A DNA stretch of 64,000 nucleotides from Thraustochytrium sp. TN22 (lineage: Eukaryota > Sar > Bigyra > Thraustochytrida > Thraustochytriidae): assembly GCA_013306675.1 (NCBI GenBank), contig JABLUY010000068.1:1-64000 (forward strand), given 5' to 3'. Shown here piece after piece: positions 1-64,000 of the stretch. The position numbers were made by a program, and so were the translations under genes. The first letter of the stretch is position 1. Each line of letters begins with the position of its first letter. The notes beneath the pieces are model-generated. The model ran no database searches. It saw only the letters and a program-made list of their open reading frames with translations, and was not told the DNA's origin.

Positions 1-615
1 CGATGAACCATACCCTTCTCAAATGCACCGCCCTGATTCTCGCTTGCCGCCCGGCAAGCGTTTTTGGCAGCTGGCCTGACCGCCGGGTTGCTCCCGCATG
101 CCACCGCCGCCCAGCATCATCGCGCCCGAGGCCAGGCTCAAAGGCGCCTGCTTGTGAGACGACGCGAGGCGCTCGCTGCTCCAGGTCTGCTTGCACGCCA
201 GCCAAGGCCGTCTGACCGGCGCGGCTGGCAGCGTTGAGTCCGCGCTGCGGCGGCACGTCCTTCGGCGCGCTTTGCCTAACGTTAGCTCCGGCGGCTCGCT
301 TCGGTGCGCGAGAGACCAAAGTCTGCGAGGCGTCTGCTTGGCAAGTTGAGACCGCGCTGTGCTTGCGCCGCGCTGGGCGCCCCGACTCCGCATTTGCTTG
401 CCGGGCAGGTCAGCGAGGCTTGCTTGCTTGCCAGCCAGGCAGCGTTGCGACCGCGCTGCAGCGCCGCGTCGATTGCTGTGCTTTGGCTCTAGCTAGCCGC
501 CCGCGCTGGCGAGGGAGAGTCTGGCGTTCACGGCGCTCTGCTTGGTCCCTAGTCAAGCAGGCGCGCTGCGCGGAGAGCTCGCCTTTCTGCCCAATCGACC
601 GGCCCACCTCCTTCC

Positions 616-756
616 TCATCGCCCGGTCGTAGTCCATCTCGGCAAGGCGCTCCGCAGCTTGGCCTCCTCCAGGTGCTCCTCGACCAGCGCCTTTTCGATG
701 GCGAGCGCCACGATGATCGCGATCTCCGCTCCTTTCGCACCTCTCATTCGTCCCAT
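616..756 (-). CDS. Possible 46-residue ORF with an amphipathic helix
   Basis: An ATG at 756 opens a 46-codon frame ending in TGA. Its middle (EIAIIVALAIEKALVEEHLE) is a hydrophobic then acidic helix, very unlike the Arg/Ala/Pro-rich noise in other frames of this region. The start lies just after a GCTAGCTAGC stretch, a motif seen near several gene starts here. A second coding-like stretch (AEMDYDRAMRKEVG) continues in a different frame from about 646 downward, with no GT-AG pair to bridge the two. Either one base is missing from the assembly or one of the two stretches is chance. I do not recognise the family. Confidence 0.28.
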   Translation of the reverse strand: MGRMRGAKGAEIAIIVALAIEKALVEEHLEEAKLRSALPRWTTTGR

Positions 757-1484
757 CGTCGAGCTAGCTAGCCGCCCCAGGTCATGGCCACGCGCTCCGC
801 AGCTGACATCATGTCATGATCATGATGACGGCACTGCACGGCAGGCAGACAGAGAATCTCGAGCCGCGCTCGCCGCCTCCGACGCCGAGCACAAAAGCGA
901 GCATCGAGCCGCATCTTCGCTGCATCTGCCGCAGGCTGCCGGCCTGCACAGCACTGCGCTGCCGCGCGTCCCTCGGGCCCAGGCTCTCTCGCTGGCGGCC
1001 CGGACGTCGCCGCGGCCTGGCCTCTGGCGGCCGCTCTTGGTTGGCCTCGCCTGCTCGCTCTTCGCGGCCGCGCTCTACGCGCAGGCCTTGCCCACGGAGC
1101 CTCGGGCGCGGCCTGGCGACCGCGAGCCGCGACCAGTGGCTGGCACGCGAGCCATGGCGCAGTTTGCTCTCTCAGCCTGAGCTTGCTTGGGCTCGACTTC
1201 GGTTGCAGCCATCGAGCTGTGCAGTATGGTATGGTATGGTACGTACGTGTGCGCGACGGCCTGGCGGACGTGCAGGAGGACATCATAACGACCAAGAACG
1301 AGCTGGACGAGCCGAGTTCAAGTCAAGGCTGGCGAGGCGAGGCGAGGCAGGCAGGGCGGGGCCCAAACCGCCTTCTGGGCCAGCCACGCGCGCGCGGGCG
1401 GCGGGCAGACCCGTGGCGGCGGAGAGCGGGCGGGCGGTACTACCACTGGCGCGGCGGGCGCGGGGGTCGCTCGAGCGCGGGCGC

Positions 1485-1534
1485 GACTCGCCTCGACTCG
1501 ACTCGACTCCACTCGACTCGACTCGACTCGACTT
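1485..1534. repeat. CTCGA pentanucleotide array
   Basis: About nine imperfect copies of CTCGA/GACTC lie 127 to 176 bases before the ATG at 1661. A related CGGCT array lies at the same kind of position before the EF-hand gene, so it is probably in a promoter or 5' leader. Confidence 0.85.
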
Positions 1535-1660
1535 CAGGGAGCGGCCGCGAGGCAGACACAGAGCTCGCCGCCGGAGACGCGAGCTCGGAGGCGCTCCGCT
1601 TCGGGGCGGTCGAGGTCTCCGTCGTCGAGGGCAGCGGCTGCAGAGCGCAGAGGGTCCAGA

Positions 1661-3529
1661 ATGGCGGGCATCGTGCGCGGCATGGTGGCGACGCTGGGCA
1701 GACGACGCGCGGAGAAGGAGTTCCGTGCGGAGGAGGAGCGCGTGGTGGACTACAGGAGCGTGAATCTGAGCCTGCTGCGCGGCGTGCACGTCGGCGTGCT
1801 GGAGGGCCGACTGGCGGAGGACGTGCAGCTGCTGGTCGCCACGAGGGACCTGCCGAGCGGCGTGGCCGAGGGCAGCACGCTGCTGCTGCTGGCTGACCTA
1901 GGCGATGGACTCGCGGAGGCCAGGGCGGCGTACAGCAGCGAGAGCGTCCGCGTGGAGATGGGGCGGGACGTGGTGGAGAAGGCGCGCGAGGACTGGACCA
2001 CGGAGGACGTGGCGGAGCACGTGGTGATGCCGGCGGTGGCGGACCTGCCAGCGCACAAGGCCGTTTACCTGAATGCGGCGCCGGCCGGGACGGTGGGCGA
2101 GCGCTTCCAGGGTACCTTTGTGAGCCATGCGCGGCGCTGCCGGTTTGCGGATCTAGTGGACGGCCTGCTGGAGCACTTTGGCGCTCACAACCCGGAGACG
2201 GTCTTCGTGTGGCTGGACGTCTTCTGCGCGAACCAGCCGCTGCTGACGAGCCGGGATCAGCCTCCGGAGCGCGTGCAGGCGGCGCGGGAGCGCGCCCTGA
2301 CGGAAGGCCTGCACGAGGCCATCGCCAGCTTTGAGAACACGCTGGTCTTCTTGGACCGCTGGGACGAGCCGGCGCCGCTGGAGCGCGCGTGGTGCGTGTG
2401 GGAGATTCTTGGCGCGGTGCGCAGCGAGCGGCCGCTGGAGGTTTTCTTCGCGCCCGGCCAGGAGGACCGCTTCACGGAGACGCTGCTCGAGGGCGCCGAC
2501 CGCATTGCCGGCGTCATGGCGGCCAGGATGGACATGCGCTCCGCGCAGTGCTGGAAGGCCGAGGACAAGACCATGATCGACGCCGCCATCCGGGACCTCC
2601 CTGGAGGCTACACGACGCTGAACGTGGAGGTGCAGGCCCAGAGCCGCGGCTGGCTCACCAACATGGCGCGCGACAAGATCCTGCGGCTGCGGCGCCAGGA
2701 GGGCGATACCCAGGCCGTGGGCCATGCTCTGCACAGCTTGGGCTATCTGCTCGATGCGCAGGGCAGCTACGAGGAGGCGCTGCACTTTTATGGCGAGGCG
2801 CTTGAGATCGAGAAGCAGACGGCGGGAGACGCGGACCCCGAGGTAGCCGCCACGCTCTGCTCCATTGGTGCGGTGCACCAGGCGCAAGGCGCGAGCGAGG
2901 AGGCGCTCCGGTTTTACAACGCGGCGCTGGACATTTTCAAGGAGGCGCGCGGCCCGCAAGACGCTAGCGTAGCCAGCACGCTCAACAACATCGCGGCGGT
3001 GCACAAGGAGAACGGCCGCTACGAGGAGGCGCTGCGCATCTTCGACGAAGCGCTGGAGATCCAAAAAAAGGTGTCGGGCTGGAAGCACCCGGACGTGGCG
3101 CTCACGCTCAACAACATGGGCACCGTGTACAAGGCGCAAGGGCTCTACAGCGAGGCGCTAAGGGCGTACACGGAGGCGCTGGCCATCGCGCGGGAGGCGC
3201 TGGGGCCGCGCCACCCGAACGTGGGCCAGACGCTCAACAACCTCGGCTCGCTGTGCCACGAGCAGGGCCGATACGAGGATGCACAGCGGTACTACGAGGA
3301 GGCCTTGGAGATCAACAAGGAGGCGCTAGGGCGGCATCACCCAAACGTCGGGGCGACGCTGCTCAATCTCGGCGTGCTGTACTCTGTACAAAAGTCCTGG
3401 AAGCTGGCGCTCGGGTATCTGGCGCAGGCCGAGCGCATCAGCCTGGACGCCTTTGGGCCGGAGCACCCTGATACGGTGCGGGTGCAAGGCTGGCTCGAAG
3501 AATGCCGGCAAGAGCTGCAGGCGCTCTGA
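1661..3529 (+). CDS. TIR-like domain protein with C-terminal TPR repeats
   Basis: A 622-residue protein with a start ATG in a good context. Residues about 110-130 carry an EDWTTEDVAEHVV segment. A TIR-like region follows: FVSHARR (153-159), VWLDVFCANQ (about 183-192) and LERAWCVWEI (about 240-249), the pattern of algal and stramenopile TIR-like/TPR proteins. From about residue 352 there are six 42-residue kinesin-light-chain-type TPRs, each with YEEAL and LEI-type signatures and HPN or HPD linkers. The N-terminal half would bind or process a ligand or nucleotide, and the TPR solenoid would bind protein. No membrane segment is seen. The family is common in protists and its function is not established. 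The last 27 codons sit inside a tandem duplication. An innate-immune or scaffold role is inference. Confidence 0.85.
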   Translation: MAGIVRGMVATLGRRRAEKEFRAEEERVVDYRSVNLSLLRGVHVGVLEGRLAEDVQLLVATRDLPSGVAEGSTLLLLADLGDGLAEARAAYSSESVRVEMGRDVVEKAREDWTTEDVAEHVVMPAVADLPAHKAVYLNAAPAGTVGERFQGTFVSHARRCRFADLVDGLLEHFGAHNPETVFVWLDVFCANQPLLTSRDQPPERVQAARERALTEGLHEAIASFENTLVFLDRWDEPAPLERAWCVWEILGAVRSERPLEVFFAPGQEDRFTETLLEGADRIAGVMAARMDMRSAQCWKAEDKTMIDAAIRDLPGGYTTLNVEVQAQSRGWLTNMARDKILRLRRQEGDTQAVGHALHSLGYLLDAQGSYEEALHFYGEALEIEKQTAGDADPEVAATLCSIGAVHQAQGASEEALRFYNAALDIFKEARGPQDASVASTLNNIAAVHKENGRYEEALRIFDEALEIQKKVSGWKHPDVALTLNNMGTVYKAQGLYSEALRAYTEALAIAREALGPRHPNVGQTLNNLGSLCHEQGRYEDAQRYYEEALEINKEALGRHHPNVGATLLNLGVLYSVQKSWKLALGYLAQAERISLDAFGPEHPDTVRVQGWLEECRQELQAL

Positions 3530-3996
3530 TCGCTCTAACCGCGATCCTGATCCTGATCCTGATCCTGATCCTGACCGCGACAGTGAAGTTGTTTTGTTCC
3601 ATGTTCTGTAAATGTTTGTCCGAGTCTCCAGGTCTCCTTGTCTGCCTGAGTGGGCTGTCTGACTGTCCGTCTGTCTGCCTCACTGTGAGTGAGAGCAGGC
3701 GTCTGAATACCTTTTCTTTTTGTTGTAGGCCTTTGGGCCGGAGCACCCTGATACGGTGCGGGTGCAAGGCTGGCTCGAAGAATGCCGGCAAGAGCTGCAG
3801 GCGCTCTGATCGCTCTAACCACGATCCTGATCCTGATCCTGACCGCGACAGTGAAGTTGTTTTGTTCCATGTTCTGTAAATGTTTGTCCGAGTCTCCAGG
3901 TCTCCTTGTCTGCCTGAGTGGGCTGTCTGGGTGTCCATCTGTCTGCCTCACTGTTAGTGAGAGCAGGCGTCTGCATACCTTTTCTTTTTGTTGTAG
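3449..3996 (+). repeat. Recent 280-base tandem duplication at the 3' end of the TIR-TPR gene
   Basis: Copy 1 is 3449-3728 (280 bases) and copy 2 is 3729-3996 (268 bases). They are nearly identical. The 12-base difference is two units of a TCCTGA hexamer array (3544-3574 in copy 1). A GCCT tetranucleotide stands at the start of copy 1, at the junction and just after copy 2, so slippage or recombination through 4-base microhomology explains it. Copy 2 repeats the last 27 codons and stop of the gene exactly, so they now lie in the 3' flank. Confidence 0.95.
3685..3728 (+). other. Intron-like 44-base segment in the 3' flank
   Basis: GTGAGT at 3685-3690 and a pyrimidine-rich stretch ending TTGTTGTAG at 3728 bracket 44 bases, matching 5' and 3' splice consensus. 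In the duplicate copy the donor reads GTTAGT (3953-3958). The segment follows the stop codon, so splicing would affect only the 3' untranslated region. It may be coincidence. Confidence 0.3.
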
Positions 3997-4079
3997 GCCT
4001 AGGCTAGTCTCACGTTTGTTTCCTTCCATTCATTAGTCACTGCTAGGAGCAAAACCGGGGGTGGGGGGATTATGACTGA

Positions 4080-4144
4080 CATCAATCACCCCACGTCCGT
4101 GTCCTTATGACATCAATCACCCCATCAATCACCCCACGTCCGTG
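4080..4144. repeat. Short direct repeats in a convergent gap
   Basis: CATCAATCACCCC occurs three times, and twice is followed by ACGTCCGTG. It lies between the ends of the TIR-TPR and paladin-type genes, in 3' flanking sequence. Confidence 0.8.
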
Positions 4145-4229
4145 CCTTTCCTTGTCTGCCGCACAGGTGAGATACACACACACGCGTGTGCAAGAAAGAA
4201 AAAAGATCGCGCGCTCGTCAGGGCGACAA

Positions 4230-7200
4230 TCATTGCAGCGCAATGCGCTTGACGATGGTGCGCAGCTCGGAGCGGCTCTGCAGCCAGCTCGCAAAGGTCT
4301 CGACGTTGGTGCGGTCCTCGGGACTGACGGAGATGAGGTAGTTGACAAACTCAACGAGCTGGTAGTAGCGGCGTAGGTAGTGGACGCCGCGGTTGTAGGC
4401 CGCAGCACGCTGCGCAGGCGTCTTGTCGCTGCTCTCGGACTGCACCTTGAGAGGGTAGATGGCCTCACGCAGGTTCTGCATGGTGTCGCAGACATCAATG
4501 ACGGCGTCGCACTCGCGCTTGGCGATGTTGCCGTGCTCAAGCACGCGCATGAGCGTGGCGACGGTCTCGTAGTTGCCCTCGAGGTAGCGGCGCTCCTCGT
4601 CGTCCAGGGCGTCGCCCTCAGCTCGGACGCGCGACTTGGTGGAGACCAGCTCGTCGGCAATGGCGCGCTTGAGGTGCTTGGAAAAGCCGACGAGCTCCTT
4701 GCGCGCCCAGAGGCGCAGCGCCGTGGCGACGACCAGGCCCGTGGTCGTGCGGCCGCGGCCCATCTGGCAGTTGAAGATGAGCTTGGCGTCAACGGGCGTG
4801 TTGCGCACGATGGCGGAGATGGCGTCGTAGTCGGTAATCTTGGGCGCCTGCTCGTCCGTGATGGGCACGCGAAAGTACGCAACGTTGAACTCCCGCGCCA
4901 TCATGTTGTAGAGCTCGCGCGGCGTCTGGATGGCCGTGGAGCCCTCGCTGATGTCGACGGAGTCCCAGACCGGCTGCAGGCCGGTCTCGTTCTCGTCGTG
5001 CACCAGAAAGGCGCCCTCATTCGCGTAGACCTCGCTGATGATGTCCTCCTTGAGGCGGTCCTCCATGTCCTCGACGCGCTGGCGCGAGATGCCGGTGAAC
5101 TCGAGGTTTCCGAAGGGGTGCTCCAGCTTACGCAGCACAAAGGGGCGGCCGTTGACATAGATGATGGGCTCCTCGCGGAGGCTGATCCAGCAGACCTGCG
5201 TCGAGGACCCGTCCGTGGATTCGCAGACGTGCTGCAGAATGCCGCGCAGACCCTCGACCGTGGGGATGCCCGTACCGTAGACGGCGACGCGATCCGCGAC
5301 GCGGCGGAAGTTGGGCGCGCCGTTGATCTGCACGCGCGATTGCTTGAGGCGCGAGCAGCCGGGAAAGTGGTCGCTCTTGGCGATGGCGCCGCGCGTGAGC
5401 ACCTTGCCGTTGCGCTGCGCGACGAAGCGCAAGATGTCGAGATGCGGGTCCGTGGAGCGCGAGGCGGCGCCACTCTCGCCGCCCGGGGGCGTGGAGGGCT
5501 GCTTGCCGGCCTGCGCGAGCGGGACGGCGCCCGTGTCGTCGGTGGGCGGCGCCGAGAGCACGTTGTCTGAGGCGAACTGGAGCGCCTCCTCACCGTGGAT
5601 CTCGCTGGAGATGGTTGTGAGCTCGGGGCGGTCAAAGTACCATGAGGAGAAGAGCGGCTCGGCCCCCTCCTGCTGGGCGGCGGCCGGGTCCGAGAGGCTG
5701 ATCTCGTACGCGGCGATGAGCACGAGGGTAAAGTAGCGGCGCAGGTTGATGAGGCCGCGCTCCACGAATTCAGCGGCGCGCTTGGTGGTGCGCGACTTGG
5801 AGGCGCGCTGCGCGTTCTCGCTGATGTTGAGGCGGATGTTCTCGACGGCGCTGCAGCGGTCGATGACAACGTCGGCCCACTTCTTGGCGGTCTTGCCGTT
5901 GCTGAGCACGCGCACCAGGCTGAGCATGACGCCGAACTCGGCCTCCGGGCCGGCTGGGGTGACGCCCACGTTGGTCTCCGGCTCGCTCTCGTCGTCCGAG
6001 ACGGCGGGCTTGTCTCCGGAGCCCATGCCCATGAGCGGCGGCGTCTGGCTGCCGTCGCGGTGCAGACCGGCGTCGGCGGTCTCGTCCGGGTCCTCGTCGT
6101 CGACGGCGCCCAGAAAGACGGGCATGCTCGACTCGGTGCGCACGTGCGGACGCGACTTGAGCAGCGGCGTGGTCGCCGCGTTGGGCTGGTTGCTCTTCAT
6201 GCCCGGGTGCAGCTCGTTGCTGCGGCCGTAGTTGATGAGGTAGGTGACGAAGTCGCTGCTGGAGGGCGCCAACTTCTGCTCCTGCTCCAGATGGCGGCGT
6301 TCGAGCTCCATGATAGCGAGCGCCATGGCCATGGTGGAGCGGCCGCGGCCCATCTGGCAGTGAAACACAAAGTGCGTGCTCGGGTTGCAGGCCGCGCGGA
6401 TGCGCTTGAGCAGGGCGTCAATGTCGGCCGGCGAAGCCGTCTCCTCGGGCGTCCAGGGCACGCGCGCATAGTCGACCGGGAGGCCGGCCTCCACGAGGCT
6501 CTCGTACATCTCGCGCGGCGTGAGGACGTCGTCGTCGTCGTCAATGGTCTCCCAGAGCACCTTGAGTGAACGATCGTCCGCCTCCGAATGCACGAGGATG
6601 CGACCTCCGTAGCGCTTGGCCTCGTCCAGGATGTCCTGCTTGAGCCGCATCTCGGCAGCCTCGAGGCGCTCGGCGTCGATGGCCACGAAGGTGTTGACGT
6701 TTCGGAAGGGCGCGCGCGTGGACCGCAGCACAAAGGGCTGGCTGTTGATGTACACGAGCGGCTCCTCGCGCAGGTTGGTCCAGCAGACCTGCTTGGCGTT
6801 GGAGGCGTTCTGGATGTAGCGCGTAATCTCGTTCGCCGCGTCCACCGTGGGCGTGCACACGCCGTACACGGGCGTGCCTTCGACGCTGCGGAAGTTGGGC
6901 GCGCCGCGAATGGCGATGTCCAGGGTGCCAACCTGCTGCGTGCGATCCACGAGGCCGCTCGAGAAGTGATCGTTCTTGAGCAGCGTGTCAGTGTTGAGCA
7001 TGGCGCCGCGCCGGCCCGCCAGCGCCGCGCGCACCTCGTCCGGGAGGCCGCCGCTCAGCTTGAGGTCGGCGCTCGTGTCGACGGCCTCGAGCGACTTGAC
7101 CGGATCGTCCTCGACCGATTCCAGCACGCGGTTGATCTCAGGCCGCGACTGGAGCCACTCCTCGAAGGAGGTAGGGAAGAAGCCCTGGCCCAAGCGAATC

Positions 7201-7307
7201 TGGCGCAGCGACGACTCGCGCTGCAGGATGCCGTGCGCGAGAGCCTCGCCGCCGAGCTCGCTCGCGAGCACGAGCGAGTTCGCCGTCGGGGGCTCCGAGG
7301 TGATGTG

Positions 7308-7340
<33 letters not shown>

Positions 7341-8822
7341 GCCGCCGGTAAGCGGGCTGTGCGGCTGCTGGCCTGCCAGCATGAGCTTGACCTGCTCCGC
7401 CAGGTAGGCGTCAAAGGCGATGAGCATGACGTAGCGCATGAGCGAGGTGGCGGCGCGCTGCAGCTTAAAGAGTTCCGAAGGGTGGTGACGCTCGCGGCCC
7501 GCGTTGCTGCGCTGCACGAAGATGGCGCTGCGCAGGTCCACTAGGTGCGAGGCGTCCTCGCAGAAGAAATCCACGTGGCGCTTCGCCTCGCGACCCGTCG
7601 TGATGAGGCGGATCAGGTGCAAGACCGGCTGGTACCAGCCGGCTTCGAGCTGCCGCGTCACGTTATCGTCATTCTGCTCCATCTCCAGGTCCTGGCCGCC
7701 GTCCTCGTTGCGCATCTGCAGGTCCTTCTCCATGGACTTGAGTGCCACACCACTCAGCACGCGCACCACGGAGCCATCCACCTCCCTGCTGCGCCCCGTG
7801 CTGTAGCGGCGACCACTGCGCGGCGAGCCCGGCGGGCTCGAGTTGCGCCGCTTACGCTCCGCATCGCCCTTCTTCGGGGTGCGGTGCGGAATGCGGATGA
7901 TGCCGCGCCACATGTGGATCAGGCCAGCCGCCACCATGGCGATGGTTGACCGACCGCCGCCTGAAGCGCAGTTGAAGACCACCAGGGTGTTTTCCGGCGA
8001 AGTGCGCATGAGCGCGTCCATGAGCTCGTCGAAGAAGCGCGGCGAGGGCGCCTTCTCCGGCGTCGTGGGGATGCGCCGGTACTGCACGCGGTAGCCCTGC
8101 ATGCGAAAGGTGAAGAAGACCTCGTCTGGGGTCTTGATGTCGTCGAGGTCCACGGCCTCCCAGTTCGCCTCCAGCTCGCGCCGCCGAGACTCCTCGTGCA
8201 GCACCACGTTGCCGCCGTACCGGAGCGCCTCCGCCACGACGTCCTCCTTCAGCCGCCGCTCGAGGTCCTCAAGGCGCTTCGGGTCAATGCCCTGAAATTG
8301 GTCCATGTTGGAAAACGGCCGCCGCGTGTCGCGCAGCACCGTGCTGCGCCCGTTCACGTACAGCGCGGGCTCCTCCCGCAGCGAGATCCACAGCACGGAC
8401 GTGAGCGACGGGGTGCCCAGCTGCAGCTTGCCCTGCGACATGGTAAAGCGCCCCGCGCCCAGCATGTTCAGCACGCCGCGGATACCGGCCACCGTCGGCT
8501 GCGCACACCCGAAGATCTGCGTTGTTTGGCTCTGGCGCAGGTTCCACGTGCCGCTGATGCGCACCGGATACAGGTCATGCCCGGCGTGCACCTGCGGGAT
8601 GTAATCCGTCTTGAGGATGCTGCGGCTGTCCAGCACCGACCCATGCCGATGCTGCAGCGTCTCCGCCACCGAGCCCATTCGTGCCAGGTCGTACGAGGTA
8701 TCCATGCCCTCGGACTCCGTCTGCGTCATAAGGATCCTCCTCCGCGTTGGGTTCGCCGCGGACTTGGCCCGCTGCAGCTCCTCGGCCGTGATGGTCCCAG
8801 CATCCTCCTTGCCGGGCGCCAT
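4230..8822 (-). CDS. Paladin-type triple phosphatase-like protein
   Basis: The frame is open from 8879, but the ATG at 8822 (MAPGKED) is the better start and gives 1,530 residues. The protein contains three copies of one unit. Each unit has an ISLREEP or NLREEP stretch, a Y(V/I)N(G/S) plus VLR stretch, and a protein-tyrosine-phosphatase-like P-loop Cx5R. The loops are CASGGGRS (Cys285), CQMGRGRS (Cys822) and CQMGRGRT (Cys1352). This matches paladin (PALD), which is related to inositol-hexakisphosphate phosphatases. Human paladin is about half this length. The second and third loops look catalytically complete and the first is divergent. A poly-Gly tract (GCC repeat, 7308-7347) separates domains 1 and 2, and an acidic linker lies between 2 and 3. 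It is probably cytosolic. Whether the substrate is phosphoinositide, inositol phosphate or protein cannot be told here. Confidence 0.88.
7308..7347. repeat. GCC trinucleotide run inside the paladin-type gene
   Basis: About thirteen near-perfect GCC units encode a run of glycines on the minus strand, in a linker between the first and second phosphatase-like domains. It is probably length-variable. Confidence 0.9.
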
Positions 8823-9281
8823 CCCCCCCCTTGCTCCCTCGCCTCGCCGCGCCTCTCCGTCGCCCGCTCGCACGTCCACGCACCGCTTCGCGCCGCTTCT
8901 TCGCCCACTGGCCAGGGCAAGCCAAGCACCGAGCCTCGCACCGCGCTGCGCAAGGCTGCGCTGCGCTGCGCTCGCCGCGCTCGCCGCCCGCCGCTCGCCG
9001 CCGCCCGGGCTGGCCCGCGCCGCGCCTCCGCCCGCCGCCCTCCGTTGCCTCTTTGCTCGCGTTCCGCTGCTCGCAGCCTCGCTTGCTCTCGCGCCCCGCT
9101 GGCCGCTTGCTGTTCGCGCTTTGGTGATCGACGCCGCCGTTCGTCAGTTTATCCGGCCCTAATGGGCCTATTTTCAAACCGCCGCCGCGGCCGCCGCGGC
9201 CGCCGCAGGCTGCCGTCGCCGCCCGGCGCCGCCGCGCGCTGGGCCGGCGCGCCTGGCCTGCGCTGCCTGCGCTGCGAGTGG

Positions 9282-9308
9282 CGAGCGAGCGAGCGAGCGA
9301 GCGAACGA
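9282..9308. repeat. GAGC tetranucleotide array
   Basis: Six to seven GCGA units run into GAAC variants. The same array type recurs at 16775, inside the FMO intron and near 63905. Confidence 0.85.
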
Positions 9309-10037
9309 GACGTAAGTCTGCGAGTGCTGCGAGTGCTTGGGGCTGGAAAATTTGAACTGCGAGCCGCCGCCGTTCGCGCGGCGCGCGCGCGAACGGAAGC
9401 ACCGCGAGGCCGCGGCGGTCGCGGCCACGGCGAACCTGCGCGCGACGCCCGGCCGGCCGCCCGTGGGTGGCAGCTTCCGCCCTGCTGGGCGGAGCCAGAG
9501 CGAGCCGCCCTGGCGCTGCGCCGGCGCCGGCGCCTGCCAGTGTCCTGCTTGAAAAAAAGGAACGCCCGGCTTCCTCGAGCCCGGCGCGTGGAAGAAGCGC
9601 GGAGGCGCCCGGTCAGCCGCACGCGCAGCCGGCCGGAAGCTGGGCGTGCGTCGCGTCGCGCCGCGTCGCCGCGCTCGCGCGCCGCCTCGAGCGCCGCCCG
9701 GGCCGCGCGGGGCCTTTGCGCGTTTGCTTCGAGCTTTGACCGACGTTGTCATAGTAGTTGCGGATGTGGACGAGCCGCCCCCGTCCCGCCCCCGGAGTTT
9801 GCCCATCGCGTCCGCGGGAGGGAGGGGGTGTGCGCTGGGGCGCCGCGGCGCAGAGAGAGAGGCGTTACGCCGGCGCGTGGAGGAGGCGCGCACGGCACGG
9901 GCAGCAGGAGTGACCCTCGCGGTGTCTCCGCGGCTGACGATGGGTTTGATGCTTGATCGCCGCCGCGACCTCGCTGGTCGGTCGGACGGTCGATTGGTCG
10001 ATCGGTCGGGCGGGCCTCCCCGCGGACCGTGGCCAGG

Positions 10038-10095
10038 TCGGCTCGGCTCGGCTCGGCTCGGCTCGGCTCGGCTCAGCTCGGTTCGACTCGACTTG
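10038..10095. repeat. CGGCT/CGACT pentanucleotide array upstream of the EF-hand gene
   Basis: About eight CGGCT units followed by CGACT-type units end some 38 bases before the ATG at 10133. It resembles the array upstream of 1661. Confidence 0.85.
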
Positions 10096-10132
10096 ACGAA
10101 ACTCTTGAGACTCGGCGCGGCCGTGCAGCAAG

Positions 10133-11725
10133 ATGCGCGGCGAGCGCGAGAGCGCGAGAGAGCGAGAGCGCCAGGACGCGCTGGAGAGCGTGCGGTCGCT
10201 GAATGAGTGGAGGGCGGCGTCGGAGCCGTCGCTGCGCACCACGCCGCCGCCCACGGACCGGCTGTACCTGGACCTGGACTCGCGCGGCGTGGGCCATGGC
10301 AAGACCGAGGCGCAGCGCGAAGCGCTGCGGCAGCAGCGCGAGGCGCGCGAAGCGCGCGAGGCCAAGAGGCACCAGGTGATCGTGTCGGATATCAAACGCG
10401 CCGAGGAGCTGGCCAAGGCAGACCGCACCAAGCTAGGCGCGCAGCTCAAAGTGCTGGAGCGCCTGTCGCCGCGCTGCAAGGGCGCCAACGACGCTGCCAG
10501 CAAGATGCTCGCACTCTTCCGCCGCTGCCGGCCGGACGAGTTCGGCTTTGTCAGCAAACGCAACTTCGCGACCGAATTGCGCCGCAACTTCGGCCTCGAG
10601 CGCGTCGAGGCCGATGAGCTCTTCCGCATCGCCACGGACAACGGCGACGAGATCACCTATAAACAGTTCCGCGAGGCCTTCTCACGCGTCGACAAGAGCA
10701 CGACCTTCATCCCGGAGTCCTATCGACCCATCCTCAAGCGCGACTGCCGACCGGCCGACGCCGCGCCCACGCCGCAGGAGGACCGCAAGCGTGGCAAATC
10801 TTTCCAGAGCATGACACCCGCCGAGCGTGAGGACCACCGCTGCCGCAGCCGCATCCTCGGCGTGCTCGAACAGTCGCCCGCCAAAATGCAGGCGCGCTTC
10901 CGCACGCTCGAAGAGGACGCCTCCGGCGCCAACATCTGGGTGCACACCAAGCTGCCATACGCCGAAGCCTCCAAGGTGCTCCGCGACTTCGGCGTTGACG
11001 TGCCCGAGGACACCCTTGCCCGCCTCTATGGCCGCTCCCCGGATGACAAGGAGATCACCTTCTCGCAGTTGCACCGCCAGACCTCGGACTACTTTGCGCA
11101 GATGGACGGCGCCGGTGAGAACCCCGGCATTGACCAGCGCGCAATGGAGCTCAAGGGCCAGTACCTCGGCTGCCGCAAGCTGCATCTTGACCCGGCGCAG
11201 GGCTCGTCGAGGCGCGCAGAGGCGTCCTCCTCCGGCACTGGCGCCAGCGCGCGATCTAAGAACAACAACAACAGCAGCACCACCCCCGACCACGCGGCCG
11301 GTGAGGCGCGGGACTCCGCGGGCAACGGAGACCCGGCCTCCAGGGCCAAGCGGCGCCACCGACGGCGCAGACGCCAGCGCCCGGCGCTCCCTACAGTGTC
11401 CGAGGCCCTCGTTCAGGTGCACGAGCCCTCGCGCGTGGAGGAGAACATCTGGAAGGCGCACTGGACTGACAAGACCATCCCCAAGTCCAACCGCACCCCG
11501 GGAATCCGTATCACCAACACGGGTCGCCGCATGCAACAAGGCCACCCTGACATATTGCGCTGGGAGACCAGCGGCTCGGAGCCGCACCCACTTGAGACTT
11601 CTCGCACCTTTGAGACCGGCCGGTCGAGCAGCCTCGATACAGGCCGGTCCAGCCTCGACACGGGCCGGTCTTACCTCGAAACAGGCCGATCGACCCTCGA
11701 CACCGAGCGGGAACTGCGGCTGTAG
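10133..11725 (+). CDS. EF-hand-like protein, possibly ciliary, with C-terminal TGRS repeats
   Basis: A 530-residue protein. Residues about 1-110 are charged and helical. Two paired EF-hand-like regions follow: FRRCRPDEFGFVSKRNF with TDNGDEITYKQFREAF (about 127-180), and a second pair around residues 245-325 ending DDKEITFSQL. Most loops lack a full set of calcium ligands, so binding is uncertain. Residues about 360-425 are low-complexity Ser/Asn then basic. The tail has five short repeats of the form (L/F)(D/E)TGRS encoded by 24-base units. Paired degenerate EF-hands of this kind occur in axonemal and centrosomal proteins, but that assignment is inference. It converges on the TIPIN gene, with only 47 bases between stops. 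Confidence 0.75.
   Translation: MRGERESARERERQDALESVRSLNEWRAASEPSLRTTPPPTDRLYLDLDSRGVGHGKTEAQREALRQQREAREAREAKRHQVIVSDIKRAEELAKADRTKLGAQLKVLERLSPRCKGANDAASKMLALFRRCRPDEFGFVSKRNFATELRRNFGLERVEADELFRIATDNGDEITYKQFREAFSRVDKSTTFIPESYRPILKRDCRPADAAPTPQEDRKRGKSFQSMTPAEREDHRCRSRILGVLEQSPAKMQARFRTLEEDASGANIWVHTKLPYAEASKVLRDFGVDVPEDTLARLYGRSPDDKEITFSQLHRQTSDYFAQMDGAGENPGIDQRAMELKGQYLGCRKLHLDPAQGSSRRAEASSSGTGASARSKNNNNSSTTPDHAAGEARDSAGNGDPASRAKRRHRRRRRQRPALPTVSEALVQVHEPSRVEENIWKAHWTDKTIPKSNRTPGIRITNTGRRMQQGHPDILRWETSGSEPHPLETSRTFETGRSSSLDTGRSSLDTGRSYLETGRSTLDTERELRL
11605..11705 (+). repeat. Coding 24-base tandem repeats (TGRS units)
   Basis: Four to five imperfect copies of a 24-base unit encode (L/F)(D/E)TGRS(S/Y/T) peptides at the C terminus of the EF-hand-like protein. 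Confidence 0.85.
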
Positions 11726-11772
11726 TAGGTCTCTTTTTCCAAAAAAGCGTATGTACTTTTGCAACTACGAGA

Positions 11773-12906
11773 TCAAAAGTCGTCTTCTTCGTCCTCCACC
11801 AGGACCTTTCGTCGCTTGGTCGTCTTTTGCGTTGCCCCGCCGTTTTCCTCGTCCGAGTCTTCGTCCGAGCCGTCGTCCCCTGGGCTCTTCTTGCTGGAAA
11901 GCAGCGGGCTGCCCTTCTTGCTGGAAGGTAGCGGGCTGCCCTCGGGCTTGTCGTTGACCTCGTCCCCGGAGTCGGCGTCCGAGTCGGACTCTTCATCCTT
12001 GGAGGAGTCCGTGTGCTTTGCGACGGCATCATCTTGCTCTGTCGACGTGCGTACAGGCGCGTCGGCCTCAAGGCCGGCCTCAGCACTGGGAGCGGACGCA
12101 CCCTGCTCAGTGGACAAGGTGCCCTCCTCCACTCGCCGCTTGTGCTGGATCGCCTGCCGGAGCGCAATCGCAGCCTCGCGCTTCTTGCGAACATAGTCCG
12201 GGAGCTCGCCCGACTCCTTCGAGGGAGGCTGGCCGAGCGCCTGGAGAGCGCCTTGCGCGGCCTTGACTGCGTCCTCAGCGGCGCCCAGGGCGGCGAGTTG
12301 GGTCGAGTCCTCCCGCGCGAGGATACTCGGGCTGCCGCTCTCCGAGAGCTCTGCTACTTCTGTCTTGCCGCCGGCCTCCGAGCCCCTCACCTTGTTTTTG
12401 TTGTCCGTCTGCCTGGCCTCGGCCTCGTCCTCGTCATCCGACAGCTCGACCGGGTTCTCCTTGGCGAAGAGCGCGCCATAGACGCGATCTGCCTCGGCCC
12501 TGCGCAGGTCCTTCATGTAGGCGGTGACCTCGCTCTTACGCACCCTGGCGTTGTTTGGGGCGACGGATCCGACAAAGTTCGCGAGCGTCTGCTCGAGGCC
12601 GGGCACCGGCTCTGAGGCCCAGATCTCGTACTTGCGCAGCATCCTGTCGATGTCGGCCGCCTCGCGGCCTGGCCCGCGCGCCTGGAAGCCCTCCATCATG
12701 CGCAGCAGCTTCTGGATGCCGCGGCGCTGATTCACAATGTGCGCGGCCTCCAGCTTGACGCGCGGCGCGCGCGCGCGCTTCTTGACGCCCTCCACCTCCT
12801 CGTCGCCCTCGTCGTCGAAGGCCTGCACCGCAGGCGGTTCATCGTCGCGCGCCGCGTCCGCGGCCAAGCCGCCATCGCTCTCCGCGTCCGACAGCACCGC
12901 CGCCAT
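11773..12906 (-). CDS. TIPIN: TIPIN/Swi3/Csm3-type replication fork protection factor
   Basis: The start chosen is the ATG at 12906 (MAAVLSDAES), giving 377 residues. The longer frame upstream is only a GCGACC repeat and low-complexity sequence. Residues about 49-136 match the Swi3 domain: PRVKLEAAHIVNQRRGIQKL, then GREAADIDRMLRKYEIWASE. This is the segment with which TIPIN binds Timeless/Tof1 to pace and stabilise replication forks in the nucleus. An acidic N terminus and a long acidic Ser-rich C-terminal half containing KKGSPLxSSKK repeats flank it. The tail has a basic patch (TTKRRK) that could be a nuclear signal. The size is near the usual range of 250-350 residues. No partner gene lies nearby. 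Confidence 0.85.
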   Translation of the reverse strand: MAAVLSDAESDGGLAADAARDDEPPAVQAFDDEGDEEVEGVKKRARAPRVKLEAAHIVNQRRGIQKLLRMMEGFQARGPGREAADIDRMLRKYEIWASEPVPGLEQTLANFVGSVAPNNARVRKSEVTAYMKDLRRAEADRVYGALFAKENPVELSDDEDEAEARQTDNKNKVRGSEAGGKTEVAELSESGSPSILAREDSTQLAALGAAEDAVKAAQGALQALGQPPSKESGELPDYVRKKREAAIALRQAIQHKRRVEEGTLSTEQGASAPSAEAGLEADAPVRTSTEQDDAVAKHTDSSKDEESDSDADSGDEVNDKPEGSPLPSSKKGSPLLSSKKSPGDDGSDEDSDEENGGATQKTTKRRKVLVEDEEDDF

Positions 12907-12942
12907 CGCGACCGCGACCGCGACCGCGACCGCGACCGCGCG
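12907..12942. repeat. GCGACC hexanucleotide array at the TIPIN start
   Basis: About six GCGACC units sit immediately upstream of the TIPIN ATG on the minus strand. They read as an Ala-Val repeat if translated, but more probably are 5' leader. Confidence 0.85.
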
Positions 12943-13542
12943 CTCGCTGCACCGCGCCGCCGCCGCGCGGACCGCCGCCGCCGTTAGGTTGCTGTAGGCG
13001 TCTGGATGCTCGACGCCGCGCGCCTTCGCGGCCCATGTAGCAGCCTTGGTCGCGCGTGACCTAACTGTCGCGGAAGGCCGGGCTGGGCCCGGCGGGCGCG
13101 GGCTCCGCCGGCGGGGAGTCGCAGAGGATGCTTGCCTGCAATGCCTGGCTTGGAATCGAGTCGACATCGATTTGGCGGCGCCTGGGGCTTTCCAGATTCG
13201 TCTCCTGCTGCCTTGTGGTCGGTAGGTGGGTTGGTGGTTGTGTGCGGAAGCTCGCCACCACCACGCACTTTGCACGCAATCCGACGCACGCTCGCGGCGT
13301 GAGCGAGCGCGCATCGGTCGTGTAGCGCTCTTGCCTTTGATTCTTTGATTCTTTTATATCTTGAGCAACGTCACAGGGGTCAGCGAAAGGCGGGCTTGCC
13401 TTCGCGGGGGGGGTTAGTCAGTAGGGATGTGTGGGTGATAAGTCGGGCTCTCTTGCACGCGAGTATTTGCTTGTGTAATTGGTTGGCGCGTTTGCTCGCA
13501 TGCTTACTCGCTTGCTTGCTTGATGTTGCAGCGCGCATCCAT
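12943..13542. other. Gap between TIPIN start and TBC1D23-like end
   Basis: Both neighbours are on the minus strand. The gap holds the TIPIN 5' flank and the 3' flank of the TBC gene. No open frame with family signal is seen. There is an eight-G run near 13409 and CTTG repeats around 13505. Confidence 0.5.
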
Positions 13543-16500
13543 CTATGGCGCCATTTCGGAATAACGGCGTTTGACGAGACCGATGCACTGGGCGGCGTCG
13601 TCAATGACAAAGGCGCGCTGCTTGATGACCTTGGGCGCCGCCTTGAAATGAAAGCCGATCTCCTGACGCTTCTTTTTGCTGGTGATCTTGATGAGTGTGG
13701 CGAGCGTGTGCGCCTCCTGCACGCAGGCAAAAGTGGGGCGGTCCGGATGCGCTCGTAGCTCGACCAGCAACTTGTTGGTGACCGCAAGGACGCACTTGGT
13801 GGAACGCTTGCGGCCGTCCTCGTCGACCGTGAGTCGAGCAGCCTGGAAAAGCTTCGCGTGCGGGCCGGACCCCGTCGTCTGCGCGGTCCACTCGTCAAGG
13901 TCGAGCCAGCGCGTCTCGTTGTCCGTCGCAGCCATGGCCACCTCGAGCATGTCGTTCTCGGCCGCCTCCTCCTCTTGCTTCGCCTGGCCACGGCCCTGGA
14001 AGTAGCGGTTCGCGACGCGCGACATGAGCGCGCTGGCGACGCTCGTGAGCGGGGGCATCGCTTGCGCGTCCTCCTGCATCGCAACGTCCCCTTGTGCGCC
14101 TGCGCCGGCGGCTCCGGCCCCGGTCGCGCGAGCCGCGGGAATGCGCTTGCGTGCCGGCGCCTCGACCTTGGGCGTGTTAGTGAGCTGCGCGCCCGCCTTG
14201 GGCGAGGCAGTGGCAGCCGCCGCCGCCGCCGCCGCCGCAGGAGAAGCCTGCTCCTGCGGCTGCGCGCCGTCGGCGCTGTCTTCCGAGGCGGCCGGGGCCA
14301 GCGGCGAGCGCGCGAAGAGCGCCCCAAGCGGCGCGTCCCCGATGTGGCGGCCAAGCCGCTGGAACCACCGCGTCGCCCGCGCGCCGCCGGTCTCCGCGTC
14401 TTGGCTGCTCTCGCCGCTCTCGATCGAGGAGGTGCCCAGCCGGATAGAGGACTCGCTCGAGCTGCGCGCGTCCAAGGGCGCCATGGTTGAAAGCGCGCCA
14501 CGCAGCGTCTCCAGGCCCGACTCGCGCCACGTGTTCACGGGCGACCGCGTCTCGCAGAGCAGTCGCTCCGGGTCCACGAGCACGTCGATGGACGCGCCGG
14601 ACTCCAGCAGCTGCGCCGCGTCCGGCTCGGACGCGATCGTCCCGAAACCGCCCTCCAATATGGACACTTGCGAGAAGCTGCGCTGGATTGCGTGCAGGAC
14701 GAAAAGCACTGCGCTCTGGTCCTCGGCAAGAGGCGCGGGCGCAAAGCCCTCGGGCCCAGCCGCGGCAGCGCTCCCACTGCGGGACCGCGTCCGGCCCAGG
14801 ACCTCGTCCTCATCGAGCGACGCCTGGTGCGCCTGCCGACCGGTCGGCGTACCTGCCGGGGAGCCTTGCACGATGGGCGTGGCGCCCACGACCACGAGGT
14901 GCAGACGAAGGTCTGCGAGCTGCAGGCGCTCGCCGAGCGAGGTCATGGCCTCGGCCAGCAGCTCCGGCAGATTGAGCAGCTCCGGGTCGAGGTGCAGCGA
15001 GCCAATTACGTGCTCCGCCTCAAAGTCCTCGCGCGGCCTGCAATCCACGAGGCGCAGGATGAAATCTGTCTCGGAGCGCATCCCGTCGCGGTTCGTAAGC
15101 AGGCCAATGAGCTGTGGCGCCGACATGTGCAGGCACGACTGGTTCTCGAGACGCTCCAGAAACGTCAGCGAGGGCAGCTTGGGCGAGAGCAAGGCCCGCG
15201 TCATGGTCTCCATGAAGAGCCCCGGTGTGTGGTTGCGCAGGCGCCGCGCACGCGCGATCAGCTGGTCCATCCAGTCGACGCGGTACAGAAACGGGCTCGA
15301 CTGCGCCAAGGCGCCCTCGTCCGACTCGCTCGAGCTGCTGCCCTGCGCGCTGGCGTTGGGGCCCAGCACGCTCGTCAGGTAGATGGGCAGGTCGCTTGGG
15401 TGCGACTGCAGGATGCCCTCGCGGTTCTCCAGCGTCAGTGCGAGGGCCACGAACATGTGCAGGTGCGCGCCACGGTCTTCCTCCTCCAGGAGATAGGTGT
15501 CCCAGAGCTGGAAGAGGACGTCCAGCGGCACATTGCGCGCGAAAAGCGTCAGAAACCAGGGCGTCGCATACAGCTCCGGGGAGAGCCCGTGCGTGTCGAG
15601 GAAGTTGCACAGCTCCGGGTCGTGGTACAGCAGCAGCAGGCGGAAGAGGCGGAAACTGCATTGCAGCGCGTGGAAGTCCTCGTGCACGTACGCGTGCGGT
15701 AAAAACCGCTCGATAAAGGCGTAGAACAGGTTGAAGACCGTCCCGTCCGGCAGCGGCGGCTCCCGCCGCAACATGATGAAGGGCGCGAGCACCTCGTTCA
15801 GCCCCTGCTTGTAGCGGAGACCCTTGCGTTTGCAGTAGAACGTCAGCAGCCGGCTCACCAGCTGCTGCATCTCCTCAGACCGGAAGACCGGCACGTCGGC
15901 GCGGGTGCGCTGCGCATCAACACGGATCACGCGCTGGTTCTCCAGGTCCTGCTTCGTATCGCGGATTGAGTCGTCCAGCAGGAAGCGGTCCTTGCTCTCC
16001 GTGCCGAGCAGCAGCTGCCACACGTCGGAGCGACACACCGCAGGGATGCGCCCATGCAGACCCTCGCGGCAGATCTTGCGGATACGAAACACCGATGGCC
16101 GCCTCTTTTGCAGCTCCTGACGCAAGGCGGACCGCGGGTCCTCCGCCGACTCTTCCGTGGCCGCCTCCTCCGCGGCCGCCTCGTCTGGCGTCGCATCGTC
16201 CGTGGTCGCGCATCCCGCTGCCTCCTCCTCCGCGGCCGTGGGCATTGAAGCAGACGCGACCGGGGCCTCCGAGGCGCGCGGCGCGTCCTTGATATCTTCT
16301 AGGCCCTCGTGCCCGTGCCTCTGCACACCGACGGCCGCCTCGGCCGGCGCTGTGGGCGAGCCATCGTCCGTGGCCTCTGGGGCCGCTGACGCGGGCGCCG
16401 GGCTATCAGCCGCGTCGTCCTTGGCCTCCTTGAGCTCCTCTTGCCGGGGCTCCTGCTCGCCGACGGCCCCCGCCTCGGCCGGCTCCCCGGACGCGCCATC

Positions 16501-16653
16501 GACCGTGGCTTCTGGGTCCGCTGGCACGGGCGCCGGGGCCTCGTCCGCGTCGCCGCCCGCGTCCACGTCCCTCCGCAGCGTCGCCGGCGGCGCGTCGCCC
16601 GCGTCGTTGGCCGCGTCGGGAGCCGACGCCTCCTGCTCCTGCTCTTGCTCCAT
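13543..16653 (-). CDS. TBC1D23-like Rab-GAP-family trafficking protein
   Basis: The ATG at 16653 (MEQEQEQEAS) gives 1,036 residues. An acidic, Ala-rich leader of about 180 residues precedes a TBC domain (about 195-430). The arginine finger is present as IRVDAQR (Arg249) and the glutamine finger as YKQ (Gln283). A rhodanese-like region follows (about 530-675; VDCRPREDFEAEHVIGS then SILEGGF) with a long insert and no recognisable catalytic cysteine. The last 130 residues match the TBC1D23 C-terminal domain. That order, TBC then rhodanese then C-terminal domain, is the TBC1D23 architecture. The animal protein bridges endosome-derived vesicles to golgins at the trans-Golgi. Human TBC1D23 is described as lacking the usual finger residues, so the intact pair here is notable. 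Confidence 0.88.
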   Translation of the reverse strand: MEQEQEQEASAPDAANDAGDAPPATLRRDVDAGGDADEAPAPVPADPEATVDGASGEPAEAGAVGEQEPRQEELKEAKDDAADSPAPASAAPEATDDGSPTAPAEAAVGVQRHGHEGLEDIKDAPRASEAPVASASMPTAAEEEAAGCATTDDATPDEAAAEEAATEESAEDPRSALRQELQKRRPSVFRIRKICREGLHGRIPAVCRSDVWQLLLGTESKDRFLLDDSIRDTKQDLENQRVIRVDAQRTRADVPVFRSEEMQQLVSRLLTFYCKRKGLRYKQGLNEVLAPFIMLRREPPLPDGTVFNLFYAFIERFLPHAYVHEDFHALQCSFRLFRLLLLYHDPELCNFLDTHGLSPELYATPWFLTLFARNVPLDVLFQLWDTYLLEEEDRGAHLHMFVALALTLENREGILQSHPSDLPIYLTSVLGPNASAQGSSSSESDEGALAQSSPFLYRVDWMDQLIARARRLRNHTPGLFMETMTRALLSPKLPSLTFLERLENQSCLHMSAPQLIGLLTNRDGMRSETDFILRLVDCRPREDFEAEHVIGSLHLDPELLNLPELLAEAMTSLGERLQLADLRLHLVVVGATPIVQGSPAGTPTGRQAHQASLDEDEVLGRTRSRSGSAAAAGPEGFAPAPLAEDQSAVLFVLHAIQRSFSQVSILEGGFGTIASEPDAAQLLESGASIDVLVDPERLLCETRSPVNTWRESGLETLRGALSTMAPLDARSSSESSIRLGTSSIESGESSQDAETGGARATRWFQRLGRHIGDAPLGALFARSPLAPAASEDSADGAQPQEQASPAAAAAAAAATASPKAGAQLTNTPKVEAPARKRIPAARATGAGAAGAGAQGDVAMQEDAQAMPPLTSVASALMSRVANRYFQGRGQAKQEEEAAENDMLEVAMAATDNETRWLDLDEWTAQTTGSGPHAKLFQAARLTVDEDGRKRSTKCVLAVTNKLLVELRAHPDRPTFACVQEAHTLATLIKITSKKKRQEIGFHFKAAPKVIKQRAFVIDDAAQCIGLVKRRYSEMAP

Positions 16654-16774
16654 GGCGCCGAGTCCCACGCCGCGACGCTGCGTCCCGCGAGCGCCCGGAG
16701 CCCGGCCAGGGGCCGGCCGCCGCGCGGCGCGCGCGCCGCCGCTCCCGCGCCGCCGCCGCCGCCGCCGCGCGTGC

Positions 16775-16804
16775 GCGAGCGAGCGAGCGAGCGAGCGAGC
16801 AAGC
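16775..16804. repeat. GAGC tetranucleotide array
   Basis: About seven GCGA units lie some 120-150 bases upstream of the TBC start on its 5' side. Confidence 0.85.
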
Positions 16805-16852
16805 GGCCGTCGATACGGGTCTGCGCGGGACGAGCCTCTGGCGCAGGTCAAG

Positions 16853-17230
16853 CAGCGCGAGCAGGTGGCGGCGTACGAGGACCTCGGCTCGGACCACGCG
16901 GCAGAGCTCCTCGCGTATGCGTTCTGGTTGCTAGCTTGGCTGGCAGGCCCCTCGAGTAGCTGAGTAGGCTGAGTAGAATGCTCATGAATCGGCAGCCGGC
17001 TCATCAGCTCGAAGGGCACGGCACGGCAGTGGGTGGCGGGTTTATGTGGCACGAGGAGCGCGAGCAGACGGCGGCGTACGAGGACCTTGACCATGCGGTG
17101 AAGACGCTTGCGCTTGCTTTAGAGTAAGGTCGTCACGAGGGACGCGAGCAGGCGGCGTGCATACAAACGCGGCAAGAGGCGGCGACAAGGACCTCGTCCA
17201 CGCGGCCCAAGATGCCGTCTTGGCGCTCTC
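16853..17230 (+). repeat. Three degenerate copies of a short helical coding segment
   Basis: Copies near 16853-16927, 17059-17124 and about 17183-17240 read in plus-strand frames as REQVAAYEDLGSDHAAELLA, REQTAAYEDLDHAVKTLALA and a weaker KDLVHAAQDAVLAL. The DNA is also similar (GCGCGAGCAGxxGGCGGCGTACGA in the first two). They look like decayed exon duplicates or exons of an unmodelled helical-repeat gene. Confidence 0.55.
16978..17127 (+). CDS. Possible 49-residue ORF carrying the second repeat copy
   Basis: ATG at 16978 opens 49 codons before TAA, including REQTAAYEDLDHAVKTLALA. Stops close all frames just upstream, so the ATG is a natural start. The end overlaps a GTAAGG donor-like site at 17124, so it could be a first exon. 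I do not recognise the family, and its similarity to the flanking copies is the main support. Confidence 0.3.
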   Translation: MLMNRQPAHQLEGHGTAVGGGFMWHEEREQTAAYEDLDHAVKTLALALE

Positions 17231-17476
17231 CGCAGGCCAGAACAGTCTCAGCGAGACCTGCTCTCGCCCAGGACGCCTTCGCTGGGCTGGCATGAGCGGA
17301 GCTCGCTCAACGTGACGATGGCCTACTCGCCAAGAGGGACTTGACAAGTCGCAGCCTTGTGCTCGTTCAATGATTACTTTGACTGAGGATGGCAGGTGGC
17401 AGGAGGGAGACCGCTTGATGGTGCTCTCAGCGGTGGCAGGAAAATAGCAGAACTGGGAGGATGGAGGGTTGTGTGG

Positions 17477-18103
17477 TCAGCAGAAGCATGAGGAATTGTC
17501 CGGCGTGGGCGGGGAGCAGGGCTCGAGAAGCTCCGGCGGAAGAGGTGCCACGGCACGCTTGGATCGAGACGGTGCAGCTTGCTGGGCAGGCGCCCCTTCT
17601 TGCTGCTGCGAAGCGTGACGGGATGGTATTTGGTGCTGAAGGCCCTGGTTGGAACCTCCATCCTCCGCCGGAAGGATCCCAACTTGCGATTTACGAATAG
17701 GGGTGGAGGCGCTGGCCGTGGGAGAAGAGTCTGAGGTGCGGCGATGTTGTGTCGATACATCACCCGCCTCCGCCGCGCTGGCGTCGTTCCTTGGGATCAG
17801 TTCCAAGGAATTTTGCCTCATCGTCGTCGTCCTGCGCATTGGCGAGCTGAGCTGGATGTTTCCAATATAGTACTGCTGCAGCGCAGCGAGGTGCGTCGCG
17901 CCGTGGCCCTGCTCCTGGAAAGCCTGCGTGGCGTCATCGCCAGCGAACCATGCGATGTTGGAGGCGCCGCCAGGGTGGATGTTGACGAATTCCGTCAGGT
18001 TGTAGACCTTGCCCTCGATCACAAGCCAGCAGTCCGTCGCCTGGCTGTGCGCTGAGACCTGAGCCGGGCTCCAGATGGCGGGCGATGCGCCAGCTTCTGT
18101 CAT
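17477..18103 (-). CDS. Soluble cytochrome b5-domain protein with C-terminal CFC
   Basis: A 208-residue protein. Residues 10-84 form a cytochrome b5 haem domain: CWLVIEGKVYNLTEF, then HPGG with ligand His43, then a GHG carrying the probable second ligand His67, then YYIGNI. Cytochrome b5 passes electrons to desaturases, hydroxylases and P450s. The remaining 120 residues are Ser/Pro/Gln-rich and disordered. There is no C-terminal transmembrane anchor, which is unusual for a microsomal b5. The last residues are NSSCFC before TGA, a CXC end like that of geranylgeranylated Rab proteins, so lipid attachment is plausible. A possible extra upstream exon lies at 18201-18359. It shares the window with a desaturase that lacks its own b5 domain, but they are 33 kb apart. 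Confidence 0.9.
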   Translation of the reverse strand: MTEAGASPAIWSPAQVSAHSQATDCWLVIEGKVYNLTEFVNIHPGGASNIAWFAGDDATQAFQEQGHGATHLAALQQYYIGNIQLSSPMRRTTTMRQNSLELIPRNDASAAEAGDVSTQHRRTSDSSPTASASTPIRKSQVGILPAEDGGSNQGLQHQIPSRHASQQQEGAPAQQAAPSRSKRAVAPLPPELLEPCSPPTPDNSSCFC

Positions 18104-18194
18104 CGCCTCACGCGCACAGCTCGCAGCTCAGCATTTAGCGCCGTCGCTTGTGCTGGCCACAGAGCCACTCTCGCGTGCGCGAGCACGCACGCAC

Positions 18195-18359
18195 TCACAC
18201 CTTCGTCAGCTCGAAAAGCTGGCTCAGATCGATGCAGATGGGCATTTGATTCCCATCCTTGCCGCCGCAGAGGATCCGTCGTGTTTCCGGATCCATCAGT
18301 TGACGCCCAAGTCGCCTCGGCCCGCCGGGGCTGGTAGAAAATAAATCGGTTGACGCCAT
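18195..18359 (-). CDS. 54-residue ORF or first exon upstream of the b5 gene
   Basis: ATG at 18359 opens MASTDLFSTSPGG, and the frame continues through MDPETRRILCGG and MPICIDLSQLFELTK before GTG TGA. Codon and residue use are coding-like. The final codons coincide with a strong 5' splice site, GTGTGAGT at 18200-18193. If spliced to the AG before 18106, the phase fits and it would add 53 residues to the cytochrome b5 protein through a 94-base intron, about the size of the FMO intron. The better-looking acceptor CAG at 18097 breaks the frame. It may instead be a separate small protein. No family is recognised. Confidence 0.45.
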   Translation of the reverse strand: MASTDLFSTSPGGPRRLGRQLMDPETRRILCGGKDGNQMPICIDLSQLFELTKV

Positions 18360-19077
18360 CCGCTCTGCTCGCTAAGGAGCGCAAGGCCACGGACTGGGGA
18401 AGAACCATCTTCGATCAGGCAAGCTATGGCGTCCAGCACACATTATCCAGCACGGAGCCTTGCGCGTCCGCGTCTCCGCGTTTCCGCGTTTCGAATACTC
18501 GGCGTCCCGGAAGCTAGCGGCTCACCGTGACCGTACTAGCTAGCTAGCTAGCCAACCTACACAAACGAAAGCAAGCCTCGCCGGCGCCATCCGAGGCACA
18601 CCGGATCTCCACTACACAGCACAGCGTGAGGCTGGGGCGAGCCTCCTCACCTTTCACAGCTATGAGCGCAGGACTTCCCGCGAAGCAACCAGGCCACTGC
18701 CTTTGTCGCACACAGACGTGCCCAGGCAGACCAGATCCAGGAGCGCCGTCCGCTTCCATGCTTCGCCCACCTCTTGACTGAGCGGCGCGCAGAGCCTTCG
18801 TCGGCCAGGGGCGCTGTCCGGGAATGCGCGCGGTCTTTAACAGATTGGGCCATCGCTTGGCCTGCTCGCGCCCGGAAGGGGTCAGTGGATACGAGACTTG
18901 TTGAGGTTCGCAAAGCGCAGCGCAGGCCGCGGCGAACGGTCCTTGCCGCTCGCGTCCCATGCGGAGTCCCACCGCCGCTGCGAGTGGGACGGGACGCGCG
19001 GCCGAAGCCTCGCGCGCGAGCGTGCGTGCGTGCGATGGCTGCATTCACAGTGATTGCCTCGCAGCGGCGCGGCTGCG
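18360..19077. other. Divergent gap before the giant NTPase gene
   Basis: It holds a CTAG array and otherwise unremarkable sequence with no supported ORF. It is probably the promoter region of the plus-strand gene at 19078 and of the minus-strand ORF at 18359. Confidence 0.5.
18536..18553. repeat. CTAG palindromic tetranucleotide array
   Basis: Four and a half CTAG units lie in the divergent gap, 177 bases upstream of 18359 and about 525 bases upstream of 19078. The same motif recurs near 488, 763, 49360, 52691, 56347 and 58898. Confidence 0.9.
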
Positions 19078-22000
19078 ATGGCCGGGCCGTCTCTGGAGCA
19101 GCGAGGCGGGCCGGCGCCGCTGGGCGCGCGGCCCGCGCGGCCGAGCGTGGCGGACCTGGTGCGCGCACCGCAGGGCGGCGCACTGCAGCCCGCCGAGGAG
19201 CAGGAGACCTGGGACCCGGCGCCGGCGGCCGACGCGCCCGTCGTGCGCAAGGAGCTGCGCAAGGAGACGCTGCGCAGGCAGCTGCTCTTTGCGACCTCTG
19301 TGGCCAAGGCAGCGGCGCTGCTGGACCCGAGTCTGCTGGTTGCAAACGGGGACGCCGGCGTGGAGGATGACGGCGCTGGCGTGATGGACGACACCAGCTT
19401 CCAGGATCTCCAAGACATGCGTAGCTGGCTGCTGCACAGGTGTCGCATCGACACCTCGCGCTGGGGCATGGCGCGGACCAAGCCGGCGGCCAGCCTGTAT
19501 CGGGAGCTCCAGAACAAGACCACCGTGCTCCTAATCGAGTGCGTCGGCCCTCGCCGCTATCGGCTCGTGCGCCTTGTGCGCGTGGTGCGTGTCAGACTGA
19601 AGCAGCGTAACGACAAGGGCCGCGCACGGTTCCTCGTGGAGGCATCGCAAGAGCTCGGGTCCACGGGGCAGCTCCGCTACCGCAACATGCTGCTCTCTTC
19701 CATTATGCGCTACAATGACAACGCCTACGTGGCGGCCAAGCGCAGTGTTGAAAAGGAGATGCAGAATATAAACATGACATCCGGTCGCTGCATTCCACGT
19801 AACGCTGTCAACGCGCGCCGCGGACATCCCTTCAGCGTGCACATTGAAGAGATGACGTCGCCTTCGTACCCGGACCTGCTCACGCGCTACGTACTCGCCA
19901 CAGTGGACGTCACGCTGGAGCGCAAACTGCCCATGACGGACTTTTGCACCGTTGAGTACCTGCCCACGGGCCACATCGCCACCAAACACTATTGGAAGTG
20001 GAGGACGCGCACCGACGTCGAGCAGATTCTCCAGCACGGCATGGATATCCAGCGCGGCCGCCGCGCCGCCGTCCTGCAGGATTCAGATGAGATCGTTGGC
20101 GGCGCAGATCGCGTGCTTTACAGTATCTGCGAGGCCGACTTTCGCCGCCCGACGGCGCCCGACGAGACAGAGCTGCCGCCGAGCTTGCCGCTCACGGTCC
20201 TCCGGCAGCACGCCAAGCTTTGGAGCTATAGCGACGCCGAAGCGGACGCGCTGCTCGACTTCGCTCGACAGTTTTCTGCAGATGGCGAAGCCTTGGAGCG
20301 CGCTGTCTTCGTGGAGAAGGTGAGCCCGTGCGTGGAGTCCATGGTCTTGGCGACCCAGGACGCGCTTCGGGCCGCAGGACTGCGGGACAACCATCTCACT
20401 GTGCTGCGGGGCCTTTTCCCGGATGCATGCCGGGTGCACGCGAAGATACTGCACGGCGGCTTCTCCGGGTCATTCGTCCTCGAGGCCTACGGCTGCTCTA
20501 TCGACGGTCGGCAGGGCGACCCCACCGTCGTCAAGCTCGACCGCCGCAACTCCATGCGCAACGAGCTGCGACGCTTCCGTGAGCTTGCGCCCTACATGGG
20601 TGACTGCGCGCCGGCTATACTCCGCGAGGACGTCGAGGAGTCTGATGAGTCTTGCCCTATTGGTGGCGTCCAGTTCGAGCTCGTGGGCGCCGCCTGGATG
20701 CTGCCCGAGTTTCACAGGCGCTCTTCGAACAGTACGGTGCCCCCAATTAGCACCTTCAAGGCGCTCTTTATCCAGGAGCTCGAGCAAGCCTGCGTCGTGG
20801 AGCTGCACACAATTCAGAAGCTCGGTAGCTCCCGCTTCCTTGGAGGACCCTTGCAGCTTACCGGCAGCGACGGCCGCGCCTCTTCGTCTGATATGCTCGA
20901 GCGGTCCCCGATGAGCCCGCCGAGCGCAAGCACTCCTCAAGGCTTCCAAAACGATGACGAGGCATACTACGATGAGGAGTCGGAGGAGATCGGCGGGGGC
21001 GGGGCCGCCGGTGAAGCCGAGGGCGACGACGCCGTCACGGAGGGCGCGCGGTCTCCAGCGACGCGGGGCAGCCTGGGCTCGCCGTCCGCGGTCTTCAACG
21101 TCACGGAGCCGCTGTACACGTTGGCCGGGTCCAGCGTAAACTTGCTAGGCAGTGCGCCGCGCGCGTACGGGCATGTCTCGCAGGTCCTCAAGGAGGTCTT
21201 TGGTGAGATTTTGCGCAAGACCACGTTGTCGTCGCGCGAGACCAAACCCACCAGCCTGTGCGTTGACCATTACGACCTCGAAAAGTACATCTCGCGAGTC
21301 TTGGAGATGCGCGAAAACCCGCAGGCGGCACGGGAGGTCGGCTGCGACCTCGACGCCCTGGACCCAGACGGTAGCGCAATTGAAAGCCTTCGTCGTTTTC
21401 TCGGCGCCATGGACCGCGCCAGGTACGCTTACCCATTAGGTCTCGTGCACGGAGACCTCAACGGCATGAACGTGCTCATTGACTCCCACGAGATTGTCTG
21501 GGTCATCGACTTTGCCTTCTCCGGCAAAGGTCATGTCCTCCGCGACATCGCCAAGCTGGAATCCAGCATCCTCTTTGAGTACACCCAGGCACGCAACGAG
21601 GAAGAGTGGGCCGCGCTTCAGCACGTGGCCGACGCCCTCATCGGTGTCGAGGACTTGCGCGAGCAACTGCAGTGTAGCCAATTGGACGCCGTGGCCGCGC
21701 CCTCAGGCGGCCTCTCCCGGGTCACTTTTGCGTGGCACGCAATCAAGCGTCTGCGCATGTACGCCGCAAACTACTGCGGCAGCGACCCGGAGCCGGCACA
21801 AATGCTCATCGCCATGCTGCACTTCTCGGTGCGCGCTCTTCGCTTTGGAGATATCGCAGACAAGCGCATGCCGCTCTATGTTGCGCAGCGCTGCGCGCAG
21901 CGTCTCACGCGCCTCATGGAGACGAATCAAGGGTCCATCAAGCCGGCTCTGCCACCGGAGAAGCTGCACGCACAGATTCCGAATGCGCTCAACGTGCACC

Positions 22001-25000
22001 TCAGCCCGGAACAAATTCGCTACGAGAAGGCGCGCTACTTTCACGATGTCCTGGTGCGTGAGTCCTTCGTGCCGGACATGATCACGCAGGAGCGAGTCAA
22101 TATTGCAGAACAGACTGTGGAGCTCGAAGTCCTCGAAGGCAGCACGCGCGAAAAGGTGCTGGAGACCGCCATGGACATCGACGAGATGCAGGCGCAACGG
22201 AGGCTCCTGCAGCGCCTCGACGCCCTTCATGGCGATCTCGCAAACGACGATGCCGGTTTTGCATGCCCGCGCCAGCTCGACGGCGTCGCGCGCTCGCGCT
22301 TCACCAGCGCGACGCAGGTGCTGGGCAACACGCGCGCAGAAGGCTATCGTGTCCTGCTGGGCGGGGCGGCTTCGGGCAAGTCCTGCCTGCTACGCAAGGT
22401 GCTCGTCTCCATGGCGCAGGACCAGAGCGAAGACGATGACGAGGACATCGTCCCAGTGCTCATCCTGCTCATCAGTTTGGGCCGGCTCATGACGGAGCAA
22501 AAACTGACCGCCGAGGACGATCTCATCGACGCCGCGCTCGTGGCGGCACACGGCGAGGGAAGCGCGCGACTGGCCTTTTTGCGCCAGATGCGCGAGGCCG
22601 GCCGCTTGCTGTATCTCTTCGACGGGCTCGACGAGGCCGGCGACCACAAGTCTGCGCTTGAGGAGTACCTTGGCAAGCTCGTGGGCCGCGAGCGGCGCGT
22701 CATCATCTCCTCGCGCGAGACAGGCTTCAACGAGTCGGTTTTTCGCGACTTTCAGTTCCTCCAGGTCATGCCGCTCACCGATAAGATGCAGAGTCAGATC
22801 GTCGAAATGCGCCTCGGAAGCGACCACCCGCGCCTGCTCGACATCCGTGCCGAGCTGCGCAAGCCGCAGTACGGCGAAATTGTGCGCAACCCGCTCATGC
22901 TCTCGCTCCTTGTCTCACTCCTGTCCAACCGGGCGCCCGCTGGGGCCAAGGCCGCCAAGCTCACGCGCTCGTACCTGTACAAGCATGCGGTCGACCAGCT
23001 GCTGCATCAAAGCTCCATGGGGAAGTTCGGGATGCGCCGGGGCGAGGATGACAAGAGCGTCGAGGAGACTCTGCGCGTGCTCAAGTCTCCCACCTGCTAC
23101 CGCTACCTCCGCGTGCTGGCCTTCATGGCCCACTCGCGGCGCATTCGGGACTTTGGACCCAACATGCTCATCGGCGCGGCCGAGCTATACGCCAAGGATC
23201 GCGTGTACGCTGACACCAAGGCGGCCCCTGTGACGCGCGACATCATGCTGGAGAAAGTATTCGAGGTCGCTGGCGTCCTGCAGGCCGCCGTGGCCTCCGG
23301 CCTCTGCGGGCTCTTCGCCACAAGCAAGGTGTCGACGCAGGCCAGGACCGCGGATGCTGGCTCGTCGCCCTCGCCGCGGCGGCGCCCAGGGCGCGCCCTG
23401 CCTTTAGAGGAGGGCCATCTCTTGCGCTTCGTGCACCTGAGCTTTCAGGAGTACCTCGCCGGCGTCTACCTCAAGGATCACCTGGAACAGGCGCTGCGGC
23501 AGGACATGGCGGTTCCGGAAGGCGGCGGCACGGCACTTCGCGACGCGATTGTCTCCCTCTTCCACATGCGCCCGGAAGAGGAGGACTGGGGCCTCTTGCA
23601 CGAGCCGTGGTGGCAGGCCACCCTGTGGAGTATGACAGGCTGCATGTCGGAGCAGCTTTTCTTGGCCTTTGTGGAGTGCTTGCTCGCTTGGGACGACCCA
23701 ACCGGGAACAACATCCTGCTCTGCGCCGAGATGCACGCCGAGGGCGTGGGCGCCGAGGACGCCTCCGTGAATCGCGAATCCGTGGGAGCCAAGGCGATCC
23801 ACCTGATCCGGCGCCGCTTCCAGGAGGCCATCGACACCGCCAAGCTCGCCGACGCGCTCACGCACCCGTCCCGCACGCTGCAGGTCATGGCGCTCACCGA
23901 GGTGCACAAGCTCTACGACCGCAGGCAGGCGGCCCACAGCATCATCTTCGGCTCGAACGCGCCTGAGTCGGCGAATCGCGAGGCGCTTCTTGGCCTGCCT
24001 TGGTACCGCCGCGCCGCGGCCGCCTTCGCACTCAGTCACCTCGTGGCGGACGACGCCGTCATCCTCGCGCTACTGGAGCTGTGGGCAGACGACAGCGCTC
24101 CCGTGCGGCGCGCTTCGGTCGAAGCGATCGCCGTACTGCGCGCCGAGCGGCACACGCTCGTTGTCGACGAGGTGCTTCGCCAGCTCCGCGACGACATCGA
24201 GTGCTCTAGCGGGCTCGAGGTGGTCAGCGCGCTGCGGCTCGAGCACCCGCGCCTCGTGGATGCCGTCGTCAGACTCATGGCCCTCGGCGGAGACACGGCC
24301 GCCGCAGCTGCCGAGACGCTCTCAGCCCTCCCACTCACCGAAGAGCTGCTCTACTGCCTTGCGCGCATCATGTCGCACGCTGAAGTGGCCGAGATGCGCG
24401 TCTGCGCGGCCGAGGCCTGCCTCGCGCGCTGTGCACAGGCGGAAAGCGAGCCGTCGTGGGATGCAGGCGGCGCGGCAAGCAGCAACAGCAACAGCAACAG
24501 CAGCTGTGGCAAAAACTCTGCCGCCCTCGTCGAGGGCGGAGAGGTTGACGGCACGTCCACCATCGTCGCCACCGTCACCGTCGCCACCACCACCACCACC
24601 ACCTCCACTCTACCCAAGTCCCGCAGCAACGGCCTCGTGCTCAACGAGACGCTCGAGACCGCATTCATCACCTGGCTTGAGCATGAGGAGCCCAGCTTCG
24701 TGTCCAGCGCCGCCGGAGTTCTCGCCAAGAGCGGCGTCAAGTCGTACGGTCTCGCACACGCGCTCTTTTCGCTGCAGAAGCGAATCTCGCAGATGCCTGG
24801 TGACCAGGCCGAGCTCTGGGACGCATGCTTCCAGGCGCTCGGCGTCGTCGCGCCTGTGATCGAGCAGGTGCATTTGGCGTTGCACGCACGCCTCACCAAG
24901 CCAGGGGCCCCGTCACGAGTCCAGTGCCTGCGGCAGCTGCAACTCCTTCTGCCTCGCCTCCACAACGACCACGTCGCAGCTTACGCAGAGAGCCTGCAGG

Positions 25001-28000
25001 CAATGATCAAGGATGACGCCGACCCAGCCGTCGCGCAGCTTGCCGTGGCCGTGGCGCGCCGCCTCGTGGCTGTCGATTCCGCGGCGCTCCGTGAGGTGCT
25101 CTACAGGCGCGAGGCAGCCGAAGTAGTGCGCATCGAGGCGCTCTCCGGCCTGCTCGACCGCGCAAGCCCGCTCGAGCCGGAGACACGCCTGCTGCAAGAG
25201 TGGATGACCGATGGCAAGACCGATCTCGTCGCTGCCGCAACAACCGCGCTTGTGCGCGGTGGAGACAGAGAGCGACTGTCCTCGTCGCTCTGTGCTGGCA
25301 TTGCGGCTTCATGGCAGCAGGCGCAGATTATCGTCGAGTCGCTCGAGGGCCACGTTGAGGCGCTCGTGAGCCTCCTGAGTCCGGATGACCTTGATGGCAT
25401 CCTCCTGGCTCTCTGCGAGGCCTACCTCTCGGGGGACGCTTACGCCGCAGCTGCCAGCGAGAAGAAAGAGACCGACACGCCTGAGGCAACGACCTTTCAA
25501 CTTGCTAGGACTCGCTTCTGCGATACTCTGAGCAGCCTGGGAGACGCCTCAATGGTCTTCTCAAACGCTGGGATCTGGCGCGACCTCTTTGACAGGGGCG
25601 ACGTGGCCCTCCGCATGGCCCTCGCCAACCTCATGTCCACCTGTACGTTCGATAATGTCGAGAGCATGCTCACAGCGACCGTCGCAGACCGGGCTGCGGA
25701 CAAGCGTGTCCGGGCGGCGCTAGCTCTCGCCATCCATCAGCATGGGCGCTGGAACGAGCCGCACATGCAAGATGCCATGTGCAGCTGGCTCCTCGAAAGC
25801 GACGACACGGCCTGCCTGGCCGCCGTCGACGTCTTGAGCGCCGTAGGAGACGTCGGCAAATCCATCGTCAAGGTGCTGCCGCAGCTGCTGCAAGGTCGCA
25901 CACCTACGATCGAAGCTCCCATGGTCGCACTAGAGCGAGCGCCAACAGTGCTCCAGAGCATCCTGCCGCGCCGAAACACGCGCGCTCGCATGCGTATCGC
26001 CGTGCAGTCGTACTTGACACGTCATAGCGAGCGACTGGCGCCGGATGGCGGCGGCGGCGGCGGCGATAATCTCGCGCGTGCTGTGCTCGGCAAGCTCGCG
26101 GTCCGCGACAGCATCGTGGAGGCCATTGGCGGGCTGGCGAGTCACCCGGACTTTTGCTTCGACGAGGAGGACGCCCTGGTTTGGCTTGGCGGCCCGCCGA
26201 ACCTGCAGCGCGTCGCCTGCGGGGTGCTGGCCAGGTCGGCGCGGGCCAGCGGTGCGTGCACGGACCGAGTCGCGACGCAGCTCTTCAACATTGCCGCAAG
26301 CGAGGGCGAGGTCGCGTCGGCAGCCCTTCGGACTCTCATGCTTGCCTTCCGCCGCCAGCTGCCGTGGATACCAGAGACAACCGCACGTCGTGTCCTGAGT
26401 GATTCTTCGGAGGAGCGTCGTGCGGCGCTCGCCACGTGCTCAGTGGCAGGGGGCTGGCCGAGCGTCGAGGCGTTTGCCGGGGAGCTCTCCGTTCTGCGCA
26501 AGCTCTGCCTGGATGATGAGGACCGCATCGTGCGTCTCGAGGCGGCCACCTTGCTCGCAGACTGGCTCCGCGTCGCCGGGGCGGCCGAGTCGCGAGGCAA
26601 CAGCGAGGAAAGCGAACCTCACCTACACGACGCTGGCCTGGCGCCAACGATGATGCGCGTAAAGGATGTCCTGTGCGCGGCGCTAGAGGGCGCGACGGAG
26701 GACGGTGGAGCAGCAGCGCCGCTTGTGGACATGGCGGTGGGCTGCGGGCTCGTGGAGGATCCGCACTTTCACCCGGCCCTTCTCAAGCTCATGAATGAAA
26801 GCTCCGAAGAGCATGTTCGCGTCGCTTGTAAGGGTGCACTCGCCAAGGCGGCGCACTTGGCGCCGGACGCGGCAAGCTTTGGCTGTGCAATGCAGACCCG
26901 GTCCTCAGAGGCCAAGATGCTGTGGATCGACATGCTCCTTCAGAGGAGCCGCGCGGATGGGCGGCGCATGCACGAGGAGGAGGACGTACGCATTGTGGAG
27001 TTCATCCGCAGGAGTATCCTGACTCAAGCGTCCACGCGTGAGGAGGCGGAGCTGCTCGTTCGCGTCATCTCGGTCCTGTCTACACTTCGTATCGCCATGG
27101 ATCGGGAGTTGCTGGCCTACAGTCTCAGGGTCGCGTCCGCCGCACTTGCGACGGGGCGTGCACAGTCCTTCCAGCGCATCCTCCGGTACCTCTTGGTGTG
27201 CGACCGGGTTCGTCTCGACGCGGAGATCGTACAGCGCCTGATCGAGCTGGGTTCTTCCGCAGACGAGAGCGTGGAGACGGACGCATCGGCCTCGCTGCTG
27301 AACTTCTTCGCCAAATACCAGGTGAAGGACTTTGCGGAGGCCCGAGAGCTGCTCAAGCTGGTGGGCACGGACCAGCAGGCCGCTCCGCTCCTCTTTGAGC
27401 CGCTGCTCGGGTTCTTGCGCCGCGAGCGCGTGCAGCGGGAGGCCAGCAAGGCGAGCCAGGAACGCACCGAGCTGTGGGACCTGGTGGACGAGCTCGTGCA
27501 GTCGCGGCGGACGCTGGAGGCCGCCTACTTGAGCAAGCAGCTCCGATTTGGCTCGGAGACGAGCGACCTGCGTGCCATCTCTATGGACCGTCTCGTCCTT
27601 CAGGGCCGTGGCAAGATTAAGGAGCAACGGATCCGGCGCCTCGCGCAGGAGAGCCTCAAGCGGTACGAGTGGGAGCACGCGCGCCAGGAGTGGTTCCCGG
27701 CGCCGGCGCTCGACTTCCAGACGAGCTCTCTCCCTGGACTGGCGTACCAGCAGAGCCGCCTCGTGCATGTCGACGTCGGCTTCTTCCTCAACGGCGTGCC
27801 GGACGAGATGGAAACGGAGCGCGAGCTGATCGTGCAAGAAGCCATTCCGGCGGCGAACCGCCGCCTCCAGGCTCTGGGTGTCCCGGTGTGCGTCTTCTGC
27901 TGCAATCCGGAGGTGCTTGGGGCATCCGTGCGACCGACGGACTTGAGCGGTCCAGGCGCGCAGGTCTCCGAGTCGGACGACGCGCGCAGCGGCACGAGCC

Positions 28001-30777
28001 GCGTGCAGGACCGCCTCTTCTTGGCCAAGGCCTGCAAGCCGTACATGCTGTGCCTGCTTGGGGAGCGATACGGACGGCCCCTGGCCCGGACCTCGCTACA
28101 GGAGAGCGTGCAAATGCTGGAGCGCGCCGAGGGATTCCTGGCGCAGCCCCTTCGCCCGACCAACGCGCTGTGCTACTTTCGCGATAATGCGTTCTTCCAG
28201 GACCTGGCGGCGCACCTGGAGAGCAGCGAGGACGGCGCTCGCTCGGGTCGCATCAGCGCCTTGAACAGCGCACGGACCGCGCAGACCGACCTGGAGCGCA
28301 CAGCAAGCCAGGACGGGGGTGTGCTGGCGCGCGGTACGGCCCCTGTTTGGCCCGAGACGTGCGGCGCTTTGGCGCTGGCCCTCGTGCGCCTCAAGCAGAC
28401 GTCAACCTGGGAGCACATTGGTGACTACCGCCTCAAGGTGCACTTTGACGCCGAGAAGCGCGCGATTCGCGCTCACCCATACGCAAAGTCCTCCAACATA
28501 GCGCTCTCTGAGCCTGTGGAGCTGACCGCACAGGGCCAGGTTGCGCCAGATGCGCTGCAGGCCTTTGTCGAGACCGTTGCGGAAGACCTCGAGGTGCGCA
28601 TCCTGGGCGACTTTCCGGTTCGTGCGGCGTACCGCGCAGCGCTCTCCGTCGGGACGGTGTGCGGGTCGCACGAGATTGCGCGGCAGCTTCCATTCAACCT
28701 GGTCGACGAGCAGCGCATTCACGAGCAGGTCCTTCTGGCCAACTCGCAGATATCGCGCTTTGGCACCGTGCTGGGCGGCTTGCAGCCACCGCGTTGCCGC
28801 CGGTCGCTGTACTACCTCCTGGAGAACCTGATGGCGGACGACAGCGCACGGGACACGCTCCTCAAGAATGAGCGGCGGATGGTGACGAACCCAAAGTTTT
28901 TGACTCCGAACCGAGACTTGGGCAATGAGGTCGTGCTCGTCACGGGCGAGCCGTACATGGGCAAGACCACCGTGTTGGCTACCTTTACAGACTACCTGCG
29001 CATGCGCTCGAGGCCCGTGGCACCGGTGATCTTCCATGCCTGCGCGGCAACCGGTGCGTCGACGGACCTTGCCTTCATGCTGGTGCGCCTCGGTGTGGAG
29101 CTGCTCAACTCCTTCGAGCGCCGCGTGGACGATATCGCCGCGTGGGCGCCCCCAAGCGGCGCTGGCCTTCACCTAGAGGCGGTAAAGGCTTGGTGGCATC
29201 GTGTTTTGCGCGCAGTCTCGGAGTTCGCGCTCGCCGAGACACGCCGCGTGGTGGTCATCGACGGTCTCTTCGAGGACCTCGACCCGGCGCTGCACCCGCC
29301 CGAGGCCATCTGGTCTGCTCTTTTGCCGAATGACTTCGGCCGGCGCTGCCCCCCAGGGCTCTCTCTTGTGCTCTCCGCGACGCGAGGTGGTCTGGCGCAG
29401 GAACTGGCCGCCTCTAGCCCGGACACCACCGTGCCGCTGCGCGAGGTCGCCGTGGCCGCCCCGGACCAGGAGGGCCGCGTTGCGCTGCTGGCAGACGCCT
29501 TCGCGCGGCGCAAGTTGGCGCCAACGCGCGAGCTGCTGCAGCGCCTTTCGCGCAGCGTCGAGCTACGCACACCTGGCCACCTCGACCTCTTCGTGGACCA
29601 CGTTACAACGCTCTCGTGCGCGCAGACGGGTATCGAACAAGCAATCCTCGCGTATGCGTCCTCGTCGTCGTTGTCTTCGACCTTCTCCTCCTCGCGGGTG
29701 CTCTCGGGGCCTTTGCGTGACATAATGTCATCCTCCAAGTCGGATAGGGTCGCTGCGGAGTTCGACGGCGACGGTGAGGGTGGTACCGCTATTGATGGTC
29801 CCGCTGAAACGGTGCTCAACGACGTCCTGGACCCTCTGGAGGCCGTCTTTGGACGGTCACTGTGCCGCACGCTCCTCCTGAGCCTCGTGTTGGCCGGGCC
29901 GACGGACGAGCACGACCTCTTTGACTTTTGCGCGCTGCACGCGGAAGGCTTCTCGCCCTCGGACTGGGAGCGTCTCTGTCTGCGCGCCGCCCCCCTGCTG
30001 CTGTGCTATTCGGTACACGGCGTGGGCGGTCTTTGGCAGCGTAAGACGTCCTCACTGCGCAGCCACGACTCGAGGTATTCGCGCAAGTCGGAGGCGCGGC
30101 GGTCGACGCATGTGACGGCGCGCTCGCAGGACTCTGTGGCGCTGCGCCGCCGTGGCCCAACTTTGATGAGCTTCTTCGACACCAAGAGGATCGCCAGGCA
30201 CGCATCCGTGCCGGAGGAGCTGGCAGGGTCCCTCGAGGCGGCGGCACGCAGCGTGTCGGTCCTCCGAGTCAAGTCTGGCTGGCTGGAGAGCGCCATATTA
30301 ACGCGCTACTGCGACCCGAACGGCCACGGTCACCAGGAGCTGAGGCGTCTGTACGCGCACCTGTGCGAGTTTTGGACGGCGCGCCTGCACGAGTGCAGCC
30401 GCACCGGGCCTGTCGAGGCGCCGGTGGTGGCGCCGCACCGGGCGGCCATCATGCGCAAGGTGGTGCACTTCGCGCTCAACGCAAGCGAGGTGCTGAGGCA
30501 CCTCGAGCAAACGCTCCTGAGCTCACGTACATTGCGGGCCATGGCGGCCCAGAGCGTCTGGCACGACGCCGTGCGTGGAGTACTTCGCGACATGAACCTC
30601 GCGCTCGAGGCGCTGGAGGACGAGGCAATTCTGGCGCGGATCGGGGGGGATGACCCCGAGGCACGGTCTGCGGCCGCGCGAGCGTGCGCCGACCGCATCC
30701 GCTTTGCTCGCGAGCGAATCGCGGCAAATGTGGACGAGATCATCGCCAAGCCAGCTTGCGTCTCAGAGCTGCTCTGA
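19078..30777 (+). CDS. Giant double-STAND NTPase with a phosphotransferase-like kinase domain
   Basis: A 3,899-residue single open frame starting MAGPSLEQ. The order seen is as follows. (1) An N-terminal domain, about 139-330, not recognised. (2) A phosphotransferase-like kinase fold, about 390-870, with HGDLNGMN (His791) and WVIDF (Asp811), the catalytic-loop and metal motifs of aminoglycoside-phosphotransferase/choline-kinase-like enzymes. (3) A NACHT NTPase, about 1090-1330, with P-loop GGAASGKS (Lys1101), LYLFDGLDEAG (Asp1182) and VIISSRETG. (4) A HEAT-like alpha-solenoid, about 1600-2850. (5) A DUF4062-like region from about 2896 (ERELIVQEAIP then LLGERYG). (6) A second NTPase with GEPYMGKTT (Lys3296) and VVVIDG (Asp3395), then a winged-helix-like tail. 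STAND ATPases act as oligomerising switches in immunity and cell death. A sensor or effector role here is inference. No membrane segment is seen. Confidence 0.88.
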   Translation: MAGPSLEQRGGPAPLGARPARPSVADLVRAPQGGALQPAEEQETWDPAPAADAPVVRKELRKETLRRQLLFATSVAKAAALLDPSLLVANGDAGVEDDGAGVMDDTSFQDLQDMRSWLLHRCRIDTSRWGMARTKPAASLYRELQNKTTVLLIECVGPRRYRLVRLVRVVRVRLKQRNDKGRARFLVEASQELGSTGQLRYRNMLLSSIMRYNDNAYVAAKRSVEKEMQNINMTSGRCIPRNAVNARRGHPFSVHIEEMTSPSYPDLLTRYVLATVDVTLERKLPMTDFCTVEYLPTGHIATKHYWKWRTRTDVEQILQHGMDIQRGRRAAVLQDSDEIVGGADRVLYSICEADFRRPTAPDETELPPSLPLTVLRQHAKLWSYSDAEADALLDFARQFSADGEALERAVFVEKVSPCVESMVLATQDALRAAGLRDNHLTVLRGLFPDACRVHAKILHGGFSGSFVLEAYGCSIDGRQGDPTVVKLDRRNSMRNELRRFRELAPYMGDCAPAILREDVEESDESCPIGGVQFELVGAAWMLPEFHRRSSNSTVPPISTFKALFIQELEQACVVELHTIQKLGSSRFLGGPLQLTGSDGRASSSDMLERSPMSPPSASTPQGFQNDDEAYYDEESEEIGGGGAAGEAEGDDAVTEGARSPATRGSLGSPSAVFNVTEPLYTLAGSSVNLLGSAPRAYGHVSQVLKEVFGEILRKTTLSSRETKPTSLCVDHYDLEKYISRVLEMRENPQAAREVGCDLDALDPDGSAIESLRRFLGAMDRARYAYPLGLVHGDLNGMNVLIDSHEIVWVIDFAFSGKGHVLRDIAKLESSILFEYTQARNEEEWAALQHVADALIGVEDLREQLQCSQLDAVAAPSGGLSRVTFAWHAIKRLRMYAANYCGSDPEPAQMLIAMLHFSVRALRFGDIADKRMPLYVAQRCAQRLTRLMETNQGSIKPALPPEKLHAQIPNALNVHLSPEQIRYEKARYFHDVLVRESFVPDMITQERVNIAEQTVELEVLEGSTREKVLETAMDIDEMQAQRRLLQRLDALHGDLANDDAGFACPRQLDGVARSRFTSATQVLGNTRAEGYRVLLGGAASGKSCLLRKVLVSMAQDQSEDDDEDIVPVLILLISLGRLMTEQKLTAEDDLIDAALVAAHGEGSARLAFLRQMREAGRLLYLFDGLDEAGDHKSALEEYLGKLVGRERRVIISSRETGFNESVFRDFQFLQVMPLTDKMQSQIVEMRLGSDHPRLLDIRAELRKPQYGEIVRNPLMLSLLVSLLSNRAPAGAKAAKLTRSYLYKHAVDQLLHQSSMGKFGMRRGEDDKSVEETLRVLKSPTCYRYLRVLAFMAHSRRIRDFGPNMLIGAAELYAKDRVYADTKAAPVTRDIMLEKVFEVAGVLQAAVASGLCGLFATSKVSTQARTADAGSSPSPRRRPGRALPLEEGHLLRFVHLSFQEYLAGVYLKDHLEQALRQDMAVPEGGGTALRDAIVSLFHMRPEEEDWGLLHEPWWQATLWSMTGCMSEQLFLAFVECLLAWDDPTGNNILLCAEMHAEGVGAEDASVNRESVGAKAIHLIRRRFQEAIDTAKLADALTHPSRTLQVMALTEVHKLYDRRQAAHSIIFGSNAPESANREALLGLPWYRRAAAAFALSHLVADDAVILALLELWADDSAPVRRASVEAIAVLRAERHTLVVDEVLRQLRDDIECSSGLEVVSALRLEHPRLVDAVVRLMALGGDTAAAAAETLSALPLTEELLYCLARIMSHAEVAEMRVCAAEACLARCAQAESEPSWDAGGAASSNSNSNSSCGKNSAALVEGGEVDGTSTIVATVTVATTTTTTSTLPKSRSNGLVLNETLETAFITWLEHEEPSFVSSAAGVLAKSGVKSYGLAHALFSLQKRISQMPGDQAELWDACFQALGVVAPVIEQVHLALHARLTKPGAPSRVQCLRQLQLLLPRLHNDHVAAYAESLQAMIKDDADPAVAQLAVAVARRLVAVDSAALREVLYRREAAEVVRIEALSGLLDRASPLEPETRLLQEWMTDGKTDLVAAATTALVRGGDRERLSSSLCAGIAASWQQAQIIVESLEGHVEALVSLLSPDDLDGILLALCEAYLSGDAYAAAASEKKETDTPEATTFQLARTRFCDTLSSLGDASMVFSNAGIWRDLFDRGDVALRMALANLMSTCTFDNVESMLTATVADRAADKRVRAALALAIHQHGRWNEPHMQDAMCSWLLESDDTACLAAVDVLSAVGDVGKSIVKVLPQLLQGRTPTIEAPMVALERAPTVLQSILPRRNTRARMRIAVQSYLTRHSERLAPDGGGGGGDNLARAVLGKLAVRDSIVEAIGGLASHPDFCFDEEDALVWLGGPPNLQRVACGVLARSARASGACTDRVATQLFNIAASEGEVASAALRTLMLAFRRQLPWIPETTARRVLSDSSEERRAALATCSVAGGWPSVEAFAGELSVLRKLCLDDEDRIVRLEAATLLADWLRVAGAAESRGNSEESEPHLHDAGLAPTMMRVKDVLCAALEGATEDGGAAAPLVDMAVGCGLVEDPHFHPALLKLMNESSEEHVRVACKGALAKAAHLAPDAASFGCAMQTRSSEAKMLWIDMLLQRSRADGRRMHEEEDVRIVEFIRRSILTQASTREEAELLVRVISVLSTLRIAMDRELLAYSLRVASAALATGRAQSFQRILRYLLVCDRVRLDAEIVQRLIELGSSADESVETDASASLLNFFAKYQVKDFAEARELLKLVGTDQQAAPLLFEPLLGFLRRERVQREASKASQERTELWDLVDELVQSRRTLEAAYLSKQLRFGSETSDLRAISMDRLVLQGRGKIKEQRIRRLAQESLKRYEWEHARQEWFPAPALDFQTSSLPGLAYQQSRLVHVDVGFFLNGVPDEMETERELIVQEAIPAANRRLQALGVPVCVFCCNPEVLGASVRPTDLSGPGAQVSESDDARSGTSRVQDRLFLAKACKPYMLCLLGERYGRPLARTSLQESVQMLERAEGFLAQPLRPTNALCYFRDNAFFQDLAAHLESSEDGARSGRISALNSARTAQTDLERTASQDGGVLARGTAPVWPETCGALALALVRLKQTSTWEHIGDYRLKVHFDAEKRAIRAHPYAKSSNIALSEPVELTAQGQVAPDALQAFVETVAEDLEVRILGDFPVRAAYRAALSVGTVCGSHEIARQLPFNLVDEQRIHEQVLLANSQISRFGTVLGGLQPPRCRRSLYYLLENLMADDSARDTLLKNERRMVTNPKFLTPNRDLGNEVVLVTGEPYMGKTTVLATFTDYLRMRSRPVAPVIFHACAATGASTDLAFMLVRLGVELLNSFERRVDDIAAWAPPSGAGLHLEAVKAWWHRVLRAVSEFALAETRRVVVIDGLFEDLDPALHPPEAIWSALLPNDFGRRCPPGLSLVLSATRGGLAQELAASSPDTTVPLREVAVAAPDQEGRVALLADAFARRKLAPTRELLQRLSRSVELRTPGHLDLFVDHVTTLSCAQTGIEQAILAYASSSSLSSTFSSSRVLSGPLRDIMSSSKSDRVAAEFDGDGEGGTAIDGPAETVLNDVLDPLEAVFGRSLCRTLLLSLVLAGPTDEHDLFDFCALHAEGFSPSDWERLCLRAAPLLLCYSVHGVGGLWQRKTSSLRSHDSRYSRKSEARRSTHVTARSQDSVALRRRGPTLMSFFDTKRIARHASVPEELAGSLEAAARSVSVLRVKSGWLESAILTRYCDPNGHGHQELRRLYAHLCEFWTARLHECSRTGPVEAPVVAPHRAAIMRKVVHFALNASEVLRHLEQTLLSSRTLRAMAAQSVWHDAVRGVLRDMNLALEALEDEAILARIGGDDPEARSAAARACADRIRFARERIAANVDEIIAKPACVSELL
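24476..24610 (+). repeat. Low-complexity Asn/Ser and Thr coding tracts
   Basis: CAGCAA-type repeats encode SSNSNSNSS, and an ACC run (24581-24605) encodes a run of threonines. They form a loop inside the HEAT-like solenoid of the giant NTPase. Confidence 0.8.
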
Positions 30778-30859
30778 AGGAGCGTCCTGTCGTGTTTTCC
30801 AATGTCAGATGATGCATTTTGTACAGTGTCGTTGTTGTTTGTCTGTCCGTCCGTAAGTT

Positions 30860-32683
30860 TTAGTCGTACGCGGAGCTTGCGTTGCTAGTGGTTGCCTCCA
30901 GGGTGGACGCCCGGCGGCGGCGGAGGTGAAGCAGATTTTTCTTGGCAACGAAAACGGTGAAGCCGAGACTCTGGAAGGATTTGAGTGTGACCGGCGTAAA
31001 GGCGTCCTTCACCTCAGCGTCTGAGACCGACACAGGCTCCAAGATGTCTGGCAGGAAGAAGTCATGGCGCCCTCCGTTTGTGCACCACGGGTGGCGCGCG
31101 ATCGCGTCAAGCCGGGCTCGCTGCGAGGTGTCCTTCTCCAGGATGGATCGCAGCAGGTCCTCGACGTCGGCCTCGCTCGCCTCGATGTGCTCTATCGAGC
31201 TCCTGACGCTGGCACCGTGCGTCGCCACGGGGTCCCGCGAAGGATACACCACTTTACCTTCTTGGATGGCCTGGACCAGCGCGTCGGCGCTCGCGGCGAT
31301 GAAGGGCGGCCGGCCGAAGACCATCATGTAAAGAGTGGCGCCAAGGGCCCAAATGTCAGCGAGCTTGCCGTTGAATTCCTCGCCCGAGCACATCTCCGGT
31401 GCGATGAAGGCCATGGTGCCTTCGGTGTTGTTAATGAGGGGGAGCTCATCTTCCTTGAACATCTGCGCCGCGCCAAAGTCCGAGAGGTACAAATGGTCGG
31501 TCTTGCGGTCCACGAGCAAGTTGCTCGGCTTGATGTCCTTGTGAATAATGTTGTTCTTGTGCAGGAAATCCACTGCTGAGACGAGCTGCACAAACAACTT
31601 GCGTGCACGGATCTCCTCGAGGGCCGAGCCTGCATAACTATCCTGCATCAGCGCACCGCCATCAACGAAGTTCGTCACCAAGTACGTCTTGGGGTGTTCT
31701 GGGTCGTTGATAACCTCGATGAGCGGTAAGATGTTGGGATGCCGAAGGCGTTTCTGGATCGCCACTTCGCGCTTGATGGCGTCCCCGCCGCCGCCCGCGC
31801 CGCGTGCGCCGAAGCGCAGCCGCATCATGCGCTTGCGGTCAATTATCTTGATGGCAAACCACTCGCCGTTTTCGTGCTGCGCCTTGACCACGATGCCGAA
31901 GCTCCCTGCGCCCAGCACGGCGCCGAGGCGGTACGAGTTCACGCGCATCGCGTCGCCGTCCTCGTTGGTGATCACTCGACTTGTGCGTGTCTGAACGGTG
32001 GTACCAAGTGCACTGTCCTGGACGCCCTGGGGCGAGAGCGCCTCGCGTTTGACAAGTGAGGATCGTCGAGCGCTGCGCTCCTCATCGGCATGCTCGCCCT
32101 CGTTTCTGTTGGCATTTTCTTCGCAGCTACGCCCGGACCCATCTTGCGGGCGCTGCCTTGGGGATGATGACTCTGGCCTCGTCGAGTTGAGCTGCCATGG
32201 GTCTCCAGGCGTTCGCGGTTGCCACGGCTGGCTGCCGCCCTCGGCGAGCCCTGCAATGTCACGCGCCAGGCGCCGATACCTTGTGAGAAGCTCCTTCGCA
32301 ATGTCAAGGTCCGACACGTCTGCGGCCTCTGGGTCGCGCCCCTGCTCCTCCTCGGCGAGGCGGACGGCCTCCGCCACGAAGTCTTTAGCCGCGCTGGCTC
32401 GCAGCCTCGCCGTGACCGAGCGGACGTCCTCCGCTGCCCCCTGGCCCTGGCCTTCTTCTTGCTCTTGTTGCTGCTGCTGCGTCGATGCTTCGCCGGCCTT
32501 GTCGCAGCTCGCGGCGCTGCCCATAATGGCCGCAGCCCGCGGGTTCGCCGCGGCTTCCTCTGCGCGCGTAGCCGGGGCGCATCGAGCTTTGACGGCAGCC
32601 TTCTCCGAGCTCTGGCCGAGGCTGCCTGGCCCATGACTCGGACGCAACTTGCCAAAAGCCACAACTTGCGTCAACGACTCCAT
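30860..32683 (-). CDS. CaMKK-like serine/threonine kinase, possibly N-myristoylated
   Basis: From the ATG at 32683 the protein has 607 residues. A second in-frame ATG at 32524 starts MGSAASCDK, a classic myristoylation-plus-palmitoylation sequence, gives 554 residues and may be the true start. The kinase domain is complete: GAGSFG loop, FAIKII (Lys279), HKDIKPSN (Asp383), DFG (Asp402) and APE. The stretch KRMMRLRF...AIQKRLRHPNILPLIEVINDP, with a Gly/Arg insert, and the ending ARHPWCTNGG resemble calcium/calmodulin-dependent kinase kinases and related AMPK-activating kinases. Poly-Gln/Glu and acidic stretches precede the domain. No clear calmodulin-binding helix was identified. Its end is 82 bases from the convergent giant NTPase gene. 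Confidence 0.85.
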   Translation of the reverse strand: MESLTQVVAFGKLRPSHGPGSLGQSSEKAAVKARCAPATRAEEAAANPRAAAIMGSAASCDKAGEASTQQQQQEQEEGQGQGAAEDVRSVTARLRASAAKDFVAEAVRLAEEEQGRDPEAADVSDLDIAKELLTRYRRLARDIAGLAEGGSQPWQPRTPGDPWQLNSTRPESSSPRQRPQDGSGRSCEENANRNEGEHADEERSARRSSLVKREALSPQGVQDSALGTTVQTRTSRVITNEDGDAMRVNSYRLGAVLGAGSFGIVVKAQHENGEWFAIKIIDRKRMMRLRFGARGAGGGGDAIKREVAIQKRLRHPNILPLIEVINDPEHPKTYLVTNFVDGGALMQDSYAGSALEEIRARKLFVQLVSAVDFLHKNNIIHKDIKPSNLLVDRKTDHLYLSDFGAAQMFKEDELPLINNTEGTMAFIAPEMCSGEEFNGKLADIWALGATLYMMVFGRPPFIAASADALVQAIQEGKVVYPSRDPVATHGASVRSSIEHIEASEADVEDLLRSILEKDTSQRARLDAIARHPWCTNGGRHDFFLPDILEPVSVSDAEVKDAFTPVTLKSFQSLGFTVFVAKKNLLHLRRRRASTLEATTSNASSAYD

Positions 32684-33189
32684 GGCACCCGATCCGATCG
32701 GATACCAGTGACTCGAGAAGTGCCAACGTTGGCACAAGCACTGGGCAAGCCAAGAACAAGCAAGCCAAGAACAAGCAGGCCAAGGACAAGCAAGCCAAGG
32801 ACAAGCAAGCAAGCAACAGGCAGGCAGGCAGGCAGGCAAGAAGACAAGCAAGCCAAGAACAAGCAAGCCAAGAACAAGCAAGCAAGCAACAGGCAGGCAG
32901 GCAGGCAAGCAGACTCGCAAGCAAACAAGCAAGCAAACAAGCAAGCAAGCAAACACGCAACCAACCAATCAAGCAACCGACCAAGCGAAATGCCAGTGTG
33001 ACGCGCCATCCATGGAAGCAAAGACAACGAGGGCGCCTTCGTTGCCGCATTGGACAGCGCTACGTTCACGTTGTTGCAGCGGTCGTGAGCGCGCATTTCG
33101 CGAATGATGTTGGAGACGAGCCAAACGAGCAAGCATGTGTGCGGGTGTCATGATCAGAGAAAGGAAGAAGATGACACCAGCGTGTGAGG
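32684..33189. other. Upstream flank of the CaMKK-like gene
   Basis: The gap lies between two minus-strand genes. Most of it is a CAAGC-rich minisatellite. The frame that continues upstream of the kinase ATG reads as Leu/Cys/Ala repeats from this DNA and has no in-frame ATG, so I treat it as untranslated. Confidence 0.6.
32740..32990. repeat. CAAGCCAAGAA-type minisatellite
   Basis: Repeated CAAGCCAAGA(A/G) units of about 10 bases and GGCA tetramers fill this 250-base stretch, including two blocks of CAACAGGCAGGCAGGCAGGC. It lies 60-300 bases upstream of the kinase start. Confidence 0.9.
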
Positions 33190-34585
33190 TTAGATGGAGG
33201 AGCGACGGTAAGCATCGTCCTGCGCAGGAAAGGCGGGGCGCAAGGAACCCACGTAGTGATAGAGGCGACGCGCAACATCAAAACGTGCCTTGAGCTCATC
33301 ACGATCTGCAAAGCGTGCCTCGTCTGCAAGATCCAGCAGGTAGTCCCACTGGTCCGAGAGGACGTGGGCCTTGGCCTCCACCATGGCGCCGGACGCCACC
33401 CTGGCGTCCATGGCAAGCATGGGGGCACAACGTGCCTCGCGATCTGGTACGTCCTCGGGATGCGAGATCATGTGGGCAATCCAGCGCGCCTGGATCTCAA
33501 AGAAGGGAAAGGGTACGATGGGCTGGTTGAGACCAGCCAGAAAGAGCTTTGGGAAATCCACGTGCATGAGCTCCTTGTACACGGAGCGCACGCGCTTGCC
33601 ATTGGCCGTGAGCTCTGGCACGCCGGCGGGCAAAAACGGAAAGTCGAACTGGTAACCCGTGCAAAAGATGACCGTGTCCGCCTCCAGCGGCGCCCCGCGC
33701 GAAAAGTGCACGCGGCGCGAGTTTGGCTCCAGATGCGTGAGCCGAGGCCGCCACCGCACACAGCGGGTGTCTGGGACACGGTAACATGCTTCGCTCTCCT
33801 CCTCGAGACGAACAAGCGTCCCGTGCGTGTCACGCGCGGCAGCTTCCTCCGGACATGCCTCGTCGCAAATGTGAACCTGCGCCGCAACGCCGTCCAGCTC
33901 GCGCGCGATGTCCGTGCCGGAGCTCTGCGCGCCTACGACAACCACGACCTTGCCCCGGTAGGCGCCCGGCTCCCAGTACGCCTTGGAATGCAGGGTTTCG
34001 CCCTGCCATGCTGCGGCTTCCTCGGCTAGCTTGCCCGGAATGAGCTCCTTGTTGAAGTGGCCATTGCACACGATGACGGCGTCAAAGTCCTCCGTCAGCG
34101 TCTCCTCCGCCGGTCCGTGAGTCACCTTGAAGCTCGCGCCCTGGTCCACGATGTCGATCGAGTGCACGGGCCGGCGGAGCTGCACGACCTTGTCAAGCCC
34201 ACGGTGCTTCGCGAACGCCTGCAGGTAGTCGCCCATCTCTTTGCTGGACACGAACGACGGCAGTCCCTCCGGGAACGCAAAGTTCGAGAACGCCATGAGC
34301 TTGGTGGGCAGATTAGTGCGCAAGCCCTTGTACAGCTGCGAGTTCGGCTGGCTCAGCGACCAGGTGCCGCCCACCTCGTTGTGCGCCTCGAGCACCTTGA
34401 CGCTCACTCCGGCGCGCAGAAGCGCGTCCGCGCAGGCCTGTGGGCAGCCGCGTCAGTCTCCTCGTTCGTTCGCTCGTTCGTTCGCTCGCTCGCCCGTCCT
34501 CGCGCCGTCCCGCGCCACGCACCAGACCTGCGGCGCCGGCGCCCACCACGCAGGCGCGCTGCGCCATCACGGCGCTCTGCGCCAT
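33190..34585 (-). CDS. Flavin-containing monooxygenase, two exons
   Basis: Join exon 1 (34585-34523) to exon 2 (34437-33190) for 436 residues. Exon 1 supplies MAQRACVVGAGAAGL and exon 2 opens ACADALLRAGVSVKVLEAH, so the FAD-binding GxGxxG Rossmann motif and the following EAHNEVGGTW are restored exactly. A second dinucleotide motif, VVVGAQSSGTD, binds NADPH. The FMO signature FxGxxxHxxxY appears as WQGETLHSKAY, with Trp for Phe. The enzyme would oxygenate soft nucleophiles such as amines or sulfides using FAD and NADPH. The start is ATG 34585 or 34567. A longer frame upstream (from 34819) exists but has no targeting signal I trust. No C-terminal membrane anchor is seen. Confidence 0.88.
34438..34522 (-). 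other. 85-base phase-0 intron of the FMO gene
   Basis: The donor is CTG|GTGCGT and the acceptor is CCCACAG|GCC. The middle of the intron is a GCGA/ACGA tetranucleotide array (34461-34495). Removing it restores the nucleotide-binding motif of the FMO. Confidence 0.88.
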
Positions 34586-35638
34586 GCTGACGGCCTGCAC
34601 TGCGCGCTCCAAAGCGCGCTCGCCGCCTCGCGTGCGTGCCTGGCTGCACAGGCAACACCGGGCCGGCCGGGCCCTCTTCGGCCTGCCCTCCGCGCTCGCG
34701 CGAAGTTGAAGCGATTCTGCAATGGCGCTCCGAGTCGTGAGAGCTGCGATCACAGCCTCATGACATGACAACTTCACTCGACTCGCTGCCATCACCGTGC
34801 CTGCAGTGACCAAGAGCACCGCGGCGCCGACGAGGGCGCCGCTCTGCGTAGGTGAAGAGTCAAGCCAAGATACGGGTTGTAGCTTCTTCGCAGTAAGTCA
34901 CCAGGATAGTTCTTCACAGGAGTCATTCACATCTCCTCGTCGCCTAAGCTACTCCTCAGCTAACCGGCCATTTACTGAGGTAGCTGAAGTTCCTTTGCCC
35001 TGGACTCTGCGCTCGTACATTGGCCATGAGTTTTCCCTACCATCAAACTTGTGCCATCCCGTTACCCAGCTTTTGTTCACACTCCACACCGCGACGCTTC
35101 ATCGTCGCTTCATTGGCGCTTCATTCATCGTCGCGTCGTCGCTTCATCGCGCTTCATCGTCGCTTCATCATCGCTTCATCATCGCTTCATCGTCGCTGTA
35201 TTCATCGTCGCTGTTCCCATCGTCGCTTCCTTCATCATGGCTGTTTTCATCGCTTCTTCTCTTCATGCACGCCCCGTTCCCCCGTTCCACCCCATCTCAA
35301 GAAACAGAACGCCCATGTCCCTCTCCTTCAAACCAACCCGCCCGCCGCGGAGGCCGCCCTGGGACCGCACCGGCCCTCCAAACCCAGCGAGCCCGGGCGC
35401 CCGCGCGGCGGCGGAGCCCGAGCGCCGCGCCGCTCCGGTCTGGGCTCGCCTCCGAGTCCGGAGTCCTGCGCATCGCCTCCTGCGCCAGGCTGCGCGCCTC
35501 CTGTTCACGCGCCGCGTTCCGCGTTCCGGCGCTGGGCAGAACGGGCCTGGGACCCGGAACCACCACTGCGCCAGGCCAAGGCGAAGGGTTGGCTGCGCGG
35601 TCGGCTGGCGCGGCAGAGCCGAGGGCGGCGCGGGCGCG
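34586..35638. other. Divergent gap between FMO and URB1
   Basis: It contains a CTTCATCGT minisatellite and no supported ORF. The URB1 frame is open from 35051, but that extension reads through the minisatellite and is Arg/Pro-rich, so I do not include it. Confidence 0.55.
35094..35265. repeat. CTTCATCGTCG minisatellite upstream of URB1
   Basis: Roughly fifteen degenerate copies of a 9-12 base unit (CTTCATCGTCG or CTTCATCAT) lie about 375-545 bases before the URB1 ATG. Confidence 0.9.
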
Positions 35639-38600
35639 ATGGGCGGCGCGGAGGCGGGGCCGGCGGGCTCGGCCGTCCAGGGAGCCCCTCCGTCGCAGGA
35701 CGCGGCGACGCAGGCCCGCGAGCTGGTGGCGGCGCTGAATGAGGATGACGCGCGCCTGGCGCACAAGGGCGTGGCGCGCTTCGTGGAGCAGGCGCGCGGC
35801 GCCAAGGCCGGCGAGGAGGACCACGTGGTGAACAGGCTGCTGGAGCTGTCGCCCGAGGTGAACGAGCTGTTCTCGTGGTGGGAGGCCGTGCGCAGCAACG
35901 CGGTGACGGTGGCCAAGGGCAGCGAGAGCAGCTTCGTGGCGACCGTGCTGGACGCCCTGGCCAGCGTGATCTTCTGCGCGCACCCGGTGCGCTTCGCGAG
36001 CTCGCGCGCGGCCATCGTGCGGCGGCTGCTGCACGAGCGCAGCCGCGCGCTGGCACGCGCGCTCTCGACGCTGCGCGACCCGCGCCTGCTCAAGGTCGTG
36101 GTGCGCCTGCTGGTGGCGGTGGTGGTGAGCGCGGGCGCCTCGGCGGCGCGCGAGGTCTTCGCCAAGCTGCCCATCGACGAAGCCAATGTGATTCACCTGG
36201 CGGACAAGGGCGACATTGGCGCCGGCAACTTCCGTTCGCGCAAGGGGAAGACGCGCTTCGGGTCGCCGCGCCACCGCGTGCTGCAGCTCGCCGTGGCGCT
36301 GCTGGAGCACGGCGACGTCGACGTCAAGAAGCGCGCGCTGCAGCCCAAGGGCCTGGTGCTCGCGGTGCTGCGCCGCGTCAACGAGGACCCGGCGCAAATG
36401 GTAGACAACCTCTTGACGGCGCTCACCACCCACGTGCTTCGCGACACGTCCGTGGGCCGCCGGACCAAGATCGGCCTGCTGGGCCAGCCGTACGTCCTCG
36501 AGGGCATGTTGCTGCCGATGTACGGGTCGGACGACGCCAAGGTGCGCGCCACGGTGCATTCCTTCCTCATGGCTGTGCTCGTTGATCCAGACACGTGTGT
36601 GTACCCGTCGCGGCGCGATCTGCCCAAGGCCGGCTCGCTGCGCGCCGAGGACACGAGCTTTGTGCAGCGCACGCGCGGCCAGCTTGCCAAGCGCAACCGC
36701 GTCATCACGGCGCTCTTGCGTCTCCTGAATCCAGTCAACGATGCGCTGCAGCGCGAGCTGGCTCTCAGCCTCCTGCAGCTCGAGGACGCGCTCATGGAGT
36801 CCTTCTTCAGCACCACCTGGCCCAAGATCAACCTCGACCCGCGGCCCTCCTTCAACTGGGTGCGTCACCTCGTCTTTGTGCGCAGGCTGCTGGCGCTGCC
36901 GCCGCCGCAGCCGCGCGGACTCGCTAGCGACGCGAGCCTGGAGCGCCTCAGCGACGCCGTGCTCTCGTGCGCCCTCCCCGGCCCACAGGCCATGCCGAGG
37001 GCTGTGTTGAGCAAGGGCGTGCAGCACGCGCGCAGTCTCGTGGCCGTGCACTCGCTCGATCTGGTGAGCCAGCTTCTGCAGCGCGCTGACCAGGTGCGCG
37101 CCGCGGTGGCCGCAAAGTATGCTGCCACTCGCGCCGACGGGCTCTACGCCACACTCGCGCTCAAGCTCGTGCAGCGCGTCCCGGACGTCGGCGTCGTCCT
37201 CCAGCTTGTGCTCACCACTGCGCAGCTGCCGGCCGCCCACGGGTGGCAGGGACCGGAGGCGGAGTGGGTCCGCTTCAAGGCGGCGCGCCTTCTGCGCTGG
37301 TACAGCCGCGTGCTGCCCGAGACGCTGCGAGGCAAGGTGTCCGTGGACAAGCTCCTCTCGTCACGCGCGGCCGGCGGCGAGGGAGCTGAGGCACGCGCTT
37401 CTTCCCGCGTCGAGCTTGCCACCCGCGTTGCGCTCGCGCAGGTGCTACACGCCGTCGGCACCACCGCGGAGCAGTGGGCCAAGGGAGACGCCCTCTTCCA
37501 CGTGTGGCAGCTGCGCCCCGATTGTCTACCGGAGACGAGCACCATCGACGCACTCCTGGAGAGTCTCTTCCTCGGCCTCGTGTCAACCTCCTCCTTCGCC
37601 GCGGCCCGCGGCGCCGGCGGACAGGTGCACGCGCAGGCCTGGGTCCGCGCAACCGGCTCGTCAGCCGACGCCGCCTTCGTCACCGCGGTCGTGTCTGCCA
37701 CACTGGCAGCCAAGCCCTTCCCGAGCTGCGAGGACATTCTCGGCACCGGTCTGGACCGCGCACGTGACAGCCCCGCGGGCCAAGTCGTCATGCACCGTGT
37801 CGTGCTGGACCTGGTCTGCTCGGTGCGAGACCTCTCGCAGCTAGTCCCGGTTCTCACGGAAGCAAAGATCGAGGAGGCGCTGCCCCGAGGTGTCGCCCTG
37901 CTCCGCTTTGCGCACCGCGCGCTGGGCGCGCCGCAGACCGCCAAGCCCGGTCCTATCGACGCGGATGTGTTGTCGTGGGACCTCGCCCAAGGCGCCACCG
38001 CACCTGCGCCGTTGCTCCTCGATCCCCTGCGCGAGGCGCGCATCGCGCTGGGGCATGAGCTGCTGCCCGGTCTGACGAACGCCGCCGCGCCGCTCGATGA
38101 TGTCATTGCCTCGCCCGATCGCTGCGAGGACTGCCGCAAGCGGCTTGTTGCGCTCGCGGACGCCATCCCGACAACGCAGGTCTGGCAGCTCGCGCTCCAC
38201 GTCTCGGGCATACTCGGGACCTTTTGGTCCAACGCCAGCCCCGGCGCGTCCACGACGCCGGGCAGCGACGTCTGCATGGATATTCTCGACGTCTGTGTGG
38301 AGCGCGACCCGGAGTGCATCGCTGAATGCCTCGGTGGCCATTCCGCGCTGCGCGACGTGCGAGGCCTTCCGCATGAGCTCCAACTCAGACTGGCCCAGCT
38401 CATGGAGACGGCCCGCCATGCCGTTGGCTTTGCAGCCACCGCCACAGCCGTGCTCTCGTCCTGGGTGGACGACTACGTGTTGGAGCCCAGCGAGGACCTG
38501 GCAGCCTGCCTCCTTTTGAGCCGCTTCTGCTTCTCGAGCCCGGGCGTGGCGCGCCTCTCGCTCCTGGACCGGGTTGCCCAGGCCGCGGTCGCGCCGGACC

Positions 38601-41600
38601 GCACCTTGGTGCTCTCTCGCGCGCTCGTGCTCTTTGCTCTGTCCCACGGCCCGCGGAACGGCCAGACCCTGCGCAAGCTGCTCGCCATCGCGGCGCAGCA
38701 GCCGGGACCCGACGTGGATGCCGCGCTCGTGGGCTGCTGCGAAGACCTCGTCTTGCACCACAAGCGCGACGGGTCTCTGCCGTCGTCGGTGCCTGAGGCG
38801 GACGAGGCGCGTCTCGTACTGCAGAATCCGGAGGCGCTCGCCGTGTTGTGGGAGAGCCCGTCGCCAAACCGCGTCCGCGCGCTCAGCTTCCTGGCCACTG
38901 CCCCGGCGGTCGCGGAGGCCGCGCTCAAGCACATTGCTGGGCAGGGCGCCTCCAGCCTCGCGCCCTTTTGGGAATTCCTGGCGCGCTGCCCACGCGCGCT
39001 GCTCGCGCAGCCGGCATTTGCCAAGCTGGGCCGGCGCATCGTGGCTGCCAAGTCCTCGGACCTCCCGCCTTTGCAGGCGCGGACGCCGGAGGTGGCGGTC
39101 TGCATCCTCGAGGCGCGCGCCTTCCACCCGGCGGCGACCGACAGGGCGCGTGAGGCGCTGCTCTCTCAAGCGCTTGAGCCGGAGAGCTCGCTCCGGGTCC
39201 TTGCACTCGCCATCGAGCTGCTAAGCGCCAGCGAGGCGCGCGTCGAGGTCGACGCGCTCTTTGACCGCTTCGCGGGCCCCATCGTGGACACCTTTTTGGA
39301 GCGCGCGCTCGAGACGCCGGCGGAGGCCGAGCAAGTCCTGCGGCTCGTGTGCAAGCTCGCCAAGAGCGCCGCGGGCCGCGCCCAGGGCCGCGTCGATGCG
39401 ACGCTCTTTCGGCAGGCGCTGGCCCGAGCTGCCCTCACGACGGAACTGACGGACGCCCTTCTGGCCGTACTGGATGCCGGTCTTGTGTTCGCGGCCGACT
39501 CTCAGGTGGCGGCGCTGCTCGAGCGCGCGGACCTGCACGAGAGTGCCAACGCGGAGCGCCTGTGGCTGGCGCTGGCGCTGCGCCTGCCTATCATCGGCTG
39601 CCCGGCGTCGCACTTCGCCGGCCTCCTCGGCGCCTACGGTGGCACCATGAGCAAGGAGGACTGTGTGCGCCGTCGCCTCATTGCGCTCTTTGAGGAGGCC
39701 GGCACCGGGTCGTTGGCGGCCTCGTGCTACTGCGTCGGCAGCCGCGCGGCGATTGGCGCCGAGGACCTCCAGGTAGTATGCGCGGAGGACACGGATCCGA
39801 CGGACCCGGCCGTGCTGCGCGCCCTGCTCGCGTCGCGTTTCGATGGCACTCTCGACGCGCTCGACTTCGCTGCCAGCCTAGGCTCTTCCTTCCCAGTCTT
39901 TCGCGGGCTTCTCGCCGACACGGCTCTCCCGTACAGCCCTGCGGTGGTGGAGGCCTTCGCGACTGAGTATGACGCCAGTCAGGCGAAGGAGGCGCAGGAG
40001 CGCGAGGCGCGGAACCGTGCAGCCGATGCCAAGCGCCGCCGCGTCGTTGCCGCCGGCGCGCGCCTCGCTCAATCCTATGGCGAGTTGTATTCTACTGCAG
40101 ACGACGACAAGGAAGAGGACGACGACGACGAGGACGAGGACGAGGACGACGACGAGGAGGACGACGAGGACGAGGGTGGCGACGAGGACGACAAGGACGA
40201 CGATGAGTCGAGTGAGAACGACTCTGATGGGCCCAATGAAAATGGTGAGGCCATGTCCGTGGATGGAGAGCACGAGGCGGGCGCGGTCGATGGGTCACGA
40301 AACAACAAGAAGCGGCCTCGCTCGAACGGCAAGGCAGCCGCGAGCGAGCCCCAGACGCTGGCCGAGCTCCAGGCCGCGGCTCTTACGGAGCCGCATTCCG
40401 CAGCGGTGGACCCGAGCTTTGCGCTGAATGTCTTGAAGGAGTTTTTCACCGTGCACGCGGTGCTTGCGCAAATCTCCGCGGATGGACCTCTGCTGGAGGC
40501 GCCGAGAAGGCCCAAGCGCAAGGCGGAGATGCCTCATTGGAAGCAAAGGAAGCTGGAGAAGCAGGAGAGAACGCGCCAGCGCCATCAGCAGGCGGCGCAC
40601 GACTACGCGGAGGAAGATCCAGAGGAAGATCCAGAGGAATGGGAGCAAGTGCAGGAGGATGACCGCCGACACCACCACCACCACCACCACCACCACCACC
40701 ATGGCGATGACAACGAGGAGGACGAGGAGGACGAGGATGAGGGGGAGGCGGAACAGATGGTTGCATCTTCGTTCCCGACCAAGAAGCTTCTGGACGAGCA
40801 TGTCGTGGCGTACTGCGTGTGGGCGCTCAGCTCATTGTGCCCGCTCGTGCGGGAACGTGCCGCGGGCTGCCTGCAGCAGTTTGGTGTGCTGGCCATGGGC
40901 GACCCGCTTTTCCGCGACACCCCGCAGGTGCTGCTAGTGCTGCGATTTCTGCGCAACGCGCTCGAATACGGCACGGCGACGCGACTGACGGGCGTGCATT
41001 GCAGCTTCATCTGCCAGATCCTCGACGTGGTGAGCCGGCCGGGCCATGACATGTTTCGCATGGCGACGCGCTTCCTGCTACGCGAGCCTGCCATGGACCT
41101 GGGTACCGTGCCGCTATTCTTTCAGACGTTCTCCAGCGGCACCATGAAGTACCAGGCGGAGCGCGCGTGGCTGGTGCGCATGCTGGAGCAGGGTCTGCGC
41201 ACGCGCTTCGATGTGGAGATGATCTCGCGACGTCCGCTGCTGAGCCTCTTCATGTCTTTTGCGGCGTCGCCCATGGCCGACGCTTACATGGGCCGGCACG
41301 TCGTTGATGTTCTGGTCAAGGCGTCGCGCACCGGCGTGTCGGGAATGCGCAAGCTGCTGCGCGCCGGTGCGCTGGGCTGGTGCGTCCATGTCCTCACGCA
41401 TGGGCCGGTTCGCTCCGGCTTTGCGTCCTCCGCCCTGAGCGGCATCACGGAGGTCATTCTTCACGCGGCACACTCGGCCTCTCCGGATGTGGCGAAGATG
41501 AATGCCTTGCGCGCGGGCAGCGCTGCTGACGCTCTCGGCGACCCCGCCGAGGTGCTCAACGCGGAGCTCATTGGTGTGTCAAGCTGGCTCGCAAAAGAGC

Positions 41601-42232
41601 TGCCCGCTGTGATCGGGAGCCTCGGTCCGCAACGTGAGGTTGGCCGTCAGAATCTGATCCGCGCTCTCGTGCTCTGGAGCGGCGTCGTGGAGGATGTCAA
41701 GGCGCTCTTATCGGACGAGGACAGCCTCGCGCGGCGGCTCGGCGAGCAGGGCATGCTGGAGCTACCTGTTGAGACGGTGTGCGCGCTCCTCGCAAGCATC
41801 GATGCGAGCGATGCAGCGGAGGAGGAAGTGAAGCTAGGGCTCCGGCTGAGTGGGGCTTTGCTGGTCCTGAGGAACCGCTTTCCCGCCACGGGCGCTGCAC
41901 AGCAGGACACGGCGGCCTGGGCCACCATTTTGCAATGGATGCTCCAGTTTCTGCTCGACCGGGACGCTGCGCGGGGCGGTTGCTCTTCGATCGCAGCGCC
42001 CGTCTTGTCGTGCTGTGCGGAGGCGCTGGTGCATTGGCTGAGCGATGCGACGCAGATCGCGATCCGACGCGCGGCGGCTCGGCCTGAGGTGAGGGTGTTG
42101 CTGGAGTCTCTGAGCATTGCGGACTTTTGGAGCTCGAGCTTGCCGCACAGTGCGCAGCAGCGCATCCGCTCGCGAATGGTGCGGGTGCACGAGGCGTTAG
42201 GCCTCAAGCTGGCGCGCGAATCGTCAGACTGA
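35639..42232 (+). CDS. URB1: URB1/NPA1-like ribosome biogenesis protein
   Basis: ATG 35639 (MGGAEAGP) gives 2,197 residues, close to the usual URB1 size. The N-terminal Npa1-type region shows the helical stretch around RHRVLQLAVALLEHGDVDVK and VHSFLMAVLVDPDTCVYPSR. The C-terminal URB1 domain is clear near residues 1800-1950: HDMFRMATRFLLREPAMDLG, then PLFFQTFSSGTMKYQAERAW. URB1 is a nucleolar scaffold of early pre-60S particles, needed for 25/28S rRNA processing. Between the domains lie a long Asp/Glu tract (about residue 1486 on), a basic NKKRPRSNGK patch and an eleven-His run (about 1678-1688). Its stop is 41 bases from that of the convergent DUF2254-like gene. Confidence 0.88.
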   Translation: MGGAEAGPAGSAVQGAPPSQDAATQARELVAALNEDDARLAHKGVARFVEQARGAKAGEEDHVVNRLLELSPEVNELFSWWEAVRSNAVTVAKGSESSFVATVLDALASVIFCAHPVRFASSRAAIVRRLLHERSRALARALSTLRDPRLLKVVVRLLVAVVVSAGASAAREVFAKLPIDEANVIHLADKGDIGAGNFRSRKGKTRFGSPRHRVLQLAVALLEHGDVDVKKRALQPKGLVLAVLRRVNEDPAQMVDNLLTALTTHVLRDTSVGRRTKIGLLGQPYVLEGMLLPMYGSDDAKVRATVHSFLMAVLVDPDTCVYPSRRDLPKAGSLRAEDTSFVQRTRGQLAKRNRVITALLRLLNPVNDALQRELALSLLQLEDALMESFFSTTWPKINLDPRPSFNWVRHLVFVRRLLALPPPQPRGLASDASLERLSDAVLSCALPGPQAMPRAVLSKGVQHARSLVAVHSLDLVSQLLQRADQVRAAVAAKYAATRADGLYATLALKLVQRVPDVGVVLQLVLTTAQLPAAHGWQGPEAEWVRFKAARLLRWYSRVLPETLRGKVSVDKLLSSRAAGGEGAEARASSRVELATRVALAQVLHAVGTTAEQWAKGDALFHVWQLRPDCLPETSTIDALLESLFLGLVSTSSFAAARGAGGQVHAQAWVRATGSSADAAFVTAVVSATLAAKPFPSCEDILGTGLDRARDSPAGQVVMHRVVLDLVCSVRDLSQLVPVLTEAKIEEALPRGVALLRFAHRALGAPQTAKPGPIDADVLSWDLAQGATAPAPLLLDPLREARIALGHELLPGLTNAAAPLDDVIASPDRCEDCRKRLVALADAIPTTQVWQLALHVSGILGTFWSNASPGASTTPGSDVCMDILDVCVERDPECIAECLGGHSALRDVRGLPHELQLRLAQLMETARHAVGFAATATAVLSSWVDDYVLEPSEDLAACLLLSRFCFSSPGVARLSLLDRVAQAAVAPDRTLVLSRALVLFALSHGPRNGQTLRKLLAIAAQQPGPDVDAALVGCCEDLVLHHKRDGSLPSSVPEADEARLVLQNPEALAVLWESPSPNRVRALSFLATAPAVAEAALKHIAGQGASSLAPFWEFLARCPRALLAQPAFAKLGRRIVAAKSSDLPPLQARTPEVAVCILEARAFHPAATDRAREALLSQALEPESSLRVLALAIELLSASEARVEVDALFDRFAGPIVDTFLERALETPAEAEQVLRLVCKLAKSAAGRAQGRVDATLFRQALARAALTTELTDALLAVLDAGLVFAADSQVAALLERADLHESANAERLWLALALRLPIIGCPASHFAGLLGAYGGTMSKEDCVRRRLIALFEEAGTGSLAASCYCVGSRAAIGAEDLQVVCAEDTDPTDPAVLRALLASRFDGTLDALDFAASLGSSFPVFRGLLADTALPYSPAVVEAFATEYDASQAKEAQEREARNRAADAKRRRVVAAGARLAQSYGELYSTADDDKEEDDDDEDEDEDDDEEDDEDEGGDEDDKDDDESSENDSDGPNENGEAMSVDGEHEAGAVDGSRNNKKRPRSNGKAAASEPQTLAELQAAALTEPHSAAVDPSFALNVLKEFFTVHAVLAQISADGPLLEAPRRPKRKAEMPHWKQRKLEKQERTRQRHQQAAHDYAEEDPEEDPEEWEQVQEDDRRHHHHHHHHHHHGDDNEEDEEDEDEGEAEQMVASSFPTKKLLDEHVVAYCVWALSSLCPLVRERAAGCLQQFGVLAMGDPLFRDTPQVLLVLRFLRNALEYGTATRLTGVHCSFICQILDVVSRPGHDMFRMATRFLLREPAMDLGTVPLFFQTFSSGTMKYQAERAWLVRMLEQGLRTRFDVEMISRRPLLSLFMSFAASPMADAYMGRHVVDVLVKASRTGVSGMRKLLRAGALGWCVHVLTHGPVRSGFASSALSGITEVILHAAHSASPDVAKMNALRAGSAADALGDPAEVLNAELIGVSSWLAKELPAVIGSLGPQREVGRQNLIRALVLWSGVVEDVKALLSDEDSLARRLGEQGMLELPVETVCALLASIDASDAAEEEVKLGLRLSGALLVLRNRFPATGAAQQDTAAWATILQWMLQFLLDRDAARGGCSSIAAPVLSCCAEALVHWLSDATQIAIRRAAARPEVRVLLESLSIADFWSSSLPHSAQQRIRSRMVRVHEALGLKLARESSD
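40092..40212 (+). repeat. GAC/GAG acidic coding tract in URB1
   Basis: Near-continuous GAC, GAG and GAA codons encode about 40 acidic residues, as is common in nucleolar proteins. Confidence 0.9.
40670..40702 (+). repeat. CAC run encoding eleven histidines
   Basis: Ten CAC codons and one CAT follow GACCGCCGA in URB1. It is a trinucleotide repeat likely to vary in length. Confidence 0.95.
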
Positions 42233-42273
42233 TGAGAGTCATCAGAGCAAAGATGTCATTTTTTACCAGCCTT

Positions 42274-44980
42274 TCATTTCGTATGGTCCGCAGCTCTGCT
42301 GGCGGCTTGGTTCTTGGTGGGATATTCCTCGTCAAAGCTCGAGTCGTCCAGGTCGTCTGCATCCTCTGCTTCGTCTTCTTCAATGGGGAGCGAGTGGACG
42401 CTCGCCAGGTGAAAGTCATCGTCAAGTTTGATGGTGCCGCTACAATCTGAGGCTCGTCTACGTACGCGGTAGACAGCTTCGACGGCGTCCGCAACAACAC
42501 CGCCGGTGCTCGCACGGTGCTCGTTGAGGGCGGCCTCGATTGTAGAGTGCACGGCGATGTCGTCTCTCTCTTGCGGATCGTTGATCTCTGCAAGCGTGGT
42601 GAGCGGCAGGACGTAGTCCTGCTGCGAGGCTGGCTTCTCCGTCTCCAGGCCGCTCAGTGTCTTCGGCCTATTGGCGAAAGGGTTTGCACCGCGCGACTGC
42701 ATCAGCGCATAGTCAGTGAGGCCGCGCTCCGGCATGCCCCCCGGGCGACTGCGGGCCATGCCCGCCGGCTGGGCCCCAAAGTTGACCTCAGCCTCAGCGC
42801 CTTCCGCGCGGTCCATGACGAGCGAAAGGCTGGTGGCGATGTCATCGTAGGTGATATCGAACGGCTCAAAGAAGGCGATGAGGTGCTCCTTGCGCTCGGG
42901 CGGGATGTACTCGTGGTTGGTCTCGAGGTTGAGAATCTCCCAGAACTCGCGGTCTTGCACCTGCTCGAGGCGCCTCCACACGCGCACGAGATCCTCGCGC
43001 GAGGCACTGGCAAAGGTGCGCTGGATACAGTGGAAAAAGTCATTGCCGCCAATCTGATGCGCGTAAAAGGTGGCGAGCTTAATCTGGGCCGCGCGGACGC
43101 CCCATGTGACTGCGTGCAGGTTCCTCTCCTGCGGCACCTCGTGCAGGGTGAGGAGCGCCACGAGGAGCTCCTCATGGCACTCGCGCTTGCGCAGAAAGGC
43201 CGTCTCGCAGAGCGAGGCAAGCTCATGCGCGATGTTCTCCGGAATGCTGTGCACGCCGGCCTGTACCGCGATGGTACAGTAGAAGGCGAAGTGCGCCGCG
43301 ACGCTAATAATCTTCTTCTCCATGGCGATGATGATGTCGCGGCTCTCCTCAACGACGTAGTTGCCTTTGATCTGGATCAAATCGTCGACCTGGCGGAACA
43401 CGGCGCCATCCTGCATCGCCTTGCGCTTGCGCTGCTGCACGAGACTCAACAGCTCCGCGTCGTTGTTGAGTACAGAGACGCAGAGCAGGGTGTACTGGTG
43501 CAGCACGTTGCGCGCGGTGTGCACGTCGCGCTTGCCGATGCTCTGGCGGAGGAAAGTGTTGAAGAAGCGGATGCAGTACTCCATGGCGTGGTAGTCGTGG
43601 CGCTCGGCCGCCGCGCTGGCCACTCGGCGCGTGTTGACCGAGATCACGTAGGTGACGTCTTTGAGATGGTCGATGGACTCATTGAACATGCTGTGGTACT
43701 GGCGCAGCGTCTTCCACTCGAGCCAGCATCGCCTGTTGACCATGTCGCCCACGCTGCGGTCGCTAAGAGAGAAAAAGTCCGGCTTTTCACGCATCTCCTC
43801 AGTGATCTTGAACCAGCTTTTGTCCCATGTGTCCTTGTTCTTGCCGTACCCGATGAGAAAGTGGCAAAGCACCTCGATACATGTGTAGGCGAGCGTCAGG
43901 CGCTTGTTCTCGATCGCATGCGTGGCCACCTGCGCAATGTTGTCCACCGCCCAGATGGCTTGCGTGCGGTCGCGCATCATCTCCGAGGCTGACTTGGCAC
44001 TGCCGTTTCCATGGGCCGCGTGCACGTCGCCCACTGTACAGGCGCGGAGGCCGTTCTCGGCAATCTTTCGCACCAGCTTGAGCGGGTTGAGCATGCGCGC
44101 CAGGTAGACAAAGTACGGGATGAGCAACAACACGGACACGAGTGTGAAGATGGAGGCCAAGATGATCTCGCCGCGGGGCACGTAGGACACCCCGACGCTG
44201 TTGGTGAGGACCACCATGTAGCCCAACGTCAGCGTGTAGAAGATCACACTTCCCACAATAACGCGGTCCGTCAGAAAGAGCTGGATCGAATTGGACGAGA
44301 CCTCGCGTGCGCCGACCTGAATGAGGATGGTTGTCACCTGCACCACAATCGAGAAGACCACGCAGTTCATCTTGGTCATGTCATTCACCACTGCGGCCGC
44401 CTGGTCCGGGGTCATGTACAGGATGTTCTCCACGGCGGCTTCTACCGAGACTAGATCCAGAACCGTCTGATCCACGTGCTCCCCCCCCCTCATCGTTCCC
44501 GGTTCGCTGCCAAGACGGCCCGAGGGTGGTGTTGATGCCGAAGCCGCTGGCCATGACCACGGTCGTGAAGAGCAAGAAGACGCCGGAGAATGTGCTCACA
44601 CCCCTCAGCAATGAGGCGCCAGAAGGCCAGCACCGGTACACGAGGCGGCTCTCGCCGCCTCCCTCCTGACGTAGGTTTGACGCGCTGCGATTCACATCTA
44701 TCGTGGAGAAGCGGAATTGCTGCAGCTTCTTTTGTCTCTCTGTGAAGGCATCGCTGCGTCGCGGGTCCTCGCCAGGCTGCACCTTGGCGCTCGACTTGGC
44801 CAGCCGCGGCTTGCGCGAGTGGCGCTGTTCCTTCTCCAGCATTGACCTGCGCATCTTGGTCGTCTGCTGCGCGATCTCCGCGAAGTCTTGCCGCATGTTC
44901 AGGTGCGTCTGTCGCGACCCGCTCATTTCGCTCGCCATGTGCTCGGGCTTCGACGCTCTGGCCTTGCTTGAGGAGAACAT
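42274..44980 (-). CDS. DUF2254-like membrane protein, frame broken in a G9 run
   Basis: Two minus-strand frames read as one protein: 44980 (MFSSSKARASKPEH) to about 44490, then about 44489 to 42274. They meet at nine Gs (44481-44489). One G fewer would give a continuous 901-residue protein, and the total length fits exactly. The first part has a charged N-terminal domain and a membrane segment (GVFLLFTTVVMASGFGI). The second has three more segments: VVFSIVVQVTTILIQVG, then SVIFYTLTLGYMVVL, then ASIFTLVSVLLLIPYFVYLA. The order FS...Q...S...FLTDR...GY resembles bacterial DUF2254 membrane proteins, whose function is unknown. A large cytosolic helical region follows. An ATG at 44493 could start a 739-residue form. 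An assembly error in the homopolymer is the simplest explanation. Confidence 0.72.
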
Positions 44981-46050
44981 CGTGACTGCCGGCGGCCGCA
45001 GCCTAAGCGCCGCCTCGCGAGCCGCCGCCGCCTCGCGAGCCGCCTCGGTAGCTGCCGCCGCAACGGGCGACGATTCTGCCGCCAACTCCTCCACCACTGC
45101 CGACTCAAGTCACTGTCAGATACTACCGCCTTGCTGCCCAAGGCAGGCCGCAGGCCTGACCTTGCTCTTTTTCGGCTGCTTGAAGAAAACTTAGGTGAGG
45201 TAGCCAATCTACAGTGCAGTATCCTCGTCTCAAGGAGCACCCCATCACGCGCGGCTCCGACGATCAAGCCAAAGCTATCCGATGCCGTGTCCGCCTTCCG
45301 ACGCTGGACGCTGGGCGGCGCCGGCGCTGGGGCCGGCTTCGATAAACGGACACTTTGCTCGCACCAAGCCTTTCAAGTTGCCTCCGCCTCTCCGAGGGAC
45401 AAACCTCGTCGCCAGGGACAAACCTCGTCGCCAACGACTCTTTTGGCTTCTGCCGGCGACCGCCTCCGGGCCGGCACAGCCGGCCGACGACAGGCGGCTG
45501 GCTCACCAGCAGCTCGCCTGCAGCGCCCAGGCGCTGCCAGCGAGGCCCTCGCCCTGCTTGCTCGAGTCTCGGGCGTCCTCTCCAGCTTCAAGTTGCCTCT
45601 GGGAAAAAACCGCCTTGCGCCGACGTCCAAGCCCTGAGAAGAGCCGCCGAGCGGGTCTGCGGCCAGGCTGCCGCGGCCAGCAGGCCGGCGGGTCCAGTCG
45701 ATCGCAGGCCGTGCAAAAGCAAGGCCTCGGTGTGGCTGGCAATGCACGTAGCCGAGCGCAGCCAAGCTGGAGACTTCAAGCCGGACTCCTTCCGAAGTTG
45801 ATCGTGAATCCGAGGCTTGCTCTCGAACGGCGTCCCAACCGCCGCGGCGGTTAACCGCCGCAAGATGATCCCAAGCTCAGCCTGAAGACCCGGAACGGAG
45901 GCTTGGAGGCCTCAATTGCGATCGATCGATCTCCTGAGGACGCCAGACCCACGCCGGCGGAGGCGGGGCGGCCGCGCGAGGCCGCGCACGAGCGCCCGCC
46001 GGCGCCTGCCCGCCCGCGCGCGGCCGCATGCGCGCGTGTGCCTCGTGGCC
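44981..46050. other. Divergent gap between the DUF2254-like and repeat-membrane-protein genes
   Basis: About 1.1 kb without a supported ORF. A 19-base direct repeat, GGGACAAACCTCGTCGCCA, occurs twice in tandem at about 45396-45433. Frames extending each neighbour upstream start only at non-ATG codons. Confidence 0.55.
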
Positions 46051-49000
46051 ATGACGGCGGCCATGGCGGCCAACGGCGGGGACAAGGACCACACAGCCAG
46101 CGACGGGCAGGCCGAGGCCGCGTGGCGCAGCACGGCTGCGTGGAGGCGAGCGACGGGCGGCCGGAGAGCCCGCGGCGCCCTCGCCGCCCTCGCGGCGGTG
46201 CTGCTGGCGGCGGTGCTCGGGCTTCATCCCGTGGGCGCGACGGCGCACGGCGCGGAGGCGCGGCATATCCTGCGGCTGCGGCACCCAAGCGCCGAGACGG
46301 TGTGGTACGCCGGGCGGCACGGGCTCGTGGAGTGGGACTCGACGAGCCCTTTGGCGCAGGACCAGACGTGGAACGTGCGGCTGGTGCGCGCCGCGGACGG
46401 GCGCGCGCTGGACGCGGGCTTCTTGGTGGCCGCCGGCGTGGCCAATACGGGGTCGCTGCGGTTCAGGGTGCCGGCCGAGGCAGTCGGCACAGTCGAGGAA
46501 CGCTTCAAGCTGCGCTTCAGCTCCTCGCACGGCGCGCTTGACCTCCCGGCGCCAAATGGCTTTCTCGTGCGGCCGCGCGTGCTGCTCGTGCTGGAACCGG
46601 CGGCGCCAGACCCATGGATGGTCCAAGCGGGTCAAGAGTGGACGTACCGGTTGGACCGGCGCTTCTGGCTCTCGTGGCGCGCCGAGCCGGCTGACGCCCA
46701 CTGCACGGTGTCGGCGCACCTCCAGAGCCCTTTTGCGGGATCCGGCCTCCAGCAACCGCTTGTGCGCTCCGCGCCCTGTACGGGCCGTCTGAGCGTAGCG
46801 CTGCCGGCTGGCCTGCTGCCGGGTGGCGGCTACCGCGTCATTTTTGAGACGCGCGATGGCCGTCGCCAGGAGAGCCCGCGCTTTCGCCTCTCTGGCGGCG
46901 AGGTGACCATGCTGCGGCCCTCGGCTTTTGACGGGCCCTTTGAGGTCGGCACGACGATTCACGCCGAGTGGCGGGCCTCGCACCAGCACCAGCACCAGCA
47001 CAAAATCCAAATCCAAAACCAAAACCAACAAGCTGTCGCGGACGCCCGCGTCGCCGTACTCTCCTTGGAGCTCGCCGGCCGCGGTCCGCGCAACCGCGAG
47101 CTGGTTGCCGTGGACGCGGCGCGACGCAACGCCAGCCTGCTGCTGCCAGCCGGCCGAGACGGCGTGTCGAGTGGCTACTACAGGCTGCAGGCGCGCGCGC
47201 GCGGGGGCATGGGCATGGGCGCGGCACATGCGCTGGTGGGCGAGTCCGCTGAGTTCTACGTGTCCGGCTTCGAGGTCTTCCTGCTCTCGCCTGTCCTGGC
47301 TGACGTGCAGGAGCCGACGGGCGCTCTGGACGCGCTACCTACCTACGCGGACCGCCTGCCCATCCGCTGGTACTTTCGCAACCCGGGCGCGCTTGTGGAG
47401 AGCGTCGACGTCGTGTTGCGAGCTGTCCGGCGCCCGGAGCTATCCTACATGGTAGCCTCGGGGCTCAGTCTTCAGGGCCGACGCCACCACTATGTGTCGC
47501 TGGACTGGGACGTGCCTTCGACGCTCAACGGGACGGGCCTTTTGGAAACCGCCGTCCGCCTCGACGTGCTCCCGCGCTTCGCAGGGTCCACGCGCGGGCC
47601 GGCGGGCGCGCGCCCCTCCACCGAGGGCCGCGCCGTGTCGGGGCCCTTTGTGCTGACGCTCGCTAGCGCCGGCACAGCGGCGGCCGAGCGCGCGCTGGCC
47701 TTCCAGCACGACGCCATCCTCTTCTCCGCCGACACGGTGGGCCAGCACTGGCTGCTGGGCGCCACCGTGGAGGTGCCACACGCTGCGCGCCTGGATGCAC
47801 GCACGCGCGGCGCCAAGCGGCGATATAAGCTCGTCGTGCCGAGCGCTGACCACATCGTCAAGGCATCGCGCGACCTAGGTGAGGACGTGCAGCAGTTCCG
47901 CGTGCCGCATGATGCAGGCAGCGGCCGGATGGTCTTCATCACCGCCGTCGACGCACACCGGCCCGACCGCCTGCTCGGCGCCGTGGGCCCCTTTTGGCTC
48001 GCAGCGCCTCACGTGCAGCTGCTGCAGCCTTCGCCCGAACGCGGCTGGCGGCCCGGCGAGGAGGTGACCTTCTTCTGGCAGCTCCCGCCAGACCGCGCCG
48101 GGCGCCACGACCAGGTCGACCTCGCCGTGCGCATGGTGGGCGCCGAGGCCGCGGTCGTGCGCACTTCTACGGAGGACGACCTCGCCAGCGGCGTATGGCG
48201 CGTGCCCTGCGACGCGGCGCGCGGCGTGTACGATATCGTGGAGCGGCGCCAGGTCGGTCGCGCGGCGCGCAACGACGTCTGGGTCATTGGCACGCTGCGC
48301 GTGGTCGGCCTGGAGGCCGGCGTCACGGCGCCGCTTCACCGCGACGTGTGGCGTCCGGGCTCGCGCGTGCGCGTGGCCTGGCTCGTCGACCATGATGGCG
48401 CCAGTGCCTGCCTGCCGAGCCCGGACCACCTCGTGGACCTTGTTTTGCAGCTCGACGGCCGCAGCCCACTCATGCTAGCTGCAGGCGTGGCCAATGGCGG
48501 CGACACCTTCGTAGACCTGCCCCGTGACGTGCCCGAGACCCTCAACGCGCACGTGATTGTGGTTCCGGACAGCAGTGCCCGCGACGCGCAGAATCTGCGC
48601 ACCTTGCGGAGCGAGCCCTTTGCGATTCGCCGCGTGCCGCGCGAGACCTACTTGCCCTCGGACGACCTGGCGTCGACCAGTGTGCCGCACGCGCGGTCCC
48701 GCGCTCACACGCACGAGACACACATGGGGGAGGTCGCCCGCGACGTGCTCGCCTCGGCCACGGCTTGGGCCCAGGCGCACCGTCTCGCCGCTGGTCTGGG
48801 CCTCAGCGTGCTCGTCCTCGGCGTCTGCCTCATCGGCGCCCTCTTTCGCTACGAGGTGGGCTTCATCCTGCGTGGAGGTGGCGGCCACGCCACGCTCTTG
48901 CGCGCGGGCGCCGTACCGCGTCGTGCCGGCGACGACAACGAGCGCGCACGCCGTGATGAGTGCCGTCAAAAGGCCTCCCGGCCCTTTGTTGGCGAGCTGC

Positions 49001-49095
49001 GCGCCTCAGCCAGCCTCAACAACCTGCTCCAAGAGGTGACCTCTGCGGCCTCCTCTAGCAAGGCTCGTCGTCGTCGCCAGCCTGCAGTTTCGTGA
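46051..49095 (+). CDS. Type I membrane protein built of repeated beta-sandwich-like units
   Basis: The first in-frame ATG (46051, MTAAMAANGG) gives 1,014 residues. A hydrophobic segment at about 42-58 (ALAALAAVLLAAVLG), after a basic stretch, is a signal peptide or anchor. The body repeats a unit about seven times. Each unit opens with a (V/I)xLLxP or similar strand, a W or G(T/A)T turn and a strand ending in xxW, for example VQLLQPSPERGWRPGEEVTF and VTMLRPSAFDGPFEVGTTIH. This resembles fungal Kre9/Knh1-type extracellular beta-sandwich repeats, but that is only a resemblance. A transmembrane segment lies at about 911-930 (LGLSVLVLGVCLIGALF), followed by a basic, Ser-rich cytosolic tail of about 80 residues. 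Low-complexity Gln/His sits near residue 315. A secretory-pathway or cell-surface role is inferred. Confidence 0.72.
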   Translation: MTAAMAANGGDKDHTASDGQAEAAWRSTAAWRRATGGRRARGALAALAAVLLAAVLGLHPVGATAHGAEARHILRLRHPSAETVWYAGRHGLVEWDSTSPLAQDQTWNVRLVRAADGRALDAGFLVAAGVANTGSLRFRVPAEAVGTVEERFKLRFSSSHGALDLPAPNGFLVRPRVLLVLEPAAPDPWMVQAGQEWTYRLDRRFWLSWRAEPADAHCTVSAHLQSPFAGSGLQQPLVRSAPCTGRLSVALPAGLLPGGGYRVIFETRDGRRQESPRFRLSGGEVTMLRPSAFDGPFEVGTTIHAEWRASHQHQHQHKIQIQNQNQQAVADARVAVLSLELAGRGPRNRELVAVDAARRNASLLLPAGRDGVSSGYYRLQARARGGMGMGAAHALVGESAEFYVSGFEVFLLSPVLADVQEPTGALDALPTYADRLPIRWYFRNPGALVESVDVVLRAVRRPELSYMVASGLSLQGRRHHYVSLDWDVPSTLNGTGLLETAVRLDVLPRFAGSTRGPAGARPSTEGRAVSGPFVLTLASAGTAAAERALAFQHDAILFSADTVGQHWLLGATVEVPHAARLDARTRGAKRRYKLVVPSADHIVKASRDLGEDVQQFRVPHDAGSGRMVFITAVDAHRPDRLLGAVGPFWLAAPHVQLLQPSPERGWRPGEEVTFFWQLPPDRAGRHDQVDLAVRMVGAEAAVVRTSTEDDLASGVWRVPCDAARGVYDIVERRQVGRAARNDVWVIGTLRVVGLEAGVTAPLHRDVWRPGSRVRVAWLVDHDGASACLPSPDHLVDLVLQLDGRSPLMLAAGVANGGDTFVDLPRDVPETLNAHVIVVPDSSARDAQNLRTLRSEPFAIRRVPRETYLPSDDLASTSVPHARSRAHTHETHMGEVARDVLASATAWAQAHRLAAGLGLSVLVLGVCLIGALFRYEVGFILRGGGGHATLLRAGAVPRRAGDDNERARRDECRQKASRPFVGELRASASLNNLLQEVTSAASSSKARRRRQPAVS

Positions 49096-49098
49096 GCA

Positions 49099-49189
49099 CA
49101 AGTCAAGCTGCACGTCAGCTGCACAAGGGTTTTCCGAGTCGTCCTGGTCCAAGTCAAGCTGCACAAGGGTTCTCCAAGTCGTCCTGGTC
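49099..49189. repeat. Two-copy tandem repeat of about 40-51 bases
   Basis: CAAGTCAAGCTGCA...CAAGGGTT(T/C)TCC(G/A)AGTCGTCCTGGTC occurs at 49099-49149 (with an 11-base insert) and 49150-49189. It begins just after the stop of the preceding gene. Confidence 0.9.
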
Positions 49190-49359
49190 AGTCTTGGCTG
49201 AATAATTCGTGTGTCCGAGAAGAAAATGTGTTTGGTGGCAACTTGAAACAGAAAGAGAAGGAGGGCAGAGGCGGCTAGGGTGGTGGTACCGTGGTACCAC
49301 CACCACCAGTATCCTCCCACCCGTCACCAGGTTCCTGATCACCTAACCTATCTCTAATG

Positions 49360-49377
49360 AGCTAGCTAGCTAGCTAG
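49360..49377. repeat. CTAG palindromic tetranucleotide array
   Basis: GAGCTAGCTAGCTAGCTAGA lies about 350 bases upstream of the epoxide hydrolase ATG. Confidence 0.9.
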
Positions 49378-49726
49378 AGCGAGAGCGCAGCGCTGGTGCT
49401 CGCAGGTGGTGTCTTGCTTGCTTTCTTTCAATGGCTCGCAGCAACGCGACGCAGAACTCTTGCCTGGACTAGAAAACCGCGCCCAGGGCGGCGCCCTGGA
49501 CGATGAACTCGTACGTCCCGAGGGGGACTCAAGGCGGCCGTCCCGTGGGCTTGCGCGAGGTGGCGCGAGCAATCCTCCATCTCCACGACCGGCCTCGCGA
49601 GCGTCGCGGGCGTCGAGGGCAAGTCGGGCAGCGGGAGCGGGAGCGGGAGCGGGAGCGGGAGCGAAAGGCCGCAAGGCTCGCCTGGAGCCGCCCGGGCTCC
49701 GAGAGCGCAAGTCCGCGCCGCAAGCA

Positions 49727-51094
49727 ATGGCCGCGCGGGCCCAGGAAGAGGATATGGCCCGGGCCTTGGACGGGCCCGTGCACGAGGTGGACGTGCGCGT
49801 GGACGAGGCAGCGCTGGAGGACCTGCGAGCGCGGCTGCGCGGACGTCGCGGCGTCGTCGCAAAGCGACTCGAGACCAGCGAGGCGTGGACCGACGGCACG
49901 GACGCGCAGGTGCTGGAGGAGCTGATGGAGTACTGGGAGAAGGACTTCGACTGGCGCGCCCAGGAGGCGAAGCTGGCGGCGCTCAAGCACTTCAAGGTGA
50001 ATGGGCTGCACTTCGTGCACGAGCGCGCGGAGCGGGAGGACGCGATCCCACTGCTGCTCGTGCACGGGTGGCCGGGCAGCGTGGTGGAGTTCCAGGAGGT
50101 GATCCCGATGCTGACGCGCGGCGAGCGCAGCTTCCACGTGGTGGCGCCGAGCCTGCCCGGGTTCGCGTGGAGCTGCGAGCTGGCGGACCGCGGGGGGAAG
50201 TGGTGCGCGCGCACCACGGCGCGGCTGTTTGCGACGCTCATGGCCAAGCTCGGGTACACGCAGTTCGCAGCGCAGGGCGGCGACTGGGGCGCCGCGGTGG
50301 TGCACTGGCTGGCGGTGGACTTCCCCGGGGCCTGTGTGGCGGTGCATCAGAACCTGCCGACGGCGGGCGCGCTGCGCGGCGTGCGCGGTGTGGAGCAGGC
50401 CGCCGTGGCGGTGGCGCAGATGGCGGCGCCCGCCTTGGTCCTGAGCGCGGCGGACCGCGGCAAGCTCTCGCGCATGCGCGACTACGTCAAGAACGGGAGC
50501 GCGTACTATTTGCTGCACTGCACCAAGCCGACACAGTTGGGCGTGGCGCTGCACGACAGCCCGGTGGCGCTGGCGACGTGGATCCTGGAGAAGATCCACG
50601 CGTGGACGGATTTCGACCCGGCGCGCGGGGTTTTTAGCGGGCTGAGCCGTGATCAGGTCCTGACGAACATTTCCGTTTACTGGTTCACCAACTGCATCAG
50701 CTCGAGCTGCCGATTCTACTTTGAGACGACGCCGATCGTGCCAGGCGCCGCGCAGGCTGAGACGCTACCGTCCGTGTACTGCGACACGCCGCTGGGTTGC
50801 AGCAACTTCGCCAAGGAGATTTTGGGCCAGACGCGGCCCAACATGGCGCTGGCGTGGAATTTGCGCTTCTGGCGCGAGCACGCGCAGGGCGGCCACTTTG
50901 CGGCGTGGGAGCGGCCGGCCATTCTGGCGGCCGACGTGCGCGCTTTTTTGTACGAGGCGCTGGACTACAAGGAGGAGTGCAAGCACGCGACAGAGCTGCG
51001 CGCGCATGGCAAGGGCGGCCCCAAACTGACCTCGCGGCCGTCCCTCCTGGTCGGCGCTGTGGGTCTTACGGCGTACCTGGTTTCACGCGTCTGA
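49727..51094 (+). CDS. Microsomal-type epoxide hydrolase with a C-terminal anchor
   Basis: ATG 49727 gives 455 residues, the same length as the mammalian enzyme. An N-terminal EHN-type lid region contains MEYWEKDFDWRAQE. The alpha/beta-hydrolase core has HGWPGS (113-118, oxyanion side), nucleophile Asp186 in GGDWGA and catalytic His390 in GGHFAAWERP. The enzyme opens epoxides to diols through an ester intermediate. Mammalian microsomal epoxide hydrolase is anchored by an N-terminal helix. Here the N terminus is hydrophilic and the last 18 residues (PSLLVGAVGLTAYLVSRV) are hydrophobic, so the protein looks tail-anchored instead. The longer open frame upstream starts with GTG and is Arg/Ala-rich. 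Confidence 0.9.
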   Translation: MAARAQEEDMARALDGPVHEVDVRVDEAALEDLRARLRGRRGVVAKRLETSEAWTDGTDAQVLEELMEYWEKDFDWRAQEAKLAALKHFKVNGLHFVHERAEREDAIPLLLVHGWPGSVVEFQEVIPMLTRGERSFHVVAPSLPGFAWSCELADRGGKWCARTTARLFATLMAKLGYTQFAAQGGDWGAAVVHWLAVDFPGACVAVHQNLPTAGALRGVRGVEQAAVAVAQMAAPALVLSAADRGKLSRMRDYVKNGSAYYLLHCTKPTQLGVALHDSPVALATWILEKIHAWTDFDPARGVFSGLSRDQVLTNISVYWFTNCISSSCRFYFETTPIVPGAAQAETLPSVYCDTPLGCSNFAKEILGQTRPNMALAWNLRFWREHAQGGHFAAWERPAILAADVRAFLYEALDYKEECKHATELRAHGKGGPKLTSRPSLLVGAVGLTAYLVSRV

Positions 51095-51146
51095 AAGAGC
51101 GAGGAGTGAGCGCACGACGCCAGAGTCGCTCCGCTCGTGAAATGTC

Positions 51147-51152
51147 AATAAA
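51147..51152 (+). terminator. Candidate polyadenylation signal AATAAA
   Basis: AATAAA occurs 53 bases after the epoxide hydrolase stop, in a 264-base convergent gap. It is a canonical hexamer, but it may not be used in this organism. Confidence 0.35.
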
Positions 51153-51358
51153 GAAAGCGTGGGGGTACACGGGGGTACCACGGTATTTTCTCTAAGATAT
51201 GTTGGCGCACTGCAGGCTGCATGGCACGAACAGAAATGACATGACGAGGTCCTGCTCTCTTCTTGCTTTATGTTCAGCAAGGCGCGGCGGCGTGCGCCTT
51301 CGAAGCAGTCAAACATGCCTGCCAGGCCAACAGCTACTAGTCACTGTCAGTCATTCAG

Positions 51359-52618
51359 TCAATCGTCCTTGCTGCCGCTGGCGACGAGCGCGCGCTGCGG
51401 GAAGGGGCGCATGCGCTCGTTGCCAAGAAAGACCTGCATTGTCTTGTAGAGGCGGTAGAAAGCGGAGTGCTGCACAAAGGGCACGCCGTGGCGCTTGCAA
51501 ATGTCCTTGACGAGCGGGTGCGCCTTTTGGTAAGAGAGCATGGACAGGTCGGGCCACAGGTGGTGCTCGATCTGGTACGAAAGGAAGCCGTGGAAAGTGT
51601 CGATGTAGTCGTTGCCCACGGGATAGTCGACCGAGCCGATGACCTGGCGCAAGAAGAACTCGTCGCTAAGCGGCTTGCAGTGCGTCTCGAAGCGGTACAT
51701 ATCGTCGCCCGCGTGGTTGGGGACAATAGCCAGGAAACTGTGCAGGTTGGTGAGGATCTCGGCCAGCAGCAGGTTGCACATCGCGTTGGTGAAGGCGGTC
51801 CGGCCAAGGAGCACGAGGTACGGGAGCGGTAGGACGACGAAGCGCAGCACGAGAAACGGCAGGAGCACCTCGGTGAAGAAGCCAACGTGGGACCACCAGC
51901 TTGGGAAGTTGCCGAAGATGTAGTTGGAGATGGTCACGTTGCGCTGCTCGGCATGCTCCTTGCGCAGCGCCTCCTTGGCGGCCTCGTCCTGACGCAACGC
52001 CGCCTCGGTCTGGCGACGGCTCAGGAGCAGCTGCGAGTACGTGTTGGGCGCGTAGTAGCTCCACTTCCAGGTGGCGCCGAAGAAGAGCAGCACGAGGTAC
52101 TTGGCAAAAGTGGGCATCTTGCTGGTCTGCAGGAACCTCCCGTTGAGCTCGACCAGATCCGGGTCGGCCTCTTCGTTGAGGCTGTAGTGGTGCAGGCGGC
52201 CGTGCTCCAGGTTCCAGGCCTCTGGGTAGATCCAGTCGGCCCAGTCCACGACGCGGCGCACGAGCGAGCCAACGGCGAAGACGAACTGGTTGTAGCCGAA
52301 CTGCTTGCCGGCCTTGGTGTCGCGATACCCGTTGTGGCAGACATGATGTGCCAGCATGGCCCAGCGCATGAAGAGCCCGAGCGAGAGGCAGCACACGGTA
52401 AGCGGGTTGGGCCGCATCCACATGGTCAGCAGGCCGATGAGCGTCGCGCCGGCCTGCCAGCGCACCATCTTGTACAGATGCGCATCATCGGCCTCGCCCT
52501 GCTGCTCGCGCAGCTGCTTGCCCAGGTCGCGCACCTCCTTGCCAAAGGCCGCCAGGTCCAGCTTGGCCACCCAGGCATCCTCTGGTGCTAGCTCCTGCGC
52601 TCGCGTCTGCTTGCACAT
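51359..52618 (-). CDS. Front-end-type fatty acid desaturase without a fused b5 domain
   Basis: A 419-residue protein from ATG 52618. The three di-iron histidine boxes are HHVCH (91-95), HGRLHH (139-144) and QIEHH (349-353). A Gln in place of His in the third box is the mark of front-end and sphingolipid-type desaturases. Hydrophobic segments at about 57-84, 172-190 and 250-292 give the usual four-helix membrane topology in the ER. Front-end desaturases usually carry an N-terminal cytochrome b5 domain, and none is present here, so an external electron donor is needed. The N terminus is a short charged helix. Chain length and double-bond position cannot be predicted from the sequence. Confidence 0.85.
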   Translation of the reverse strand: MCKQTRAQELAPEDAWVAKLDLAAFGKEVRDLGKQLREQQGEADDAHLYKMVRWQAGATLIGLLTMWMRPNPLTVCCLSLGLFMRWAMLAHHVCHNGYRDTKAGKQFGYNQFVFAVGSLVRRVVDWADWIYPEAWNLEHGRLHHYSLNEEADPDLVELNGRFLQTSKMPTFAKYLVLLFFGATWKWSYYAPNTYSQLLLSRRQTEAALRQDEAAKEALRKEHAEQRNVTISNYIFGNFPSWWSHVGFFTEVLLPFLVLRFVVLPLPYLVLLGRTAFTNAMCNLLLAEILTNLHSFLAIVPNHAGDDMYRFETHCKPLSDEFFLRQVIGSVDYPVGNDYIDTFHGFLSYQIEHHLWPDLSMLSYQKAHPLVKDICKRHGVPFVQHSAFYRLYKTMQVFLGNERMRPFPQRALVASGSKDD

Positions 52619-54681
52619 GGTTTTCCTCGAGCCTTGACCGCCTTGCCTTGCCTTGCTCGAGCCCGTTGCCTTTGTCTTCCTTGGCTGGCAACTAGCTAGC
52701 TAGCTAGCCAGCTGCGTCAATCGACGCGCAGCCCAACGAGCAGCCGAGCGAGGAGGTGGCGCTGTCTTACTTATCTCCCCGTGCTGGACGGACGATGCGG
52801 GACTGCTGCTCGCGCTTCGGGCGGGTGTCTCGGAGCTGCGCAGCCTGCCGTTGGCGCAAGGGACCTCCGCAGAGCTAGCAAGGTGCCTTGTAACGCTACA
52901 TGTGCCCTCGCTGCACTGCACTGCACTGCACTCCAACCAAGTCCAAGTCCGCCGCGCGGAAGTACGCAGGTGTTGCGACCGGCGTCGCGACACAGACAGC
53001 TGGCGGCCTGCCGCCAGCAGCGTTGCGTTGGGCGGGCACCAGCTACCCTCGCAGCCGCAGCCGCCAGCGCAGCTCCGAGTCGAGCGGGGGGTGGCATCGT
53101 TGTCCACGGCTGTGGCGCCGCCACTGGCACCGTCGCCAGGACCACCGCAACGGGCCGGACAGGTGCGCTACGTAGTGGGCCAGCCGCGGCCTGGCGGCTG
53201 CGGAAAGCTGGCTGCAACCTTCCTCTTGCCTCAAGGCTTGACGTCCAAGGCTTGCCTTTTCGTGGAATCGTGGCCGCAAGCTCTGCCTTTTGCGCCTTTT
53301 GCGCCGCGCGGCACGCGGGGGCGGACTCCCTGGCCCGACCACTGCCGCACCAGTGGCCACGGGCACGGTGGCCCGGCAAGCCTTCCTTGGCAAGCCATGG
53401 TTGGGAAGGAGCCTGGGCTACGCTTGTATTGATTGCATGATCCAGATCCGCTCGTATGCTCCATGTGCGGCTGGCGGCTGGCAGCAAGGCACGCCAAGAT
53501 GATGACCGTGGTGACCATGACAGCCGCGTGTTCACGACCGCAGATATAGCGAAGGCTTTTTAGGCGCCGTTTGGCGCCGAACTTGAGATTGCGTTGCGCG
53601 GCGTCTGTGCCGCATGACGTAAGCGTGGCCGCGCGTCCGAGCCGTGCTCGCCTGCGTACCACCACCCTACCATACCACCCTTGTACCCTCATCATACCAA
53701 GGTACAGCATCCGTACCACGTTGGCCCTGCTTTGCTCCATGCGCCATCACCGCCGGATCGGTGCCTGCGCGCCGCGGCGCGCGCTGCACAAAGCGACCGT
53801 CGAAAACCATTCCGTACAGCCTGCCTACTGGTAGGCCTACTCAGGCCTCTAGGAACAGTAAGAAGAGCTAGCCGCACCAGGCCACAGGCCGCTGCGTCAT
53901 CCGTCTTCCATCAAGTAAAGTTTCTCGGTCTGCGGCGTCTGCCGTCGCGCTGCGCGAGTGCTGGTACTGGTGTCAATAGCCAGACATCCTTGCTTTGCTG
54001 AGCTCCATTTTGCGGCCAGCCAGGCGCAACAACTTTGGGCAAGTTTGTGGGCACGCACTGCACGCTTCTTGCCTTTCGGCCCTTTCTTTCTCTCATGTCA
54101 TGACTGTGATGAGTGACTGCACAAGGCACGTCATCGTGATCGCGGGGCCAGGCCGGGTCGATTCAGAGAGAGCAAGGGGCACGTGCTGCTCGCAGCGCGA
54201 GGCGCGCAGGGTGCAGCGGCGAGCGGGCGGCGCGTGGGCGAGGGTGGCGAGTCCGCGCTGCAGGCAGAGCCCGGCCAGCCTGCCCGAGCGAGCAGTCCTG
54301 CTTGGCGCGGAGGTGGCGAGGCGAGGCGAAGCGAGGCGAGGCATTGACGCAGCAGTGCAGCGCGAGCTGGTTACGCTCGCAGTGCGTGCGCAGGCGCAGC
54401 GCTACAACTTCACGTGAGCCGAGCGAGGGAAGGAGGACTCGCGGGGGCTGGGAAGGCGCTGCAAGGCAGCCTGGTCGGCAGGCGAGCGAGCCAGAGACGC
54501 GCGTGCGCAGGCCGCGTGCCGCGTGGGTGCGGCAAACCCGCTTCGCCCGTGGCCTTGGGCGAGCCTCGACCTTCGGCCCGGTCTCAGGCTCCGTCTCAGG
54601 CTCGATCTCGGGCTCGATCTCGTCTCGAGCCCCATCTGTGACCCGAACCCGGTCTCGCTCACGGAGCTTGCTCAGAGCGTG
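52619..54681. other. Divergent 2 kb gap between desaturase and antiporter genes
   Basis: It contains a CTAG array next to the desaturase start, a TACCA-type repeat at about 53655-53715, GGCGA pentamers at about 54311-54346 and CTCGATCTCGGG repeats at about 54581-54640. Open frames on both strands are Arg/Ala/Pro-rich and overlap one another without family signal, so I call no gene. Confidence 0.55.
52691..52709. repeat. CTAG palindromic tetranucleotide array
   Basis: ACTAGCTAGCTAGCTAGCCAG lies about 75 bases upstream of the desaturase ATG on its 5' side. Confidence 0.9.
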
Positions 54682-56028
54682 ATGAGCGCCAAGGATGTAG
54701 AGGAGTCGGTCATCGGCGTGGTGGTGGTGGTGGGCCTTTGCCTCGTGGTGGCCGGCCTCGTGGAGGCGCTGCCAGAGAAGATTCGTGCGCGCTTCCCAAT
54801 GAGCGTGCTCATGCTCGTGGCGGGGCTCATCGTTGGCCTGATCGGCCTGCACGCGGCGGAGGCGCAAGGGAATGAAGGTATGCAAAGTTTATTAGAAAAC
54901 TTCGAGATCAGTCCGGGCGGCATCCAGCTGCTGTTCCTGCCGCCGCTCATCTTCAGCGAGCTGTTCAAGATCGACGTCAAGGTGTTCATCAACGTGCTGG
55001 TGCAGGCCATTTTGCTTGCGTTCCCGGGCGTGCTGGTCTCAATGTGTCTGACAGCGCTCTTCCCCATGTACATGCTACCGAACAGCTGGGATTGGTACGA
55101 GGCACTGGCTTTTGGTGGCATGCTAAGTGCAACTGATCCGGTGGCTGTCATCGCGGTACTCCACTCCATCAATGCGCCCAAGCACCTTTCGGCACTGATT
55201 TCGGGCGAGAGCGTGCTCAACGACGGGTCTTCCATCGTTGTGGTCTCGCTCTTCTTGGACCTGCAGGCCAAAATCCCCTACTCTGTCGGAGACATCCTCA
55301 CCTTTGCGGTTCGTGAAACCATCGGCTCGGTTGCGCTCGGCACGGCTTTTGGGATGGCCATCCTTCTCATCTTCCCCCTGCTGCACGACAAGTCCACGCC
55401 GCTCATCGCGCTTACCCTTTCTTTTCCGTACCTGTGCTTCGCAGCGGCGCTCGCGGCCGACATGAGCGGCGTGCTGGCTGTCATGCCGCTGGGGCTCATG
55501 GCAAACCACTTTGGCAAGGGCACGATCAAGGGCGAGGTGGCGGAGCGCATGGAGCACTTTTGGACCCAGGCGGAGTTTGTCGCGAACTCCATCGTCTTCG
55601 CCATCGCCGGCCTCTATGTGGCGGACGACTTGCTTCGGGGTCAGATTTACGCCAACGACTGGGGGTACCTGGTCCTCCTCTACTGCCTGCTCAACGTCAT
55701 CCGCACCATCGCTATCTGCGTGCACTACCCGTTCCTCCAGTGCACGGGCGATGGCGTGGCACCCGCGGAGATCATCATCGCCGTCTGGGGCGGCCTGCGC
55801 GGCGCCGTTGGCCTCACGCTCGCCTTCCAGATCCGCCAGTCCGATGGCATCACCGGCCGCGTCGGCCAGCAGGCCGTCTTTTACATGGGCGGCATCGTCG
55901 CGCTCACCCTTCTTATTAACGCGCCCACCGCCGGTCCGCTCGTCGAGTACCTCGGCCTTCGGCCCGCGCCCGCCAAGGGTCCTCTCGAGACCTCGGTCAA
56001 CCCCATGCACGAAACGCTCGACGTCTGA
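54682..56028 (+). CDS. Short SOS1/NHE-like sodium/proton exchanger
   Basis: ATG 54682 (MSAKDVEESV) gives 448 residues, essentially a membrane domain only. CPA1 signatures are present: FLPPLIFSELFKID, SATDPVAVIAVL and GESVLNDGSSIVVVSLF. The ATDPVAV and ESxxNDG pattern is nearest to plant SOS1, NHE8-like and sperm-type NHE proteins. The exchanger would swap sodium or potassium for protons across the plasma membrane or an endomembrane. The Asp of DPV and of ND are the expected ion-binding residues. About 10-12 hydrophobic segments are visible. Unlike SOS1, it has only about 40 residues after the last helix, so the long regulatory tail is missing. The frame upstream starts with GTG and is a repeat. 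Confidence 0.88.
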   Translation: MSAKDVEESVIGVVVVVGLCLVVAGLVEALPEKIRARFPMSVLMLVAGLIVGLIGLHAAEAQGNEGMQSLLENFEISPGGIQLLFLPPLIFSELFKIDVKVFINVLVQAILLAFPGVLVSMCLTALFPMYMLPNSWDWYEALAFGGMLSATDPVAVIAVLHSINAPKHLSALISGESVLNDGSSIVVVSLFLDLQAKIPYSVGDILTFAVRETIGSVALGTAFGMAILLIFPLLHDKSTPLIALTLSFPYLCFAAALAADMSGVLAVMPLGLMANHFGKGTIKGEVAERMEHFWTQAEFVANSIVFAIAGLYVADDLLRGQIYANDWGYLVLLYCLLNVIRTIAICVHYPFLQCTGDGVAPAEIIIAVWGGLRGAVGLTLAFQIRQSDGITGRVGQQAVFYMGGIVALTLLINAPTAGPLVEYLGLRPAPAKGPLETSVNPMHETLDV

Positions 56029-56346
56029 CCCGCTCGCCTCGCTCTCCTTCAACCTATTCTCCTGCCTGCAGCTAAATTTGACTCCTACTGCCTCGGCACG
56101 CATCCTTGAAATCCATTCTCCAAGGGCCCGCCGGAGGCGAAGCCAAAACCTGTGACGGCCGCGAGCACCACGTCCTTGCAGCGAGCGCTCCAGCCCGCGC
56201 TCCACAGCCCTGGCCCTCCCGAGCCAGCAGCTCAGGCTGCTGGTTTGGTCGCTCCTCGCGTCCAGCCTGCCGCCCAAGTCAAGCTCCTGGCGCAGGCCTG
56301 CCAGCTCGGAGCCCGGGCCGCGCGCCTTGAGGTCAGTTTCCTTCGA

Positions 56347-56432
56347 GGCTAGCTAGCTAGCGAGCGAGCGAGCTCTCTAGCTAGAGCTCTCGTAGCTCTA
56401 GAGCCTAGAGAGCTCTGCTAGCTAGTAGCTAG
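56347..56432. repeat. CTAG/AGCT-rich block with inverted repeats
   Basis: Alternating CTAG, GAGC and AGAGCTCT segments form several self-complementary stretches (for example CTCTAGCTAGAGCTCTCGTAG) about 200-280 bases before the ATG at 56630. Confidence 0.88.
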
Positions 56433-56590
56433 CCAGGTTCCTCTCCATGCCTGTGATCATGACGGACGGGACCGCGGCGTCGCGTCCCGGGACCGCGCGA
56501 GAGCGTCCCCGTGTATAACCGCCGCCAAAAGTCCTTCTCCGTCGAGCGAGCAGAGCCCGGAGCCGCAGCGCGGCGACCTCGGGCGGCGGC

Positions 56591-56629
<39 letters not shown>
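56591..56629. repeat. CGG trinucleotide run abutting the start codon
   Basis: About thirteen uninterrupted CGG units end right at the ATG at 56630. Confidence 0.95.
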
Positions 56630-56630
<1 letters not shown>

Positions 56631-58513
56631 TGGACGTGGAGGCGGTGGTCCGCGCGTGGCTCGTGGCGCGCTGGGCTGATGCTGAAGATGGAGGCGCTGG
56701 CGGCGGCGGCGCGGGCGGCGGCGGCGGCGAGGACGCGGAGGGCCTGCTGCGCGGGCGGCTGGCGCAGGCGCGGGTCTTCGAGGCGGTGAGCATGGGCGCG
56801 GCGGGCGTGGAGCGCGGAGCGCAGCCCGAGCTGTGCGCAGACGGCGTTCTGGGCGTGGCGCGCGACGCCGTGCTGTGGAGCGGCGCGCGCACGGACGGCA
56901 TGCGCTTCGAGGCGCTCGTGCCCGGCGAGCACCTGGAGGACGTGGAGCTGTCCGTGGACGACCGCGGGCACCCGTTTGCACTGCTCGTGCTGCGGTACCC
57001 AGAGGCAGACCCGAGCGAGGTGGTGCTGCGAAGCGCGGATCCGAACGAGGACCCGGTGAACGCGCACGAGCGCCTCGAGGAGCTGACGGCCATGCTCGAG
57101 GACCTGCGCGCCAGCGTGCTCGACAGCGTAGAGTCCATGTCTGCTGCTGGCGCTGGCGCTGCTGCTGCTGGTGCTGGTGCTGCTGGTGCTGTGCAAAGCA
57201 ACGAAGGCGTGCGCACTTCACCGCCGGCATCCTTACCTTTGTTGTCACCACCCGGCGATGCGCGGCGAGCCAAGTCGAAGCGTGACCGACGCGCCAGCAT
57301 TGCGCTGGACGAAGTAGCCTCGCTCGTGCAGGGTGCGAACACGCCAGATAAGGGCGAGGAGAGCGTCTGTGGCGGGGCCACCGACCAGGCGGCGCACGGC
57401 GAAGCCGCCGGCGCGACCGGGGCGTCGAGTGGCAGCGCGCCGGTGATGGAGAGCGACTTTGCGGAGGCGCTGACGCCACGCAAGGAGGCGCTGCGGGCCA
57501 TGGTGCGGTCCTTTGTGTGCGATCCGGAGCAGCACCGCGAGGCGGCGCTGGAGATGCTGAGCGAGCGGTACTCGTACGAGCTGTCGTGCGTGCCAACACC
57601 TTCGCGCGAGCGCGTTCAGGAGAGCCCCGTGCGCAACCGCGCGCCGCAGAAGAAGGAGATTCGGCAGCTCAAGCCCATCGTGGTGGAAATGCAGAAAGAG
57701 ACGATTAAGGAGCGCAAGGCCATTGAGCACGCCACCAACGTCTCCATCAAGTCCCCACGTGGCCGCGAGCGCAAGATGCGCTACATTGACCAGACCACCA
57801 ACGAGGCAGTCAGCCCGCGCGAGTATGCCGCGCGCTACCTCCGATTTGTGAACCCGGATGCTCACCAGGTCGTGGCAGGGAGCCCGGAGGAGACGAAGGG
57901 TGCATCATCTTTGCAGGCGCAGACCCAGGCGCAGGCGCAGGCGCAGGCCATGCCACACGTTTCGCAGGAGCAAGAGGTGGTCTCGGTCTCGGCTCAGACC
58001 GTTGTCCAAGACTCGCAGAAAGAGAATCGGGTCTTTGCTCAGGCCGTCGAACAAGTCTCGCAGAGGACGAAGAAGAAGAATAAGGAGGTGCCGACCGAGG
58101 TCGTCGCGCAAGTCTCGCCGCAGGCGCCCGTGCGAGCCGCGGCGGAGGCGGCGATGGCGCCCGCGACGGCGCAGGTCCAGCAGCACTCCCAAGAGACCGA
58201 GGAGGCGCTGGCGCGAGCGGAAGCCAGGCTTCACGCCAAGTTTGAGGCGGCGCTGGACGAGTTCGTTGAGGAGAAGCAGCGTATTCTGGCATTGGCATCG
58301 GCGGCGGCATCGGCTGCCGCGGCGTCCGATGCTGCTGCCGCGGCCGCGTCTACTACTGGCGGCGAAGCTGTCAAGGCTGGCAAGAAGAGCAAGGCGAGCC
58401 GGCGCAAGAGCATCAACTTTGAGGACATGCTGGACTTTCTCGACGAGGAGGACGCAGAGAACGTGCATGCGCAGCCTGCGTCGTCGCGCGTGATTTGGAG
58501 CGCCGACGCATGA
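56630..58513 (+). CDS. Unrecognised Ala/Gln-rich protein with a basic core and coiled coil
   Basis: A 627-residue protein. Residues about 1-165 include a glycine run and then a compact beta-strand pattern (GVLGVARDAVLW...GHPFALLVLRYP) that could be a PH- or GRAM-like fold, ending in an amphipathic helix. Residues about 330-415 are the most conserved-looking part, basic and helical: PQKKEIRQLKPIVVEMQKET, ISPRGRERK-like KSPRGRERKMRYID and VSPREYAARYLRFV. Then come AQ repeats (QTQAQAQAQAQ) and paired SQ-type motifs. A helix rich in Ala and Glu follows (about 525-560), and the basic KKSKASRRKS precedes an acidic FEDMLDFLDEED tail. No family is recognised. The RRKS site looks like a basophilic kinase target. 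Confidence 0.7.
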
Positions 58514-58937
58514 ATGATGCGATGTGATGCCATGTGTTTGATGGGTACAGACCACTGAAAAATTGACATTGCGTTTGCCATGAAAAATGTTTGAAGAAAA
58601 GAAAATAAGCAGAGACTCGGACGGTCGCTGGCTGGCCGAGTGATGAAGGTCGCTCGCTCCCTGGCGGCGACCCTCGCTCGCACTCTCGCTCTCTTCCCAC
58701 TAGCGGAAGAGTAGGGAGAGCCTGGCAGGCATGCAGGCATAGCGGCGTGGTGTGGCGTGGTGTGGCGTGGCGTGGTGTGGCGTACGTGGTACTTTGTGCT
58801 TGAATCGGGTGCTTGGGTGCAACCTCGAGGGGACCGTGACGAGGGCAGCTTGCACATGCTGGTCAGCCCGCGGCGGCGGGTCCTCTCTCAGCTGGCTAGC
58901 CTAGCTCGAGCTGCATGCATCCTGCCTTGATCGCAAT
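58514..58937. other. Convergent gap
   Basis: It is 3' flank of two facing genes, with a GTGTGGCGTGG repeat at about 58745-58785 and a short CTAG-type palindrome near 58896. There is no ORF. Confidence 0.6.
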
Positions 58938-60223
58938 TTATTGGTCGGTGAGGTAGAAGGAGCTCTCCTGGTGAATGCCGGGCGGGGCCTCCTCCTGCTG
59001 TTGCTGCTGCTGCTGCGGGCGCGCCATGGAAGGCCGCGCGGGGGAGGGCGTCGGCGCCGGCGCGGCGACCGCAGGCGGCGGGTATGCCGCGGCGTCGGCG
59101 GTCTTGGCCGGAGGAGCAGTGCTGCCGATCGCAGCGGGTGGCGGGACGGCCGAGCCCATGGCGACGGGCTTGGCGGCGGGCGGAGGCGCCTTCTTGTGAC
59201 GGCCAGTCATGAGGTAGCCGCCGGTCGCGGGCGCCTGGTTGCCCGGGCGCTGCTGCTGGTTCTGGAGGACGACGCCCCCGACGGTGCGGCGCTGCTGCTG
59301 CTGCGGCGGCTTGGGCTCCGGGACGAGCGTGGCGGTGTGGTCATCAGCCGGGCCGTCGGTAGCGATGGTGGTTTTGGGCTTGCGGTTGCCAGTCATGAGG
59401 TAGCCGCCCTGGGCGGCGGGCTTGTCGTCGTAGTTGGCCCTGCGCACGACGCCGTTCATGGTGTTGCGCGCGGGGGGGGGCCGTGGCGGGGCGGGTCCGC
59501 TTGCACCGGGATCTCGAACTGGATCTCGGAGCCCGGGGCGGAGCCGGGCGGGATCATGACCTGCATGGTCTTGTTGTTGGCCTGCACTGTGATGACGTCG
59601 CCCGGGTTCTTGCCGGCCGGCACGACGATCTTGAAGACCTCGGTGCGCGGGACAGCGCCAAAGGCGCGCTGCAGCAGGTCGCTGCCGGAGGCGGCGTGGT
59701 GCTCGGTCATGTCGTAGGAGCCACGCTTCTCGTCCCACTTGGCGCACTCGTCACGGAAGCGCTGCTTGGCGGCGTCCGACTCTTGCTCCCAGCCGCCGTG
59801 CTGGCCCTCGTACTTGTCCCAGCGGTTCTTGCTGCGCACGCCGCCAAAGTGCGGCTTGCGCGGCTCCTTGGGCGCCTCGTAGCGCTTGTAGATGGTCTCC
59901 CACAGCGCGCTCTCGTGGCCGGCGAAGGTGGCCAGAATGTACTCGGAGAACTTGAGCTGCTCCGGCGAGTACTTGGCCAGCTTCTCCTTGAGCCGCTGCA
60001 GGTCCACCGGGTGCGCGGTCCAGCCGGGCTGGCCCACGCGCCGCACGTCCCAGCCGTCGTCCGCGTAGAAGTAGCCCGACACGCGGTCCTTGTAGATGTC
60101 CGTGCCGTTCTTGTTGCCCAGGTAGTCCATCGTGTACCGCGACGTCCGGTACGCGCCGCGGTCCGCCTCGCTCAGCGCCACGGCCGTCGCGCCCAGGGCG
60201 ACGCCCGCCAGCAGGAAGGCCAT
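58938..60223 (-). CDS. Unrecognised single-pass membrane protein, frame broken in a C9 run
   Basis: ATG 60223 starts MAFLLAGVALGATAVALS, a signal anchor. A conserved-looking domain follows, about residues 25-180 (YTMDYLGNKNGTDIYKDR and GYFYADDGWDVRRVG). Then comes a V(V/I)P.G..PG pair (IVVPAGKNPGDVITV and MIPPGSAPGSEIQFEIPV), a motif seen in many protist proteins of unknown role. That frame ends at a TGA just after nine Cs (59472-59480 on the plus strand). The next frame continues MNGVVRRANYDDKPAAQGGY and contains two copies of GGYLMTGxxKK, then Pro/Ala and a poly-Gln run to 58938. One extra C would join them into 428 residues, and the length fits exactly. I treat it as one gene with a homopolymer error. 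Confidence 0.65.
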
Positions 60224-60456
60224 CCTCCTTGCTCGCTCACAGGCCTTGCCAAGATACGCCTCTGTTGATCGATGGGTTGACGCCTGCCTCCTGAGCTCTA
60301 CTTGCCTTCCGGCCGCCGCCTCGCAGCCGCGAGCGCCGAAAAGAAAGCAAGCAACCGTGAACGCGAGCGAACGCGAGCGCCGCGCCTCGTTCCCGCGCCG
60401 CTGCGTCGCGCGTCGAGCGCCGAGCGCCGAGCGCCGAGCGCCGCGCGCGCGCCGCG

Positions 60457-60458
<2 letters not shown>

Positions 60459-60505
<47 letters not shown>
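60459..60505. repeat. GA dinucleotide microsatellite
   Basis: About 23 GA units lie 240-280 bases upstream of the membrane-protein ATG at 60223, on its 5' side. Confidence 0.97.
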
Positions 60506-60509
<4 letters not shown>

Positions 60510-60930
60510 GAGCCTGTTGCGCTTTTGCTTCGGCCTCGCCTCGTCATCCCAGTCTTTGTCTCTCCCTCCTCGGATGGACTCGGACCGGGCTTCCTCCGGC
60601 GGCGTCCGTCCTTTGGCGCCTCGCAGTGGGCACCAGCCCCTGCAGGCCGTGCCGCTCGCCGCCGCCGCCCAGGCCCTCTCGGAGGTCGCCCGGCCCCTGG
60701 GCCTGCGCGCCTTCCACCTGCGCGCCGCCGCGTTCGTGCAGGCGTGCGTCCACGCTCCATGCCGTGCCATGCCGAGCCATGCCGGCGCAAGTCGCCGCAG
60801 CAGCCGGCGCGCTCAGCGCGCGCCCGCGCGGCGCGCGCCGCCTGGCCAGAGCCAGCCCGCGCGCGCGCGCCGGCGCCGGGGCCAGCTGAGCCGAGCCGTC
60901 GCCAAGCCCGACGGGGATGAGGATGAGCAC

Positions 60931-60979
60931 GCCATGGGCCCCGCCATGGGCGTCGCCATGGGCGTCGTCATGGGCGTCG
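60931..60979. repeat. GCCATGGGCGTC minisatellite
   Basis: Four imperfect 12-15 base units containing CATGGGC occur in succession. Confidence 0.85.
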
Positions 60980-63978
60980 ACGTGAGCGCCGAAGCGCCGC
61001 GCCGAAGCGCCGCGCCGCGTGCGCCCGCATCGCATCCGCACGCCAGGGCCGCGTGGCACCGAGGCCTGGCAGGCCGAGGCCGGGCAGGCCGAGGCCGGCG
61101 AGGCGCGCGGCTCGGGCTCGGAGCGCGGCACCGCCGGCGCCAGGCTCATGACCATGACCACGAGCGGAGGCGTGGCGGCGAGCTGGCGCAAGCTGCCTGG
61201 AGCCCGGAGCGAGCCAGCGGCGAGGCTAGCTGCAGGCTGCAGCTCGGCAGGGGGCGGCGGGTTTATCGAAGGCAGCGCGCAGCGCTGCAGGCAGCACTGC
61301 GAGCGGCCACCGCGGGTGGCCTGTGCGCCCTCGCCGCTGTGCGCCGGGAGGCGGGGCTTGCCTGCCCCGCCGGCGGTCCGGCGACTCGGAGGCGGCGGGG
61401 CCTGCAGCGCAGTGCAGGCAGTGCGTGCAGATGTTGTTGGCGTGCTTGGCTGGCGGCATGACCAGGGAGTGGCGCGGGTTCGTTCGCTGCGGTCACGGCT
61501 GGCCGGCGGCGTCATGTGTTTGATCTGATCGGCCCACTGCCTCCGGCCCGCGGCGCGCGCCTTCTTCTGACTGGCAAAGGCAGCCAGATGGGTCATGAGC
61601 GCATCGTTCCTGGCGCATCCGCACGAGGTCCTCCCAATCCGCCATCGCCATCGTCGAGGTTTCTGTGACTTGCCGCGGCCGAGTCCCGCCAGCAAGCAAA
61701 TTAGCGCCGAGCAGTGCGCTTGCTACGCTGGGCGCCGGCCTGGCTGGCCTGGCTGGCCGCGCCGAGCCCGGATCATCCAGCCTGATCCGGGGCGGCCAGG
61801 GGAGCTAGATCACGCCGCGCTCGCACCGGTACTGCGTGGACACAGTGGCTGCTGCGGCGGTCCAGCACCGACCACGACACTGACAGAGCGAGCGAGCCTG
61901 GCCTGGCTGCAGACAGGCGAGCCTGGGTTGGCCCGCGCCGCAGATCCACCCAAGCCACGCAACGCTCGTGCAGACAGGCAGGCAGGCAGTCAGCCAGCCA
62001 GCCAGCTCCGAGTCGTCCGTCCGTCATCCAGCCAGCCTTGGCCTTGTGTCTGTGTCAGTGATGAGCCTCGCGTTCGCAGCGCTTTCGCAGCGCTTGCGCG
62101 CTTGCGCTCGCTCGCAGCTCGCTTGTGCTCGCTCACAATCCGAGCTCACGCCGCTTCCCAATCAGCCGGGAGCGTGCAGTCCGTCGCAGCGAGCCGCAGA
62201 AATGGATCAATCCTTCGCAGCTCGCTGCTGCCGCGGCCAGCTCAAGGAAGACGAACCTCGAGTTCATCGCCGCTAGCATCCCTCTTGGCAGGTAGGCAGC
62301 GGAAGTCCTCGCGCCGCACTCACGCCAGCTTCCGGGCCTCGCTCCTCCCGACGAGGGCCTCCCTCCTCGCCGCCGACCTCCCTCCTCGCCGCCGACCTTG
62401 TTTCGTTTCGTTGAGTTAGTTGTTAGCTTCCACCATCGTGCAGCCGCAGAGGTTCGTCCTCGTCTCGCTCGCCGCGCTCGGCTCGTACCGCTGCGGCGGC
62501 GGCGCTACCCCGCTCCCCTCCCTTCTTCCCGGCCGGCCAGCGAACGTGGCTGCGAGTCGCGAATCGGGACGCCTTCCGCTGGCTACCGGCGCGCGCCAGC
62601 CGGCAGCGAGCCAGCCGGCCGCCCGTCCGCCCGCCCACCGGCGGCCAGCGCGCCGCGCCGCGCCGCGCCGCGTCGCGTCGGGCGCTGCGCGGCGCGGCGC
62701 GAGGGCGCCGTCGCCGCCGCCGCCGCCGTCGCCTCCGCGCGGCCTTTTCCAGCGGTCACTCCGCGGCGAACTCCCTCAGCTCCCGGACTTCCCTGGCTGC
62801 GTCCCGCTGTGCGCCGTGCGGGCCAGGTTCGCCAGCAGCCAGCTCGCTGTCACCAGGGCCTCGCCTTGCTCCGCGCTTCCCGGGGCTGCTTCGCGCGCCC
62901 GGCCCCTGCGCGGGCTGCAGGCTGCTTCGCGCTGACCGCCGCCCAGCTCGCCCCTCACAGTTTTCCTTTCTCAGGCCGCTGGCGCCCGCCGCCTGCGACC
63001 AGCCGTTGCGCGCTTCGCTCCGCCGCGCGCCCCGGGGCGCCTCGCCAGGCTGCCGCCTCGCCTCGCGCCTCGCCTCCGGGTCGCCTCGTCTCGGCGCGCG
63101 GCGGTCGAAACGTCGCCTGCTCCCTCCGAGCGGGCGCCGCTTGTCCCTTCCTGCCGGCGCCGGCGCCGCTGCCACTGCGCCGAGCGGCGGCGCCGCGGCG
63201 GCCACTGACAACAGCCGGCTGACCCGCGAGTGAAGCAACCAGCTCAGCACTGGCAGGCGCCTGCTGGCCGGCCAGCACTGGCCCTGCAGGCTGTGTCAGG
63301 TCAGAGTGCTCACGAGCGCAGCTAGCCAGGCCAGGCCAGGCTAGGCTCGCCTCGGCGCGCTCGCCGGGCGCGCGGGCGGCAACCCCCGCGCCACTGGCGC
63401 CGCGGCGCAGCGGCCAGCGCGCTCCTCCGGCTCCCGCCGCGCGCGGCCCGGCGACTGGCTGCCGGCGGCGCGGCGGCGCGGCGGCCAGCGCGCGGTTGGC
63501 GCGTCGCCCGCCGCGCCCGCCTGCCTGCGTGCCCGCCTGCCCGCCTGCCAGCCAGCCAGCCAGCGGCGGCGAGAGCGGGCGCGCCTGAGGTCCTGCGGCA
63601 CACAAAGCGGGGCGCTTCGCGATGCGCACCTGCTGCTCCGCGGCGCGCGCCAGCAAGCCGAGTGACCGGCCCCGCAGCGCGCCCGCAGCCTGCGTGTTTT
63701 TTTTTCCTTCCCGCGCGGCGCTGACCCCACTCGGACTCGCCCCCTCCACCCCGGAGCGGGAAGCCGCGAGCGCCGCTACCCGCAGCGGGCGGCGCCTTCC
63801 CACAAGCAGCAGCGCGAGGTCGCAGCGGCCAGGCGCCTGGCCGCGATGGCGAGCGCGCGCGGCGGCAGGCATCGACAATCATCCATCTCCCGCCGCCGCG
63901 ATTCTCGCTCGCTGGAGCGAGCGAGCTCCAGCGAGCGAGCGGGCGGAGGGAGGAGCGAGAGCCGAAGGCAGGCCGAGG

Positions 63979-64000
63979 CGAGCGAGACGAGACGAGACGA
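63979..64000. repeat. CGAGA pentanucleotide array at the window edge
   Basis: At least three GACGA units run to the end of the window. The type is like the arrays near 1485 and 10038, which precede genes, so a gene may begin beyond the edge. Confidence 0.8.

What the first reader, a model, noticed from the sequence alone, without database searches (positions are those of the whole stretch)
19078..30777. A 3,899-residue protein with two STAND-type NTPases and a kinase-like domain in one chain
The sequence shows two complete P-loop sites 2,195 residues apart (GGAASGKS and GEPYMGKTT), each with its own Walker B. The first is preceded by a phosphotransferase-like HGDLNxxN/IDF module and followed by a very long HEAT-like solenoid. 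The second is preceded by a DUF4062-like region. NACHT proteins are known immune or cell-death switches, and DUF4062 with an NTPase is known from TEP1/NWD-type proteins. Kinase-like modules next to NACHT are known from bacterial conflict systems. I know of no described protein that carries all of these. It could be a self-contained surveillance machine with two switches.
Basis: partly seen in the sequence, partly recalled or inferred. Interest (0 to 1): 0.9.

Follow-up and report, generated by a model that had tools for sequence, protein, structure and literature searches.

The report
Giant eukaryotic protein with two switches
A eukaryote of unknown identity carries one 3,899-residue protein that strings together a kinase-like part, a NACHT switch, a probable sensor coil, a probable NAD-destroying TIR-like part and a second switch, a set that would make it a two-output immune or cell-death receptor if it works as its relatives do.

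Summary
The open frame is real: 19078-30777 (+), 3,899 codons without a stop, coding-like composition throughout, among eukaryotic genes.

The 'kinase-like' block is TCAD9 (PF19974, E 4e-32), an APH-type kinase domain linked to bacterial conflict systems, with its catalytic residues kept. The first P-loop is a NACHT domain (E 7e-10). The next 1,260 residues are probably a HEAT-like solenoid, on weak evidence. The 'DUF4062-like' block is a diverged relative of TEP1/NWD-type DUF4062 domains (Prob 82.6, E 9.7e-6; best decoy 0.014). It keeps the Glu that a 2026 preprint shows to be needed in TEP1, where DUF4062 is a TIR-like NADase. The second P-loop is an NPHP3_N-type STAND.

Bacterial proteins found here carry TCAD9-STAND, SIR2-NACHT-HEAT and DUF4062-STAND in separate chains. 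The window joins a kinase-STAND-repeat unit to a TIR-like-STAND unit. Best reading: a two-effector STAND receptor of a conflict or cell-death system. Function, organism and orthologues are untested. New variant of a known kind.

The parts
19078..30777 (+). single open frame, 3,899 aa plus stop
   Evidence: composition by codon position
19078..20397 (+). residues 1-440: N-terminal region, low complexity to about residue 60, then an orphan region
   Evidence: pieces from residue 59 or 90 on: no Pfam (E up to 10), NCBIfam, PADLOC or PHROG match; fold model uninformative, pLDDT 33
20428..21882 (+). residues 451-935: TCAD9 / APH-type kinase domain; G-loop GGFSGS 460-465, K486, E496, HGDLNGMN 791-798, IDF 810-812
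   Evidence: PF19974 E 4e-32, APH E 3e-10; catalytic columns invariant in the 9 rows
20875..21282 (+). residues about 600-735: low-complexity insert inside the kinase domain
   Evidence: gap in most bacterial rows; third-position GC 0.81 in block 601-750
22330..22977 (+). residues 1085-1300: NACHT domain; Walker A 1095-1102, Walker B 1178-1188, VIISSRE 1208-1214, NPLMLSLL 1271-1278
   Evidence: PF05729 E 7e-10; 29% identity over 246 columns to a SIR2-NACHT-HEAT protein; motifs
23635..27417 (+). residues 1520-2780: probable HEAT-like alpha-solenoid
   Evidence: HEAT_2 E 0.0011, below cut-off; 2 repeat-consensus matches at the lowest threshold against a mean of 0.08 in 50 shuffles, none at the two higher thresholds
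27760..28185 (+). residues 2895-3036: diverged DUF4062 (TIR-like) domain; R2997, E3015, ALCYFRD 3030-3036
   Evidence: hhalign Prob 82.6, E 9.7e-6 against 0.014 for the best non-overlapping decoy; catalytic-Glu alignment
28120..28122 (+). codon of E3015, equivalent of the TEP1 catalytic E1008
   Evidence: aligned with the Glu of L071-L073, which aligns with TEP1 E1008
28909..29268 (+). residues 3278-3397: second STAND NTPase (NPHP3_N); Walker A 3290-3298, Walker B 3391-3397
   Evidence: PF24883 E 1.2e-5 for the piece, 1.7e-7 for the whole protein
29425..30774 (+). residues 3450-3899: C-terminal region after the second NTPase, no recognised sensor repeats
   Evidence: Pfam lists only NTPase families in the 28801-30774 piece

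Best explanation
It is a single-chain STAND receptor with two effector-switch units. Unit 1 is TCAD9 kinase - NACHT - HEAT-like solenoid. Unit 2 is DUF4062 TIR-like NADase - NPHP3_N STAND. At rest both NTPases are held closed, with the solenoid between them acting as the sensor. A ligand on the solenoid (an invader or damage signal) would open the NACHT, exchange nucleotide and assemble several chains. Assembly would bring the kinase domains together and, through the second STAND, align the TIR-like domains so that they hydrolyse NAD+, giving arrest or death of the cell. Shown here: the open frame, the domain identities (HEAT weakly), intact P-loops and kinase catalytic residues, and the kept TIR-like Glu. 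Inferred from relatives: nucleotide switching, oligomerisation, NADase and kinase activity. Guess: the ligand, the kinase substrate, the order of the two switches, and the immune role itself.
For: Domain calls. Kinase catalytic columns invariant in 9 of 9 aligned rows, the 8 bacterial ones chosen from the 18 used in the tree. DUF4062 block with decoy control; E3015 and R2997 kept. Preprint PMC13174449: DUF4062 is a TIR-like NADase in antiphage defence and in TEP1, where it lies next to a NACHT ATPase (passages and Discussion). Bacterial chains with the same grammar: TCAD9-nSTAND5 (L051; L050 with nSTAND5 below cut-off), TCAD9-NB-ARC-TPR (L052), SIR2-NACHT-HEAT (L001), DUF4062-NACHT (L074, L075), DUF4062-NPHP3_N (L076; L072 with WD40 repeats). 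L051 lies beside a gene resembling a type I restriction R subunit. TCAD9 is named as associated with vWA-MoxR-VMAP conflict systems (PMC10910872, one legend passage).
Against: The preprint found only TEP1 active among TEP1, NWD1, NWD2 and NPHP3, so a DUF4062-STAND protein need not be a NADase. The SST motif and TEP1 R908 are not kept (NGVP, D2909). The window protein itself found no TEP1 chain in the PDB sequences (E up to 0.1), and wider DUF4062 profiles align less well (Prob 11, 31 and 66.8). No orthologue, expression or activity data exist here. The second STAND has no recognised sensor repeats behind it. HEAT support is weak. The 20 other window ORFs scanned show no conflict-system theme. 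TCAD9 also occurs in receiver, STAS, Clp_N and phosphatase fusions, which suggests general signalling uses too.
Confidence: 0.5

Rival explanations
1. A giant intracellular scaffold or signalling protein with no immune role. The DUF4062-NPHP3_N half works as a structural STAND, as in NPHP3 or NWD1, and the APH-like domain modifies a small molecule or protein in ordinary signalling.
For: NPHP3, NWD1 and NWD2 showed no NADase activity in the preprint. TCAD9 is fused in bacteria to receiver, STAS, Clp_N and phosphatase domains. The recognised neighbours look like housekeeping genes.
Against: The TEP1 catalytic Glu and one active-site Arg are kept. The kinase catalytic residues are kept. The effector-STAND-repeat order is that of conflict proteins.
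Confidence: 0.27
2. A metabolic or stress switch: an APH-type small-molecule kinase whose activity is gated by the NACHT-solenoid, with a dead DUF4062 remnant as a docking module.
For: The first block also matches APH (E 3e-10). The DUF4062 block is diverged and below Pfam detection.
Against: A remnant would not be expected to keep E3015, R2997 and the YFRD motif at the spacing of a relative such as L071.
Confidence: 0.12
3. An artefact: two neighbouring genes joined by an assembly error, or exons of different genes read through an in-frame intron.
For: No relative with the whole order was found, though no eukaryotic collection could be searched. The window is raw sequence without reads or transcripts.
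Against: 3,899 codons without a stop and a coding composition in every block. The next gene, a converging kinase frame, begins 82 bases behind the stop.
Confidence: 0.07

Closest known systems
TEP1 / NWD1 / NWD2 / NPHP3 (DUF4062-NACHT proteins)
   Same: DUF4062 before an NPHP3_N/NACHT-type STAND (preprint passages); catalytic Glu and YFRD positions as in TEP1 and bacterial L071
   Different: No WD40 or TPR repeats found behind the STAND; a TCAD9-NACHT-solenoid unit precedes it; SST motif lost
Bacterial TCAD9-STAND proteins (L050, L051, L052)
   Same: APH-like TCAD9 at the N-terminal side of a STAND NTPase, with TPR repeats behind it in L052
   Different: nSTAND5 (below cut-off in L050) or NB-ARC instead of NACHT; 1,142-1,492 aa; no DUF4062 match; TCAD9 sequences remote (window against the same genes in L044 and L045: E 1.4e-5 and 3.9e-4; that in L033 not listed at E 0.01)
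SIR2-NACHT-HEAT protein of an Azotobacter plasmid (L001)
   Same: effector - NACHT - HEAT order; the one plasmid match to residues 440-1500 at E 1e-3
   Different: SIR2 effector instead of kinase; annotated gene of 969 aa; one switch only
Isochorismatase-TCAD9-phosphatase proteins (L077, L078)
   Same: nearest sampled TCAD9 sequences to the window (phmmer E about 1e-32; tree support 89/86, not starred)
   Different: No NTPase family in the chain at E 0.001
Swarozyc antiphage system (PMC13174449)
   Same: DUF4062 TIR-like domain as executioner
   Different: The passages read describe a TIR-like domain, stalk and auxiliary domain activated by a phage portal, and mention no kinase, NACHT or solenoid for it

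Membership tests
STAND NTPase, NACHT clade (first switch) | Profile match with Walker A and Walker B | tested here: met
   PF05729 E 7e-10, 39.3 bits against 26.7; GGAASGKS and LYLFDGLDEAG
STAND NTPase, NACHT clade (first switch) | Arg after Walker B and the NP-L stretch of the helical part | tested here: met
   VIISSRE 1208-1214 and NPLMLSLL 1271-1278, aligned with L001; motif meaning recalled
STAND NTPase, NPHP3_N type (second switch) | Profile match with Walker A and Walker B | tested here: met
   PF24883 E 1.2e-5, 26.0 bits against 24.8; GEPYMGKTT, VVVIDGL
STAND NTPase, NPHP3_N type (second switch) | C-terminal sensor repeats (WD40, TPR, LRR) | tested here: not met
   no repeat family in the 28801-30774 piece
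TCAD9 (PF19974) | Profile over gathering score | tested here: met
   112.4 bits against 40
TCAD9 / APH kinase | G-loop, beta-3 Lys, helix-C Glu, catalytic Asp and Asn, metal Asp | tested here: met
   invariant with 8 bacterial rows, chosen from 18; roles of the columns recalled
TCAD9 ternary conflict systems | Partner genes vWA and MoxR | not tested
   No genome is held. None among the 20 other window ORFs scanned at E 0.001
DUF4062 / TIR-like NADase | Profile similarity | tested here: met
   No Pfam hit, but hhalign Prob 82.6 with decoys for a profile of three TEP1-like rows; weaker with other profiles
DUF4062 / TIR-like NADase | Catalytic Glu (TEP1 E1008) | tested here: met
   E3015
DUF4062 / TIR-like NADase | SST motif and R908 | tested here: not met
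   NGVP and D2909; R908 also absent in L071-L073
DUF4062 / TIR-like NADase | NAD+ hydrolysis | not testable with these tools
   needs protein
HEAT solenoid | Repeated helical hairpins recognised by profile | tested here: inconclusive
   HEAT_2 E 0.0011, below cut-off
NLR (plant/animal immune receptor) | LRR or other sensor C-terminal to one NBD, with immune function | tested here: inconclusive
   a solenoid after the NACHT is plausible, no LRR family listed; function not testable

The most novel reading that the evidence does not exclude
A eukaryotic receptor that builds two different death or defence outputs, a bacterial-type TCAD9 kinase and a TIR-like NADase, each gated by its own STAND switch, into one chain with one shared solenoid sensor. 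It would be a physical two-key gate in which the first switch licenses the second, and, as far as the literature searches go, the first TCAD9 described in a eukaryote.
Probability: 0.3. Interest if true: 0.85.

Novelty: new variant of a known kind. Interest (0 to 1): 0.62.

Why it matters
Each part is known, but in the bacterial chains scanned here the two units sit in separate proteins. If the chain works as predicted, it links bacterial conflict modules (TCAD9, effector-NACHT-HEAT) and the newly described DUF4062 NADases to a single eukaryotic receptor. It would offer a natural case for asking whether two STAND switches act in series, and a second eukaryotic setting, besides TEP1, in which DUF4062 NADase activity can be tested directly.

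Tried and rejected
A DNA pattern for the TCAD9 motif IDFxxxGxxHxxxDxxxLE was written one base short (third base of the Gly codon missing). It was used in viral contigs (2 hits, not TCAD9 on reading) and in the only genome-contig scan. None of the 15 stretches reached E 1 with the window TCAD9 as query (best 1.1); the printed output was cut before the second query, so that result was not seen. The scan was wasted and served only to give centres for the genome search. The corrected pattern found 0 in viral contigs.

Protein scans of viral contigs with three queries found no relative. The plasmid search with residues 2821-3899 found none. The lax plasmid search with the TCAD9 C-lobe (E up to 10) listed 127 records; I fetched two: the Rhizobium one is a TCAD9, the Gemmatirosa one matches only around a kinase-type HGD motif.

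Structure predictions of residues 90-439 and 2787-3309 had mean pLDDT 33 and 35, so no fold search was made. PDB sequence searches with residues 90-439, 1051-1500 and 3242-3899 gave nothing better than E 0.42.

The 'phylum of G003' search matched five of the six genomes, and its listed unmatched genomes bear the same handles. It is not independent, the group label of G003 is doubtful, and its 5 of 249 are added to no count.

DUF4062 profiles: all 15 stretches gave Prob 11, E 0.0027; at least one row (L068) was read in a wrong frame. The three TEP1-like rows were chosen after seeing these 15. The two-domain profile gave Prob 31, E 5e-4 and aligned only the DUF4062 part. A profile meant to have six rows had four, because my expression missed L075 and L076; Prob 66.8, E 5e-5. 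L076 alone finds the region at E 5.8e-5 in that small set.

That the window's TCAD9-NACHT fusion has a separate origin from bacterial TCAD9-STAND fusions is suggested by the tree but not shown: holding them together costs 4.67 log units, p-AU 0.283, and the window row has a long branch whose place the program calls unsure.

A Nudix-like identity of residues 130-340 was considered from memory; no search supports it. PADLOC gave only weak matches for the window (PD-T4-6 E 0.0043, mad8 E 0.0028), not used. NCBIfam's antiphage EruA model reaches E 5e-5 on the NACHT piece but 21.6 bits against a cut-off of 1000, not claimed. One search failed and was replaced. The regions (L085-L088) were fetched and not analysed.

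Full report
What was checked. The frame 19078-30777 (+) gives 3,899 residues and a stop. GC at the three codon positions is 0.69/0.47/0.81 overall; of 26 blocks of 150 codons the second position is lowest in 26 and the third highest in 24 (the exceptions are 1951-2100 and 2401-2550), and six neighbouring genes look alike. It is therefore one coding unit in the sequence as given; whether a transcript spans it is unknown. The window is eukaryotic by gene content: Npa1/NopRA1 ribosome-biogenesis protein (35051-42229), Swi3 (11776-13314), RabGAP-TBC (13546-17094), a Ser/Thr kinase (30863-32968) and a PTP-like phytase protein with three matched stretches (4233-8879). No genome is held for it.

Unit 1. 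Residues 451-935 match TCAD9 (PF19974) at E 4e-32 and APH at E 3e-10 when the piece is scanned alone. Alignment with eight bacterial TCAD9 rows, chosen from the 18 later used in the tree, leaves these columns invariant: G461, S463, G464, K486, E496, H791, G792, D793, N798, I810, D811, F812, and also D823, L827, R893. The first twelve hold the set expected of an active APH-type kinase; the roles of the columns are recalled from the kinase fold. The window row carries a low-complexity insert of about 135 residues that is coding by composition. Next comes a NACHT domain (PF05729, E 7e-10) with Walker A, Walker B, VIISSRE and NPLMLSLL. With residues 440-1500 as query, the one plasmid record at E 1e-3 is an Azotobacter protein (L001), which Pfam reads as SIR2-NACHT-HEAT; 29% identity over 246 columns in the NACHT. 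Residues 1520-2780 are rich in Ala and Leu. HEAT_2 reaches E 0.0011 in the piece and 1.1 in the whole protein, below its cut-off. A recalled repeat consensus finds 2 matches at the lowest of three thresholds against a mean of 0.08 in 50 shuffles, none at the two higher ones, and also 2 in the longer Npa1 protein. I call this a probable HEAT-like solenoid, no more.

Unit 2. Pfam finds nothing at residues 2775-3301. PF13271 was then sought in 120 bacterial genomes and found in 14, giving 15 stretches. A profile of all 15 (at least one misread) aligns to residues 2880-3110 with E 0.0027, best other 0.048. Three rows with TEP1-like motifs (L064, L065, L067) were then taken as a profile: Prob 82.6, E 9.7e-6. 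Of 283 sequences compared (windows of this and eight other window proteins, 100 shuffles, one reversal, the region itself), the top four overlap this region and the best that does not has E 0.014 (each E-value is for one comparison). Two wider profiles gave Prob 31 and 66.8. The full bacterial proteins are DUF4062 with NPHP3-like TPR and a P-loop string (L071), DUF4062-NPHP3_N with WD40 (L072), DUF4062 with a P-loop string and WD40 (L073), DUF4062-NACHT (L074, L075) and DUF4062-NPHP3_N (L076).

The catalytic residue. A 2026 preprint (PMC13174449; outline, passages and Discussion seen) reports that DUF4062 is a TIR-like NADase, that the activity of human TEP1 depends on E1008, and that changing R908 or R976 lowers it. 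L071 finds the deposited TEP1 chain 11gz_A at E 6.6e-19; the window protein as a whole did not (E up to 0.1). In that chain one offset of 893 puts R908, R954, R976 and E1008 on Arg, Arg, Arg and Glu (counted by hand). E1008 is the last letter of SVTEME and R976 lies in GSRYG. The window has SVQMLE with E3015 and LLGERYG with R2997, and MAFFT puts E3015 under the Glu of L071-L073. From the Glu to the Tyr of YFRD there are 18 residues in the window and L071 and 20 in TEP1 (hand count). A pattern of the three motifs in order hits the window once and, in 1,069,836 translated residues of window and loci, only L074 besides, itself a DUF4062 protein. That pattern was written after seeing the window and misses L071-L073, so it illustrates rather than tests. 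R908 and the SST motif are not kept; R908 is also absent from the bacterial rows. The second NTPase follows (NPHP3_N, E 1.2e-5 for the piece), and no repeat family is recognised behind it.

Bacterial counterparts. TCAD9 is uncommon in the genomes searched. Matches at E 1e-8 or better were found in 1 of 346, 12 of 301, 6 of 398 and 4 of 199 genomes drawn from the phyla of an Eggerthellaceae, a Dehalococcoidia, a Burkholderiales and a Thermoanaerobaculia MAG, with 0, 9, 3 and 4 over the family cut-off (phyla are inferred from record titles, see Tried and rejected on G003). Fusions seen: TCAD9-nSTAND5 (L051 36.4 bits; L050 25.0 bits against a cut-off of 34), TCAD9-NB-ARC-TPR (L052), receiver-TCAD9 (L054; by position also L002), Clp_N-TCAD9 (L055), isochorismatase-TCAD9-phosphatase (L077, L078; the isochorismatase match of L077 is below cut-off) and STAS-TCAD9 (L083, L084). 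The gene beside L051 resembles a type I restriction R subunit. The window TCAD9 is nearest to L077 and L078 (support 89/86 on a long branch). A common origin with the TCAD9-STAND clade is not rejected (p-AU 0.283). Of 11 TCAD9 chains scanned with Pfam (L002, L050-L055, L077, L078, L083, L084; that of L053 below cut-off), none also matched DUF4062.

Mechanism. STAND proteins are read as switches that assemble when a signal binds their repeats, and TIR-type NADases need assembly to be active (established knowledge; the preprint's passages say so for TIR domains and propose it for TEP1). The order effector-STAND-repeats appears here, followed by effector-STAND. I therefore infer a receptor with a kinase output and a NADase output. 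The solenoid lies between the two switches, where it could sense for both. Whether the switches act in series, which ligand is sensed, and what the kinase modifies are open. Against this reading: three human DUF4062-STAND proteins (NWD1, NWD2, NPHP3) had no NADase activity in the preprint, the window's DUF4062 is diverged, and no functional data exist.

Literature. TCAD9 occurs in 4 papers of the held library, 2 listed. I opened one, PMC10910872, whose figure legend names TCAD9 as associated with vWA-MoxR-VMAP; the other, on Plasmodium drug pressure, was not opened. 'Ternary complex associated domain' gave 0 papers. Five phrases for proteins with two NACHT domains gave 0 papers. A search for protist or thraustochytrid NLR-like proteins gave 7 papers, and one for NACHT, stramenopile and STAND gave 17 (15 listed), seen only as listings; no title or abstract start points to such a chain. 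The ternary-system papers mention a few APH-like kinases among effectors (PMC7159879, PMC8195603; passages). These searches do not show that the architecture is absent from print or from databases.

Verdict. The combination is a new variant of known kinds. The immune role is the most likely reading at about even odds.

Noticed in passing
window 42277-44493 (-): 739-aa protein with DUF2254 (E 2e-7), a predicted membrane-protein family that I recall as mainly bacterial, in an otherwise eukaryotic neighbourhood.
   Followed up: no
window 1661-3529 (+): TPR_12 / NPHP3-type TPR protein (TPR_NPHP3 107.7 bits against a cut-off of 100) in the same window as the NPHP3_N protein. Upstream of it, no P-loop, LLGERYG, YFRD or SSTF string in the three + frames.
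   Followed up: partly
window 3492-3795 (+): Two stretches 280 bases apart, at and behind the end of the TPR frame, translate in two different frames to the same string around GSKNAGKS: a local duplication.
   Followed up: no
window 32745-32984: GCAA-rich tandem arrays (periods 4, 15, 16, 73) at the 5' end of the kinase frame 30863-32968, so its true start is probably further inside.
   Followed up: no
window 4233-8879 (-): PTP-like phytase protein with three matched stretches (PF14566, E 4e-141), paladin-like by recall.
   Followed up: no
L077:898-3270, L078:7-2565: Bacterial single chains carrying isochorismatase-like, TCAD9 kinase and dual-specificity phosphatase domains: a kinase and a phosphatase in one protein, of unknown use.
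   Followed up: partly
window 22351-23031 (+): PHROG family 18297 (unknown function) matches the NACHT piece at E 4e-14.
   Followed up: no
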